A stretch of 50,786 nt of DNA. Source: a virus. The stretch is from positions 1 to 50,786 of the IMG/VR virus record IMGVR_UViG_3300030099_004693; one strand, given 5' to 3'. A program made the position numbers and the translations under genes. Every line of letters starts with the position of its first letter. The stretch's first letter is position 1. The notes beneath the pieces were generated by a model. That model saw only the letters and a list, made by a program, of their open reading frames with translations. It was not told where the DNA came from and made no database searches. This document shows, piece by piece, positions 1 through 50,786 of the stretch.

Positions 1-100
1 CCATTGTAATCATTTGTTGAATCAGTTATCCCCCAAACATATATATCCCTGCTGTCAGAAGCTGCTGTTAATACTGCCCCTATATTAGTTTTAGATGCCA
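1..100. repeat. Terminal overlap, left copy (circular closure)
   Basis: These 100 bases recur at 50687-50786, with a single difference at base 99 (C here, T at the right end). A reading frame continues through the join without a break, so this is best read as the overlap of a circular or circularly permuted genome of about 50,686 bp. The differing base is the third position of a Val codon (GTG versus GTA on the minus strand), so it is silent, as expected for a population variant. A true direct terminal repeat would be unusual inside a structural gene and should be identical. Confidence 0.9.
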
Positions 101-560
101 CTGCAAGCTCTCCCATATCTACAACATTTGATACACTTACTATTGCTAAAGTATCATCTAAAACTGCTCTAGACCAATTATCGATGTTGCCAGTGCCACC
201 ACCATCTACTACTCTATTTCCCAAAGAGTCACTTACAGTACCTAAAACTTGACTATTAGATGTAAATACTAGTTTAAAAGGGCCTGTAGCGCTAGAACCA
301 GTTCCAGATGCATCTGTAGAATTAGTTGTTAATACTGCGCTAAGAGATTGAAGTATTGCACTACCACCTTTTGTTGCTACTGCATTTGCAATTTTAGTTG
401 TCACGAACATTACATCGCCAGAAGTGCCATGTGAAGTCAAAGTAGCAGTAATATCAAAGCTATCAATGTTCATTTGGCTTAATTTTTTATTATTGGATAG
501 CACTTCTTGTCTAGTCTGAGTAACAGTGCTACCCGCATGTTTTATTGTTAAATCACTCAT
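1..560 (-). CDS. Virion-associated protein, 5' part of gene that crosses the circle join
   Basis: The gene starts at ATG 560 (MSDLTIKHAG...), preceded on the minus strand by an AGAAAAA purine tract after a GGAG. It runs off base 1 and continues in frame at 50686-50647, giving 600 bp and 199 aa. The product is rich in Ser, Thr, Ala, Val and Gly with short beta-strand-like stretches and no Cys, as is usual for phage decoration or tail-appendage proteins. It has no motif I recognise. It lies between the capsid and 212-aa genes upstream and the LamG protein downstream, with a hairpin at 583-609 in front of it, so a structural role is inferred from position. Confidence 0.75.
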   Translation of the reverse strand, partial: MSDLTIKHAGSTVTQTRQEVLSNNKKLSQMNIDSFDITATLTSHGTSGDVMFVTTKIANAVATKGGSAILQSLSAVLTTNSTDASGTGSSATGPFKLVFTSNSQVLGTVSDSLGNRVVDGGGTGNIDNWSRAVLDDTLAIVSVSNVVDMGELAVASKTNIGAVLTAASDSRDIYVWGITDSTNDYN

Positions 561-582
561 TTTTTCTCCATTTAAAAATTAT

Positions 583-609
583 GTTAAGGGGCCATAAAGA
601 CCCCCTAAC
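583..609 (-). terminator. Hairpin followed by a U-rich tract, terminator-like
   Basis: Read on the minus strand, GTTAGGGGG and CCCCTTAAC can pair as GTTA/TAAC plus GGGG/CCCC with one internal mismatch, around a loop of about 9 nt. ATAATTTTT follows within a few bases. The hairpin lies just after the capsid and 212-aa genes and before the junction gene, a place where late transcription is often attenuated. No strength can be stated. Confidence 0.5.
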
Positions 610-619
610 GATTACATTG

Positions 620-1258
620 TTATGATGGGTCTTTACCTATACCACCAAAAGTAACTGGGTTATTAATAGTATCATTCTTTTTTGCTTGTTTGTCAATAGG
701 ACATCTTGCGAATGCAGCATTAACTGCAGCTACACCTGCTGTAACTAATCCCGCTGCAACTCCATCACTACCAGCATCAGTTACTACCATTTTAACTCTT
801 AATCTAACAACTCCAGCTAGCAGAAGGTCTTCATCTGAAGCTGTAGCAGGGACTAACACTTCGCTTGTATAATCTTTAGCAGCAGTACCTATATCTGTCC
901 ATGTGCCACCATCTTGCAATGCTGCTGTACCAGGAACAACCTCGTTTCCACTGTTAAAATTATTACCATTTGAAGATTTATAATATTGCCAACATGCTGT
1001 TATTTGAGCATCACCCGTATCACCAATTTCAAGTTGAGTCCCAGGCTTAAGAGTACCAATACACAACTCTTCACTAAAATAAGTATCTGTTTCACCTGCA
1101 GCAGTAGCTCCAGGGTCAGACATTATAGTACCAGCTGTGAATTGAATGCTCATATTAGTTTCTGTTTGCGCCCAATTTGAAGACAAGACACCTATGGGAT
1201 GGGACCCCGAAGGGTCCCCACCAATGCCACCTATTGTAAGATTACTTTGGTCTGCCAT
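620..1258 (-). CDS. Putative head decoration or neck protein, 212 aa
   Basis: The gene starts 10 bp after the major capsid gene and follows a clear AGGAGGTAGATT leader. The composition is rich in Ala, Gly, Thr and Val with no membrane segment, typical of a virion surface protein. The product begins MADQSNLTIGGIGGDPSG and ends VTFGGIGKDPS, so nearly the same GGIGxDPS motif sits at residues 10-17 and at the very C-terminus. I know of no named family with that feature. A head decoration or head-completion role is inferred from its place directly after the capsid gene. Confidence 0.7.
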   Translation of the reverse strand: MADQSNLTIGGIGGDPSGSHPIGVLSSNWAQTETNMSIQFTAGTIMSDPGATAAGETDTYFSEELCIGTLKPGTQLEIGDTGDAQITACWQYYKSSNGNNFNSGNEVVPGTAALQDGGTWTDIGTAAKDYTSEVLVPATASDEDLLLAGVVRLRVKMVVTDAGSDGVAAGLVTAGVAAVNAAFARCPIDKQAKKNDTINNPVTFGGIGKDPS

Positions 1259-1268
1259 AATCTACCTC

Positions 1269-2612
1269 CTAACTAAACTTAAGAACAGCGTGAGTTTCTG
1301 GTAGGCTAATTTCAAGACCAGCTTCTGTAATCACTTGGTCTTGTCTTCCATCAACTCCGTTATCCTGTACGTTAGTTTCAACAAAGGTATCTCTGCTTAT
1401 TCCATTTCCAACTAATGGTCTGTACGCTACATTTTTCATATCAACAGCCATACAATAGTTTTCCCATGGACCTCTCAATAAAGGTTCAGCAACAAAATGT
1501 AAATTACCAAAAATAGTATTTACCATTGTTACTTGATGACCAAATGCGCCCTTAATATTTTGCACATCTAAGTTATATTGAGAAGCTCCAACTGAATTGT
1601 TTAAGAAAGAGCCATTACCTAGTTTATTTAAATAAGTAATAACTTTTCTTGAAGCAAGTACTAGTTTGTTTCCAGAATTACCACCTTCAGGTGCAAAGAA
1701 ATCTTCCATTGCATCTAAGAAAGCATCGTATCCAGAAGAAGCGTAAGTCATACTATATACTTTACCATTAGCTTCTGTATACGGAACAATTCCATGCGTA
1801 TATCTAGTTGTGCTTGCACCAGCAGTTGCATTACCTAACCCAAATAACATAGCTTGTTCTATGTCCATTTTGTGTTCCATAAGTTTATCTGTCCAGATTC
1901 TTTGGAACTCATTTTTAATGCCTCTATACTCTGTAGCAAGTGCAGTATTAGAAAAAACATTCATTCCAGTTTTAAAGATTTGACAATAACCTTCGCTATC
2001 ACTCATTAAATCTTCCCAACCTTCAGGAGTGTCAGTTCCTTCTGCCCATGCAGAACCAATTACTTGACCTTTAGCTCCAGCAGATATATCATCATTAGTA
2101 GCAATAGCATCAATAGCTGTCATTTTAGCTGCTGCAATTGTAACTTGACCATCTGTACCATCAGTACCTGCAAATGTTAATCCAGAGCCTGATGTTGCGT
2201 CTTCTGCTATTTTAATTCGCTTAACGCCTTGGTCAAATTGAATTGCAAGAACTAAACCACCTACAATAAATTCAGGTCTACAATCATTTTGTATTTTACC
2301 TTTACTATTATAAGGAGCTGTTATTACTATATTTTCACTTAATGCTGAACCTGCAGAAGCTGCTGTCATATTATTAACCGCTTCACATGTAAAGTTACGT
2401 CTTTGGTATTGATGTCTTTGTTCTAAAAACTTAAAGACTGGGTCGTTTGTTGGTTTTTTTGATACTTTATTTAAATAAACGAAGAAAGGACTTTGCTGAG
2501 GAGCAAGTTCGGCAACCCTATCACCAAAATCAAATTTTCTTCGAGTATTATCTAAAGATACACCTGTGCCAGTTTGATTGGCAGAGGTACTAAATACGGT
2601 TGCTGTAGCCAT
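1269..2612 (-). CDS. Major capsid protein (HK97-like fold expected), 447 aa
   Basis: The product is expected to form the head shell. It follows terminase, portal and scaffold in standard order. It is 447 aa with no signal or membrane segment. The N-terminal part (RKFDFGDRVAELAPQQSPFFVYLNKV) and the C-terminal part with a conserved-looking structural-protein pattern (KNVAYRPLVG, DRVE-type QDQVITEAGLE) resemble SU10-like major head proteins known to me. A Gly/Thr/Asp-rich stretch at about residues 140-165 may be a surface insertion domain. The start is at ATG 2612 behind a good AAGGAG. Family naming is from memory of motifs; the role itself is well supported by synteny. Confidence 0.85.
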   Translation of the reverse strand: MATATVFSTSANQTGTGVSLDNTRRKFDFGDRVAELAPQQSPFFVYLNKVSKKPTNDPVFKFLEQRHQYQRRNFTCEAVNNMTAASAGSALSENIVITAPYNSKGKIQNDCRPEFIVGGLVLAIQFDQGVKRIKIAEDATSGSGLTFAGTDGTDGQVTIAAAKMTAIDAIATNDDISAGAKGQVIGSAWAEGTDTPEGWEDLMSDSEGYCQIFKTGMNVFSNTALATEYRGIKNEFQRIWTDKLMEHKMDIEQAMLFGLGNATAGASTTRYTHGIVPYTEANGKVYSMTYASSGYDAFLDAMEDFFAPEGGNSGNKLVLASRKVITYLNKLGNGSFLNNSVGASQYNLDVQNIKGAFGHQVTMVNTIFGNLHFVAEPLLRGPWENYCMAVDMKNVAYRPLVGNGISRDTFVETNVQDNGVDGRQDQVITEAGLEISLPETHAVLKFS

Positions 2613-2677
2613 ATTTATTCTCCTTTACTCTTAATTAACTCTCTCTCAGCTGTCGTGGGACCTTCGAGTAGAGTTGG

Positions 2678-3619
2678 TTACCACGGATTCTTATTATTAA
2701 AATCCGATATTAAACTATCCATAATCTTATCAGAGTCACTTCTTGCATCATTCCCGCCACCTTGACCTGTCTGAACACCCATCGGAGATGGTATCTGCTG
2801 AGCTCTTTGTGTTTGTTGAAACTCAGGACTTGGTCCAGCATTAGGTTGTGGTTGGCCTTGGCCTTTTTGCAGTCTGTATAACTGAACAAGATTATCTAAA
2901 CTAAGTGAATTAGGGTCTGACATCTGTTGAATAAACTCTTGAGCATCAGCATTATTAAATCCATAATGACCTTGAAGATGAGTGCTGACATCAGCCATTT
3001 GCTGCTGTTGAGCTGCATGCGCTTGCTGTCTTTGTATTTCATCTTGCCTAGCTTTTTCTTGAGCATCAAACTTTTCTTGCATCTGAGTTACGGTATACTC
3101 TTGTTTTAAAGTAGCGTATTCAGACATGTTATCACGCCATTCCTCATAATCATCTAAGTACCTAGCGCTTTCGCTAGTAGGGTCGCTATACGCTTCCTCT
3201 CTACTATAGCCTCTAGGTTTTTGGGGTCTTTCAGGTGGCTCAGGAAACTCTTCAACAAGTTCTGCTTCTTGTTGTGGAACTTGCATTGCGTTCATTTGAG
3301 CTTGTAATTGCTCATTCTGCCGCTGAATTTCTGCTATTTGATTATCTCTTTGAGCAGTTTGGCTTTGCCAGTACTCAAATCGTTTTTCATCATTTTTAGC
3401 AGAATACTCTTGTGCTTGCTCTTGTATTGGAGCAGATTCAGGGGTCTCAGCTACTGCTGGAGCCTGTTCCTGTGGTTCTGTTGTTTCTTGAGTGCCTAAA
3501 AAAGCATCCTCAATAGACATACTATCACTAGAGCCTTCTGTTGGCCATGGTCCTTCAAATGCAGTAGTTGCATCATTTGGATTGGCATTTTCCATCGGGG
3601 TATCTATGTTGTCTGTCAT
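2678..3619 (-). CDS. Putative scaffolding protein, 313 aa
   Basis: This acidic, Gln/Glu-rich protein has a predicted coiled coil at about residues 75-130 (KRFEYWQSQTAQRDNQIAEI and following). A Pro/Gln-rich C-terminal half ends SDFNNKNPW. Such low-complexity, helix-forming proteins between portal and capsid genes are the scaffolds or assembly cores of phage heads. Its ATG overlaps the portal stop in an ATGA tetranucleotide, so translation is probably coupled. A 65-base gap separates it from the capsid gene. Confidence 0.7.
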   Translation of the reverse strand: MTDNIDTPMENANPNDATTAFEGPWPTEGSSDSMSIEDAFLGTQETTEPQEQAPAVAETPESAPIQEQAQEYSAKNDEKRFEYWQSQTAQRDNQIAEIQRQNEQLQAQMNAMQVPQQEAELVEEFPEPPERPQKPRGYSREEAYSDPTSESARYLDDYEEWRDNMSEYATLKQEYTVTQMQEKFDAQEKARQDEIQRQQAHAAQQQQMADVSTHLQGHYGFNNADAQEFIQQMSDPNSLSLDNLVQLYRLQKGQGQPQPNAGPSPEFQQTQRAQQIPSPMGVQTGQGGGNDARSDSDKIMDSLISDFNNKNPW

Positions 3620-5835
3620 TTCTTTTTACTCACTTTCGGCTTGCCCTGTTCGCCGCTTACGGGGGTAGAAGCCTCTGTTTTTATTGAACCAGCGATATCA
3701 CGCTTGATTACGGCCATATTGTCGTCAAGTCGTTTTTCATAAACAGAGCTTGCAGCTTTTGCTTTATTACTAACTTGGTCAAGTTCTGTTTTAAATTTCT
3801 CAACTTCAATTCTTTTTCTAAGGTTAACTGACTCCCTATCTCTAGATTGCAAGTCACCTTTTAATTTTTTAATTTCATCAACTGCCTGTTGCAACTGTGT
3901 TTGGAGTTGTCCGACTTGGTCGGTTCTTTCAACAACACCCTCCATATCAAATACTTCTGTCTTCTTGAGAACCTCAATTCTATCAACCAATCCTTTCTGA
4001 TAAGCATCCATATAAAACTCAAGCTCTGCATATCTGTTAGAAGGTAATGTACTACCTGATAGATAAATTACATCATATTTTCCAACTGTAATATCATTAA
4101 ATGTAGTAATTTCATTTGTTTTGTCGTCAATAAGTTTTTTATTAATAACAAATTCACTTAATGAGTTATTAGGCTGTATTACTCTAAACACTTTTTCTTG
4201 CGTATACAACTGCTGCATTAAAGGTATGGCCACTTGAGCTACTTTAGTTAGACCAGCTTCAATATCAGCTAATTTTGATTTAATTTTTCTTTGTCCAAAT
4301 TCATCAAGACTAATCGTAGCCTTGTAGGTTTGTGGAGCAGCTTGGGCATTACCCATCATCATTTCGTATAATCCTAACTGATGGTCAATATCTTGCTTAG
4401 CTACTTGCTCACCGCTATAAAGTTCGTTTGGAAGCGGAGAGGGTTGGACAGGCATTGGTGCGCCATCTGTTGGGTCATAAGGAATTGCGACACCAGGCTG
4501 AGCCCATTTCTGCTCAAATTCTGACATGTCTACACTACCTTCTGGGACAAGTATCTTAGTATTAGTACTTGTCGTTGCATGCGCTACTATTAACGAACGC
4601 ATTTTATTTATATATTCTTGAAGACCTTTTATCATCCTTACATCAGATTGAGGATAAGGAGTTCTTGTATGTAAACTCATAAATGGTACAATTGGATAAT
4701 CTTCTATTGGAAGCTCTCTACTGTATAAATGTTTATCTCCCATAATAACGCACATATTGACTCGTTTAATTTGAGTTACAACTGTCTGTATTAGTTGTCG
4801 TTCAATAAGTTCTGCAAAACTTACTTCTTCAACGTTAATAGGCTCAGGCGCAATAGGAACTTCTGCATTGCCATCTAAACCCATACTCGTCATACCAGAT
4901 TCCATTTGAGTTTGATACTGCTGTCTTTGTTGTTCTAGTTGAGATAAAATTACCTTTGCTTGTGCGGGGTCATCAATTATTTCACCATTAATTATATATG
5001 CTTGTCGTTGAACGTAGCTAGCATATTCTTCTTCATTTAATAATAATTCTTTTTTACTCCATACTTCATAAACCCTATACCTATCAACCATTACTTTATA
5101 ATAACGTTCATATCCTCTAAGATATTCAGTATTATCTGTTCTATCTACATCTTCAGGAAAATGAGTAGCCATATCGTTAGCTCTACCTGTTTCTGGCCTA
5201 TCATGGTCATAATCACCAGCGTTATTAGCAGCATTCTTAATAGCTTTTTCGTACATAGGATATAAGTTAGCAGCTTGTTCTCTAGTAAATAATCTAGATA
5301 TAATAATATTTTCAGCATCATTAAAGAATCTATCTCTACTATTTGGGTCTACATATACATCAAGTGGGTCTACATCGTGAATACAAACTTCTCCTTTACC
5401 CATATCCATCATTGGGTCTTGATATACGTGTATATATCCTAACCCCATTACATAGTAATCATCTATCATTTGCCGTACTGCGGTTCGCCCATCAGATATA
5501 TCATACATATACGCAAGCATAGCACTCATTACTTGTGCTACTTTATTATCAGAATCTTCTCTAGGCGCTACTCTAAATGATGGTCTATTTGCAGACATCA
5601 TTGATTTTGCTGCTTCAACAGCAGGATGCACTCTATTAACAACTACAGGCGCTTGTCCTCTGGCTCTTAATATATCCTCTTGTTCTTTTGTCCATTGACG
5701 ACCAAGTCTAAACTCTTTATCTTCTTTGGCATGCTTTGCCCAGTTGTCGCGCTTAGAGCCATACTTCTTAAACAAGTCTAATGTTTCATCGACTAAGGGT
5801 TTGCCTGAAAGTTTCTTTTTAACGGTATATGCCAT
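3616..5835 (-). CDS. Portal protein, P22-like, 739 aa
   Basis: The product forms the dodecameric DNA gate at the head vertex. Its length is in the P22-type range. The N-terminal region (residues 1-230) has the typical pattern of a helix-rich start, a RPSFRVAPRE-type segment, DYYVMGLGYIHVYQDP and a DVDPLDVYVDPNSRD stretch, which I recognise from P22-like portals. The C-terminal part (about 640-720) is a long charged coiled coil, consistent with a barrel domain. It sits directly after TerL and overlaps the scaffold gene by 4 bp. The P22-like portal supports a short-tailed virion. Confidence 0.85.
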   Translation of the reverse strand: MAYTVKKKLSGKPLVDETLDLFKKYGSKRDNWAKHAKEDKEFRLGRQWTKEQEDILRARGQAPVVVNRVHPAVEAAKSMMSANRPSFRVAPREDSDNKVAQVMSAMLAYMYDISDGRTAVRQMIDDYYVMGLGYIHVYQDPMMDMGKGEVCIHDVDPLDVYVDPNSRDRFFNDAENIIISRLFTREQAANLYPMYEKAIKNAANNAGDYDHDRPETGRANDMATHFPEDVDRTDNTEYLRGYERYYKVMVDRYRVYEVWSKKELLLNEEEYASYVQRQAYIINGEIIDDPAQAKVILSQLEQQRQQYQTQMESGMTSMGLDGNAEVPIAPEPINVEEVSFAELIERQLIQTVVTQIKRVNMCVIMGDKHLYSRELPIEDYPIVPFMSLHTRTPYPQSDVRMIKGLQEYINKMRSLIVAHATTSTNTKILVPEGSVDMSEFEQKWAQPGVAIPYDPTDGAPMPVQPSPLPNELYSGEQVAKQDIDHQLGLYEMMMGNAQAAPQTYKATISLDEFGQRKIKSKLADIEAGLTKVAQVAIPLMQQLYTQEKVFRVIQPNNSLSEFVINKKLIDDKTNEITTFNDITVGKYDVIYLSGSTLPSNRYAELEFYMDAYQKGLVDRIEVLKKTEVFDMEGVVERTDQVGQLQTQLQQAVDEIKKLKGDLQSRDRESVNLRKRIEVEKFKTELDQVSNKAKAASSVYEKRLDDNMAVIKRDIAGSIKTEASTPVSGEQGKPKVSKKK

Positions 5836-5850
5836 CTTGCAATTTAACTC

Positions 5851-7347
5851 CTACATAGTCATCCAATCAAGGAATTTCTTTTTCTTCTTTTTATCATACT
5901 TTTTTTCGTCATATTCTTTAAGTCTACACGGTTTTGCTCCATCTAATGCTGTCCACACAGCATCCATAACATCATCATGTTTACCTCTAGGGTATGATAG
6001 AAATTCTTGTTGGGGTTTTATGTCTTCTGGTCTAAAATAAAATTGTTTTCTAGCAAACATTGGAACCATAGACAATAATCGTTCTGATTTTCTAGTTCTT
6101 GGTTTTACACCAGCCTCTAATCCTGGTATGTATAATCCTTTTTCTTTCATTATGTCTCTTACACCTACACGTAGCGCTTCCTGATAACCTGTTGTTTCTA
6201 TCTTAACTCGTCTAGGTTTAAACTTTGTAAACGTATCAATAATCATATCAGGTTGTTTAGAAGGAGTAACTCGTTCTCTTTTAATATCTATTACGTATTT
6301 ATTATTTTCATTGTCTATGCCAATAGTAGCAATAACAAAATAGTCTGCCCTTGAGGACAATGAAGATGCGGGGTCTACTCCTGAATACACTTCAACAGGT
6401 ATTATCTTTTCTTCTTCGTCTATTGTTCTAACTAAGCACCCTTGTCCATTACGTATTTCGTAATCGTAATGATGCATTTGTATCCATTCAGGTTTAAACG
6501 GTGCATTATCTGGTGACTGCGCTATATTCATATACTCTTGGTAAAATCCGTTTAAGTTACCAATACTAGCAAACTCGTCTTTTATTTGCATTATACGTTC
6601 ATGTGGAAATCGTTCAGGCCATATACTTTTTTCATCGTCGTCCCATATACTATACCACAAAACATTCCACGAAGAAGATTCTTTTATCCAATACAAAAAA
6701 CAATCTTCTGATATAACCGTACCAATCATTACTAATTTACCGTCATCTGATAGCGATGGTATTACCGCTTCAGTCATCCATTTCTTATTTTTAGCTCTAG
6801 CTTCTGGTGTATACGCATTTAGCTCAGACTCAAAGTCGTCTACAATAATTAAGTTAGGCCTAGTATCTCCCTCAATAAAACCTCTAACTCTTTGCCCTGT
6901 ACCCACAGCTATAATTCTAGTGCCATTAGAAAGTATAACATCATTGTTTGTCCATCTTTTGGCAGTAGTAGGTCCCATATCTCCAAAAAGCTCTGTAAAT
7001 TTATCTGAATGCGCCAAATGATATTTAATTCTAGATAAAAAGTTAATAGACTGAGTTTGTGATTCTGATATGATAACAATAAATAAATCTTCGTCACTAC
7101 GTTTAAACGCAGCTTTCCATAATGGGAATATAAGTGATGTGGTTGTGCTTTTGGCTGTACCACGAGGGGCCGCTATTGCGACCCTTCGTTGCGTGTTATC
7201 GGATAAGGATTTGTAGATATTGAAGTGAAAAGGAGGTATTTCCTTTTTGAGGGCTGTTGGGAAGCAGTACCTTCCAAACAATGCCATGTTAGTATATAAT
7301 TTTTTTAACGCTTGCTGTTGAGCATAGCGTTCTTCATAATTACTCAT
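5851..7347 (-). CDS. terL: Terminase large subunit
   Basis: This is the ATPase and nuclease motor that packages DNA into the prohead. A Walker A-like loop APRGTAKST lies at about residues 60-68, and Walker B LIIVDDFESE at about 166-175. The C-terminal RNase H-like nuclease has an acidic VDPASS segment in YSGVDPASSLSSRADYFVIA and the late motif KHDDVMDAVWTAL, where the paired Asp residues bind metal. The length of 498 aa is normal. The ATG overlaps the end of the preceding gene by 8 bp. The gene lies before the portal, the usual order. Confidence 0.93.
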   Translation of the reverse strand: MSNYEERYAQQQALKKLYTNMALFGRYCFPTALKKEIPPFHFNIYKSLSDNTQRRVAIAAPRGTAKSTTTSLIFPLWKAAFKRSDEDLFIVIISESQTQSINFLSRIKYHLAHSDKFTELFGDMGPTTAKRWTNNDVILSNGTRIIAVGTGQRVRGFIEGDTRPNLIIVDDFESELNAYTPEARAKNKKWMTEAVIPSLSDDGKLVMIGTVISEDCFLYWIKESSSWNVLWYSIWDDDEKSIWPERFPHERIMQIKDEFASIGNLNGFYQEYMNIAQSPDNAPFKPEWIQMHHYDYEIRNGQGCLVRTIDEEEKIIPVEVYSGVDPASSLSSRADYFVIATIGIDNENNKYVIDIKRERVTPSKQPDMIIDTFTKFKPRRVKIETTGYQEALRVGVRDIMKEKGLYIPGLEAGVKPRTRKSERLLSMVPMFARKQFYFRPEDIKPQQEFLSYPRGKHDDVMDAVWTALDGAKPCRLKEYDEKKYDKKKKKKFLDWMTM

Positions 7348-8098
7348 CTATTGGTTTAGTAGTAGTCCTTGACGCTTCTATGTGCGATTCTTCTTTTACT
7401 ATATCATCAATCATAGAAACAGATTTAGACTCTATCTTATCTACCGTTTTCTCCATATACTTTTCTTTCATGCCATGCATATCCTGTAAGTTTTCTACAG
7501 CACGCATTATGCTAGGAATATCTTTTTTATCCTTAGCCATTCTTATTGCATCTTCTAACAAATCAAGAGTATATTTTTCTGTTAAACCCTGTTCTTGCAA
7601 TAAACTCGCTAATTGTTCTCGTACCATCTTTTTAAAGACCTCCGATTTCATAGTGCGTCGCCACTTACGTCTTTGCGAGCTAGTTACTGAACCTAATGCC
7701 CATTCTATAGCTATATCGTAATCTGGCTTTAACGCATACATTGTTGCCAAGTTTTTCATTTTTTGCTGACCCGCCTGTACTTCTATATAGCTCTTACCTG
7801 TAAAAGTTACATTAGTTTTGCGACCAGCAACAATAAGTTTTTTAGAATCATACTTAGGATTATAAAAGGTATAACCCCAAGGAAAACGCAAATAAATACT
7901 AGAACGACCATTTTCTGCCACATAATCTTTCTTTTTGATGACCTTTGCAACATAATCGTCATCAGAGATTGCATATTCTCCCTCTTCCGCTTCTTTCCAA
8001 TATTTAAATTTAATCCCATTATCTTCTGCTTCGTTCCTTCTATAGACCGTATAAACTATCTTGCCTCGGTCTTTGTGATTAATTGGTATATCGTACAT
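7340..8098 (-). CDS. Putative terminase small subunit, 252 aa
   Basis: The position directly upstream of TerL, with 8 bp overlap, suggests the DNA-recognition subunit of the packaging motor. The C-terminal 110 residues are helical and contain MKSEVFKKMVREQLASLLQ followed by a DLLEDAIRMAKDKKD stretch and RAVENLQDMHGM, a pattern I associate with small terminases. The N-terminal half is beta-rich and basic and of unknown role. The start touches the stop of the lysozyme-like gene. Confidence comes from context more than from a diagnostic motif. Confidence 0.6.
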   Translation of the reverse strand: MYDIPINHKDRGKIVYTVYRRNEAEDNGIKFKYWKEAEEGEYAISDDDYVAKVIKKKDYVAENGRSSIYLRFPWGYTFYNPKYDSKKLIVAGRKTNVTFTGKSYIEVQAGQQKMKNLATMYALKPDYDIAIEWALGSVTSSQRRKWRRTMKSEVFKKMVREQLASLLQEQGLTEKYTLDLLEDAIRMAKDKKDIPSIMRAVENLQDMHGMKEKYMEKTVDKIESKSVSMIDDIVKEESHIEASRTTTKPIDE

Positions 8099-8652
8099 TA
8101 AACCATAGTATCTAAAAAAGCACTTTGATACCCAGGATTTACTATATCATCCATAAAAGATTCATCAGGCGTTTCATCTAAATAAAACTGCGATTGTTTT
8201 ATAAAATGCTCTTCTGTTCCTTTGCCAGCTTTAGTATTCCAATTTTGTTTCCAATAATTAGCTTGCCCTTCTAAATCTTCGGGTATTGCAGAAGGAATAT
8301 TTAATAATCCCATTCTTGTTAATGCAGCTGATATATATGGATTATGGTTTTCTTGAGATAAGTCTAAATTTAAAATATCAAAATCAGGTCTATTTAATTT
8401 ATCCTGCAAATACTGATTAGCAATTTGAACTCTTTTAGCTCCTTCAGGGCCCGTAGCTCTTTGAACAATATCTTTATATTTAATGGGGTCAATTTGCGAA
8501 GCTCCAAAAGAATATCCTCCCATTTTATCCATACCAAGATTGCTTTCTGTTGCAGCTACATTTTTCATAAACTGACCTACATCACTATATCCTGCATCAG
8601 AGTACAATTGATTAATCTCTTGTATTGCTTCTAATGTTTTTTCTTTAGACAT
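8098..8652 (-). CDS. Lysozyme/transglycosylase-like protein, 184 aa
   Basis: The product probably cuts peptidoglycan during entry or lysis. Residues 32-52 (VAATESNLGMDKMGGYSFGA) place a Glu (E36) in the SLT/goose-lysozyme-like context where the general acid is found. A later YWKQNWNTKAGKGTEEHF stretch is typical of lysozyme-like phage proteins. There is no signal peptide or membrane segment, so it would need a holin, or would act from the virion. It lies between packaging genes and the small basic proteins, and abuts both neighbours. Confidence 0.6.
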   Translation of the reverse strand: MSKEKTLEAIQEINQLYSDAGYSDVGQFMKNVAATESNLGMDKMGGYSFGASQIDPIKYKDIVQRATGPEGAKRVQIANQYLQDKLNRPDFDILNLDLSQENHNPYISAALTRMGLLNIPSAIPEDLEGQANYWKQNWNTKAGKGTEEHFIKQSQFYLDETPDESFMDDIVNPGYQSAFLDTMV

Positions 8653-8969
8653 TACTTACTCATTGACCTAGCACGCTCTTTACCGCAGTTGCAGTTCCAT
8701 TTACGCAATGCTTTGTTTATTCTGCTGTTTGGGTCGTTAGCCGTCTTCGCTCCCGTTAGTCTACGCTTCATTCCACACATTCTAGCACAGAAAGAACTTC
8801 TTCTTTTAGCAGATTTACTGCCTTTCTTTAACTTACTTGGCTTTGTGGTAACAGCCATCTTTAGCTTAGAACCAGGGTTTGCGGCTCTATACGACGCAAT
8901 ACCCTTTCTGTTTAAGCCACCAGATTTACTCTTACCCGCTTTACGTTGCCATGCTGGTGTTTTTGCCAT
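8652..8969 (-). CDS. Small basic phage protein (DUF6321-like), 105 aa
   Basis: The product is Lys/Arg-rich and ends in a Cys-rich tail. Recognisable stretches are KSKSGGLNRKGIASYRAANPGSKLK, RRSSFCARMCGMKRRLTGAK, and NDPNSRINKALRKWNC, which I recall from a small conserved phage family of unknown function (DUF6321). The paired Cys residues and the CNCGK near the end could bind zinc. Its role is unknown; the strong positive charge suggests nucleic-acid binding. The quoted stretches are separate pieces of one protein. Confidence 0.7.
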   Translation of the reverse strand: MAKTPAWQRKAGKSKSGGLNRKGIASYRAANPGSKLKMAVTTKPSKLKKGSKSAKRRSSFCARMCGMKRRLTGAKTANDPNSRINKALRKWNCNCGKERARSMSK

Positions 8970-8974
8970 ATTAC

Positions 8975-9103
8975 CTACTTATTGTATTTTCTAATTTTTT
9001 TTATCTTACCATTGTGGGTTCTAGCAAACTTATGTGTTTTAGTTTCTCTAATGAGAGTACCATAATAACGTTTGCCACCCCACATCCAACTAACTTTTGC
9101 CAT
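8975..9103 (-). CDS. Tiny basic protein, 42 aa
   Basis: The gene was found by reading the minus strand: ATG at 9103, stop TAG at 8975-8977, product MAKVSWMWGGKRYYGTLIRE and then TKTHKFARTHNGKIKKIRKYNK. The ATG overlaps the TAA of the preceding gene (TAATG), which supports coupled translation. The product is very basic with an aromatic N-terminus. No family is recognised. It belongs to a run of four small basic genes between 8,650 and 9,600. Confidence 0.6.
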   Translation of the reverse strand: MAKVSWMWGGKRYYGTLIRETKTHKFARTHNGKIKKIRKYNK

Positions 9104-9276
9104 TACTTACCTACTTTCATAGCAGCTATCTTATGTGACTGAGTAAACGACAATCCTTTCTTCATAGCAGCAACCATTGATTTAATGTGTTTTGATGTAT
9201 GATGTACACTATGCTTCATTAGAGCACGTTGCTGCCTCTTACTTAAAAAATCTACTGCAACTCCTTTTATCTTCAT
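9103..9276 (-). CDS. Small basic protein, 57 aa
   Basis: Read on the minus strand from ATG 9276 to TAA 9103-9105. The product starts MKIKGVAVDFLSKRQQRALM and ends AAMKVGK, with His, Lys and Met in excess and an amphipathic helical look. The stop overlaps the next start in TAATG. There is no recognised domain. Compact spacing on both sides (5 bp before it, overlap after it) argues that it is real despite its size. Confidence 0.6.
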   Translation of the reverse strand: MKIKGVAVDFLSKRQQRALMKHSVHHTSKHIKSMVAAMKKGLSFTQSHKIAAMKVGK

Positions 9277-9281
9277 AAGTA

Positions 9282-9578
9282 TTAATACACTTTAGAGGAT
9301 TTCTTAGTCACAGCGTCTCTATTACTTGCTTTTTTTAACATTTTTCTATCTACAGCTCCTTTTCCAGCCATAGCTCCCATATTAGCACCAGCTTTATACA
9401 TTGGACCTCGTGCTGCAGCTTTTTTTAGTCCACTTCTTGCTACTCCACTAGCGCCTATTCCTTTACCAGCAGCAAATCCACCTACTCTTCCTGCTGCTTT
9501 ACCTGCTTCTGCTACTTTTTTTGCAGCTGCTTTACCTTTTTTTGTATATGGAAACTTTTTCCCGCCTACATCTGGCAT
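9282..9578 (-). CDS. Ala/Gly/Lys-rich small protein, 98 aa
   Basis: The product is dominated by Ala, Gly, Lys and Arg (PYTKKGKAAAKKVAEAGKAA and similar runs), with little hydrophobic core. This suggests a disordered DNA-binding or internal-head protein resembling histone-tail-like phage proteins. A good GGAGGTAAT leader precedes the ATG at 9578. A DNA-condensing role is only inferred from composition. Confidence 0.65.
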   Translation of the reverse strand: MPDVGGKKFPYTKKGKAAAKKVAEAGKAAGRVGGFAAGKGIGASGVARSGLKKAAARGPMYKAGANMGAMAGKGAVDRKMLKKASNRDAVTKKSSKVY

Positions 9579-9602
9579 AATTACCTCCTACGTTAAGTTT
9601 TA

Positions 9603-9944
9603 TTAAATTTCAATATCCTGTGGTTCTCTAAATTTTCGTGGTAGTGTTCTGTAATCTGGAACATCTTCTTCAAGAAATCGAGGTGTGGGCCTTCTATTTT
9701 TAAATGGTTTATCGCCAAACGCCCTATCTATCTCTCTAAACGTCTTTCTAGTAAAAAAATCTACCTTAGGCTTACGTTTAAATTGTTTTAATCCAAGTTT
9801 TTTTTGTTCAGCATTTATATTTAGGAATGCTTTCTTAATATCCTGGTTTTTAAAGCCTAATTGCTGAGCTATCTTAACTCCTCTAGATACTCCATGCTTC
9901 TGTAATAACCTTATAAGAACCTTTGCTATACTTGCTACTGCCAT
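9603..9944 (-). CDS. First gene of leftward arm, basic protein, 113 aa
   Basis: I place the start at ATG 9944 (MAVASIAKVLIRLLQKHGVS) because a GGAG lies 7 nt upstream. A longer reading from a TTG at 9956 is possible but would overlap this ribosome binding site. The N-terminal 25 residues form an amphipathic helix; the rest is basic and Pro-rich near the end (RRPTPRFLEEDVPDYRTLPR). No family is recognised. It is the promoter-proximal gene of the leftward (late) unit, next to the control region. Confidence 0.65.
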   Translation of the reverse strand: MAVASIAKVLIRLLQKHGVSRGVKIAQQLGFKNQDIKKAFLNINAEQKKLGLKQFKRKPKVDFFTRKTFREIDRAFGDKPFKNRRPTPRFLEEDVPDYRTLPRKFREPQDIEI

Positions 9945-10011
9945 TTTATACTCCAATTTGGTAGATAACTTAAATAATAAACAGATTCATTTCCAAGAAC
10001 TAAATTTTACC

Positions 10012-10110
10012 TACTACTAGTAGTACTACTAGTACTTACATACGTTTATCTGTTAATACTAAGTATTATATGTTACCAATCTCACTACTACTAGTACTAC
10101 TATTAGTACT
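10012..10110. repeat. Four 13-bp iterons in two tandem pairs
   Basis: The unit TACTACTAGTACT occurs exactly at 10024-10036 and 10086-10098. One-mismatch copies lie at 10012-10024 (TACTACTAGTAGT) and 10098-10110 (TACTATTAGTACT). Each pair has a 12-bp period, and the two pairs start 74 bp apart. A degenerate further copy may begin at 10110. The unit contains overlapping palindromes ACTAGT and AGTACT. Such paired repeats around a promoter or A/T-rich stretch usually bind an initiator or repressor. Confidence 0.75.
10055..10070 (-). promoter_or_regulatory. Possible leftward promoter -10 box between iteron pairs
   Basis: On the minus strand TATAAT lies at 10070-10065, between the two iteron pairs and about 120 bp upstream of the first leftward gene. 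It overlaps a small hairpin, AATACT-A-AGTATT (10055-10067). No convincing -35 box is seen at the right distance. A regulator bound to the flanking iterons could control it, but that is inference. Confidence 0.35.
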
Positions 10111-10150
10111 ACTACGTAGTAAAATAAGAAAGTTTAGAAAAAATGCAAGA

Positions 10151-10172
10151 AAAAAATTTTCAAAAAATTTTC
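10151..10172. repeat. Phased A-tract direct repeat
   Basis: AAAAAATTTTC occurs twice in perfect tandem (10151-10161, 10162-10172). The 11-bp period is close to one helical turn, so intrinsic DNA bending is expected. It sits between the iterons and the hairpin cluster. Confidence 0.7.
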
Positions 10173-10223
10173 TGTAGAATGGATGCACGTGATATACCAT
10201 CTATGCCACGGGGTTGATTTACG

Positions 10224-10279
10224 GGTCGTGGGGGTCAACTTTCGTTGAAACTTGTATTTGTGTTGCCCCCAGCACGACC
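10224..10279. other. Long GC-rich hairpin
   Basis: GGTCGTG (10224-10230) pairs perfectly with CACGACC (10273-10279). After a 2-nt bulge, GGGG (10231-10234) pairs with CCCC (10267-10270). After one mismatch, CAAC (10236-10239) pairs with GTTG (10262-10265). The loop can form a further small hairpin, TTTC-GTT-GAAA (10240-10250). This is the most GC-rich stretch of the region, in an AT-rich genome. It lacks a T-arm and is not a tRNA. Confidence 0.75.
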
Positions 10280-10290
10280 ATCACTCATAA

Positions 10291-10368
10291 TCTCAACCAA
10301 CTAGCTGTATACTACAAATACTTGCTGTTTGTTTAGGCATTTGTGCTTGTGCTTGTGGTTGGTTGAGA
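10291..10368. repeat. 11-bp perfect inverted repeat
   Basis: TCTCAACCAAC (10291-10301) is the exact reverse complement of 10358-10368. The 56-nt loop contains short TTGTGC repeats. The outer flanks ATAA and TTAT can extend pairing after a one-base bulge. Confidence 0.7.
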
Positions 10369-10391
10369 GTTATTCATTGCGTACAATCGTA

Positions 10392-10432
10392 TTGTATTAT
10401 ACCTTTTTACTACACATACTGGTATAATACAA
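10392..10432 (+). promoter_or_regulatory. 12-bp inverted repeat with extended -10 promoter
   Basis: TTGTATTATACC (10392-10403) and GGTATAATACAA (10421-10432) form a perfect inverted repeat. The right arm contains TGGTATAAT (10420-10428), an extended -10 element reading rightward, about 220 bp before the first rightward gene. No good -35 is visible, which is tolerated by extended -10 promoters. The left arm puts a TATAAT on the minus strand too, so it might fire both ways. Confidence 0.5.
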
Positions 10433-10456
10433 CTTGTTGTGTCAACCCTCGCTTTA

Positions 10457-10569
10457 CTTATATCAAGCCTAATATTCGCTGTTTTACACTACCTTTATTA
10501 CTACTCTAATCACTACCATCGGTAGTGTAAAAGTATGCTAGCATACCACGAATATTAGTTTGATATAAG
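10457..10569. repeat. Nested inverted repeat, about 113 bp
   Basis: The outer arms CTTATATCAA+CTAATATTCG (10457-10478) pair with CGAATATTAG+TTGATATAAG (10549-10569), 20 bp with a short internal loop. Inside, TTTTACACTACC (10482-10493) pairs with GGTAGTGTAAAA (10521-10532). A second CACTACC (10511-10517) can instead form a tight hairpin with GGTAGTG (10521-10527) over a 3-nt loop, so two pairings exclude each other. The perfect palindrome GTATGCTAGCATAC lies at 10533-10546. If transcribed, it would be the leader of the rightward transcript. Confidence 0.75.
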
Positions 10570-10648
10570 TATGCGCTCGTTGTCCCTAGGCATAGATTTT
10601 TTTCCTCTTCTAGTAGGTGATAATTTTAAATTTACAAAGGAGAAAGAT

Positions 10649-10984
10649 ATGTTAAGCTTACAAGAAATAGTAACCAATTTAAAATTTACTGATACTATGA
10701 ACCAGCTACTATCAAAGATAGTAGCACCAGATGCAGTATCAGTAATACCCTCAAAGAGCAAGAAAGGCGTTGAGGGTATTAAGATTTACGGCATTCAATG
10801 CTTTAACAAAGCTCAGCTGATGAAAGATGAAGACTTTTCAGCATTGAATGACGCAATCAAAGCATCATCTAACCATAGTCTGCTTGTACGTCACGATGAT
10901 GCGTATGAAACGCCTATGGTTTGGATTGGCCCAGGCTCTACTAATAGCCAATCCAAAGAAGATAAGCAGGCCCTGTTTGCTTAG
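10649..10984 (+). CDS. First gene of rightward arm, unknown, 111 aa
   Basis: The start is ATG 10649 behind AAAGGAG. An in-frame earlier ATG at 10571 has no such site and overlaps the structured leader. The product is soluble, with a helical start (MLSLQEIVTNLKFTDTMNQL) and a mixed alpha/beta centre containing IYGIQCFNKAQL and MVWIGPGS. No family is recognised. As the promoter-proximal gene of the arm that carries regulators and replication genes, it is probably expressed very early, which is inference. Confidence 0.75.
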   Translation: MLSLQEIVTNLKFTDTMNQLLSKIVAPDAVSVIPSKSKKGVEGIKIYGIQCFNKAQLMKDEDFSALNDAIKASSNHSLLVRHDDAYETPMVWIGPGSTNSQSKEDKQALFA

Positions 10985-10989
10985 TCTTC

Positions 10990-11009
10990 AAGGGAACTTA
11001 CGTTCCCTT
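10990..11009 (+). terminator. Stable hairpin after first rightward gene
   Basis: AAGGGAAC (10990-10997) pairs perfectly with GTTCCCTT (11002-11009) over a 4-nt TTAC loop, followed by T and AAA. It lies just after the stop at 10984. The U-run is short, so it may attenuate transcription or protect an mRNA end. Confidence 0.55.
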
Positions 11010-11027
11010 TAAACGTTAATGTATAAT

Positions 11028-11093
11028 TGGTGGTGGCAAAAGCTCAAGTGTTGTTACTAGTCCTTTCACTACTTGGACGAGTAGCCACCACTA
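11028..11093 (+). ncRNA. Structured gap element 1 (closing stem with possible pseudoknot)
   Basis: Bases 11028-11037 (containing GTGGTGGC) pair with 11084-11093 (GCCACCAC plus neighbours), 10 bp with one G-U. Inside, AGTG (11047-11050) can pair with CACT (11067-11070) while GTCC (11060-11063) can pair with GGAC (11075-11078); the two cross, giving a possible H-type pseudoknot. A ribosome binding site and ATG follow within 20 nt. The internal AGCTCAAGT...GTTACTAGT resembles AGCCAAGT...GTTCTAGT in the element at 13087. Function unknown. Confidence 0.5.
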
Positions 11094-11109
11094 CAACTGT
11101 GAGGTAAAT

Positions 11110-11250
11110 ATGAATAAATTTAAAATAGTAAACTTATTAAATGGTGCAGTAACAGTAGTAGTAGCTAAGTCTTATGTATCAGCACTTAAACGCGGTAGAA
11201 GATACTTTAGTGAGCCAAATAGAACTAAAGTACCAGTGCAGGTAATATAG
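11110..11250 (+). CDS. Small basic protein, 46 aa
   Basis: ATG 11110, preceded by GTGAGGTAAAT, to TAG 11250. The product begins MNKFKIVNLLNGAVTVVVAK and ends RRYFSEPNRTKVPVQVI. It looks like a small beta-rich basic domain. No family is recognised. It is 2 bp from the next gene. Confidence 0.6.
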   Translation: MNKFKIVNLLNGAVTVVVAKSYVSALKRGRRYFSEPNRTKVPVQVI

Positions 11251-11252
11251 AT

Positions 11253-11624
11253 ATGAAGACGAATGATATTTTTCTATATTGGACTGTTACAGTATTTGTA
11301 TTGGCAATTACAGCTGGTATGTATTTAAAACATATTGATTACTGGTTTATAGGTGCTGTAATTGTATTTTTACTAGTTGGTTACTATTTTGATATTGCAG
11401 AACAAGAACAGAATCATAAGACGAGTGTTCTTGATAAGTCTGATTATAAAATGCAATACCAGGCTCCAGATGAACCAGATTGGGAAGCTGAAGCTGCAAT
11501 ATCAGCAATAGAAGATAGTTGGGACGATTACGAAAAAATGTGGGATAGTAAAGTCAATTGTAACAAATGTAAAAACGAGGTTTATTTACATGTATGCATG
11601 TGTAAACCTGTAGTTAATAATTAA
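11253..11624 (+). CDS. Membrane protein with acidic middle and Cys-rich tail, 123 aa
   Basis: Two hydrophobic segments are visible at about residues 8-24 and 30-47, separated by a short HIDYW turn, so a hairpin in the inner membrane is likely. The cytoplasmic part is acidic (PDEPDWEAEAAISAIEDSWDD) and ends with CNKC, then CMC, which could hold a zinc ion. No homologue is recognised. Its place among early genes suggests interference with a host membrane process or superinfection control, but this is speculation. Confidence 0.65.
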   Translation: MKTNDIFLYWTVTVFVLAITAGMYLKHIDYWFIGAVIVFLLVGYYFDIAEQEQNHKTSVLDKSDYKMQYQAPDEPDWEAEAAISAIEDSWDDYEKMWDSKVNCNKCKNEVYLHVCMCKPVVNN

Positions 11625-11627
11625 CGA

Positions 11628-11702
11628 AATAAAGCACGGATTTATTAGAGGATACTTTGCGTCGATGACAAGCTCAGTATTGGTCTCGGTTCGTGCTTTA
11701 TT
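11628..11702 (+). ncRNA. Structured gap element 2
   Basis: AATAAAGCACG (11628-11638) is the perfect reverse complement of CGTGCTTTATT (11692-11702). Inside, ATACT can pair with AGTAT, and GTC-GAT-GAC can form a small hairpin. The element ends 20 nt before ATG 11722, just upstream of its TGAGGT. It belongs to the same class of gap elements as those at 11028, 13087 and 20313, by architecture and not by sequence. Confidence 0.5.
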
Positions 11703-11721
11703 ACTAACTTATGAGGTAATA

Positions 11722-12081
11722 ATGAGATATAAAAACGAATTTGTAACATTAATTAGTGGTTGTGTAGCTGTTGTATTGTTAGGCTATTTATCATACAATG
11801 CAATGGTAACAAGAGATGTACCTGTCGAAAAGATAGTATATCAAGATAAAGAAGTAATGGTAGAAGTACCAAAGTATATAACAGAAACAATAACAGATAC
11901 AATATACAGAGACCAATTTATTCCTTTGTATTTAAGTATCAGTAAAAGTGAGTTTGAAGAGGTGTTTAGGCATTACCGAGATTTACGAGGTCCATGTAGT
12001 ACATTTGACTGGAATGGTAGACTATACAACACCAGACTCGACATAGAACCAAAAGATATTTGCTCTCCTAAAGTAAAATGA
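11722..12081 (+). CDS. Single-pass membrane protein, 119 aa
   Basis: I choose ATG 11722 (MRYKNEFVTLISG) because TGAGGT lies just upstream. A longer frame from 11665 would begin inside the structured element. A membrane segment lies at about residues 6-24. A charged periplasmic or cytoplasmic part (VEKIVYQDKEVMVEVPKYIT) follows, reminiscent of membrane-anchored phage proteins with a V-E-V-P linker. The stop overlaps the next ATG (ATGA). Function unknown; a spanin subunit is conceivable but the early position argues against it. Confidence 0.65.
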   Translation: MRYKNEFVTLISGCVAVVLLGYLSYNAMVTRDVPVEKIVYQDKEVMVEVPKYITETITDTIYRDQFIPLYLSISKSEFEEVFRHYRDLRGPCSTFDWNGRLYNTRLDIEPKDICSPKVK

Positions 12082-12218
12082 GCTATATAAAACAATATTG
12101 TCCATACAGAACAAGATACGAATTATTAGAATGGGCAAAAACTCGGTATCCTTCAACCAAGTTTGATAGTAAGTGGTCTAAAAAAAGACTGTTCGCGCTA
12201 TACTACAATACTAAATGA
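12078..12218 (+). CDS. Small basic protein coupled to the gene before it, 46 aa
   Basis: ATG 12078 overlaps the stop of the upstream membrane-protein gene (ATGA), and the frame ends at TGA 12216-12218. The product MSYIKQYCPYRTRYELLEWA, then KTRYPSTKFDSKWSKKRLFALYYNTK, is basic and aromatic. No domain is known. Overlap and amino-acid composition support it despite its size. Confidence 0.55.
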   Translation: MSYIKQYCPYRTRYELLEWAKTRYPSTKFDSKWSKKRLFALYYNTK

Positions 12219-12424
12219 AGGTGGTGTAAGAAACCATCTACTAGCAGGTGTATACAATACTCCTCTCATCCGTGTCTTGTTCGCGTGTATGCACCTGCAA
12301 ATAATTAAAACTATGTACCTCATAGTTATAGGTGATGGGTAACCATTATAAAGATATTGACGACTTATGTTAGGCACGTTACATAGTAACAGATGCATTA
12401 AGTATTGGAAGGGTCAAGCCACCT
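12219..12424 (+). ncRNA. Candidate structured RNA of about 206 nt
   Basis: A closing stem AGGTGG (12219-12224) with CCACCT (12419-12424) encloses at least four hairpins. These are a 13-bp stem 12244-12256/12286-12298 with one G-U; AACTATG-TACCT-CATAGTT (12309-12327); ATGG-GTAA-CCAT with a GNRA-type loop (12335-12346); and GTTAC-ATA-GTAAC (12378-12390). No good open frame with a ribosome binding site lies here. This concentration of short perfect stems in a 259-nt gene-free gap suggests a structured non-coding or leader RNA. No known RNA family is recognised. Confidence 0.5.
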
Positions 12425-12437
12425 AAATTTTTAATTC

Positions 12438-12490
12438 AACAGATAAACAAGATAACGCTAACGTAAGGAGTCATGTTATGGCAAACACAA
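12438..12490 (+). repeat. Leader repeat, copy 1
   Basis: AACAGATAA, AAGATAACG and a TAAGGAG ribosome binding site precede ATGGCAAAC. The same order with small differences recurs at 12751-12800 before the next gene. It may be a duplicated leader or a regulatory site. Confidence 0.6.
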
Positions 12491-12747
12491 ATGTAATAAC
12501 AATAGAAAGTAATATACCAATACCAGAATCAAGATGGTTAGGGAATTCAGATAAATATGGGTTTGTAAATAATTTAAATGTAAGTGATAGTTTTTACATA
12601 AATGGAAATACTCCAGATTATAAACCACAAAATGTTAAGGCTCATATTTACAAATTAAATGCTAGTACTGATAAAAAATATACAATTAGAACTATTGAAG
12701 GAACATCAGCAAATCCTGTCGCAATAAGAGTTTGGAGAACAGCTTAA
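12478..12747 (+). CDS. Small conserved phage protein (DUF7303-like), 89 aa
   Basis: The N-terminal PIPESRWLGNSDKYGFVNNLNVSD, then SFYINGN, followed by a basic centre and the end AIRVWRTA, matches a pattern I recall from small phage proteins with a KYPFxxMxVGDSF...RVWR signature (DUF7303). Those are small beta-rich domains of unknown role. A strong TAAGGAG precedes the start. The next gene shares the same leader and the first codons. It lies one gene before the ubiquitin-like cassette but does not show a GG tail itself. Confidence 0.65.
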   Translation: MANTNVITIESNIPIPESRWLGNSDKYGFVNNLNVSDSFYINGNTPDYKPQNVKAHIYKLNASTDKKYTIRTIEGTSANPVAIRVWRTA

Positions 12748-12750
12748 TTT

Positions 12751-12800
12751 AACAGATAATAAGATAACGATAAAATAAAGGAGCCTATATTATGGCAAAC
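12751..12800 (+). repeat. Leader repeat, copy 2
   Basis: Second copy of the AACAGATAA...AAGATAACG...AAAGGAG...ATGGCAAAC leader, directly before the ubiquitin-like gene. It starts about 313 bp after copy 1. Confidence 0.6.
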
Positions 12801-13061
12801 GCAACAAGTGCACCTAGCGGTGAAAGAACAGTAAGTGTAAGTGAAAATGGTAGCTGGTCTACTAAAACAATCGTAGCAAATACTATTGGCGAACTAAGAA
12901 TAGCGTTAGATATACCTAACGAAGCTACAGTTAACGTTCAAGACCAATTGTATACAGATAATTCATCTGCAATGCCAGTTAACGAGCTAAATGATGATGG
13001 TACAACACGACCATTATGTATTGGCTGGGTAGCTAACAATAAAACAGGAGGCGCAAAGTAA
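12792..13061 (+). CDS. Ubiquitin-like (beta-grasp, MoaD/ThiS-like) modifier, 89 aa
   Basis: The product is proposed to be the small modifier of the cassette. The core TIGELRIALDIPNEATVNVQ (31-50), followed by DQLYTDNSSAMPVNELNDDG (51-70) and LCIGWVANNKTGG (75-87), fits the strand-helix-strand-turn-strand pattern of small beta-grasp proteins such as MoaD and ThiS. The protein ends Gly86-Gly87-Ala88-Lys89. A two-residue tail after Gly-Gly is what a JAB peptidase would have to trim before E1 activation, and such a peptidase is encoded two genes on. A strong AAAGGAG precedes the start. The fold is inferred; the GG tail and neighbours are seen. Confidence 0.65.
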   Translation: MANATSAPSGERTVSVSENGSWSTKTIVANTIGELRIALDIPNEATVNVQDQLYTDNSSAMPVNELNDDGTTRPLCIGWVANNKTGGAK

Positions 13062-13086
13062 TGTATCCTGATAAGTAAATAATAAT

Positions 13087-13178
13087 TAAGGGGGACAATA
13101 AGCCAAGTAGTTCTAGTGGATATAGGTGGTGTTCACCGAACACAGAAACTAGACATAGACATCGGTGAGTCCCCCTTA
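13087..13178 (+). ncRNA. Structured gap element 3, pseudoknot candidate
   Basis: TAAGGGGGAC (13087-13096) pairs perfectly with GTCCCCCTTA (13169-13178). Inside, TCTAGT (13112-13117) pairs with ACTAGA (13148-13153), and GTGTTC-ACC-GAACAC (13129-13143) forms a hairpin. The apex TCACCGA (13133-13139) is also fully complementary to TCGGTGA (13162-13168), which directly abuts the closing stem, so a pseudoknot or a switch between two folds is possible. It lies between the Ubl gene and the E2-like gene, 18 nt before the ATG. Confidence 0.6.
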
Positions 13179-13195
13179 TAAAATAAAGGAGAATT

Positions 13196-14818
13196 ATGAA
13201 TTTGTTATTAGATTTTAATTCAAGTCCAACAATTAATAAAAATATCGTAGAATGTAGTAAATCTCCTGTAGAATTTACAGAAACAGGAGCACGCATTAAG
13301 TTTATTAGACCACCACGATATGAGCCATCACACAATTCATTGTGGATAGATATTCTTAATATTGATACATTGTGGGATAATGTAGATGCAGAGCAGTTTG
13401 CAAATAACACAGGAATGCAAGACATAATAGCATTTAAAGAAGAGCTGGAAATAGTAAACACATATTTGTATGATGCTTTTGGAATAACAGATAAGATTGA
13501 TGTTACTAAATCATATGGTTGGAAGAAAGGTTGTTACGATATTGTTAAAGATGCAATTGCAAAAGCTCACAGATTTAACATGAGACCATCAGGTATGCCT
13601 AGTATATTCAACAGAATACAAGATAATAGGTGGATGTATGAACAGCTACAAAGACAAATGCTAGGTCTTGATGCTTATCGTAATAAAGCTAAATCAGCAG
13701 AAATAACACTTGATAGTAGTATCGAAAATATTATTGAAAGCCAACGAGCAGCTTATGATAATATCATAGAAAGTACAAATCAAGCTAATAATATGTCTGA
13801 TTATTACAAAGTATATAATTACATTGAACCATCAACTGATAGTGTTGATATTCAATTATATACAATTGTACATTGCAAATCAAAAGATATGACTATTATT
13901 AACAACAGAAACGAAGAGATATGTAAAATGAAAGTGCCTGAATGTTATCTTAAGTTTCATAGACCATTGTACAGAGCATTAAATGGTGGGAACAGGTATC
14001 CTTTACATTATACTGCAGCTGTTATGCATGGTAAACATCCATACATTAACGCAACACCGTATCGAAGGTTAAATCATTCGAGTATAGATAGATATGCATG
14101 GAGCACATTATGTCTATCTAGTTATACTGATGATATAGAGCGTGCGTTGAAAAAAAATGATTACATGTCTTTTGTTATGGGTATTATGAATTGGAATAAT
14201 ATTTATAATAAAGATGCAACTAATCCATATGCTGAAATCACACAAGTTATGACTTATGGTACATTTCCAGAAGTTAAAAACGAAGATGAACTGCATAGAA
14301 TAAGAACGGCTCTTAATATTAGTCTACACGAGTTCTTTCGCGCTAAATACTTTAAACACACAATGACAGAACTTGATAGTGTTCAAAGAGATTGGAACGA
14401 AAGAATAACTAGAAATTACTCTCCATATGCAAGATATATTGTTGAAGAATATGATAGTAAGAATTGTCCAACACGAAATGTTTGCACTGGATATCAAAAT
14501 CTTAAATCATATCTTGATTCAGATACGCAGTATATGGTAGAAGAAATGGTAGGTAATTTTCTTATTAATGACAATAGTAATGAGTTTGATGTAGGCTATG
14601 AGTTTCAAGAACTAGAATCAATACTAATGGCTATAAATCATTCTGTAAGAGCTGAAAACTTGTGGGACCAGTTACAGCAACTAAAGTACTCAGATGAAAC
14701 TGATTACTGGGGTGAAGCCCCGATAAAAACCGATAATAACCCTGATATTGCAGCGATGCAAGCTAAAATATCACAATGGGAAGAACAATTAGCAGCCTCA
14801 GGAGGTATAAATGAGTAG
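13196..14818 (+). CDS. Large protein with E2-like (UBC/RWD) core, 540 aa
   Basis: The product is proposed to be the conjugating partner of the cassette. Residues 268-330 read YPLHYTAAVMHGKHPYIN, then an insert, then TLCLSS with Cys306, then ERALKKNDYMSFVMGI, a Trp-Asn and NPYAEI. Ubiquitin E2 enzymes show the same order: YP, HPxIN about 13-15 residues later, a catalytic Cys followed by Leu, an AL helix and an NP. The His281-Cys306 gap is about 15 residues longer than usual. Flanking regions (1-240, 360-540) are helical and unrecognised. AAAGGAG precedes the start; the end overlaps the JAB gene by 8 bp. Motif reading by eye makes this a hypothesis. Confidence 0.5.
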   Translation: MNLLLDFNSSPTINKNIVECSKSPVEFTETGARIKFIRPPRYEPSHNSLWIDILNIDTLWDNVDAEQFANNTGMQDIIAFKEELEIVNTYLYDAFGITDKIDVTKSYGWKKGCYDIVKDAIAKAHRFNMRPSGMPSIFNRIQDNRWMYEQLQRQMLGLDAYRNKAKSAEITLDSSIENIIESQRAAYDNIIESTNQANNMSDYYKVYNYIEPSTDSVDIQLYTIVHCKSKDMTIINNRNEEICKMKVPECYLKFHRPLYRALNGGNRYPLHYTAAVMHGKHPYINATPYRRLNHSSIDRYAWSTLCLSSYTDDIERALKKNDYMSFVMGIMNWNNIYNKDATNPYAEITQVMTYGTFPEVKNEDELHRIRTALNISLHEFFRAKYFKHTMTELDSVQRDWNERITRNYSPYARYIVEEYDSKNCPTRNVCTGYQNLKSYLDSDTQYMVEEMVGNFLINDNSNEFDVGYEFQELESILMAINHSVRAENLWDQLQQLKYSDETDYWGEAPIKTDNNPDIAAMQAKISQWEEQLAASGGINE

Positions 14819-15779
14819 ACCTAACTTTATTATTAAAGAAAAAGCGTGGAACACTATGCAACAGTATGCAGGCATTGCATATGACAAGGATAAAAACGAG
14901 ATATCTGGATTGATACCATATAAACTAACAAAGCATCCTGTATCAAACGAGACTGTATATGAGTTATTTGACCCAGTTATCTTAAAACAAGAAAACTCAG
15001 GAACAACAACAGAGCTTGATGGTGAAGCGTTACGAGATTACCAAATTAAAGCTGGCATGAAATATGGAACAGACATCAGGTTTTGTTGGTGGCATTCACA
15101 TCATACAATGGGCGCATTCTGGTCAGGAACAGATGACAAAGAAATAAAAGCATGGAAGAATGATTCATGGTCACTTGCACTTGTTGTTAATCTGTTTGGA
15201 GAATACAAACTAAATGTATCTGTTTGGAAACCAATAGAGTTTTCTGAAGATGTGCCATTAGAAATTATAAGAGATATTCCTAAAGCAACAAAAACACAGC
15301 TTAAAGAATACGATGAATTATGTTCTAATAAAACAGAAGTCGTACATACTGGCTGGCAATCAAAAGGATATACTCCTCACAATCAAGTAACTATGTGGAA
15401 TAATCAAACTAAAGAAGATGCGCTTGACCCTAATGCGCACAAAAAGCTAAAATGGGTTCATGGAGAATCTATGGAACCTTATGCAGAGCTTATCGAAGCA
15501 TTAGATGAAGCAGTATCTGATATAATAGATGATTTCTGTCAAGGTACTATGGATTATAAAGAATATTCTAGCAAAATCAAAATGTTAAACAAAGACTTAA
15601 AGCAAAGAAATGCAAAAGTTAAAATTAATATACTGCCAAAAGGCAAAGTATTGGAAAAAGCAATGACTATGCAAGCTTGGGAACATTTAAAATATGATAA
15701 CGAAGCTGTAGAAAAATCATATGATGATGCTAGATTAACTAACTATCAAACAAACTATGGAGGTTATGGATGGGTATAA
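14811..15779 (+). CDS. JAB/MPN (JAMM) metallopeptidase, 322 aa
   Basis: The protein carries a complete JAMM zinc site: Glu30 (in NEISGL), then His95-x-His97-x7-Ser105-x2-Asp108 in WWHSHHTMGAFWSGTD. Enzymes of this family cut isopeptide or peptide bonds after ubiquitin-like Gly-Gly tails, so processing of the upstream modifier or removal of it from targets is the natural guess. The domain fills about residues 1-160. The remaining 160 residues are charged, helical and unrecognised. The gene overlaps the E2-like gene by 8 bp and the E1-like gene by 10 bp. Confidence 0.85.
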   Translation: MSRPNFIIKEKAWNTMQQYAGIAYDKDKNEISGLIPYKLTKHPVSNETVYELFDPVILKQENSGTTTELDGEALRDYQIKAGMKYGTDIRFCWWHSHHTMGAFWSGTDDKEIKAWKNDSWSLALVVNLFGEYKLNVSVWKPIEFSEDVPLEIIRDIPKATKTQLKEYDELCSNKTEVVHTGWQSKGYTPHNQVTMWNNQTKEDALDPNAHKKLKWVHGESMEPYAELIEALDEAVSDIIDDFCQGTMDYKEYSSKIKMLNKDLKQRNAKVKINILPKGKVLEKAMTMQAWEHLKYDNEAVEKSYDDARLTNYQTNYGGYGWV

Positions 15780-16441
15780 ACATGAGAAGCGAAGGCTTAG
15801 TAAACACTTTGCATGAATATACTTTTCATATATTAGGTTGCGGAGCTATTGGTAGTTCTGCAGCTACTCAGTTACTAAGATGTGGTGCTAAAAACTTTGT
15901 ATTATACGATATGGATAAAGTAGCAACAGAAAACATCGGCGTATCTCAGTATATGGATGAGCATATTGGCATGTTAAAAACTGAAGCATTAGAAGAACAT
16001 CTGATGAGTATTAATTGTAGGAACGTAGAAATAATACAATCACCAGAATACTTTAACATGTTTCGATATCAAAATAATAATGACATTGTAATATTAGGTT
16101 TTGATAGTATGAAATCTAGAAAACATGCAGTTCAAGAAATATGTTCAAATAAACAAACTAAACCATTCTTGTTGATAGATGGTAGGATGGGCGGTGAACA
16201 TTACCAACAATATTTGTTTAAAGACTTGACACTAAATAAATATCTAAAAACATGGTATTCTGACGAAGATGGTGATGCAGAGCCATGTAATGTCAAAGCA
16301 ACAAGTTATTGCTCAAATATGGCAGGTAGTATGATTGTAAACGCTATTAGAAAGGTAGTTACAGATAGTCCTTACGAAACAATGTTGACTTTTAACTTCC
16401 CTACAATGACAATACAAAAAAATACTTGTTTCCCAGCCTGA
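15770..16441 (+). CDS. E1/ThiF-like adenylating enzyme, 223 aa
   Basis: The product is expected to adenylate the C-terminus of the modifier. Nucleotide loop GCGAIG lies at 23-28; DMDKVATENI at 47-56 gives the acidic and Asn residues; Lys70 follows the GML motif; then FDSMKSRKHAV (111-121) and LLIDGRMGG (134-142) match the ThiF/E1 pattern. Cys173 and Cys181 (in PCNVKATSYC) are candidates for a catalytic thiol or zinc pair. The Arg usually found in NxxRQ is absent (NIGVSQ). At 223 aa it is a minimal E1 with no extra domain. GGAGG sits 6 nt before the start. Confidence 0.8.
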   Translation: MGINMRSEGLVNTLHEYTFHILGCGAIGSSAATQLLRCGAKNFVLYDMDKVATENIGVSQYMDEHIGMLKTEALEEHLMSINCRNVEIIQSPEYFNMFRYQNNNDIVILGFDSMKSRKHAVQEICSNKQTKPFLLIDGRMGGEHYQQYLFKDLTLNKYLKTWYSDEDGDAEPCNVKATSYCSNMAGSMIVNAIRKVVTDSPYETMLTFNFPTMTIQKNTCFPA

Positions 16442-16454
16442 CAATTAGTAAATT

Positions 16455-16489
16455 GATAGCTCGTCTTCAATCTCTGAAGGCGAGTTATC
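16455..16489 (+). other. Strong 15-bp hairpin after E1 gene
   Basis: GATAGCTCGTCTTCA (16455-16469) pairs with TGAAGGCGAGTTATC (16475-16489), 15 bp with two G-U pairs over a 5-nt loop. No U-run follows, so it may be an mRNA-processing or stability element rather than a full terminator. It separates the cassette from the replication genes. Confidence 0.65.
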
Positions 16490-16515
16490 GTTATCGTAAA
16501 TAAGGAAAAAACACA

Positions 16516-17190
16516 ATGAAACTAACAAAAGAAAAAAGGAAAGCTATTTCTGTAAATCCTTCTACTTTATTATTGTATGGAGCACCTAAAGTTGGTAAAA
16601 CTACCATGCTATCTAATTTAGATGATTGTCTAATAATAGATACAGAAAAAGGTAGTCGTATGATTGAAGGTTACATACAAGAAGTAAATAGTAGAGATGA
16701 GTTAATTGAAACATTAATAGCTATTAAAGAAAGTAAAGATGTAAAGTATAAATATATAGCTATTGATACAATTGATAAAGTCGCAGAATGGGCTGAACGC
16801 AGAGTATGCGAAGAAGAAGGTGTGAACTCTATTGCTGATTTAGCATTTGGTAAAGGTTATGGACTTGTACGTGAAAAAGTAGCTAAAACTATTTCACATT
16901 TCAAAGAAGTAGCAGAACATCTTATCATCATTGGACATAGAAAAGTAGCGTATGCAGTAACAGAAGGTAACCCTATAGTAATACCAGAATCTCTTGATTT
17001 AACAGGTAAACTAAAAAATGTTATCATGGCTGGTTGTGATGCTATTGGATATGTATATCGTGATGACAAAGAAAACCTAATGGTGTCTTTTAAAGCTAAT
17101 GATAGCATAGAAGCAGGTAGTAGATGTCCTCATTTAAAGGGTAAAGAAGTTAAATTTGAATGGAAAAATATATATAAGGAGGCTAAATAA
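16516..17190 (+). CDS. Sak4-like RecA-fold ATPase, 224 aa
   Basis: Phage Sak4-type proteins promote single-strand annealing together with an SSB. Walker A GAPKVGKT lies at 22-29, followed by LIIDTEKGS and, later, YIAIDTIDKVAEWA (Walker B region) and HLIIIGHRK. Length and motif order match this nucleotide-binding family. The next gene starts at once after the stop and looks like an ssDNA-binding protein, which is the usual partner. Confidence 0.75.
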   Translation: MKLTKEKRKAISVNPSTLLLYGAPKVGKTTMLSNLDDCLIIDTEKGSRMIEGYIQEVNSRDELIETLIAIKESKDVKYKYIAIDTIDKVAEWAERRVCEEEGVNSIADLAFGKGYGLVREKVAKTISHFKEVAEHLIIIGHRKVAYAVTEGNPIVIPESLDLTGKLKNVIMAGCDAIGYVYRDDKENLMVSFKANDSIEAGSRCPHLKGKEVKFEWKNIYKEAK

Positions 17191-17802
17191 ATGGCTATAT
17201 TCAAACCAGAAACAACAAGTGCAGGAACAGGGACTCCTAAGTCTTCATACTTAGGAGCAATAGAAGTGGGTACAGTAGGATTTAAAGATAGAAGTGGCGA
17301 CTTTCCAGGACAAGACTGGGCTGAGATATTTTTAGAAATAGAATTATCTGTCAAAGGTAGCGAATACACAAATAAAATGTCTTTATTAGGTAGATTAGAT
17401 AAAGATAGTGAAGGTAAAATAGTTGGAGGTAGTGTACTAAAAAGAATGTACAATATCTTTGATATGATTGGATTTAAAGGTGGTCTTACTATTGATAAAA
17501 AATGGGAAGACGAAAATGGCAATCAAATAACTAATATTGCAGAACATCTTAACAGCAACTTTAAAATGGATGGACAGGACTTTATTGCGTATGCATACAA
17601 AAAGAAGCCTAAAAAGCCAGGAGATAAAGTATATACAGAAATGTGGCCTAAACTATGGTTAAACACAGAAGGTGGCAGAATGCAGTGCGACAAAGATGTT
17701 AAATGGCTTAAAGAAAATGGTTATCTAAAGGAAGCTAGTCAAGATGATTTTGCTCCAAAAGGACAAACTAATTTAGCAGACAACGCATTAGCTAATCTAT
17801 GA
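17191..17802 (+). CDS. Putative ssDNA-binding protein, 203 aa
   Basis: The N-terminal 130 residues look like a beta-rich OB-type domain (DWAEIFLEIELSVKGSEYTN). The tail is acidic and polar. It sits between the Sak4-like ATPase and the primase-helicase, the usual place of phage SSBs. A GGAGGCTAAATA leader precedes the ATG. It overlaps the primase-helicase by 4 bp. The assignment rests on position and general look. Confidence 0.55.
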   Translation: MAIFKPETTSAGTGTPKSSYLGAIEVGTVGFKDRSGDFPGQDWAEIFLEIELSVKGSEYTNKMSLLGRLDKDSEGKIVGGSVLKRMYNIFDMIGFKGGLTIDKKWEDENGNQITNIAEHLNSNFKMDGQDFIAYAYKKKPKKPGDKVYTEMWPKLWLNTEGGRMQCDKDVKWLKENGYLKEASQDDFAPKGQTNLADNALANL

Positions 17803-19565
17803 AATACGTAGAGGTAGCAGTCGGAGGTCCTCATAACCGAGGAAATCTAGTTTTGCGTAGTGAGCTTGGCCATTATCTTCCTAAAGATGGAAGCCCACTA
17901 TATCGCTCTGTTTATCTCTACGGTGATGATGCAAAAGAATATGCTGATTCACATAGGACGTTAAAAGGCTATCACGGTAAGCGTGGTATTGATAATATAC
18001 TTATTGATATAGACAAAAAAGATAATTCAGATGAATACACACTAAAACAATTGCGTACTACTCTTCAACATCTAAATACCCTAGAAGTCCTAGATGAGAG
18101 TATACAATGCTATTTTAGTGGTACTGGTTATCATATCGTCATAACAAACAAAGTATTCAATTTCCAAGCTAGTGATAGCTTGCCCTATCAAGTAAAACAA
18201 ACCATGTCGAATCTGTTTGAAGATATTGACTCAAGTATCTACATGAGAAGTGGAATATATCGTGTGACACACACAAAAAACCAGAAAACAGGTTTATATA
18301 AAATACCTATTACACTACATGAAGCATACAACAAAACATATCAACAGATACACGAGATGGCTAAAGACCCACGCTTTGAGTACCCATATGAATTATTAGA
18401 TGGAGATTGTGAACTAGAAGGCTATATATGCCTAGATGTACCAAAAATACGTCAACAAGGCAAAGTTAGTGAACCTACGAAGGTAGTACCTTGTGTACAA
18501 ACAATGCTTAGGAATGGCCCAATACAAGGCTCTAGGCACAATACACTACTTAGGATAGCTAGTTATCTAAAAAGAAATGGAGTACCCAGCGACTATGCAA
18601 AAGTAATGATATTGCATTGGAATAACAATATGATGGATGAAGAAGCAGTCATACAAAAAATAGAATCTGTTTACAATGGAAACTATAGATACAGTTGTCA
18701 TGACTCAATTATGAAAGAACATTGTCAAACTAAATGTGTTTATTTCAAAAACAAAAACTATCATATCGATGTAAAAGATTCTGATACATTACAAAAAGAA
18801 TATGAAGAACGCTTAGAAACCAACTTCCAAGGTAGAACTGTACCTTTATCAGATATGTTTGGTTTAAAAGGATATGATACACAAATATATCCAGGCGAAC
18901 TTGTAACGATATTCGGTCCAACAGGGTCTAACAAAACTACACTCGCACAGAATCTTGCATTGGGTGTAGATTTTAAAAACGATAGAATAAACAAACAATG
19001 GCAAATACCAACATTGTTTTTATCACTAGAGTTATCAGCATGGTACATGCACAGACGTCATTTGCAAATAGTATCTGGTTTATCAAAAGAAGAAGTGAAT
19101 GCTAATTACAAAGAAGTATACAAGCGTCATTCTGATGAGCTACAACATCTACATATACAAACAGTTACACCAACACTAACATCAATACAAGACAAAATAA
19201 AAGAACTAAGTCCATATCTTGTAGTAGTTGATTATATAGATTTGGTAGATACACCAAAAGATGTTAAAGGAGAGTATGAACAAATTAAATACATATCTCA
19301 TAACTTATCTAATATGGCTGTTAATCTAGATGTTATTATTATACAAGTATCACAAGTTAGTAGAGAATACAGTAGAAATGAAGTTTTAGACCTGTATGCA
19401 GGTAAAGGTTCAGGTGCTATTGAGAATGCATCACGTAAAGTGATTGGTCTTAATGGACAGGCTGATTCTAATATAAAAGAAATTCATATGTACAAAAATA
19501 CTGACGGTGAATTATTTGACGTTGATGTAGAATGGAATGAAAGCTTTAGGTTAAGGAGAATATAA
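17799..19565 (+). CDS. Fused primase (AEP) and DnaB-like helicase, 588 aa
   Basis: The N-terminal half has archaeo-eukaryotic primase signatures: LIDIDKK (Asp70, Asp72) and CYFSGTGYHIVI (Ser107, His112). A middle region (about 230-320) with GSRHNTLLRIASYLKRNG and a Cys-rich stretch resembles the PriCT/zinc region seen in such fusions. The C-terminal half has Walker A GPTGSNKT at 373-380, Walker B LVVVDYIDLV, and later VSQVSREYSR of a RecA-like replicative helicase. It would prime and unwind DNA at the fork. No DNA polymerase gene is seen next to it. Confidence 0.85.
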   Translation: MKYVEVAVGGPHNRGNLVLRSELGHYLPKDGSPLYRSVYLYGDDAKEYADSHRTLKGYHGKRGIDNILIDIDKKDNSDEYTLKQLRTTLQHLNTLEVLDESIQCYFSGTGYHIVITNKVFNFQASDSLPYQVKQTMSNLFEDIDSSIYMRSGIYRVTHTKNQKTGLYKIPITLHEAYNKTYQQIHEMAKDPRFEYPYELLDGDCELEGYICLDVPKIRQQGKVSEPTKVVPCVQTMLRNGPIQGSRHNTLLRIASYLKRNGVPSDYAKVMILHWNNNMMDEEAVIQKIESVYNGNYRYSCHDSIMKEHCQTKCVYFKNKNYHIDVKDSDTLQKEYEERLETNFQGRTVPLSDMFGLKGYDTQIYPGELVTIFGPTGSNKTTLAQNLALGVDFKNDRINKQWQIPTLFLSLELSAWYMHRRHLQIVSGLSKEEVNANYKEVYKRHSDELQHLHIQTVTPTLTSIQDKIKELSPYLVVVDYIDLVDTPKDVKGEYEQIKYISHNLSNMAVNLDVIIIQVSQVSREYSRNEVLDLYAGKGSGAIENASRKVIGLNGQADSNIKEIHMYKNTDGELFDVDVEWNESFRLRRI

Positions 19566-19765
19566 TGGGATGGTTTATAGCAATAATACTAGACGATAAT
19601 TTAGCTATGATAGAGTTATTTAAAGCGTTTAGAATAGGCGTAGCATGGATTAATGATGAAACAGGTAAAGCATCATCATTAATTTTAGGGCTATGGAAAC
19701 TAGAAACAAATTTTACATTAGCTGTGCGAAAAAAGTTAGGATGGCATGAAACAGGACAAGCGTAA
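19565..19765 (+). CDS. Small protein of unknown function, 66 aa
   Basis: The ATG overlaps the primase-helicase stop (TAATG) and follows AAGGAG. The product MGWFIAIILDDNLAMIELFK, then AFRIGVAWINDETGKASS, has a hydrophobic start and is mostly helical. No family is known. It overlaps the HNH gene by 20 bp. Confidence 0.6.
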   Translation: MGWFIAIILDDNLAMIELFKAFRIGVAWINDETGKASSLILGLWKLETNFTLAVRKKLGWHETGQA

Positions 19766-20222
19766 AATTACTAGTAGAATGAAGTTTTGGGAGGACAAGT
19801 TCCTCCCAAAGCTTAAAAAACATCATGGAAACAGAAGTAAAGGTGTATTTCATCGTTTAATGAAAAAGTCATCTACACTGCGAACTTCACTAAAAAGAAG
19901 GAGCAGAGAATATGAAGTATTATTTGATATTAGCCTTAAAGAAATACGCGAGCTTATCTTATTGGCGTACGGAAAACAATGTAAATATTGCAAAGAAATA
20001 CTTAAAGTTAACAATATGGTTTGTGACCACACTAATCCTATTAGCCACGGCGGAGATTCTATCAAAACAAATCTTCAAATGATATGTGCACGTTGCAATA
20101 CCAGAAAAGGCCCTTTAACAGATAAAGTATATAAAAAGTTATTAGGCTGGTTAAAAAGACAAAACAAAAATTCAAGAGATTATATATTAAGAAAACTTGC
20201 TAGAAGCGATGTATTTAAATAA
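19746..20222 (+). CDS. HNH endonuclease, 158 aa
   Basis: Zinc and catalytic elements are plain: CKYC (79-82), CDHTNPISHGG with His95 and His101, Asn109 in TNLQMI, and CARCN at 114-118. The N-terminal 70 residues are basic. It may be a homing endonuclease or a phage packaging/repair nuclease. Placement after the primase-helicase, not next to TerL, leaves this open. AGGA lies before the ATG. Confidence 0.85.
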   Translation: MKQDKRKITSRMKFWEDKFLPKLKKHHGNRSKGVFHRLMKKSSTLRTSLKRRSREYEVLFDISLKEIRELILLAYGKQCKYCKEILKVNNMVCDHTNPISHGGDSIKTNLQMICARCNTRKGPLTDKVYKKLLGWLKRQNKNSRDYILRKLARSDVFK

Positions 20223-20245
20223 ATACTGGCTGGAAGTTGCAGTAT
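20223..20245 (+). terminator. Hairpin immediately after HNH gene
   Basis: ATACTG (20223-20228) and CAGTAT (20240-20245) pair perfectly right after the HNH stop, followed by A-rich sequence. This may be an mRNA 3' end, but no U-run follows. Confidence 0.35.
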
Positions 20246-20312
20246 AAAAACTCCAAGATGTTTTCGTATTTCTTTTTCATAGGTAACGGAAACTTTATTA
20301 GTCGAAAGAAAA

Positions 20313-20367
20313 CGGGGAGGGTCAAACAATTAACAGGAGCTGTTATAGTTTGGTGCAGCTCTCCCCG
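20313..20367 (+). ncRNA. Structured gap element 4, pseudoknot candidate
   Basis: CGGGGAG (20313-20319) pairs with CTCCCCG (20361-20367). Inside, CAAAC (20323-20327) can pair with GTTTG (20348-20352) while AGCTG (20338-20342) pairs with CAGCT (20356-20360). These cross, so the sequence can form an H-type pseudoknot inside the closing stem, as in the elements at 11028 and 13087. It ends 18 nt before the next ATG. Confidence 0.55.
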
Positions 20368-20385
20368 CTCATATAAGGAAATATT

Positions 20386-20640
20386 ATGATATTATTTGGA
20401 ATGGTTATTAAATGTTATACAATACTTACTTTTATGACAATAACAGATGAGATATGGAACCTAAACAATCCACGTCCATATCCTGCAACAAAATATGAAT
20501 TAGCAAATTGGGAAGAAAAAGATTTTATTTTTTATACAAATGGAACATATGTATTAAGAAAAAAAAGAAAAGTGGACAACAAAACAAAAGCAGAAGCCAG
20601 GAGGTTATGGCATGAACGTCAAAATAAGCAAATTCGATAG
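20386..20640 (+). CDS. Small protein of unknown function, 84 aa
   Basis: AAGGAAATATT precedes ATG 20386. The first 20 residues are hydrophobic (MILFGMVIKCYTILTFMTIT), then a basic C-terminal half follows (RKKRKVDNKTKAEARRLWHE). A membrane-anchored or secreted form is possible. It overlaps the small HTH gene by 29 bp. Confidence 0.5.
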   Translation: MILFGMVIKCYTILTFMTITDEIWNLNNPRPYPATKYELANWEEKDFIFYTNGTYVLRKKRKVDNKTKAEARRLWHERQNKQIR

Positions 20641-20743
20641 AATCGGCATCAAACTAAAAAGGTTGTTAGGATGGAAAATAAAAGACCTCGCTACAAGATA
20701 CAACGTAACGACAAGGACAATATATCGTGCGTTGAAAAAATAA
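20612..20743 (+). CDS. Mini helix-turn-helix protein, 43 aa
   Basis: ATG 20612 follows a strong CCAGGAGGTT ribosome binding site, and the frame ends at TAA 20741-20743. The product carries WKIKDLATRYNVTTRTIYRA near its end, a clear resolvase/homeodomain-like helix-turn-helix. The protein is little more than that motif, so it may act as a dimeric regulator or DNA-binding accessory. A rival frame from 20671 has a much weaker start. Confidence 0.65.
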   Translation: MNVKISKFDRIGIKLKRLLGWKIKDLATRYNVTTRTIYRALKK

Positions 20744-20809
20744 TAAAACATCAAGAAAATCTGTTTAATCTAACATTTAGAAATGGCAGATGGATAAGGA
20801 GATATAACA

Positions 20810-21040
20810 ATGGACTTAAAAAAAATAAAAAAGTCAACAAAAAAGACAACTCTAGTAAACCTGTCATCAGAACAAAGAGATGCAGGAAGAACGCTTTCAA
20901 AACCAAAAACATCAACAGTAGATAGACGTACAAAAGCTATTAAAAAAGCTGCTAATGGATGTTGGTGGATAGAAACATATTTAAATGGCGTATATACTTG
21001 GAGAGCTAAAGAACAAATGAATGGAGTAGATGATGAGTAA
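20810..21040 (+). CDS. Small basic protein, 76 aa
   Basis: AAGGAG lies before the ATG at 20810. The N-terminal half is Lys/Thr-rich (MDLKKIKKSTKKTT), and the C-terminal part NGCWWIETYLNGVYTWRAK looks like a small beta unit. The upstream and downstream genes are DNA-processing proteins. Function unknown. Confidence 0.6.
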   Translation: MDLKKIKKSTKKTTLVNLSSEQRDAGRTLSKPKTSTVDRRTKAIKKAANGCWWIETYLNGVYTWRAKEQMNGVDDE

Positions 21041-21419
21041 ATTCTACGATATTGATTTGCCTTTCGGAATAAAATATGAAGGTACATTATCAGAATTATT
21101 GACAGCAGATACAAACAGGTTAATTGAAGTCAAAACAGAACGTAATAAATGGAAAGAGACAGGCAATATATTTGTAGAATTTGTATGGCGTGGGACCTTG
21201 AGTGGCATAACGACTACCAAGGCTGATTGGTGGGCAACAATACTAACCCTAGAGGAGGAGATACAAGGGATAATATTGTTGCCTACTAATATAATGAAAG
21301 CCAAAGTTAAAAAATTAATAAACGAAGGGATAGCTAGTTATCCAGTAAAAGGTGGTGATGACAATGCTAGTGAAGGTGCGTTAGTACCTATAAAGGAGTT
21401 AATGAATTATGAAGGATAA
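21033..21419 (+). CDS. PD-(D/E)XK nuclease-like, possibly a junction resolvase, 128 aa
   Basis: The core reads Asp26, then IEVKTERNKWKETGNIFVEF with Glu32-x-Lys34, followed by GTLSGITTTKADWWA. The E-x-K with a following TGN...E and G-I-x-x-T-x-A-D-W-W pattern is typical of small phage PD-(D/E)XK nucleases related to Hjc/RusA-like functions. Two adjacent ATG codons exist (21030, 21033); GGAG suits either. It overlaps the RecB-like exonuclease gene by 11 bp. Confidence 0.6.
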   Translation: MSKFYDIDLPFGIKYEGTLSELLTADTNRLIEVKTERNKWKETGNIFVEFVWRGTLSGITTTKADWWATILTLEEEIQGIILLPTNIMKAKVKKLINEGIASYPVKGGDDNASEGALVPIKELMNYEG

Positions 21420-22143
21420 AATAGAACTATACAAAGAAAGCTTAGACATCAGAAGACATGAATCAGGAGATAGGTGGTATGCGCCAGTTGGTTCTTACAA
21501 TTGGAAACCTTCAGTTACTACTATTATAGGTGGTACATTAAATAAAGGTAAGGGTTTTGAGCAATGGTTAGGTAATCATCCCAGCTACAAAATTGCGTGT
21601 GAAGAACGTGATAAAGCAGCAGATAGAGGAACGCTTGTTCATGACCTTGCAGAAAAATATATGCATGGTGAATCTGTTGAAGCAGAAGATGAAGAAATAT
21701 GTAAACATCTTATGTCATTTGAAAAATTTTGGAGAGATAATGAAATACAAATGATTGACACAGAATTGTTTATGTGGCACAAAGATGTGCCGTGGGCAGG
21801 TACTTGTGATATAATAGCTAAAATGAATGGTAAATATGCTATTATAGACATTAAAACAGGAGGCTATTATAAGTCTCATGAAATACAGCTAAATATGTAT
21901 GCTGAACTGTTATCTAAAATAACAGGAGAAGAAATAGGTATATTAGCAGGATTGTACACCAAAGGTAAATGGATAAGAGAACCTAACTATCAATTAAAAA
22001 AGTTTAAGTTTAACTTAGACATAGCTATGTCTGTTGATAGTGTATGGAGATTCTTAAATGGTGGCAATCCAAAACCAAAAATAAAAGCAAAACTAAAAAC
22101 TACATTTCAGATAGGAGGTAAAGATGAGTATGAGTTTTTATAG
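21409..22143 (+). CDS. RecB/Cas4-like PD-(D/E)XK exonuclease, 244 aa
   Basis: His78 in RGTLVHDLAEKY, Asp134 in GTCDII, Asp147-x-Lys149 in IIDIKTGG and Gln160-x3-Tyr164 in EIQLNMY make the full RecB-type nuclease signature. Such exonucleases create single strands for annealing by Sak4-like proteins, so this gene completes a recombination set with the genes at 16516 and 17191. The 20-bp overlap with the next gene suggests coupled translation. Confidence 0.85.
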   Translation: MKDKIELYKESLDIRRHESGDRWYAPVGSYNWKPSVTTIIGGTLNKGKGFEQWLGNHPSYKIACEERDKAADRGTLVHDLAEKYMHGESVEAEDEEICKHLMSFEKFWRDNEIQMIDTELFMWHKDVPWAGTCDIIAKMNGKYAIIDIKTGGYYKSHEIQLNMYAELLSKITGEEIGILAGLYTKGKWIREPNYQLKKFKFNLDIAMSVDSVWRFLNGGNPKPKIKAKLKTTFQIGGKDEYEFL

Positions 22144-22375
22144 AGATAAAATACAAAAACTACAACAAATGTTAGATAATAAAGATGAAGAAATAAAACG
22201 ATTAACTAATGAATTATTTCTTTGCCAAGAAACAAAACAAACAAAATCTGTTGCAATAACAAAAGGCAATTCAACGCAAACACCATTAGTTGAGTTTGAA
22301 AACAGTAACGTAGCTACAATATTAAAAGGTCGATTAAAAGCTATGAAAATGTACACGGAGAAAAGAGATGAGTAA
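22124..22375 (+). CDS. Coiled-coil protein, 83 aa
   Basis: A strong AGGAGGT lies before ATG 22124. Residues 5-40 (RDKIQKLQQMLDNKDEEIKR) are a clear coiled coil. No domain is known. The gene overlaps both neighbours. Confidence 0.6.
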   Translation: MSMSFYRDKIQKLQQMLDNKDEEIKRLTNELFLCQETKQTKSVAITKGNSTQTPLVEFENSNVATILKGRLKAMKMYTEKRDE

Positions 22376-22619
22376 TGCAAAATACAAAAACATTGGTAAA
22401 AAACAAATAATCAATGTTATTAATCAAACAATACAAAAAGTTGAAGCAACAGAAATGACAATTAATCTATTGCTTATGAAGTTAGACGAAGATAAAATAC
22501 TATCACAAGAATCATTTCATGCATTTATGAAAGAAAAGTTAGGAGGTCTTGATGAAACACAAGGAAATGAAGAATCTAATGGAAAAGAAGATTCTACCGC
22601 AGATAACAAAGACTCGTGA
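22368..22619 (+). CDS. Small helical protein, 83 aa
   Basis: CGGAGAAAAGAG precedes the ATG. The product is helical, with an acidic end (DETQGNEESNGKEDSTADNK). The next gene begins inside its last 70 bases in another frame, so the acidic tail is read from doubly coding DNA. Confidence 0.55.
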   Translation: MSNAKYKNIGKKQIINVINQTIQKVEATEMTINLLLMKLDEDKILSQESFHAFMKEKLGGLDETQGNEESNGKEDSTADNKDS

Positions 22620-22869
22620 CTCAGGGCAGAAAGAATACGCTCATGATGAAGATAATGTATTTGCTAACTTCGAAAGAGTAGCAGAATCCTGCAATATATC
22701 CAGAGAACAAGCTCTTTGGGTATATGCATCAAAACACTTTGATGGAATATCTGCTTATGTTAAAGGATATAAAAGTCAAAGAGAAGATGTACGTGGTAGA
22801 TTAACAGACCTTACAGTATACTTATGGTTGTTGTGGGGTATGATAGAAGAATCAGAAAGTAAGTCCTGA
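22552..22869 (+). CDS. Nmad1/MazG-like nucleotide-related protein, 105 aa
   Basis: The start is ATG 22552 behind AGGAGGT. GQKEYAHDEDNVFANFERVA, then LWVYASKHFDGISAYVKG, REDVRGRLTDLTVYLWLLW is a pattern I recall from phage proteins of the Nmad1/DUF1599-like group, which share an all-alpha MazG-like fold. These are thought to act on nucleotides or modified bases. It is the last rightward gene; its 3' end overlaps the end of the convergent giant gene by 18 bp. Confidence 0.6.
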   Translation: MKHKEMKNLMEKKILPQITKTRDSGQKEYAHDEDNVFANFERVAESCNISREQALWVYASKHFDGISAYVKGYKSQREDVRGRLTDLTVYLWLLWGMIEESESKS

Positions 22870-25800
22870 CCCAGGTGTTGGGACTTTTCTTTCTTCACCT
22901 TCTCTTAATTCTTTGGACGCTCTACTTAATCCTATTAATGGTATGCCTGTCCATTTATCTACAAGTGACATTGGGTTTTCTATTAAATTGTTTTGAGCAA
23001 CAAAATCTCTAGATATTCTTCCAAATGGATACATAGTGTGTATGTAATAGTTAGCTACTCGTTCCCAATCATCTTCTAATACAGCTCTCATAGATGCCAT
23101 TGGCAGTCTTGCTATTGGTGGAGTAATTAGTTGTAATGGTGCAATTGGCTGTGGCCATTGCCCAAAAAATGCTCTTTTCTTATCTTTTTCATCACCAAAC
23201 AACCATTCACTAGTATCCTGCATCCAGTTCCATGGCGATGGCATTGCAGTATCAAATAATGAATATGCAAAAGCATTACCTAATGAAAATACAAATAGGT
23301 CTAATTGCATTATTCTTGCCACACGTTCTGCTTCTTTACCTTTAAAACCATATAATCTAGCTTGTCTTAATGCTTCTCTTCTAAAACGTATAGCATTCCA
23401 GCCCCAAAGCTGGAAACGTGTCATTACTTTACCTAATGCTGTTCTAGCAAACATAGGTCTAAATGGAGCAGAATATAAAAACTGAGTAGATTTAACTCCT
23501 TTCTTAGCTAAATCTATTAATATAGGGTGGTCAAACTCTCTAATAGCACCATTGAATTTTTTATACCAAAATAAATAATGTGCCATAAATGCATCTCTTC
23601 TTAATGCTCTTTCTGGTACAGACATAAACTTAGCTGCTAATTCTGTAACAGGTCTTGTGATACCCTTTTCTTTACCTAAATCTAAAACAGATTCACTAGA
23701 TAAATTAGGGTCACGTTTAAGTTTACGTGCAACAAGTTCAATAAACTCTTTATTACGAGATGATTGATATTCTGTTGCTAAACCATATTCCTCAAGTAAT
23801 TGCTCAGGCAATACGCCTTGTTTAATTACAAACGCTTCTCTAGCTTCTTTAGATGCAAACTTATCACTAAGTGCAGCCATATATTTATTGTTTCTAGCAT
23901 CCATCCAAGTCTTCATACCAACAGATTGTACAGTATGCATAGTACCACCAAAAATATTAGCAACAACAGACTTAGGATGTGCTAATAACGATGCTAACTC
24001 AAACTTAGCTTCTAGGTTACTCCAGTTACGTACATCATTTAAATCTAAACCTCTAAGTTCTTCAGGTAATTCTTTCTTAATTAATCCTAATTTGTCTCCT
24101 ATTTTATTAAGTCTATCTTTAACTCTATTATCAGCCCACCATCCATAAGGTGTACCTTTTATTTTCATGTTAGGATTTTCATAAACATACTCAGGGACAA
24201 CATCAGGATTGCCTATAGCGCCTTGCACATAAAGTTTTAAGAATGTAGACCACGATTCTTTAATGTTTTCTGGTACTTTTCTATCAAACATTGACTGTTC
24301 AAACTTAGATATAGTATCTCTTGCAAGTATTTGAGCCCATTGTTTGTAATATGTATTGTTTAAACTTTTACCATAGCCTGTGGGAACCTGTATGTCTAAT
24401 GAATATCCAGGTATATGACCTTCTCTACTAAGCTGAGAACCAGTTTTCTTTATATCTTGCAACCAACTTATACGTTCTTCTTTTTTTTGTTTACGTTTGC
24501 CTATATTTTCTAAACTTTTATTAAATCCTTCCCAAGTATTAATAGCTTCAAACATATAATCACCAGTTAATGCGTGATGTCTGTATGTTAATTTAGTTAT
24601 TAACTTATCTTGTTCTTTAGCATCTAAACTGCTTTTGCGTATATATTTTACATATTCTTTAAGTGCGTTAAGTGCGGTTTTTTTACTAAAATGATTATGT
24701 GGAAAATACATTTCTTCTGATATTCTACCAGTTCTAGATGGAAATGTTTCATACATTTTTTTCAATTCTTTTTTCTTTAGTTTTTTAGTATTAGTAGCTA
24801 TTTCATATTTCATTGACCTAGCTATAGTATTTATACCATCAATACCAAATTCTGTCGGTATTTTTTTGTTTTTAGCTACAGCTCTATTAAAATCGTTTAC
24901 AAGTTTTTCAAAGTTAATAATTGGATTTTGTTTAGTTTTAGGGTCGTAAAATCCTTTAACGTAGCCACTATTTTTAGGACCAGATGTAAATCCAGGAATA
25001 CCAAACTCTATAGCTTTTTGTAATGCATATAATGGTTGACCATCTGCAGTTGTTCCTATTACTTTTAAATTACCAGAAGAATCTTTAGGAACATTACCTT
25101 GTGCAATCTCTAATTCTTTTTTATAATATGCTGTTTCTTTATTGTTAATAATATCAACAATTTCAGAACCCTTTAACTTTTGCAGTTTTTTATCTATTTC
25201 AACAGTATAAACTTTATCTTTTAAATCAGTTTCGTATTTATGTTTTTTAGTAATTTCATTAAAAGCATCTGTATATGTCTTAGCGTGAAACATAGCAAGA
25301 GGTTTATCTTTTTTACTTACATCTGTTAAAATCTTTTCTGCCATAGGAAGTTCTCGTTTAACCATAGCTACTTCCCATAATTGTTTGCCTTCAGGTATAG
25401 CATCTAAAAACGTATATTCTTTTACTCGTTCTAAAGATAACTGTTCATTGGCTGCATCTGCTGCATCTAACACGCTTTTAATTCTATATTGAGTAATGTC
25501 TATGTACTGAGTAGGTAATATAGACTTACCAGTCTTCATACCTTCTGCTGTCATAAATATACCTTTCTTTTGCATCAGAACAATTTCATCTCGCATTAAT
25601 TCTTTATTAATAGTTTCAGGAAACTGTAAATATGTACGCTGTGATACTTTACTAATATCTTCACCTTTTAATCGTTGCCAAAAAGTACCAGTCTTAGTAT
25701 CTCTAAGCCAATTGCGAAGTACCATCCAGTCCTGTTTATTAAATATATTTATATCTTTGCCTACAACTTCACGTGCAATAAATCCAATGTTTTGTACTAC

Positions 25801-28800
25801 TTTATTGTTTTCTGTTTTTAAGTCCATTACAATGTCATCAATATAACCCTTAGTCTCAGCATCTAGTTTAGTTTTACCTTTAGCTTCTTTAACGCCTTCC
25901 CATCCAGTAGTAAATACTTCTGTTAGTTTAGCATCAGATTCCTCAGGCCACCCTTTTTCAATGCTTTCTTTTTTAGTAGGTTCTTCTAATAGTATAGTTC
26001 CTTCTCTTCGTATTTGTTCTGGTGCACGATGAGTAGATACTTCGTTGTATGTATTGTTTATTTCACCTAAAAACTTTCCAATAGAATTAGTTTCCATAGC
26101 TTCGCTGTTGTATCCCAACATAGATGATGACGTTCTTGCTGTATTTGTAAGCTCTGTATCATAGTCTTTTTGTTCCTTATTAGTTAAAGGTCTTTCTAGT
26201 TTAATTGCGTTTAGTTCTGCTAACTTTTCAAGATTACCACGATTCAATGAACCTAACATTAATGTATCAAACAATCTTTTTTCTATGTCAGTTCTATTAC
26301 GTTTCCATTTTCTTATCTCTGCATCAATAGCATTTTGGTCTTTAATCGATGAACCTTTAGACTTTCTTTGTCTACCAATATTTAGTTCAGTATCTAAACT
26401 ATTTCTATCATCTCTCATTAGATACGATTCTGCTTTTAATTTTTCTACTGTAGTATGCGCATCTTCTATCATTGCATTTACTTCAGCTTTTGTAATACCA
26501 GGAACTCTTTTCTTTACAACATCTATAATTTTTACAAGCTCTTGTACAGTCACCATTGTTTGTATATCTCTACCAGAAAAATCACCAGCTTGTTCTTTTA
26601 ATCGTTCTAATACAGCAATGCGTTCTTGTTCTGTGTAAAGTTTATTTTTTGCCTTTTTAAATGTAGCAAACTTAGTTCCTTTTATAACATCGTAAAACGT
26701 AGCTTTGTTTTTAGCAGCTGCAACTAATGCATCAGGGTTTAATAAATTGTATTTATACACTTTATTAATAATTGTAGGAGTAGGTGTTTTTAATGTTCTT
26801 CTTCCTAACATACCTTTTAAAGAACTATACTCAGCTACACTTTTGTTGTAGTTATTATATAAATCTGTTATTCTATCAAATTTTACTCTATTTAATGCGT
26901 GGTCAGAATAGTCTATATTATGTAACAGTCTAGCTATTTTAGGCGTCATAGTAGTAATATTCTTTGGGTCTTCAGCCATAAGTTCTGCTGTAAGATTCTT
27001 TCTGTCTTCCATAGTATATTGACGTTGATTTGTATAATCTTTGCCGTAGTATGCATTATTAGCTTTACTTAACATACCAATAACACCATTTTTATTAAAC
27101 TCTGAAACATTCAACTTAGCTAATGGCACTTTTGATTTAACAATAAAGTGAGCCTCTAATGCTTGTTTATACCAATTCTCATAGCCTTTAGGCTTACCAT
27201 AATCCATTGCATCTGATGAAAAACCAACCATAGCACGCATTAGTTTATTTGCGTAATCTATTTCTTGAGGTTTAGTTTTAGGGATAAGAGTTACTTTTAT
27301 ATCTTTACCAAAATGTTTAACAGTAAACTCGTCTTTACCTTTATTAAGTATCATTTGATATGCAGATGCCATAATGTTTTTAGGATTAACAGCAGCTCCA
27401 CCAAGAAGTCCTCTACCTTCTACAGCACCTTCTGATGCTTGATGTCGCATATTAGGCGCAAACATACCAGCCTGACTTTTAAATAACGCGTCTTCTCTTG
27501 GACTATATTCTTGTATAAGCTTTTTCTCAAATTCTTTAGCTTTGTTATCAGCTATTTTAAACCTACCATCTTTCTGTTTAACATAGAACTCTTGTTCTTG
27601 AGCTTCCATTACATCTTTATATTCTTTCTTTAAACCACCCTTACCACCAAAGTACATATACGCAGAATCAATATCAAGGTCAGCACCACCTAACGCTCTC
27701 ATCTTTAACCCATGCATTAGTATGCCATAGTCATTTCTTCCAGTAAACCCAGCAAACTGCAATATTTGTGTACCAGAGTTAGAATCTGCTGGAACTCTTA
27801 TAACTGCAGTCCTAAAAACCTCTTCTAGCCGTTTTTTAGCCGATTCTGGAGTACTTTTACTTAAGTACGTGCTATAGAGCTCTTCGAGTGTTTTCTTTCC
27901 ATATAGCTCTGTTTCAATAACTTTCTTTTTATGTTTGTCTCCAAGGAAAAATATTTTAGAATTTGTATTTAATTCTTTTAACCTAGGATTAACACCATCT
28001 AAATCTTTCTGTAATCCTTCATCATATGGTCTAATAATAGCTGCAGCAGAGTTTTTAACCTTTGGTTTAGTAACAGAGTTTACTATCCAACTAGACATCA
28101 TTTTATCTCTGTATTTGTTTATATCTGGATGCGTAAATATATTAGCTTCATTCTCTGGTTTACCACGTTTAATAGCGTCTTTACGTGCAGCTGCTATCAT
28201 TTTTTGTGCAACAGAATGGTAATACTCAACTTCCCTATTGTTTGCATCGTATTCTGCTTCTGTCATTACACCTTCGGCATACTCTTCTCTTATAGCAGAC
28301 TTTCTATTTAACAATAGATAGTTATAAAATGCCTTAGAAAACAATTGATTACCAGGTTGTTTCATAGCATCTGTTATACGTTCTAACCCAATAGCATCAA
28401 AATCTAGCTTATCTAGTTCTTTAGCTAATTGTTTATCTGATGCTGTAGGTAGTTTTTCTAAGTACGCATCTAATGCTTCATTAGCTTTTGCATCACCTTT
28501 AATACGTGGCTCCATAAAATCTTTAAATATACCATCAACTGCTTCTTTGACAGTAAAGCCATCTTTAGATGCTTTTTGAAATGCCATAGCTTCTACTAAA
28601 TTAGTAAGCATTTGTTTTTTAATACTCTGCGGTGCAATAAACTTTTTACTTTGCTTTATGCCTAAATCTTGTTTAATATGCGTAGGGTCTAAATCATATA
28701 CTTCATAAAACTCTCTTGTACCTTTTTGTTTAACAGCAGATGCCATAATATTCATATGTATACCAGCATCTTTCATTTCTGCTGATAACTTAGGTCCTGC

Positions 28801-31272
28801 TGGATGTATTGCATATTTACCAAGCAATGCACCGTGCTCAGCATTAGGCGATACTATTAATGATTTATTAGTACCAGATTCAGGCGTACCTTTTTCTAAA
28901 TTTAAAGCTCGTACAACATCATCTCTAGCTATAATAGCACCATCAAGATGTTCTTCTGTTTTAGTAGACTCTATGTCTGAAAACTTAGCAGCTTCTTTCA
29001 TTTTATCTTGTAATCGTTTAGGTAAGTTTTGACCAAAATCAGGTATAATATTATATCTAAAATTACCTTCTACTAAATCAGCTATGTGCCCAGGGCTTTG
29101 TTTGTTAGTAAAAAACTCTTTTTCAGCAGAATATGCATCTGTCATTAATAATGGCAGTCTTTTATTAAATGCTATTGCATTCTTTAAAAACCCATCGCCT
29201 TGCATTTTTTTAATATTAGCAGGTGTAAACTCTAAACCATTCATTTCTAACTGCCATAATACGTTAGATGCAAACCCTCTATCAAACTCAGCTTGAGTTA
29301 AATTGTATTTTTTCTTAAAATCATTTCTAAGCGCACGAATATCTGATGCTTTAAATTGAGATATAATAGTTCGCATGTTACCAGCTGTATTGCTTTTAGG
29401 ATGATGTTTCATAAAGTATAGTCTGTCTGCAGTACCTTTACCACCAAAATAACTATAACCTTTTTTATTCATTTCTTTTATAGTGCCGCCTACTAAATTA
29501 TAGTAATCTTTTGCACCACCATACTCTGCATACTCCATCTGTTTAAGTTTTTGTAATGATATTTCACGTTGACCATTTTCACCTTCTACAACTATATGGT
29601 CAAGAAACGTATGTGCACGTTCATCTTTGCCAGTTAACTTTTTCCATATTTGGTCAGCTATTTTTAATGGCTCTGTTAATATTTTTTTATTACCTGCTAA
29701 ATTCTTAGCATTCTGCTCTGTTAAAAAGTATATATTAGTACCATCTGTCGTAAGTACTTCTGTAACCTTATCGTTTTTATATCGAGTAATAAACTGTCTT
29801 ATATCACCTTCTGTACGCAATACTCTTTCTGGGTCTTTATTAGAATTTTTAATTTGATATTTATAGTCTTCTTGTAGCATTTCTTGTATTTTTCTAAATG
29901 CATCAGATGACTCGTTAGTCTTGGGACCTCTAACGTATTTGTCTAGTATATTAGACATTTTAGTTGTTATCTCAGCTGTCTGGTCTAATCTTTCTTGAGA
30001 TGTAATTTCTTTACCTTTAAAAAAATCAGGCATATCAAACCTAACTATGTTTTGAGCTTTATTGCCTATCTTTGGGTCTATAGTAGGTTCTACGCCTACA
30101 TTACTTTCTTCTGTGCTACCAGTCTCAAATACTTCTTTTTCTTTCTCTACTATCTTAGTAGGCTCAGTTTTAACCTCTACTTTAGGTACACCCTCTTGCT
30201 CTAATAATTTTTCTGTTTCTATATTTAATTGTTTTTGTAATTCATTGGCAGCTGTTCGTTGCACCTGTTCTTCTACAGTTCCTCTAGTTTGATTAAACTG
30301 AGTAATTACTTCTTTTTGTACTTCAGGCGGTAATTTACTAAACTCAGGATGTCTAGCAGGGTCATATATTTCAACCAATGCTTCGTTACCAGGTTTTTGT
30401 GCATCTTTTTCATATTTTTGTGAAAACTTTTGTGCTTTAGCTACAGTCCATGGTCGTTCTTGTCCTCCAAACCAAGCACCCATAACATATTCATAAACTT
30501 GCTCAGGTGTAGTTGCACCTCTCATAGTAGCAGGTAATCCCATAAACAATGAACCTGCTAATGTTTTAGCTACTTTATTACCAGCTTCACTTCCAGTATT
30601 AACAAAGTTACCTATACTTCTAAATACACCACCAGCTTGCGCGCCACCTACAAATGCAGCCATCATTTCATCGACACCACCTTGCCAAGCTGATGCTGCT
30701 GATGCTGCTCCTAAATGAAATGCACCTTCAGCTATATGTCTAGCTCTTTCACCTAATATAAAATTACTAGCAGTTCTTACTGCATCATTTTTAGCCAGTC
30801 TACCTTGATTTAAAAATGGTTTAACAATTTTTTTTGTTTGTTTAGTTGCAAAATTAGCCACAGCCATAGGAACAGACTTGTTGTTTAATGAACGAGCAGT
30901 ATTAGCTGCTGTCATAAGAGATGTAGTTTTAAGTCCTAACTTAGCAGATACTTTAGCAGCAGCACCTAATGGCGCTCCTATAATACCAGGTGCAAACCCA
31001 GCTAAATGACCTAGGTTTTTAAAAATTGCTTCGTATTCGTTGTCTGGAGTGTCGCCTACTTTTAATGTAGTAAAACCTTCTATAAACCCCGAGCCAAGGT
31101 CTGTTAATGCATCAGATATACTAAATTCACCGCTATAAAAAGGTATGTTGTGATAATCAGCGTGTTGCTGTATTGTGTCTTTGAGGTTTGCATAAGCGTC
31201 TGGATTCTTTTTATAAGAATCAATTAATGTTCTTACAGTACGCTCATCCAATCGTGGTTGGAACTCAGCCAT
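22852..31272 (-). CDS. Giant virion protein with candidate RNA polymerase core, 2,806 aa
   Basis: The last gene of the leftward arm follows three internal-virion-like genes. The N-terminal 300 residues are Ala/Gly-rich and amphipathic, as in ejected proteins. Residues 1159-1202 contain R-V-P followed 39 residues later by AD-L-D-I-D (Asp1198, Asp1200, Asp1202), resembling R-A-P...NADFDGD of the beta-prime barrel of multisubunit RNA polymerases and the DxDxD of crAss-like phage polymerases. Upstream, DGAII (Asp777), LLGKYAIHP (Lys819) and SAVKQKG (Lys848) could form the partner beta-like barrel. The C-terminal 400 residues are aromatic, Arg-rich and partly hydrophobic, as in large ejected proteins. 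An RNA polymerase carried in the virion is the proposal. Confidence 0.6.
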   Translation of the reverse strand: MAEFQPRLDERTVRTLIDSYKKNPDAYANLKDTIQQHADYHNIPFYSGEFSISDALTDLGSGFIEGFTTLKVGDTPDNEYEAIFKNLGHLAGFAPGIIGAPLGAAAKVSAKLGLKTTSLMTAANTARSLNNKSVPMAVANFATKQTKKIVKPFLNQGRLAKNDAVRTASNFILGERARHIAEGAFHLGAASAASAWQGGVDEMMAAFVGGAQAGGVFRSIGNFVNTGSEAGNKVAKTLAGSLFMGLPATMRGATTPEQVYEYVMGAWFGGQERPWTVAKAQKFSQKYEKDAQKPGNEALVEIYDPARHPEFSKLPPEVQKEVITQFNQTRGTVEEQVQRTAANELQKQLNIETEKLLEQEGVPKVEVKTEPTKIVEKEKEVFETGSTEESNVGVEPTIDPKIGNKAQNIVRFDMPDFFKGKEITSQERLDQTAEITTKMSNILDKYVRGPKTNESSDAFRKIQEMLQEDYKYQIKNSNKDPERVLRTEGDIRQFITRYKNDKVTEVLTTDGTNIYFLTEQNAKNLAGNKKILTEPLKIADQIWKKLTGKDERAHTFLDHIVVEGENGQREISLQKLKQMEYAEYGGAKDYYNLVGGTIKEMNKKGYSYFGGKGTADRLYFMKHHPKSNTAGNMRTIISQFKASDIRALRNDFKKKYNLTQAEFDRGFASNVLWQLEMNGLEFTPANIKKMQGDGFLKNAIAFNKRLPLLMTDAYSAEKEFFTNKQSPGHIADLVEGNFRYNIIPDFGQNLPKRLQDKMKEAAKFSDIESTKTEEHLDGAIIARDDVVRALNLEKGTPESGTNKSLIVSPNAEHGALLGKYAIHPAGPKLSAEMKDAGIHMNIMASAVKQKGTREFYEVYDLDPTHIKQDLGIKQSKKFIAPQSIKKQMLTNLVEAMAFQKASKDGFTVKEAVDGIFKDFMEPRIKGDAKANEALDAYLEKLPTASDKQLAKELDKLDFDAIGLERITDAMKQPGNQLFSKAFYNYLLLNRKSAIREEYAEGVMTEAEYDANNREVEYYHSVAQKMIAAARKDAIKRGKPENEANIFTHPDINKYRDKMMSSWIVNSVTKPKVKNSAAAIIRPYDEGLQKDLDGVNPRLKELNTNSKIFFLGDKHKKKVIETELYGKKTLEELYSTYLSKSTPESAKKRLEEVFRTAVIRVPADSNSGTQILQFAGFTGRNDYGILMHGLKMRALGGADLDIDSAYMYFGGKGGLKKEYKDVMEAQEQEFYVKQKDGRFKIADNKAKEFEKKLIQEYSPREDALFKSQAGMFAPNMRHQASEGAVEGRGLLGGAAVNPKNIMASAYQMILNKGKDEFTVKHFGKDIKVTLIPKTKPQEIDYANKLMRAMVGFSSDAMDYGKPKGYENWYKQALEAHFIVKSKVPLAKLNVSEFNKNGVIGMLSKANNAYYGKDYTNQRQYTMEDRKNLTAELMAEDPKNITTMTPKIARLLHNIDYSDHALNRVKFDRITDLYNNYNKSVAEYSSLKGMLGRRTLKTPTPTIINKVYKYNLLNPDALVAAAKNKATFYDVIKGTKFATFKKAKNKLYTEQERIAVLERLKEQAGDFSGRDIQTMVTVQELVKIIDVVKKRVPGITKAEVNAMIEDAHTTVEKLKAESYLMRDDRNSLDTELNIGRQRKSKGSSIKDQNAIDAEIRKWKRNRTDIEKRLFDTLMLGSLNRGNLEKLAELNAIKLERPLTNKEQKDYDTELTNTARTSSSMLGYNSEAMETNSIGKFLGEINNTYNEVSTHRAPEQIRREGTILLEEPTKKESIEKGWPEESDAKLTEVFTTGWEGVKEAKGKTKLDAETKGYIDDIVMDLKTENNKVVQNIGFIAREVVGKDINIFNKQDWMVLRNWLRDTKTGTFWQRLKGEDISKVSQRTYLQFPETINKELMRDEIVLMQKKGIFMTAEGMKTGKSILPTQYIDITQYRIKSVLDAADAANEQLSLERVKEYTFLDAIPEGKQLWEVAMVKRELPMAEKILTDVSKKDKPLAMFHAKTYTDAFNEITKKHKYETDLKDKVYTVEIDKKLQKLKGSEIVDIINNKETAYYKKELEIAQGNVPKDSSGNLKVIGTTADGQPLYALQKAIEFGIPGFTSGPKNSGYVKGFYDPKTKQNPIINFEKLVNDFNRAVAKNKKIPTEFGIDGINTIARSMKYEIATNTKKLKKKELKKMYETFPSRTGRISEEMYFPHNHFSKKTALNALKEYVKYIRKSSLDAKEQDKLITKLTYRHHALTGDYMFEAINTWEGFNKSLENIGKRKQKKEERISWLQDIKKTGSQLSREGHIPGYSLDIQVPTGYGKSLNNTYYKQWAQILARDTISKFEQSMFDRKVPENIKESWSTFLKLYVQGAIGNPDVVPEYVYENPNMKIKGTPYGWWADNRVKDRLNKIGDKLGLIKKELPEELRGLDLNDVRNWSNLEAKFELASLLAHPKSVVANIFGGTMHTVQSVGMKTWMDARNNKYMAALSDKFASKEAREAFVIKQGVLPEQLLEEYGLATEYQSSRNKEFIELVARKLKRDPNLSSESVLDLGKEKGITRPVTELAAKFMSVPERALRRDAFMAHYLFWYKKFNGAIREFDHPILIDLAKKGVKSTQFLYSAPFRPMFARTALGKVMTRFQLWGWNAIRFRREALRQARLYGFKGKEAERVARIMQLDLFVFSLGNAFAYSLFDTAMPSPWNWMQDTSEWLFGDEKDKKRAFFGQWPQPIAPLQLITPPIARLPMASMRAVLEDDWERVANYYIHTMYPFGRISRDFVAQNNLIENPMSLVDKWTGIPLIGLSRASKELREGEERKVPTPGSGLTF
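22861..22886. terminator. Bidirectional terminator at arm convergence
   Basis: AAGTCC (22861-22866) pairs with GGACTT (22881-22886), with CCCA/TGGG as an alternative inner pairing. TTCTTTCTT follows rightward; on the minus strand the hairpin is followed by ACTTTCT. It lies across the overlapping ends of two convergent genes, the expected place for a shared terminator. Confidence 0.6.
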
Positions 31273-31275
31273 AAA

Positions 31276-32184
31276 TTATTCTTCTGTTGCAGTATTATAT
31301 AAGTCGTATAGTCCCATAGCAGTTAATCCACCATATCCAATGCCTTTAGCTATAGGATGAGGAACTTTAGATGTTAAACCTAGCAATCCTCTTATTCCTG
31401 CGGCAGTCATTAAACCGCCACCAAGGTACTCTCCTACTTCTCTGCCTGTTTCACCTGCTACTGCTTCACCTATTTCTGGTGCAACAGCGCTAGCAATTAA
31501 TGATGTTCCTACTTTAGGAGTTAATTTTCTAATATTTTTTACTCTAGCCTTAGCTTTAGACTTGGGTGTTTTCTTTTCACTAACATCTTCAAGTCCTAAT
31601 CTTTTTGCAATACCCTTTGATTTACCAGATAAAAGATATTCTCCACCTCTTAAAGCACCATAAGTCCCAAGTCCTGTACTTATAGGGTTTTCTGAAACAA
31701 ATTCTGATGCTCTTGAAAGTAAACTTTCATCTTCATCTAATGGCATAAATGATTTAATAGCAGCTGCTTGTTGCAGTCCTTCAGGAGTCTGCGTAGCTTC
31801 TGCATCGCTAATCATGTCTAGTAAATTATTGTATAAGTCTGGGGTGTCTTTTACTATCTTACGTATATCTTTTGCTTCATAGCCTCTATTAGCAAGATTT
31901 TGTAATCCTTTTAAAGTATTTTGTTCTTTGGCTGCAACTACTGAGTTATAGTATTGTTCAAATAATCCCAGGTCTTGAGGAGATAGCCTGCCGCCTTTAA
32001 TTTGCACATACTGATTCCAAATTTCTGTTTTTGATGGCAACGGCATAGAATCGCCTTTGTATACAGGTGTATCGCCACTAGTATCAAATACAGGGTCGTT
32101 GTTCATACCAAATTGCATCAAATTTGTAAAGAATTGATTTTCTGCGTTTTGTTGTCGTTGCGCTATAGCTTCACTTAATTTCAT
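31276..32184 (-). CDS. Putative internal virion/ejection protein, 302 aa
   Basis: The N-terminal 140 residues are helical and polar (MKLSEAIAQRQQNAENQFFT). The C-terminal half has glycine-rich hydrophobic stretches (TSLIASAVAPEIGEAVAGET, IGYGGLTAMGLYDLY) that could insert in membranes. Three such proteins in a row before a giant protein resemble the ejection-protein set of podoviruses. No sequence family is recognised. Confidence 0.55.
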   Translation of the reverse strand: MKLSEAIAQRQQNAENQFFTNLMQFGMNNDPVFDTSGDTPVYKGDSMPLPSKTEIWNQYVQIKGGRLSPQDLGLFEQYYNSVVAAKEQNTLKGLQNLANRGYEAKDIRKIVKDTPDLYNNLLDMISDAEATQTPEGLQQAAAIKSFMPLDEDESLLSRASEFVSENPISTGLGTYGALRGGEYLLSGKSKGIAKRLGLEDVSEKKTPKSKAKARVKNIRKLTPKVGTSLIASAVAPEIGEAVAGETGREVGEYLGGGLMTAAGIRGLLGLTSKVPHPIAKGIGYGGLTAMGLYDLYNTATEE

Positions 32185-32192
32185 ATGTTCCT

Positions 32193-33179
32193 CTAATATG
32201 GATTGTTAACTCTCATGTCCATTGCACCATCAGTTCTTATCTTATTTCTTTGCATTATTTCATACAACATTTCATTACTTGCTGGTCCATAGTATTCAAT
32301 TGGAGCTTTTTTTATCATATCTGGGGTAATGTTATCATAATCTATTTCATCTTCAATCGCAGGTGGTGCAACAGGTTGTTCTATATTAGGTTGAGATTCT
32401 TGTTGTTGAATTATTAAAGATTGCAATGGGCCATAAATTTGATTCATTAATGCACCCCTAGCTTGAGCTTCCTTGCCACTATATAAAACATTAGGATTAA
32501 ATGGCATGTTATTTACATCTCTTTTTTTCTTAGCTTCTATTTCAGCTGATATAGTATATGGTTCTCTAGCAGGTTTAGGAATAGGAGCTTCAAACTCTGG
32601 AAGAGGTTCAGGTCCAGGCATAGGTATTGTTTTTCTATACATTTTAGACGGCAACCCAAAGTCAACTTCTCCAAATTCAATATCTTGAGGTCTTTCAGTA
32701 ACATATCTATCAGACATTTCTATTGATGGAGTTAAAGATTTTTTTCTAGCTTGTTTTTGCAATCTTTTTAATTTTCTTTGTTTTAATGCTTTTACTAATG
32801 TGCTGTCTTGAGAACCTTCAAACTGGTCAAGCATATCTTTGTCGCCTATAAATAAATCTACAGCTGTATCTGCTGCTTGTTTAACTTTTCTACCTGTGTT
32901 TTTAATACCAGTAGATATGTTTTGACGAGCTCCTTTAATCTTTTGTTGTAATCCTTTACTCCCTTTTTTTATTGCAAGTCCAGTAGCTCCAATTGCCCCT
33001 GGAACAGCTAATGCTGCAGCTAATAAATTTTTACCTACATTTTTACCACCTTCTGGAAATAGTTTTTGTCCAACTACTGCACCAGCATCACCTAAATTTT
33101 CACCAAGAGTACTCATTTGTTTTTGCAACATTAAATCTTGTTGCCAATTGTTTTTAGACATATCAAATTGCAAAGCCAT
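32193..33179 (-). CDS. Putative internal virion/ejection protein, 328 aa
   Basis: An amphipathic and hydrophobic Gly/Ala segment lies at about residues 45-70 (GKNLLAAALAVPGAIGATGL), then a Lys/Arg-rich part, then a Pro/Glu-rich low-complexity region. The gene abuts the next upstream gene (shared base 33179). This mix of membrane-active and disordered segments fits ejection proteins. The function is inferred from context. Confidence 0.55.
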   Translation of the reverse strand: MALQFDMSKNNWQQDLMLQKQMSTLGENLGDAGAVVGQKLFPEGGKNVGKNLLAAALAVPGAIGATGLAIKKGSKGLQQKIKGARQNISTGIKNTGRKVKQAADTAVDLFIGDKDMLDQFEGSQDSTLVKALKQRKLKRLQKQARKKSLTPSIEMSDRYVTERPQDIEFGEVDFGLPSKMYRKTIPMPGPEPLPEFEAPIPKPAREPYTISAEIEAKKKRDVNNMPFNPNVLYSGKEAQARGALMNQIYGPLQSLIIQQQESQPNIEQPVAPPAIEDEIDYDNITPDMIKKAPIEYYGPASNEMLYEIMQRNKIRTDGAMDMRVNNPY

Positions 33180-33847
33180 TATGAAGGTATCCCTTGTGCA
33201 TAAGCACCCATTAAACCAGAACCCATGCCACTTAACATACTAGACATTGCCATGTTTCTTCTTTCAAACTCTTGTTGTTCATAGTTTCTTTCAGCTAATC
33301 TAGCCTGTGCAATGTTTTCATCAAGACCCATTTGCATTCTACCGATATTTCCTAATAGTCCTTGAGATTGCCCAAGAACGCCCATTCCTTGCATTCTATT
33401 CTGCATAAAAGCTTGCTGCCCTTGTTGCATAGCACTTTGAGCCATCCTTCCTTGAGTAACTCTGTTTTGAGCTGCTGTAATACCAGAATCTTGTCCCATA
33501 GCTGCTGCTTGCCTTCTTGCTAACATATGTTGCATTGCAAGTTGGTCAGCAGATTGATTTCTAATCATCTGTTGTTGTTGTTGGTTAATAGCACTATTAG
33601 GGTCCATAAGTCCTTGACCCATGCTTTGCATTTGTCCATAACCAGATTGCATTTGATTGACTACACCTTGGCTTCTAGATAAGTCTCCTCTAACTTCTCC
33701 TGGTGTAATAGGTCGGTTTGGGTTTTCTCTCATAGCCATAAGACCACCAGCAACAGATGCGCCTATACTTAATGCAGGTAATAAAAATTGCCTATCATTA
33801 GCTGCAGGGCCATTATGTACCCAATTCTGTATTTGTTCTAAATTCAT
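33179..33847 (-). CDS. Putative internal virion protein, Gln/Met-rich, 222 aa
   Basis: The product starts with an amphipathic then hydrophobic part (LLPALSIGASVAGGLMAM) and continues with long Gln/Met/Ala-rich helices (GQKL-type runs such as QQQQQMIRNQSADQLAMQ). It recalls small head-internal proteins of short-tailed phages that are ejected with DNA. AAGGAAG stands before the ATG. It is the first gene of the four-gene set ending in the giant protein. Confidence 0.55.
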   Translation of the reverse strand: MNLEQIQNWVHNGPAANDRQFLLPALSIGASVAGGLMAMRENPNRPITPGEVRGDLSRSQGVVNQMQSGYGQMQSMGQGLMDPNSAINQQQQQMIRNQSADQLAMQHMLARRQAAAMGQDSGITAAQNRVTQGRMAQSAMQQGQQAFMQNRMQGMGVLGQSQGLLGNIGRMQMGLDENIAQARLAERNYEQQEFERRNMAMSSMLSGMGSGLMGAYAQGIPS

Positions 33848-33862
33848 AAATCTTCCTTTTAA

Positions 33863-33909
33863 TTAGAAAATATCATTATAATATAATACTTTGCTTCTTA
33901 TTAAACCAA
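33863..33909 (-). promoter_or_regulatory. Possible late promoter before internal-virion genes
   Basis: This is one of the few gaps in the leftward arm (62 bp). On the minus strand TATAAT lies at 33880-33875 with an AT-rich upstream part containing TTAATA about 18 bases before it. It could start a transcript for the internal-virion genes and the giant protein. Weak evidence. Confidence 0.3.
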
Positions 33910-34563
33910 TTAAAAATTTGCTCCAAAAAACATAGCATTATCGCTAGCATCTGGCATTGTTAAATCTAAATGTGGCCAGTAAGCAGTATCTCCATAATCT
34001 GCATACCAAACACCACTATAATTAGAACTTGATGTTGGTGCAATATTTCTTAAATCATTTGGAAAATCTAACAAACAAACTTGAAATGTGTTGTTTGAAC
34101 GAATGTCTGTTAATGCATCACTGGTTAAAGTAAATGAATTAAATCCACTAGTATCCCATGACGTTAATACATTTCCATAAATAGTTACGTTAGAAAAATT
34201 ATTTACTCCTGTTTGCCATCCATTGATAGCATCAAAATCAGCAGTCGATATAGTAAGTCCATGGTTTGCTTTAACTGCAACAACATCAGAATTTCCAAAT
34301 GTTCTTCCTCGTACTTTTAATACACCAGAAGTAGGAGCTTGTGTAATACTAGAAACATTAAAATAAAAAAACGACCTTGTTATTACATATAATGTACCAC
34401 CTCTTGCACTAGTTACAGATGACCTAATTCCAAATGAATTTCCAACTAAACTACTGTTTGCAAAACTACCTGTAGTTGCATCTCTTGCACCAGCATATGT
34501 ACCAGAACTTTTACCTACATATCCATCTCCTGAAGTAGTAGAGTATATTAACTCAGTAGGCAT
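33910..34563 (-). CDS. Putative tail appendage or adhesin, 217 aa
   Basis: The product is Ser/Thr/Asn/Gly-rich and beta-prone (MPTELIYSTTSGDGYVGKSS; GVLKVRGRTFGNSD), similar in style to DNRLRE-type or fibre-tip domains with aromatic strands near the end (GVWYADYGDTAYWPHLDL). It follows the methyltransferase gene by direct abutment and ends the fibre cluster. Confidence 0.55.
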   Translation of the reverse strand: MPTELIYSTTSGDGYVGKSSGTYAGARDATTGSFANSSLVGNSFGIRSSVTSARGGTLYVITRSFFYFNVSSITQAPTSGVLKVRGRTFGNSDVVAVKANHGLTISTADFDAINGWQTGVNNFSNVTIYGNVLTSWDTSGFNSFTLTSDALTDIRSNNTFQVCLLDFPNDLRNIAPTSSSNYSGVWYADYGDTAYWPHLDLTMPDASDNAMFFGANF

Positions 34564-35114
34564 TAGACTGTTATCTTTGGCATATAATAAACATTACCAT
34601 CAAAATATAAATTTTCATCAGGAGTTACATTTATCTGCTCATATGATATAGAATCAAATGCATACTTATTATTCTCAGCAGACTCATTATTCCAATAAGT
34701 TACTTTTCCACCAGACTTAATACGCTCTAATGCAAATGTTTTAAAACTATCTAAATTATCATCTCCAAATGTATCTAGAAAGATGCCATCATATGTGTCT
34801 GTAAGGCTTAAATTAGCCCAATCTCCCTCAATTATTGTTACATTAGACTTACCACTAGCCCAATCATTTAACTTCTCTAAAATCTGTGGATGTATCTCAA
34901 TTATTGTATGACTATTTACTCCCTGTTCTTGTATATAATCAGCACATATACCCATACCAAATCCTATTTCAAGTACATCTCCATTGTTGTGAGATATATA
35001 TTGTGCAGCTTTTTGCATTATAGGAGCTTCCCAAAACATCATAACTTCTAATCCTGACTGTACATCAAAGATTTGGGTATCGCTAAATTCTAATGTATTA
35101 TCTTTAAATGCCAT
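34563..35114 (-). CDS. SAM-dependent methyltransferase, class I, 183 aa
   Basis: The SAM-binding motif GDVLEIGFGMGI lies at residues 45-56, followed by IIEIHPQILEKL (acidic loop) and DGIFLDTFGDD (post-motif). The fold resembles guanidinoacetate/arginine methyltransferase-like proteins. It lies between two tail-fibre-type genes and abuts both, so it may modify a virion protein or a small metabolite. No DNA-methylase catalytic motif (such as NPPY/DPPY) is seen. Confidence 0.7.
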   Translation of the reverse strand: MAFKDNTLEFSDTQIFDVQSGLEVMMFWEAPIMQKAAQYISHNNGDVLEIGFGMGICADYIQEQGVNSHTIIEIHPQILEKLNDWASGKSNVTIIEGDWANLSLTDTYDGIFLDTFGDDNLDSFKTFALERIKSGGKVTYWNNESAENNKYAFDSISYEQINVTPDENLYFDGNVYYMPKITV

Positions 35115-37825
35115 TAAAAATTTAAAGTTGCAGCTGCATAGGCTATTTTACTTTCTGCGTCCCAAAATATACTTATTATATCTGTTTTATTTGCTGTTGT
35201 AGTTAATGTTGGATTTGAACCCCCTGGAAATTTAACATCAGTAGTAGATAAACCGTTGTGACTCATTGCTTTGTATGCAGTAATAACCCCACTTCCACTT
35301 GAATCTTGTTCTAATGCTACAGTAAAGTTTCCTGAAAATTCTGGAAATATAAACCCAAGAATTGCAACTGTTTGCCCACCAGTTAATTCTAATCTAGCTT
35401 TTTGACATTCTCTAAAATCAATGTCAGTATTATTGCCAGTATTAGCAGTATACACAACATCACCATAAACAGGCTGATATATATTATCAGAACCATGTTT
35501 AAATGCTATACATCCATCGATTCCAACAATGTTTCCACTAACGCCATTTTCATCTATTTGAATAACAGTATCGCCACCTACTACAAAATCAAGCGTGTCA
35601 GCTGCACTTTCAGTTATATATGTATCTCCTACACCATCAAAATATAATTTATTTAAAGCTTGTATAGCTACTGAATCACTAGCTCCACCACCACCTTCTG
35701 TAACCTCTAATATGGTTTGACCCCCAACAACTACATCTAATTTATCTGCAGATACTTCATGTATATATGTATCATTACCATTATCAAAAAATACTTTACC
35801 AGTAGCTATTGTTGAAATATTACTTGTAGCATTAATAATTCCTGTAACATCTAATCCAGCATCATCAATTCTCATTTTTGTTGCTTCATCTACTGAAAAT
35901 GTAAATGCACCTTTATCCCCAGTACTGCTCGCTGTTTTACTTATAAATTCAACAACATCTATTCCTTTGGCACCTGCATTGTAATTAGCAACAATTTGTA
36001 GGCATTCAGTATCAGAAGAGCCTATTTGCCATACTGGGTTACCATCATTAACATCTCTTATAAATTTATTGGCTTGACTGCTTATTACTCTTTTATTATC
36101 ATTGTCAAAAACAATTTCAAAATCATCACTATTATTTTTAAGCTCTATAGATGTATCAATAGATAATGTCCCTGTAAAAGCGGGGCCATCAAACATAGTT
36201 GCCTTAGATTCATTGGTAACATTTCCTAATCCTACGTCATTAGCAGTAGCTGCAGTTAATATTTCACTTTGTAACGTAGCAGCAGACTTGTTATCTACAA
36301 GATTTAATGTTAAATCAGATTTAGTTTGGTCTGCATCTCTACCTACCAAGTCTCCACTTGAATCAAATTGAGCAAAATCTCCATTAGCTATTGTTCCTGA
36401 TTTATCTAATTTAGCAGTTACAGTCGTTTCTAAATTAGATATATTTGGAATTTGTACAGTTCCTGTAAATACAGGGTCAGCTTTTGTAGCTCTTGAATTT
36501 ATATTATTAGTTATATCAGCAGCAAAAGAAGCATTATCTCCTAATGCGGCTGCAATAGCATTAAGTGTATTTAAATCACTTGGAGCTCCATCTATAAGTG
36601 CATCTATTTTTGTTTGAGCTAAAGCATTTACTTCAGCGTCAAAATTTGTTATTTTGCCCTTAGGTAAATCTACAATTTTATCATTTGCAATTGCATCTCC
36701 ACCCCAAGTACCTGAAGTTATACTCCCTACTACTTGAATGCCTAAATTTTCTACACCAGTTTTATCTAATTGTGTGTCTGTAAAAACTGCAGATGCTGGA
36801 ACTTTTGTCCCTATATTTAACACCCATTCTCCTGCAGTAATAGCATCAGAATCATCTGCTTCTGCAATATATATCTTATTACTATCATTAGTGTCCATCC
36901 ACAAATCACCTTTTTTTACAGGAGGTGTAGCAGATGCACCATTTGGTATTGCGTCTTGTTTGTAAAAATTTGGCTTATAACCTAAGTTAGTAGTTACAGT
37001 TGTTGAAAAATTAGCATCATCACCAAGTGCAGCAGCAAGCTCATTAAGCGTATCTAAAGCACCTGGAGCAGAATCGATTAGGTTGTTAACCCCAGCAGTT
37101 ACTTTTCCGTCTACTTCACTGTCAAAATCAGATATTTTAGTATGGTCTATAGTATCTAAAACTGCTAAAGCTCCTAGGCCACTAACATCTCCAGCTGCTA
37201 AATCTGTTCCATTGATTTTAAATTTACTTCCAGACGATAAATCAACATCTCCATCGACATTTATTTTACCAGTACCATGAGCATTAATTGCAATATTACC
37301 ATTATCCCCATCTGTAATAGTAATGCTACCTGTATTTGTACTACCTGTATCTAAAATTAAATCTTGGTCACCTTTAGATGTAATTTTTCCTGCGGAGTCA
37401 CCTTTGCCTATAACTATATTAGAGTCAATTGCTAAATTACCATCGTTATTAATAATGTCAATATTTTGACCTTTTTTATTAACAATAGGGACTGCAGCAT
37501 TACTATCATATTTAACAGATTCCCCAGCAATAGGTTTTTTACTCCAACCTTTAGTTCCTTCCCCCGTATTATATCCATTAGAATTAACAGCAGGATGAAA
37601 GTTTCCATTTACATTGACAAGCCATTGTTTACCGTCATATATAATATCAGTAACAATACCATCATCAGTTGTTACTACTTGAGTATCTCCTGCTCGTGGA
37701 GGTCTCTTAGATGGTTTACCATCTGTTTCAGGCATTAAACCGTCTATTTTATCGTAGATATCTCGTAAAGCATTATCTACTATAGGGTCATTAACTTTCT
37801 TTCGTGTAAGGCGTGTTCTAGCCAT
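35114..37825 (-). CDS. Long tail fibre with internal repeats, 903 aa
   Basis: The middle contains two related copies of a segment with NLIDSAPGALDTLNELAAALGDDANF and DALIDGAPSDLNTLNAIAAALGDNASF, typical of long phage fibres. Further down, KVFFDNGNDTYIHEV...VVGGQT and KLYFDGVGDTYITES...VVGGDT form another pair. The protein is Asp/Gly/Asn/Thr-rich with beta-helix character. It abuts the 2,013-aa protein and the methyltransferase, so the three are probably co-translated. Confidence 0.75.
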   Translation of the reverse strand: MARTRLTRKKVNDPIVDNALRDIYDKIDGLMPETDGKPSKRPPRAGDTQVVTTDDGIVTDIIYDGKQWLVNVNGNFHPAVNSNGYNTGEGTKGWSKKPIAGESVKYDSNAAVPIVNKKGQNIDIINNDGNLAIDSNIVIGKGDSAGKITSKGDQDLILDTGSTNTGSITITDGDNGNIAINAHGTGKINVDGDVDLSSGSKFKINGTDLAAGDVSGLGALAVLDTIDHTKISDFDSEVDGKVTAGVNNLIDSAPGALDTLNELAAALGDDANFSTTVTTNLGYKPNFYKQDAIPNGASATPPVKKGDLWMDTNDSNKIYIAEADDSDAITAGEWVLNIGTKVPASAVFTDTQLDKTGVENLGIQVVGSITSGTWGGDAIANDKIVDLPKGKITNFDAEVNALAQTKIDALIDGAPSDLNTLNAIAAALGDNASFAADITNNINSRATKADPVFTGTVQIPNISNLETTVTAKLDKSGTIANGDFAQFDSSGDLVGRDADQTKSDLTLNLVDNKSAATLQSEILTAATANDVGLGNVTNESKATMFDGPAFTGTLSIDTSIELKNNSDDFEIVFDNDNKRVISSQANKFIRDVNDGNPVWQIGSSDTECLQIVANYNAGAKGIDVVEFISKTASSTGDKGAFTFSVDEATKMRIDDAGLDVTGIINATSNISTIATGKVFFDNGNDTYIHEVSADKLDVVVGGQTILEVTEGGGGASDSVAIQALNKLYFDGVGDTYITESAADTLDFVVGGDTVIQIDENGVSGNIVGIDGCIAFKHGSDNIYQPVYGDVVYTANTGNNTDIDFRECQKARLELTGGQTVAILGFIFPEFSGNFTVALEQDSSGSGVITAYKAMSHNGLSTTDVKFPGGSNPTLTTTANKTDIISIFWDAESKIAYAAATLNF

Positions 37826-40800
37826 TATTTAATGCTTTTGGGTTTATATACTACTCCTATAGAGTCAATATATCCTTTTTGTCCGCGTAATCTAATACTT
37901 AAATTCTTTCCTTTAGTTCCTGCTGGAAACTTTAATACTGGAGAAACAACATGTATTAAAGCATTTGCACTATGACTTGCTGCCGTAGTGCCCATAATGC
38001 CTCTAGTTATATCTGCATAATTATATCTTGCAGTTTCGATTTTAAGAGCAGTACTAACAAACATTAATTCATCATCTATTCTAATTATATGACCTTCTCT
38101 AATAAATGATTGATATCTTTTAGTGTTATCAGTAGTATCTGCTCCAGAAGAAGTGTATGGTTTAATATCAGTTATCATAGCAAGAGATGTTTGCTCGGCA
38201 TTTATACTAGTTTCAAGTTTTGCTCCGCCCAAATTCAATGTTTCATAAAATCGTTCTTTGACTAATAATTTTACTAAGTCTCCATCTACATACGCTTGAA
38301 CAGATACAATATCATTTTTATTAGTTGAGTCATATTCTATTGGAGTGTCTTCAAGACTATATATGCTAGGAGTACCTAAAAATTTAATGCTTCTAAATAC
38401 TTTATCTTGAGTATCAGCCCCAAAGTTAATATCTTTACTAAACCAATCCCAACTTCTTCTATTGTAATCTACCCATTCATCAGATTCTAATTTTAGGTAA
38501 TTATATATATTAGTGTTGTCTGCTATTAATATATCAGAATCTTTAGAAAAAGTTACAGCATGTGGCGTTGGAGCATCCCATAAATCCCATCTTCTTTTTG
38601 CTATATTAAATGCAAATACTTTTCCTTCTCCAGCTGAATTAGATAAATGTATTAAAAAGCTATTGTGTTTACCAGAATATGACACATGTGGTTTGTGGCC
38701 ATTAGTTAATGTAGATTGAATTAGTTCTCTATATCCTTGCTCTAATTTTATAAATCCATCTGTATTAGTAGTATTATAAACAACAGAATCATTAGAAGAG
38801 TATAATATAGGGTCACCTATAGTAACTGGTTTGTTTCCATCGTGCAAGTATATATTATTTGAATCTATAAAGCAAAGACCATATTCTGTTTTAACAAAAG
38901 AATCTTTACTAGATACACTAAATCCTTGATAGCTATCTTCCACTAACATACTATAAGGGTCTATTTTATATAAATTATTTTCACCCCATACATAAAGTCT
39001 ACTGTTAAAACTGGTCATGCAAATTGGAGTTTCTGGCATAATAACAAAATCTTCTGTCCAATTAAATGCATAAAAATTATCAGGTTGAGACCTAAATATA
39101 TAATGCTTGACGTTACCTAATTCAGGATGTGAAGCCCTAGATACAAATAAATATCCTTGATGAGCACACGATAATCCGTAATTTAATGAAGTGTCTTCAA
39201 TACTTGCATCTATACCATTATTAGCAAAATATGTTGACTGTAAAACTCCTGTGTCTTGAATTGTAAAATTATAAGATTTTGAATCACTATTGTATATCCA
39301 GCTACTTTCAAAACTAATTACGCCAACTTTACTATACTCTACATCTATTCCGCCTTCATATTTTCTATATACTACAATTCCTGTAATTCTATCTGACATT
39401 GCATTGACAATATCTTCTGGAATAGCAATATTTATATTAATATATTCATACCTTTTAGTTCCATCTGTTGTAGATACAGTTAAAGAATGGCTTACAGATT
39501 CTTTTGTTAAGGTAGATTCATATTGGTTGTCATACTCATACGCTAATTTATAATAGTATGTTCCTTCTTCTAAATTCCCCTCAGTACCTTCTCCAGAATT
39601 TGTAAAATTAATATAAGTATTTAATGTAGTAAGTATTTCACTATCATCAGATGCGCTAAATAATTGCCCACTATCTCCTTCAGCATCAGATGCACTAAAA
39701 AAAGTGCTATTTAAATCTTCAGTATAAGTAGAACCTTCTTGTCTAAGATAAGAGTGAGTATTAGTTCCAAAATATACATTAGAACTATTTTGTGCATTCG
39801 TATTAATAAACCAATGATAATCTGCATTAGCAAGAGAATCTTTACTGTGATTTGCTAATGGATTAAAAGGAGCAAGTAAAAGTTGAGCTCCAGTAACTAT
39901 ACTATCATATTTATCTAATCCAGATTGTTTCATTTGCAGATTGTCAATTATAGTGCCATTAGGATTATATACTGTATCTAAATCAGTTATGTTTATAATT
40001 TCTGCTCCATGGGTTCCTCTATTATTTACTGATTGAGAAGTATCAGTAGCCCCAAATCCAAGACTTCCATAAGCTAAGCGGCTAACAAAAAGACCATTAT
40101 GCCACATTTCTCTATGGTAAGTACTATCTGGGCTTTTATCAGAAATTAAATCCCAAATATAATCAAAATTAGTTCTTAAAACTAAAGCTCCAGACCCTTG
40201 AGTGCCTTGTCTGCTAGTCGCGCATAAATATCCTGCGCAAAAATCATAACTTGAATCGTTAGTAGTGTCTACATTGCTATTTAAAACAAAAGGAAATATA
40301 CTAGAAATTTCACCCATATCTGCTATTGCTATTTTATGCATTGTACATACTGCTTGCATATTACTAGGCATCGTATTGTAAGGAGTTTTAAAATTAATAT
40401 CATTATCATTTACAACTGGGAATTTAAATCTACTGCATTGATACCACCATCCATCTAACCAATCTTGATTAGTCGACGACGGCTTTACTCCGCTTTCAAC
40501 ATTATCTGACAATGCTGTGCTACTAAAATTATTCCATCTATTTTTATTTAAACCTGCAACGCCTGTTGTATTAAAAATTTGAAATCCCCAGGCACTTTCT
40601 GCATCAGCCTCGCTAAATCCATCCATAAATGTCCCAGAATAATTTGTCATGTTTTGCCATGACCTATTAATATAAACATAATAGCCAGACCCTGGATTAA
40701 ATAGATAAGGCGGAGTATATCCATCCCATCCTTTATCTGTAGCTTCAGTAGTAGCTGTGGTGCTGGTATCATAAGCGCCTCCATTTACACTACTGTGAGA

Positions 40801-43800
40801 GCCAATTTGTATACTATTGTATACTCTAAACGAACCTAAATACATTGGTGGCTCTATTTCAGGTCCTCCAAAATTAGGTCTAGATAATTCTATTCCTCCT
40901 TTAGGACTTCTTTTGCTTACAAAAGAACCAGACTCATCAGTTAGTGAGCCATCATGCCCCTCCATTGGGGTAGTTAAATTTAATGCATCAGAGCCTTGTT
41001 CATATTTAACAGAACCTCTATGTCCACTATAATCATCGATAGTAAACAATGTATAATCGTTATTATAAGTTTTTATTCTTTCATAATCAGCGCCCATTAC
41101 TTCAAAAGTTCTACTTAAGTCACTATTATTTTGCAGTGTATAATCTGTAGTGCTAGTTCCTAATCCTTTTCTATGAAGCATTCCTGGCTGAACAACAAAA
41201 TCACCCTTTACTTTTCCAATAAAAGTTACTGCATGTTTAGGTCTATTATGATATTTTGATTCACTGTTTCGAGTACTTGAATGTGTATCTTCATTAAAAG
41301 TATCTGTATAATTTATACTGTGACCAGGATAAGCCATATTGCCATTATATAAACTAGAATAAGGCACTAAAGGATGTAAAGAATTATTTGTAGGCATTAC
41401 TTGCCTAGGACTATCTACGCTCCATCCAATATTATTTCCAAAAATTAAATTACCAGTTATGTCGCCTGCACTAGGCCCATAATATCCACCTACCCAATCT
41501 GTAGGTCTATTAAGATTACCAAAAGTATCGCCAGGTATAACTCTTATAGTGCCATTAGAAGCCCATCTTCCCGCTTTGTCATATATTCCCCATTCACAAG
41601 GATTACCATCGCCATTTGTTCCATCATATCCAGATAAGTCAGAACCACAATTCCAAACTTGAGCATCAGTCAAACCATTTAAAGTTGAAGAAGAGCTATC
41701 GTCATTTGCTTGAGGGTCTTGGTCATTTTTAATAAATGCAAATTGCCCAGGATACCACATTTTAGCATTATCATTACCAACCCTCCTACTTACTGTATGA
41801 TATCTTGCTTGTTGATATGGTGGAGTTCTATCCGCCATATACATTAATCTGCTCGAGGAAACTTCTGTTGTGTTAGTATTATATAAAAATAAATCCCAGC
41901 TATTAAATGAAGCTGATGATGATTTTTTGCCATATAATATCCAAAGTTTAGAGTTCCACCACTTGGGTTTTCTGTTGACGCTTAATTTTGGAACTTTTGT
42001 ATTAGAAGCAGTATCAATCCAAAACGCATATCCATCATCACACACGCTAACTGTATATGGTTCTGCAATATTAAAATTATCCCATTTATCTCCATCGGTA
42101 TCATATCCAGCAATATTATCATCTTCTTGTATTGCCATCCCTGCAAATCTTACAATATCCCCAGATGTTAATCTAGATTGATTGACTGTAGTTATTTTAT
42201 ATGCTTCATGAGTTCCAATAGCTCCACCAACAGCTTGAGTTGCTGTTTCTACTAAATTTATATCTCCACAATCAAATGTTTCGCATATACCAATAATAGC
42301 AGCATTATTAGGAATATTTGACCATCCTTCTACATTATGTGTTTTTGGGTCATGCTCTCCATTATACAGTTGGTCTTCAATGGTTCTTCTAATCATTCCC
42401 TTTCCATCTTCTGCATGTAATTGGTCAGGGATTCTAGTAAAATCTAAAGTCATATCTTCTATTTGTATACCAGTAGTAGATAATTCATGAAAATCTATTG
42501 CATTTAATCTATATATCGTATTTCTTGAATTTAAACTTGCAACATAAAATACTCCGTGCCTATAAAGTATTTTCATATAACCATTTTTATAAAACAAATC
42601 ACTATCTTCTACATATGGACTTGCTCCAGCATTTGCCAATCCAATAGAGTTATATATTGCTGGACTAGCACATTGTGATATAGAGCTAATAGCATTACCA
42701 GAATATCTGTCGTTATCTAATAAATCAATAGATGTAATTCTAGATTCTTGTCGAGTTATAGGTACGGTATCATTAGCATCTATAATAGATTTTGATATAT
42801 TAATACTTCCTGCTCCAAAAGCATCAGTATCTGCCGCAGATGTTAAACTAACTTTATATATAAAAGAGCTATCTTTTTTAATAGCATAAGCAAAAGAAGG
42901 TTGCTGTGTTACAGTGTTTCCTAAAAATCTAAGTATTGGAGCTCCTTCAGAAGTATTTCCGCAATACAAAAACAAATCTCCTGTTGCAACAGGGCCATCT
43001 CCTGAATTATTTTTATTAAAATCATAGTCTTTCCATTGTGCAAGAGCATCATCTGAAAAATCATTAGTGCTGCTATGATTAATTATTTTAAAAATTTGAC
43101 CTATTTTTAATGGATATAAATCTCCTGATGGATGTTCAATATGATATTTTAATGTGTTATTATCCCCAGTTCTATCTGAACTCGTATTTAATGTCAAATC
43201 AAAATCACCAAATATTTTATTAGAGCCTGCATTTACAGTATCATCTAAAGATATAGCAACTTCTCCTGCTGTATCTCCATGTATAGGAAACATCATCATT
43301 TCAGAAAACATTCCTGTAAAATCTTCACTTGATGGTGGTGCTAATTCTGCGTCAAAAACATTGTAATCTGTGCTTTTAGTCCCTACGATTGATTTACCAT
43401 AAGGCCTCATTATTACTTTTGGTTTTTTAGACTCTCCACTACCTAAACCAATGTGCACACGGTCATCAGAAGAGACAAAATTAAATTCTCCGATATCAGA
43501 TTCTATTCCTGGAAAATCAGTAATACCAATATTATTTCCATATAAATTCTCTACTATTGAAATAGTATCTATAACATTAGATGTACTAGATGCAGATTTA
43601 CCTATTACTAAATTAGTTTTATCTTTAGTGATTCTATCTGACGTAGTAATCATTTCTTTTACATATTGAACAGTCATTCCAGAACTAGAAGCAAAACCAG
43701 ACGTGCTTAATACTTTATCCTTATCTATTCCTTGCAATCTTCCATCAGATGTTTGTGGGTCTATGTTAGATGAGTATTTAGCAGATTGCTCATCAGTATC

Positions 43801-43866
43801 TGTTGCAGATGGAGTACTTACTATTCCTCCTGTAAACTTATTTATTTCTATTAATCTTTTCGGCAT
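37825..43866 (-). CDS. Giant tail protein, probably nozzle/hub with beta-propeller parts, 2,013 aa
   Basis: The N-terminus (INKFTGGIVSTPSATDTDEQ, then SNIDPQTSDGRLQGI) looks like tail-nozzle/stabilisation proteins of short-tailed phages, which begin with a similar gene-product placement statement and then repeated beta-sheet modules. Much of it is Asn/Ser/Gly/Tyr-rich with scattered WD and YW motifs. The C-terminal 150 residues (RQSF-type IREGHIIRIDDELMFVS...ITRGIMGTTAASH) look like a binding or assembly domain. It is the largest tail gene and sits before the repeat fibre. Confidence 0.6.
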   Translation of the reverse strand: MPKRLIEINKFTGGIVSTPSATDTDEQSAKYSSNIDPQTSDGRLQGIDKDKVLSTSGFASSSGMTVQYVKEMITTSDRITKDKTNLVIGKSASSTSNVIDTISIVENLYGNNIGITDFPGIESDIGEFNFVSSDDRVHIGLGSGESKKPKVIMRPYGKSIVGTKSTDYNVFDAELAPPSSEDFTGMFSEMMMFPIHGDTAGEVAISLDDTVNAGSNKIFGDFDLTLNTSSDRTGDNNTLKYHIEHPSGDLYPLKIGQIFKIINHSSTNDFSDDALAQWKDYDFNKNNSGDGPVATGDLFLYCGNTSEGAPILRFLGNTVTQQPSFAYAIKKDSSFIYKVSLTSAADTDAFGAGSINISKSIIDANDTVPITRQESRITSIDLLDNDRYSGNAISSISQCASPAIYNSIGLANAGASPYVEDSDLFYKNGYMKILYRHGVFYVASLNSRNTIYRLNAIDFHELSTTGIQIEDMTLDFTRIPDQLHAEDGKGMIRRTIEDQLYNGEHDPKTHNVEGWSNIPNNAAIIGICETFDCGDINLVETATQAVGGAIGTHEAYKITTVNQSRLTSGDIVRFAGMAIQEDDNIAGYDTDGDKWDNFNIAEPYTVSVCDDGYAFWIDTASNTKVPKLSVNRKPKWWNSKLWILYGKKSSSASFNSWDLFLYNTNTTEVSSSRLMYMADRTPPYQQARYHTVSRRVGNDNAKMWYPGQFAFIKNDQDPQANDDSSSSTLNGLTDAQVWNCGSDLSGYDGTNGDGNPCEWGIYDKAGRWASNGTIRVIPGDTFGNLNRPTDWVGGYYGPSAGDITGNLIFGNNIGWSVDSPRQVMPTNNSLHPLVPYSSLYNGNMAYPGHSINYTDTFNEDTHSSTRNSESKYHNRPKHAVTFIGKVKGDFVVQPGMLHRKGLGTSTTDYTLQNNSDLSRTFEVMGADYERIKTYNNDYTLFTIDDYSGHRGSVKYEQGSDALNLTTPMEGHDGSLTDESGSFVSKRSPKGGIELSRPNFGGPEIEPPMYLGSFRVYNSIQIGSHSSVNGGAYDTSTTATTEATDKGWDGYTPPYLFNPGSGYYVYINRSWQNMTNYSGTFMDGFSEADAESAWGFQIFNTTGVAGLNKNRWNNFSSTALSDNVESGVKPSSTNQDWLDGWWYQCSRFKFPVVNDNDINFKTPYNTMPSNMQAVCTMHKIAIADMGEISSIFPFVLNSNVDTTNDSSYDFCAGYLCATSRQGTQGSGALVLRTNFDYIWDLISDKSPDSTYHREMWHNGLFVSRLAYGSLGFGATDTSQSVNNRGTHGAEIINITDLDTVYNPNGTIIDNLQMKQSGLDKYDSIVTGAQLLLAPFNPLANHSKDSLANADYHWFINTNAQNSSNVYFGTNTHSYLRQEGSTYTEDLNSTFFSASDAEGDSGQLFSASDDSEILTTLNTYINFTNSGEGTEGNLEEGTYYYKLAYEYDNQYESTLTKESVSHSLTVSTTDGTKRYEYININIAIPEDIVNAMSDRITGIVVYRKYEGGIDVEYSKVGVISFESSWIYNSDSKSYNFTIQDTGVLQSTYFANNGIDASIEDTSLNYGLSCAHQGYLFVSRASHPELGNVKHYIFRSQPDNFYAFNWTEDFVIMPETPICMTSFNSRLYVWGENNLYKIDPYSMLVEDSYQGFSVSSKDSFVKTEYGLCFIDSNNIYLHDGNKPVTIGDPILYSSNDSVVYNTTNTDGFIKLEQGYRELIQSTLTNGHKPHVSYSGKHNSFLIHLSNSAGEGKVFAFNIAKRRWDLWDAPTPHAVTFSKDSDILIADNTNIYNYLKLESDEWVDYNRRSWDWFSKDINFGADTQDKVFRSIKFLGTPSIYSLEDTPIEYDSTNKNDIVSVQAYVDGDLVKLLVKERFYETLNLGGAKLETSINAEQTSLAMITDIKPYTSSGADTTDNTKRYQSFIREGHIIRIDDELMFVSTALKIETARYNYADITRGIMGTTAASHSANALIHVVSPVLKFPAGTKGKNLSIRLRGQKGYIDSIGVVYKPKSIK

Positions 43867-44072
43867 TATTTATCGTACCATTTCTTTTCTTTAACTGGAG
43901 CGTGTCCAGTCAACATTCTAAGTTTAATTTTTTCTATTTCTTCTGTATTAGCTTTAACAGCCTTATCTAGCTCATTATCTTCAAATACATACTTATATAC
44001 CATTTCAAGCTTATCTAGCTTAAATTGCTTGATTACAAGCTTTAAAACGACTTTGGCTATTTTATCAACCAT
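43866..44072 (-). CDS. Small helical protein, 68 aa
   Basis: The product is basic and helical (MVDKIAKVVLKLVIKQFKLD) with no membrane segment. It overlaps the next upstream gene by 8 bp, and its end touches the giant tail protein start. Function unknown. Confidence 0.55.
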   Translation of the reverse strand: MVDKIAKVVLKLVIKQFKLDKLEMVYKYVFEDNELDKAVKANTEEIEKIKLRMLTGHAPVKEKKWYDK

Positions 44073-44349
44073 CTAACTCCCTTCCACATTCTTTGCAACT
44101 TTTTTTGTTTGCTTCATTTATTTTTATCATAGTGTCTAACATTGCTTTTGTCGCTTTAAGCTCCATTAATGCTACCTTTTGCGCGTCTATTAATTTAATA
44201 ATAATTGCCTCTAATCTGCCAAAACTTTCGTCAAGTTCTTGCATTAATGTATCTTGTATAAATTTATTCTGTTTCCATATAAAGAAACCGAACGCTATCG
44301 CTACAGCTATGGGGACACCATACTGCTCTATTATTTGCAGTATTTCCAT
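44065..44349 (-). CDS. Membrane-anchored coiled coil, holin-like, 94 aa
   Basis: A membrane segment lies at about residues 10-25 (YGVPIAVAIAFGFFIW), then a helical charged part resembles BhlA-type small phage holins (FIQDTLMQELDESFGRLEAI). The end carries CKECGR. Its ATG overlaps the stop of the next upstream gene (TAATG). Possible lysis role, not proven. Confidence 0.55.
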   Translation of the reverse strand: MEILQIIEQYGVPIAVAIAFGFFIWKQNKFIQDTLMQELDESFGRLEAIIIKLIDAQKVALMELKATKAMLDTMIKINEANKKSCKECGRELDG

Positions 44350-44513
44350 TAGCTATTAAAGTATATTTTTTTAAGAATAAATAAGACGAGTATAGCTGCC
44401 ATAACAGAAATCATATCAGTAGCATGATTGCCACTATCACTTTCTATAGTAACAAATGGAGTCTCTATTTTAAAAGACTCCAATTTTTGTGTGTTATGCG
44501 CTATACTATCCAT
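44349..44513 (-). CDS. Small membrane protein, 54 aa
   Basis: Read on the minus strand from ATG 44513 to TAA 44349. The product starts MDSIAHNTQKLESFKIETPF and ends with a membrane segment MISVMAAILVLFILKKIYFNS. TAATG overlaps on both sides (metallophosphoesterase stop before, holin-like start after) support it strongly. Part of a run of small membrane proteins. Confidence 0.65.
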   Translation of the reverse strand: MDSIAHNTQKLESFKIETPFVTIESDSGNHATDMISVMAAILVLFILKKIYFNS

Positions 44514-45298
44514 TATTTTTTCTTACCTTTAATAAGCTCTCCCCATAAGGAAGCTTGGCCATTTATTATTTGTACAACATGCACAGTAAAATTACCTTTA
44601 GTATAAAAATCAACTACTCCAAAAGCATGTGCCCATTTATGCTGTCTACCACCTAACCACTTGTTTTTATCACCAGACATATCTTTAAGACATCCTAATG
44701 ACCATGCAGACTTAGGTCCATCCATGTGTGTAACAGAATCCTGTTGCAAACTATGATGATGCCCATACATGATATTGCATCCAAGTTTCCTTAGATGGTT
44801 AGATGTATGATACTGACCACCAAAATGATGACCATGATAAAAAAACATTTTACCTATTTTAAGGTAATCTCCTGGTTTATGATATGTATACCCACGTTCA
44901 TCTGATTTTATTGCCTTTTTAAAACCATATCGGCTTAAATAAGGGTACTCAGATACAAAATGGTCTAACCATTCATCGTGATTACCAGCAGTAATATGTC
45001 TTTTTTTGCATCCTGCTTTATCTAAAGAGCTATCCATTAAATCTAAAAACTTATTAACAGACTTAATTTCTTCTTCTACTTTCGGTATAATATATTCAAC
45101 TGGAGGTTTTTTCTTTCGTTTCCATTGCCAATGAGATACGCTACCCCATTCTCCAACGTCACCTAAGTCAATATATACATCAGGCTTTATTATTTCTACA
45201 GCCTGTCTTACTACGCTAGTAGCAAGAACATCATGTAGAGGAACATGTTTGTCTGGTGTGACAACGACACGTTTTACAACGCCTCTATCTTTACTCAT
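44513..45298 (-). CDS. Calcineurin-like metallophosphoesterase, 261 aa
   Basis: Family signatures appear in order: D16-x-H18 (DKHVP), YIDLGDVGEW, AGNHDEW, FYHGHH and MYGHHHS. The enzyme would hydrolyse phosphate esters with two metal ions. The cell target is unknown; nucleotides, cell-wall lipids or tail-bound substrates are all possible. The gene lies in the small-protein part of the late arm, between the Zn-ribbon and membrane proteins. Confidence 0.85.
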   Translation of the reverse strand: MSKDRGVVKRVVVTPDKHVPLHDVLATSVVRQAVEIIKPDVYIDLGDVGEWGSVSHWQWKRKKKPPVEYIIPKVEEEIKSVNKFLDLMDSSLDKAGCKKRHITAGNHDEWLDHFVSEYPYLSRYGFKKAIKSDERGYTYHKPGDYLKIGKMFFYHGHHFGGQYHTSNHLRKLGCNIMYGHHHSLQQDSVTHMDGPKSAWSLGCLKDMSGDKNKWLGGRQHKWAHAFGVVDFYTKGNFTVHVVQIINGQASLWGELIKGKKK

Positions 45299-45306
45299 TT
45301 ATTCTC

Positions 45307-45624
45307 CTACGAGAACTCTGAACGCTCTAAAAATCCCCAATCATCTGGATTTGTAAATGTATCTTTAACTTGTTCAAGCATTTTCTCTGTTCTCTTTACG
45401 CTAAACCTTCTTAGCAAGTTCCCACATTCAAGACAGCCCCATATAATGGGGCCGTCATACGCACCTAAGATTTCTATGCCTCTTATTGAATAGCTACGGC
45501 ATTCAGGACACTTTTTAGGTCTATTTCTAAAAGCATTATATTTTTCATTAATGCCTACGTCGCATAGGATGTCTCCAGTATGTGATTCAATCATATCCTC
45601 AAATACTATCATCCTATCTTTCAT
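45307..45624 (-). CDS. Zinc-ribbon protein, 105 aa
   Basis: CPEC and CLEC about 25 residues apart, in CPECRSYSIRGIEILGAYDG and WGCLECGN, make a rubredoxin-type zinc ribbon. The rest is polar and helical. It abuts the next gene at 45624. The role is unknown. Confidence 0.7.
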   Translation of the reverse strand: MKDRMIVFEDMIESHTGDILCDVGINEKYNAFRNRPKKCPECRSYSIRGIEILGAYDGPIIWGCLECGNLLRRFSVKRTEKMLEQVKDTFTNPDDWGFLERSEFS

Positions 45625-45917
45625 TATTTATCAGACCTTAAGCCTTTAATTAGGCCTCTTACAGCACCTCCCATAAAGTTATCTACAAGGTCAATAAACC
45701 ATGGCTCTATTGTTGAGTTCCAAAGTCCTTTTGTAACTTTCCATTTACCAAGACCTAACGTCATTGCTTTGCCTAAAGTTTCAAAAGTTGTCTCTACAAC
45801 AGAACAGATATGTTCATTAGGAACTTTTTTTAGTACCCACAATGCTATACCAGCAGCACCTCCGCCAGTCATTAAGCCTGCGTTACCTGTTAAAAATGTC
45901 ATAAAACTAGATTCCAT
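45624..45917 (-). CDS. Small membrane protein, holin candidate, 97 aa
   Basis: MESSFMTFLTGNAGLMTGGG, then AAGIALWVLKKVP shows one hydrophobic helix, with a second amphipathic stretch (DLVDNFMGGAVRGLI). A TTATGGAATC leader with GGAGAAG is present. It may be a holin or an antiholin, or a virion membrane protein. Confidence 0.5.
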   Translation of the reverse strand: MESSFMTFLTGNAGLMTGGGAAGIALWVLKKVPNEHICSVVETTFETLGKAMTLGLGKWKVTKGLWNSTIEPWFIDLVDNFMGGAVRGLIKGLRSDK

Positions 45918-45946
45918 AACTTCTCCTGTTTAATTAAACTAATTTA

Positions 45947-47389
45947 CTACACTGTTCCCCATAATTCAATGAGAAATTTTCCTGCAGAATAATCAGCATC
46001 TCCAGAGCTTTGACAAACTAAATAAAGGTAATCATTGCCTACAGGTAAAGCTGCATTATTAAATATAGTTGTTGTTCCTAAAGTTTGGGTTCCACCATCA
46101 ACAACTTGTTTTTCTGTTAATGTTGATATTGCTGTATCTTCAACACCAGTGCCTTCTGAAGCTGCGTATAAATCCATATCTTGGACAGTAGGCTGTTCTA
46201 AGCATGTAATTCTACCACTAAATATAGTGCCGTTAAGAGCTGTTGTTATTTGACCTATATGGCAAGGATTACTTGTTCCATCATTACCAATAATATCTCC
46301 AGCTGCACTATGCCTAAGCCCTGTAACATCTATTAGTATACTTGTTTTTATAACAGTTCCGTATCGTTCTACCCAGCTTTTATGAACTTCGCCAGTAGCA
46401 TCTGTAATACCTGTTCCTGGCGTAGGACCTGTATTTCCATTTAATAAAACTTTACTTGCAAATGTATTATCACCTGCCCCTGATTGTACAATATTTTGTG
46501 TTAATGTAACTACTCCGCTACCTGATATTGAAATAGCATCTCCATCACCCGTAGTTCCTATAGTGCCAGAATTTTGCAAAATAAGATTACCACCTAATGT
46601 TACAGCTCCAGATGTTAATATAGCACCGCCATCTGCTATTGTAATAGCATCATCCCCATCTGTATAAGCTATTTTAGTTGTTCGAAGTTCTCCATTTCCT
46701 AAATGAAGGTTGCCACTAGCATCTAAAACAAAATCATTATCTAACTTAGTAGCTTGAAAACCTGTTCCTGTATGTATTACAAAAGCACCTACATCACTTT
46801 CTTGAGAATCATCTATTCCCATCCATACTTCGCAAGTGTCGTGCCTAAAATTAATAGTTTTATCAGCAGCATCATCACCATCACCTATTACAATATCATC
46901 ACCTTTTACTATTAAATCTCCTGATACATTTACATTGCTATCCGCATCTGTTTGAATTGCTACTCCGCCATCCTGTGCATATATTGTATTATTACCTAGC
47001 TGAACTCCTGCTAATGCTACAAACTTAGGAGTAGACGTTACTATTCCAGCGCCTGCAGGAGTAAGAGTTAAGCCTACATTAGTTTCTCCAGCAGTTGTAA
47101 TTGTTACTGCATTTCCAGTAGCAGAATTAGTTATTCCTAAATATCCTACTGCATCAGTTGTAGATGTTAATAATATAGATTCATTCCCATTAGAATCGAA
47201 TATTGTGCCATTAGAAAGCTTTATTCCTAATGCAGCAGTAATTAAGCCTGAAAAGCTCATAGGAGATGCGAATGTAGTTACTTCTGAATCAGCATCGCTG
47301 CCATCAGTATAATATAGTTTATTATCTCCTTTTTGAAATAAAAGTTTTTTATATGTAGTCGATATTACTGCATCTGTTAATGTGCCCAT
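45947..47389 (-). CDS. Tail fibre/appendage protein, 480 aa
   Basis: The product is Gly/Asp/Thr/Ile-rich and beta-prone, with repeated NGTIFDSNG/NNTIYAQDG-like units and IADGGAILTSGAVTLGGNLI-type parallel-beta stretches. This is typical of phage fibre shafts. The C-terminal 130 residues (WVERYGTVIKTSILIDVTGL) form a distinct tip domain shared with many marine phage fibres, by my recollection. It sits 9 bp after the 92-aa gene. Confidence 0.7.
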   Translation of the reverse strand: MGTLTDAVISTTYKKLLFQKGDNKLYYTDGSDADSEVTTFASPMSFSGLITAALGIKLSNGTIFDSNGNESILLTSTTDAVGYLGITNSATGNAVTITTAGETNVGLTLTPAGAGIVTSTPKFVALAGVQLGNNTIYAQDGGVAIQTDADSNVNVSGDLIVKGDDIVIGDGDDAADKTINFRHDTCEVWMGIDDSQESDVGAFVIHTGTGFQATKLDNDFVLDASGNLHLGNGELRTTKIAYTDGDDAITIADGGAILTSGAVTLGGNLILQNSGTIGTTGDGDAISISGSGVVTLTQNIVQSGAGDNTFASKVLLNGNTGPTPGTGITDATGEVHKSWVERYGTVIKTSILIDVTGLRHSAAGDIIGNDGTSNPCHIGQITTALNGTIFSGRITCLEQPTVQDMDLYAASEGTGVEDTAISTLTEKQVVDGGTQTLGTTTIFNNAALPVGNDYLYLVCQSSGDADYSAGKFLIELWGTV

Positions 47390-47397
47390 TATTACTC

Positions 47398-47676
47398 CTA
47401 AGTTGTTGTACTTCCGTCATCACGGAACCATCTTGATATTTTATCTTTACTGAATTTACCTGTTATAGAATCCCAACCTGCATCATTAAAAAAAACTCCA
47501 GTTATTTGATTAAATTTAAATGCCCCAGGCGCAGTTAATTTTGGACCAGAAAAATTGCCACCACCGTCATCTACAACTAGATTTGAATCAGCTGTATGTA
47601 ATCCAGAGCCTTGCTTGTAAGTATCTGCAGGCTCAACAGAATTATTCCCTTTAATTGTTTCTCTAGTCCAGGCCAT
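47398..47676 (-). CDS. Small virion-type protein, 92 aa
   Basis: The product MAWTRETIKGNNSVEPADTY, then KQGSGLHTADSNLVVDDGGG reads like a baseplate/fibre adaptor domain. It abuts the upstream gene and precedes the fibre. Function inferred from position. Confidence 0.55.
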   Translation of the reverse strand: MAWTRETIKGNNSVEPADTYKQGSGLHTADSNLVVDDGGGNFSGPKLTAPGAFKFNQITGVFFNDAGWDSITGKFSKDKISRWFRDDGSTTT

Positions 47677-48095
47677 TAAAAATCCTGAGGTGCAATAACA
47701 CCAGTTTGTATATAATTACTTCTTGCAAATTTCTTTGCTTGTTTAACTACCTTTTCATATTCCATGTCAAAATATTGAGCTATGTTAATATCCATAGTAG
47801 GAGGTGTTTTATATCCCATTGCTATAACTTTATATACTAATGCTTCATGAAATTGAGTTGGTATATGACCTAGTGGTCCAGCAGATGTATTTTCAAAATC
47901 TGATTCTACTATTTTGTCACCAGTATTAAAATGGTCTGCTTTGCATATACTATTAATTCTAATTGGTTTTGCTTCTGATATAGTTTGATAATTAGTAGTA
48001 GCATTGTCTACAGTAGTAGAACCCTTTTTTTCTATAATAGATAATCTATCATTGTCTACAAAATAAAATCTAGCTGGATTTGTATTTATACTCAT
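47676..48095 (-). CDS. Putative connector/adaptor protein part, 139 aa
   Basis: The product starts NPARFYFVDNDRLSIIEKKG and ends with a helical part (FDMEYEKVVKQAKKFARSN), a pattern of head-tail connector proteins. It shares bases with the neighbours on each side (48095 and 47676). Together with the next gene it may be a split version of one adaptor. Confidence 0.5.
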   Translation of the reverse strand: MSINTNPARFYFVDNDRLSIIEKKGSTTVDNATTNYQTISEAKPIRINSICKADHFNTGDKIVESDFENTSAGPLGHIPTQFHEALVYKVIAMGYKTPPTMDINIAQYFDMEYEKVVKQAKKFARSNYIQTGVIAPQDF

Positions 48096-48397
48096 TACAT
48101 TTCCTCCGTAGTAGTATCATCTATTATAGGCTTTCCTGTTATTCTTGGTATTCTAACATCATTTAAATATACTTCTCGTATTGTAAGTATTTCACTTGGT
48201 AAGCTATAATATCTTTTATTTGCAGTTGTAGAATCAGGGTCAACATTAGCTCCTAAACTAAAACTATGTTTAATAATTTCTGTTTTAGCGCAAAAATCAT
48301 CAGATGCTCTGTTTAATAGTAATCTAATTTCATTATCAGCCATATTAGGATGATGTTGTCTAATTAATTCTATCATTTCATTCAATGTCATTGCCAT
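48095..48397 (-). CDS. Putative connector/adaptor protein part, 100 aa
   Basis: The N-terminal part MTLNEMIELIRQHHPNMADN, then EIRLLLNRASDDFCAKTEI is a helical adaptor-like segment as in phage head-tail connectors. It overlaps the next upstream gene by 20 bp and the next downstream gene by one base. Function inferred. Confidence 0.5.
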   Translation of the reverse strand: MAMTLNEMIELIRQHHPNMADNEIRLLLNRASDDFCAKTEIIKHSFSLGANVDPDSTTANKRYYSLPSEILTIREVYLNDVRIPRITGKPIIDDTTTEEM

Positions 48398-49052
48398 CTC
48401 CTACTGCTTGAAAAGGTAATCCTAGTCTTTGCATCTCTTCTTGAGTTAATTTGTCTATTGATGCTATTTGATTTTGCAGTAAAGCAAGCAATTCATTATC
48501 TTCTTCTTCTTGAACTGCTTCACTAATTTTTGCTTGTAAAAGATAAGAACAAGCCTTTAATATTCCAAATTGAACTGCAGCATCTGGAAATCGCATACTA
48601 TATCCATTTGTTACTGAATCTAGTGTTAAATCTTCATTTTGTAAGTATTCAAATCTAAATATTTTAACAGTACCACCTAATGGCTTAACAACCATATCTC
48701 CTCTAGGCTTGTAACTAAATATTGGATTTTTATAGTTTTTTTCATTGTAATAAATACTAGTCTTATCTTCACCTTTTTTTAAATAATCATAAGGAACTTC
48801 TTTGCAAACTCTTTCAATCCCATCAGAATCTGTTCTAGTAACTAATATAACCTTATAAGTTCCAGCATCAGGAGTTTGTAAGTTAGTATCACTAGAAGGA
48901 AAATTAGTAGTTCTCCATAGCTCTGAATTAACAGGTATTAAGTCCGCTGCATGATTAAAACCAGAATTAATTAAATCTTTGTAACCTACAATATTAGTTA
49001 CTTCATCTCCAACTAAATCTTTTATTCGTGTAAATATGCTATTATGAGGCAT
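48378..49052 (-). CDS. Putative head-tail adaptor/tail tubular-like protein, 224 aa
   Basis: MPHNSIFTRIKDLVGDEVTN and a later AAVQFGILKACSYLLQAKIS segment resemble phage adaptor proteins that link portal and tail. The C-terminus is acidic. It overlaps the coiled-coil gene at 49042 by 11 bp. Three adaptor-like genes lie in a row here. Confidence 0.55.
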   Translation of the reverse strand: MPHNSIFTRIKDLVGDEVTNIVGYKDLINSGFNHAADLIPVNSELWRTTNFPSSDTNLQTPDAGTYKVILVTRTDSDGIERVCKEVPYDYLKKGEDKTSIYYNEKNYKNPIFSYKPRGDMVVKPLGGTVKIFRFEYLQNEDLTLDSVTNGYSMRFPDAAVQFGILKACSYLLQAKISEAVQEEEDNELLALLQNQIASIDKLTQEEMQRLGLPFQAVGDGNDIE

Positions 49053-49200
49053 CTTTTATTTCCTCTTTATCAGATTCATTTTCTATTGATTCTAATACTT
49101 CAATAGCTCCTAAAATTTTAAATCTCAACTGAGTTAATTGTTCTAGTTGAGCTGTTATTTTTGATAAATCAGTTTTTAGATTTTCTATCTTTTCTTGCAT
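49042..49200 (-). CDS. Small coiled-coil protein, 52 aa
   Basis: ATG 49200 to TAA 49042-49044; the product MQEKIENLKTDLSKITAQLE, then QLTQLRFKILGAIEV is a perfect-looking coiled coil. It overlaps the next gene by 11 bp, and its start lies just after the membrane-protein stop (TAATATG). Possibly a lysis or structural partner. Confidence 0.6.
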   Translation of the reverse strand: MQEKIENLKTDLSKITAQLEQLTQLRFKILGAIEVLESIENESDKEEIKDAS

Positions 49201-49201
49201 A

Positions 49202-49360
49202 TTATCTTCTAACCTCGTTTTTTATTTTTAATATCATATATATTAAAGTAGCTATAGCTGTCAAAGCACTTAAAAATGGAGGAATAACTTCTAGCCAAGC
49301 TACCATAGTGCCACCCATTCCAACGAAAGACGTTCTAACTGTGTCTATTGAACTATTCAT
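49202..49360 (-). CDS. Small membrane protein, holin candidate, 52 aa
   Basis: ATG 49360 to TAA 49202-49204. The product MNSSIDTVRTSFVGMGGTMV, then AWLEVIPPFLSALTAIATLI has a single membrane segment and a short basic tail (KIKNEVRR), like small phage holins. It overlaps the upstream gene by 8 bp. Confidence 0.6.
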   Translation of the reverse strand: MNSSIDTVRTSFVGMGGTMVAWLEVIPPFLSALTAIATLIYMILKIKNEVRR

Positions 49361-49589
49361 TTTCTATCCAAGTTGATTTATCAAGTTCTGTTAATATCTC
49401 ATTATGATTATAAATTGTCATTCCATCAAAACAAGTAGGTGTCTCCCCTTCCCATTTAAGTATTGCTTTAGTGCCATCTAATGATTTTCTAAGTGTATCC
49501 ATAGATGTTTGTATTGCACTTTCTAACATTTCATCTGTTATATCAGATACGTTTACAATCACCCATTTTCTATTACTATAATCTATCAA
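49353..49589 (-). CDS. Small protein of unknown function, 78 aa
   Basis: The product MIDYSNRKWVIVNVSDITDE, then MLESAIQTSMDTLRKSLD with a GMTIYNHNEIL part looks like a compact alpha/beta domain. It overlaps genes on both sides by 4-8 bp. It lies after the LamG protein. Confidence 0.6.
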   Translation of the reverse strand: MIDYSNRKWVIVNVSDITDEMLESAIQTSMDTLRKSLDGTKAILKWEGETPTCFDGMTIYNHNEILTELDKSTWIENE

Positions 49590-50647
49590 GGTGAACCTCC
49601 TACTATTTCGGCTCCACTATATAAATATCCAGGATTGCCGTTAATTTTTTTAACAGAAACATTATCAATGCTCCCTCTAAATTGAGCTCCAACTACGGAA
49701 TAAAATTTTAAATTTGTCGTATCTGTTGCTTGAAAAAATTTAACATGATAGCCGTTAGTAACACTAGTCTCCGTTAGAATATGCCCGCCAACAGCTATTA
49801 CAAGAACTCCTTCTGTCCATGAAGACGCCTGAAATTCTACTCTATAAATTTCACCAGCTACAGCACTTACATCCTGCTCTAATGAAGCAAAGCCAGATGA
49901 ACATGTTGCTACTCCACTGCTTACTGCCCAACCTGTGTTTACTGTCCAATTATCTCCATTTGGGAAGCCTCCATCTGTTACTTTATTAGCACCTAAATTT
50001 GTATTTGTTTCATCTTGAACAACAGGAGCTGGATAAATTGCAGAATCACCCATGCGCCACCACGCTTGTAAATTAGATGAGCATACGCCTTCTTTGTGAT
50101 TATAAGGCTCTCTGCCATTGTATAATGTGTTTGCTTCTGATGCTGACAATGCTTTGTCGTATATAGCTACTTCTGATATATTGCCTTGAAAAAAATTATT
50201 TGTAGAAGTATGACTTCTTGCTCCAATTCTTATAACAGCAGAGCCTGATACATTTATTGTTTCTCCTGATGTATCTGCTGTTTCAACTGAAACACCATTA
50301 ACATAAATAGTGCTTGTGCTTCCATCATTTGTGCAAACAATATGTGACCATTGATTTAAAGGTAATTTAGTGTCATAATGACCATCTGTATTATCAATTT
50401 GATAGGTTACGTCACCATCTCCTAAAAAAACATGTACACCATCATTATTTGCATCTCTATAATCAAACAAGCTCATTGAACCTGATTCTGCAGCAGGATT
50501 AACCCAAATAGATATAGAATTAACATTATAATTAAATGAAGGAACACCAGAGATTTCTACATAATCATCACTACCATCAAACGCTACAGAAAGCTCATCT
50601 TTAAATTTATCGCCACCCATTGTTGCTATTCTACGTGTCGTAAACAT
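49586..50647 (-). CDS. LamG/concanavalin A-like adhesin, 353 aa
   Basis: The N-terminal 200 residues show a laminin-G-type jelly-roll: SVAFDGSDDYVEISG, SISIWVNPAAESG, HIVCTNDGSTSTIYVNG and GNISEVAIYDKALSASE. The C-terminal 130 residues (NWTVNTGWAVSSGVATC, SWTEGVLVIAVGG) look like a second carbohydrate-binding-type beta-sandwich. It would bind sugar or surface polymer as a virion adhesin. The start overlaps the stop of the junction gene (TAATG). Confidence 0.8.
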   Translation of the reverse strand: MFTTRRIATMGGDKFKDELSVAFDGSDDYVEISGVPSFNYNVNSISIWVNPAAESGSMSLFDYRDANNDGVHVFLGDGDVTYQIDNTDGHYDTKLPLNQWSHIVCTNDGSTSTIYVNGVSVETADTSGETINVSGSAVIRIGARSHTSTNNFFQGNISEVAIYDKALSASEANTLYNGREPYNHKEGVCSSNLQAWWRMGDSAIYPAPVVQDETNTNLGANKVTDGGFPNGDNWTVNTGWAVSSGVATCSSGFASLEQDVSAVAGEIYRVEFQASSWTEGVLVIAVGGHILTETSVTNGYHVKFFQATDTTNLKFYSVVGAQFRGSIDNVSVKKINGNPGYLYSGAEIVGGSP

Positions 50648-50786
50648 TAATCTTGTACTATCCCAAATTTAAGACTTATAGTAGCCCCATTGTAATCATT
50701 TGTTGAATCAGTTATCCCCCAAACATATATATCCCTGCTGTCAGAAGCTGCTGTTAATACTGCCCCTATATTAGTTTTAGATGCTA
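50647..50786 (-). CDS. Virion-associated protein, 3' part of gene that crosses the circle join
   Basis: This is the C-terminal part of the 199-aa protein that starts at 560. Bases 50687-50786 duplicate 1-100. The unique part 50647-50686 encodes the end, ...ATISLKFGIVQD. The stop is the TAA of a TAATG overlap with the start of the LamG-domain gene, whose ATG reads from 50647, so the two are probably translationally coupled. Confidence 0.75.
   Translation of the reverse strand, partial: ASKTNIGAVLTAASDSRDIYVWGITDSTNDYNGATISLKFGIVQD
50687..50786. repeat. Terminal overlap, right copy (circular closure)
   Basis: Right-hand copy of bases 1-100, differing only at the base matching position 99. The copy stops because the window stops, so the repeat length is set by the assembly and not by a visible biological boundary. 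Confidence 0.9.

Follow-up and report, generated by a model that had tools for sequence, protein, structure and literature searches.

The marine phage record IMGVR_UViG_3300030099_004693 of IMG/VR (positions 1 to 50,786, analyzed at its full length and called the window here) carries four consecutive plus-strand genes, which probably encode a complete and reversible ubiquitin-like (Ubl) conjugation cascade that the phage operates early in infection. The genes code for a Ubl modifier, an E2-like protein, a JAMM peptidase, and a ThiF-type E1 (Table 1). A preliminary description had placed them at 12792–16441 with the last three overlapping; its coordinates and the overlaps—8 nt between the E2-like and JAMM genes and 10 nt between the JAMM and E1 genes—were reproduced exactly. 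That the phage encodes a Ubl/JAMM/E1 cassette in its early (replication) arm, as proposed there, is now well supported by family matches, residues that do not vary, the modeled Ubl, and synteny over many loci. The same order of Ubl, E2-like, JAMM, and E1 genes occurs in 68 of 120 loci, and because this comes with an invariant Gly-Gly, an invariant Cys306, and invariant JAMM and E1 residues, the cassette is not a chance assembly. Catalytic residues, invariance, and synteny are seen directly in the sequence.

Table 1. Features of the cassette and of its downstream neighbors (positions in the window)
Feature	Position	Strand	Evidence
Ubl modifier, 89 aa, single predicted beta-grasp domain	12792..13061	+	AlphaFold2 model, Foldseek, Pfam ThiS in homologues
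Codons of invariant Gly86-Gly87	13047..13052	+	GG in 44/44 aligned
E2-like protein, 540 aa: helical N-terminal part, core about residues 176–345, helical C-terminal part	13196..14818	+	Model and profile comparison
HPYI (residues 281–284), counterpart of the UBC HPN motif	14036..14047	+	Aligned to UBE2D2 HPNI
Cys306, predicted catalytic cysteine	14111..14113	+	69/69 homologues; aligned to UBE2D2 catalytic Cys
JAMM/JAB peptidase, 322 aa, 8-nt overlap with E2-like gene	14811..15779	+	Pfam Prok-JAB 8.7e-4
JAMM Glu30	14898..14900	+	Invariant 83/83
JAMM metal site H95-S-H97-x7-S105-x2-D108	15093..15134	+	H95, H97, S105, D108 invariant 84/84
Minimal ThiF-type E1, 223 aa, 10-nt overlap with JAMM gene	15770..16441	+	Pfam ThiF 2.1e-20
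E1 nucleotide loop GCGAIG (residues 23–28)	15836..15853	+	G23, G25, I27, G28 in 82/82
E1 Cys173, predicted thioester/thiolation cysteine, motif EPCNxKATSYCSNM	16286..16288	+	81/81
Sak4-like recombinase ATPase, directly downstream of E1	16516..17190	+	phrog_124 1.4e-33
Primase/DnaB-like helicase	17799..19565	+	DnaB_C 4.9e-17, phrog_19 1.4e-32

Residues and predicted folds of the four proteins

The Ubl modifier features a single domain, which AlphaFold2 models with the strand/helix order E-E-H-E-E-E at a pLDDT of 75.7. Foldseek matches of this model in the PDB are mostly Ub-fold proteins—Elongin B, ThiS, TtuB, and ubiquitin—with probabilities of at most 0.97 and E values of about 0.037 to 0.5. 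The preliminary description had let its reading hang on a Ubl fold in this protein; a predicted β-grasp fold is well supported by the model and its matches. Pfam ThiS is matched by 8 of 44 Ubl homologues (best 1.6e-4), and a PDB sequence search with the Ubl profile yielded noise only. The C terminus reads NNKTGGAK and hence bears the GGAK ending noticed before, with AK as a two-residue extension past a Gly-Gly that is invariant among the aligned homologues (44/44). The Ubl ORFs span 65 to 111 aa with one Ubl domain; 33 of 71 copies stop exactly at the Gly-Gly, and the rest continue with C, IK, AK, SK, KKQ, or longer tails.

The assignments of the JAMM peptidase and the E1 are firm. The 322-aa protein matches Pfam Prok-JAB at an E value of 8.7e-4, under the curated cut-off, and features the complete JAMM site attributed to it earlier: Glu30 and the metal-binding stretch are invariant in 83–84 of 84, and His95, His97, Ser105, and Asp108 are kept as far as crAss001 and FpV4. 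The 223-aa protein matches Pfam ThiF over the cut-off and consists of one ThiF domain. Its nucleotide loop and DxD...N...K pattern, likewise noticed before, are located at GCGAIG (23–28), Asp47-x-Asp49, Asn55, and Lys70 and kept in 81–82 of 82, in line with the Rossmann ATP site and the conserved D, N, K, and D of the E1/ThiF superfamily. The best solved relative is UBA5 (E value of 1.9e-6). Cys173 is predicted to be the Ubl-carrying cysteine; a counterpart is present in crAss-like E1s, and its position presumably resembles that of the ThiF/UBA5 cysteine.

The 540-aa protein is a probable, not a proven, E2. The core YP...HPxIN...CL described for it is found as Tyr268-Pro269, His281-Pro-Tyr-Ile-Asn285, and Cys306-Leu. 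Cys306 is invariant in all 69 homologues and is part of the UBC-like family motif HPYI...G-x-[VI]-C-L-[DS]. The catalytic Asn of HPN is replaced by Tyr or Phe throughout this family (69/69); the preceding positions carry His in 51 of 69 (Phe in 16, Tyr in 2) and Pro in 66 of 69. Against a UBC profile, the core aligns Cys on Cys with a score of 26.0 (P = 0.0017); column shuffles score no higher than 19.2, and other cassette proteins and segments no higher than 15.7. With bacterial E2s added to the profile, P is 5e-4, again above all shuffles, and the score is 29.4, compared with 14.2 for the controls and 34.9 for the positive control of bacterial E2 against UBC. The invariant cysteine and the UBC alignment above all controls favor the earlier E2-like call, whereas library and fold searches do not: Pfam UBC (UQ_con) and Prok-E2_B gave no matches at E ≤ 1 in 15 viral records, and the proposed fold comparison, carried out with the whole model (pLDDT 84.2, pTM 0.75), retrieved no E2 folds from the PDB. 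A PDB sequence search with the E2-like profile yielded noise only. Both the window Ubl and the E2-like protein are matched by no named family in standard libraries and by no phage record in tblastn.

Genomic context and counterparts in cultured phages

As a constant part of the replication module, the cassette is inherited vertically, together with Sak4. In 60 of 65 complete cassettes, the Sak4 gene follows that of E1 after a gap of 52 to 354 bp, and crAss-like copies are flanked by primase and uracil-DNA glycosylase. All 11 contigs that were reached independently via terminase and have enough flank carry the cassette. One candidate for a cassette-free relative, L180, was discarded, its sequence apparently stopping short of the cassette region. 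Scans of bacterial and archaeal genomes, with patterns so restrictive that absence is weak evidence, yielded no JAMM relatives and one weak E1 match, on an archaeal MAG contig. No description of a phage-encoded complete cassette was found in the open papers searched.

Distant syntenic counterparts occur in the Crassvirales phages crAss001 (gp79–gp76) and DAC15 (gp48–51) and in Flavobacterium phage FpV4 (gp53–50), where they are annotated only as 'metalloprotease' or 'thiamine biosynthesis protein'. These cassettes are homologous to that of the window and share its gene order: hhalign joins the marine and crAss-like/FpV4 groups at E values of 1.9e-40 for E1 and 1.1e-15 for JAMM. The E2-like groups of marine and crAss-like phages gave no hhalign match at full length and a P of 0.07 only for their cores; their link comes from the viral fold search. 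With the E2-like model, this search retrieves the syntenic protein of crAss cr128_1 (E value of 2.1e-3, probability of 0.99) and a 420-aa viral protein equal in length to FpV4 gp52 (E value of 1.1e-3). The alignment of the crAss-like E2-like counterparts with UBC is not above shuffles. The crAss-like/FpV4 form differs further by a long C-terminal extension of the Ubl domain, with usually SG instead of GG, a larger JAMM, and a mostly larger E1; it is likewise found in a replication context, both in crAss-like phages and in Flavobacterium phages.

Known ubiquitin-like systems and alternative readings

Bil and PRTRC had been named as bacterial relatives: the gene order matches Bil, whereas the Bil-specific and PRTRC-specific features are absent. 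The PRTRC loci are presumably the same as the class 6d operons. Those operons comprise genes for Ub-like, JAB, E1-like, E2-like, and alpha-helical proteins, separate as here, and their E2 may be without the classical His (Iyer 2006). The E2-like family of the window differs by its length of about 500 aa with additional helical domains, and PRTRC membership was rejected since the NCBIfam models stay far under their cut-offs (ThiF, 26 bits versus 144.75; PRTRC_A, 14.8 versus 101.8).

Bil (BilABCD) consists of four genes in the order Ubl, E2, JAMM DUB, and E1, and the DUB matures the Ubl (PMC11354881). The window shares this gene set and order, with its E2 identity only probable. However, BilA features two tandem Ub domains and the window Ubl one; BilD features an inactive and an active adenylation domain and a Cys domain, whereas the window E1 is a single 223-aa ThiF domain; and the CEHH motif of BilB (Cys, +6 Glu, +8 His, +13 His) is absent, the window having Cys306, Asp312, Ile314, and Lys319. 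In addition, Bil is a bacterial antiphage system, whereas this cassette is phage-borne and lies in a replication module. Bil membership was hence rejected despite the fitting order. As for Cap2/Cap3 of type II CBASS, PADLOC E1-E2 models are similar in their E1 half to the E1 domain of the window. Membership was rejected because the fusion and the cyclase are absent: E1 and E2-like genes are separate, the window has a Ubl of its own, and no cyclase gene was recognized among the neighbors scanned.

Bil attaches its Ubl to proteins of phages, and in type II CBASS the cGAS is conjugated (PMC11354881, PMC10097602). Together with the location in the early arm, this is consistent with counter-defense as another purpose of the same conjugation chemistry—the phage system modifying host immunity proteins such as Bil or CBASS conjugates, or its JAMM stripping modifications from them. 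Such a role is unlikely, since stripping alone needs no own Ubl, E1, or E2, and since the constant cassette lies in the replication module instead of a variable anti-defense island, with even the divergent form staying in that context.

Two further systems resemble the cassette in part. In the tail cluster of Lambda/T1, a phage Ubl (TAPI) adjoins a JAB (TAPK), but without E1 or E2, whereas the window set lies in the replication arm with an E1 and an E2-like protein. The UBA5–UFC1–UFM1 system shares the minimal single-domain E1; Cys250 of UBA5 sits inside the adenylation domain, and UFC1 is also without HPN. In contrast to that system, the window proteins are viral and distant in sequence, with a JAMM where the UFM1 system uses a cysteine protease.

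The best match of the E1 to ThiF-type models and the Pfam ThiS matches of Ubl homologues point to a sulfur carrier instead: the Ubl would be a ThiS/MoaD/QbsE-like carrier, uncapped at its Gly-Gly by the JAMM and converted to a thiocarboxylate by ThiF, and the 540-aa protein would accept the sulfur via Cys306 and a Cys-rich site, for example, for nucleotide, tRNA, or DNA thiolation. Carriers capped with one or two residues past the Gly-Gly (MV, or C) need a JAMM-type protease (PMC6006322), and the phage tails AK, IK, and C resemble them; a four-Cys cluster is, moreover, common in the 540-aa family. This chemistry is nevertheless decidedly improbable given the UBC-like motif around Cys306, the absence of rhodanese matches in the window at E ≤ 1 (a host donor may serve), and the lack of any recognized thiolation enzyme or biosynthetic gene beside the cassette. 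Peptide activation, with the Ubl-like protein as product precursor and no protein tagged, is suggested by MccB among the solved relatives of the E1 but is very hard to reconcile with a Ubl fold with invariant Gly-Gly and a JAMM, instead of a short peptide and an exporter, and with the early-arm location.

Proposed mechanism, targets, and meaning

In the conjugation cascade, the JAMM would trim the Ubl precursor and expose the Gly-Gly where a tail is present (AK in the window). The E1 would adenylate Gly87 and then take the Ubl onto Cys173, and the E2-like protein would accept it on Cys306 and pass it to an amine of a target, from which the JAMM may take it off again. The passage of the Ubl from E1 to E2, the formation of an isopeptide bond, and any target are inferred. 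The whole case is computational, and no E3 or substrate was identified.

The likeliest targets, as a tentative guess from the fixed place beside Sak4, primase, and helicase genes, may be the phage's own replication–recombination proteins or host proteins encountered there. With Sak4 following E1 and crAss-like copies lying between primase and uracil-DNA glycosylase, a role in replication is the best guess. Among the host, rival-phage, and own-replication targets suggested in the preliminary description, which sequence cannot separate, this gene linkage favors own replication. A phage-core Ubl signaling system with a new E2 family, common to marine, crAss-like gut, and Flavobacterium phages and reversibly tagging replication and recombination proteins, is conceivable, if somewhat doubtful in its entirety.

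The known bacterial Ubl conjugation systems that have been shown to be active serve mainly as defenses against phages. A complete Ubl set as a constant part of a phage replication module suggests a reversal of this picture, with the implication that phages tag proteins. The E2-like family would add a deep E2 branch, and the crAss-like 'thiamine biosynthesis protein' annotations would need correction. The relatives in the culturable phages crAss001, DAC15, and FpV4 make the idea directly testable. If true, reversible tagging of replication and recombination proteins would be a viral counterpart of the ubiquitin/SUMO control of DNA replication.

The four-gene cassette and its invariant residues

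The source record is a virus record of 50,786 bases and features terminase, portal, and major head genes of phage type. An ORF check on the sequence reproduced the four genes of the preliminary description in positions, features, and overlaps (table). Its placement of the cassette in the early arm held as well: the cassette lies on the plus strand and is followed by a Sak4-like recombinase, a 203-aa protein, a primase/DnaB-like helicase, an HNH/endonuclease VII-like gene, and an exonuclease.

Viral contigs were scanned with the E2-like protein (7 loci), the E1 (35 loci), and the JAMM protein (343 relatives, 80 of them fetched). When 120 loci were searched with iterated HMMs, 68 proved to carry Ubl-E2-JAMM-E1 with order and strand kept; the others mostly carry a cassette cut by the contig start or end, and crAss-like loci fall outside the 68 because these HMMs do not reach their strongly diverged E2-like and Ubl proteins. 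For two loci (L030 and L084), the HMM found no Ubl despite some upstream sequence being present.

The E1 is a ThiF protein (Pfam, 2.1e-20), and its top solved relative is human UBA5 (1.9e-6), a minimal single-domain E1. GxGxxG, D47, D49, N55, K70, D112, and C173 are invariant; the Arg that canonical E1 enzymes have near N55 is substituted (NIGVSQY). The JAMM protein matches Prok-JAB weakly (8.7e-4, under the cut-off), but its metal site is complete, with E30, H95, H97, S105, and D108 invariant. The invariant positions match those expected of such enzymes. The GG of the Ubl is invariant in all 44 aligned copies. With redundant loci counted, 33 of 71 copies end exactly in GG, and the remaining ones add 1 to ~15 residues (C, AK, IK, SK, KKQ, or longer tails). 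This pattern fits a modifier that would need a free Gly-Gly and be trimmed where necessary; JAMM-type uncapping has been reported for sulfur carriers ending in GG-C or GG-MV (PMC6006322), and BilA is matured by the DUB (PMC11354881).

Features of the window and of related loci
Source	Position	Strand	Length (aa)	Feature
Window	12478-12747		89	Immediately 5' of Ubl; shared with loci L002 and L007, absent in other close relatives read
Window	12792-13061	+	89	Ubl
Window	13196-14818	+	540	E2-like protein
Window	14811-15779	+	322	JAMM
Window	15770-16441	+	223	E1/ThiF
Window	22852-31272	-	2806	Giant ORF
Window	37825-43866	-	2013	Giant ORF
L004	2765-3622			Spore photoproduct lyase-like gene (Pfam SPL, 4.9e-22) interrupting the cassette between Ubl and E2-like genes
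L057				3' end of a gene resembling that of L004, 5' of E2
L043 (crAss-like cr106_1)	1680-2883			HNH-type endonuclease-like ORF splitting the Ubl gene directly after the KIKSG tail; Ubl extension is a separate ORF
L121 (crAss-like)	4271-6669			JAMM and E1 annotated 'metalloprotease domain containing' and 'thiamine biosynthesis protein', as in other crAss-like phage records; annotations probably misleading
L120 (Altiarchaeales MAG contig)	1044-3454			JAB-like ORF near ThiF-like E1, distant relatives

The E2-like protein

Neither the Ubl nor the E2-like protein of the window has a convincing match in Pfam, PHROGs, NCBIfam, or PADLOC. C306, W333, and C424 of the latter are invariant (69/69 each), and many members carry HPYI-x(n)-G-x-V-C-L-D, comparable to HPNI...GSICLD of UBE2D2. 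In hhalign, the core aligns with a UBC profile (P 0.0017) such that the Cys residues of the two coincide, as do their HP pairs. That score was not reached by any of 100 column shuffles, by a reversed profile, or by other segments or other proteins. The UBC profile consists of four sequences, UBE2D2, UBC9, UBE2N, and UBE2L3, of which the first two agree with PDB chains. Adding four bacterial E2 domains raises the score to 29.4 (shuffles at most 14.2; bacterial E2s against UBC, as positive control, 34.9); against the bacterial E2s alone, hhalign gives no signal. In the AlphaFold2 model, which is confident as a whole (84.2), a helix comes first, then consecutive strands, the segment with C306, and finally two helices, an arrangement like that of E2 enzymes. 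The preliminary E2 assignment is backed by the invariant Cys and the profile alignment, but a PDB fold search with the model retrieved no E2, and Pfam UBC and Prok-E2_B had no match in the 15 viral records searched. On balance, an E2 is the probable identity. Most homologues also carry a four-Cys cluster at residues 380–430 (C380 and C419 50/69 each, C424 69/69, C430 59/69), possibly a Zn or Fe-S site, of which the window copy has C424 and C430 only.

Known systems and distant counterparts

Bil shares the gene order of the phage cassette (PMC11354881), but its tandem Ub (BilA), two-domain E1, and CEHH are missing here, and the phage proteins score far under the PRTRC model cut-offs; membership in either system is rejected on these features. 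Operon class 6d and a lambda tail Ubl/JAB are described in the portion of Iyer and colleagues' account consulted, and the phage replication-module set is not among the systems in that portion.

Homologous cassettes occur in the cultured Bacteroidota phages crAss001 (gp79-76), DAC15, frurule, and FpV4. By hhalign, homology to the marine set is secure for E1 (1.9e-40) and JAMM (1.1e-15) and marginal for the Ubl (0.0076). A viral fold search with the E2-like model retrieved a 435-aa cr128_1 protein (E 2.1e-3, prob 0.99), equal in length to the gene in the E2-like slot, and a 420-aa protein equal in length to FpV4 gp52; these model matches support the slot as the counterpart of the marine E2-like protein. 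The crAss-like cassette is flanked by primase and uracil-DNA glycosylase, with one extra gene separating E1 from the glycosylase.

Predicted pathway and the replication module

From the residues, the synteny, and the folds to the degree described, all of them observed, we infer the chemical steps and any target. On the favoured reading, the JAMM protein would mature the Ubl, which E1 would adenylate and load on C173; the Ubl would then pass to C306 of the E2-like protein, be conjugated to a target, and be released again by JAMM. The same conjugation could instead be directed at host immunity proteins as counter-defence; confidence in the two readings overlaps because the chemistry is common to both and the target differs.

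Contigs reached via terminase rather than via cassette genes provide an independent sample: the cassette is present in all 11 whose upstream sequence is 9.6 kb or longer (one stretch stops short of E1), and two shorter contigs show the Ubl at their edge. Of the 65 complete cassettes, 60 have Sak4 52–354 bp downstream of E1. Correlations of gene distances are 0.65–0.90 among cassette genes and 0.70–0.83 with Sak4. The cassette thus looks like a core rather than accessory part of these phages, inherited vertically together with the replication module.
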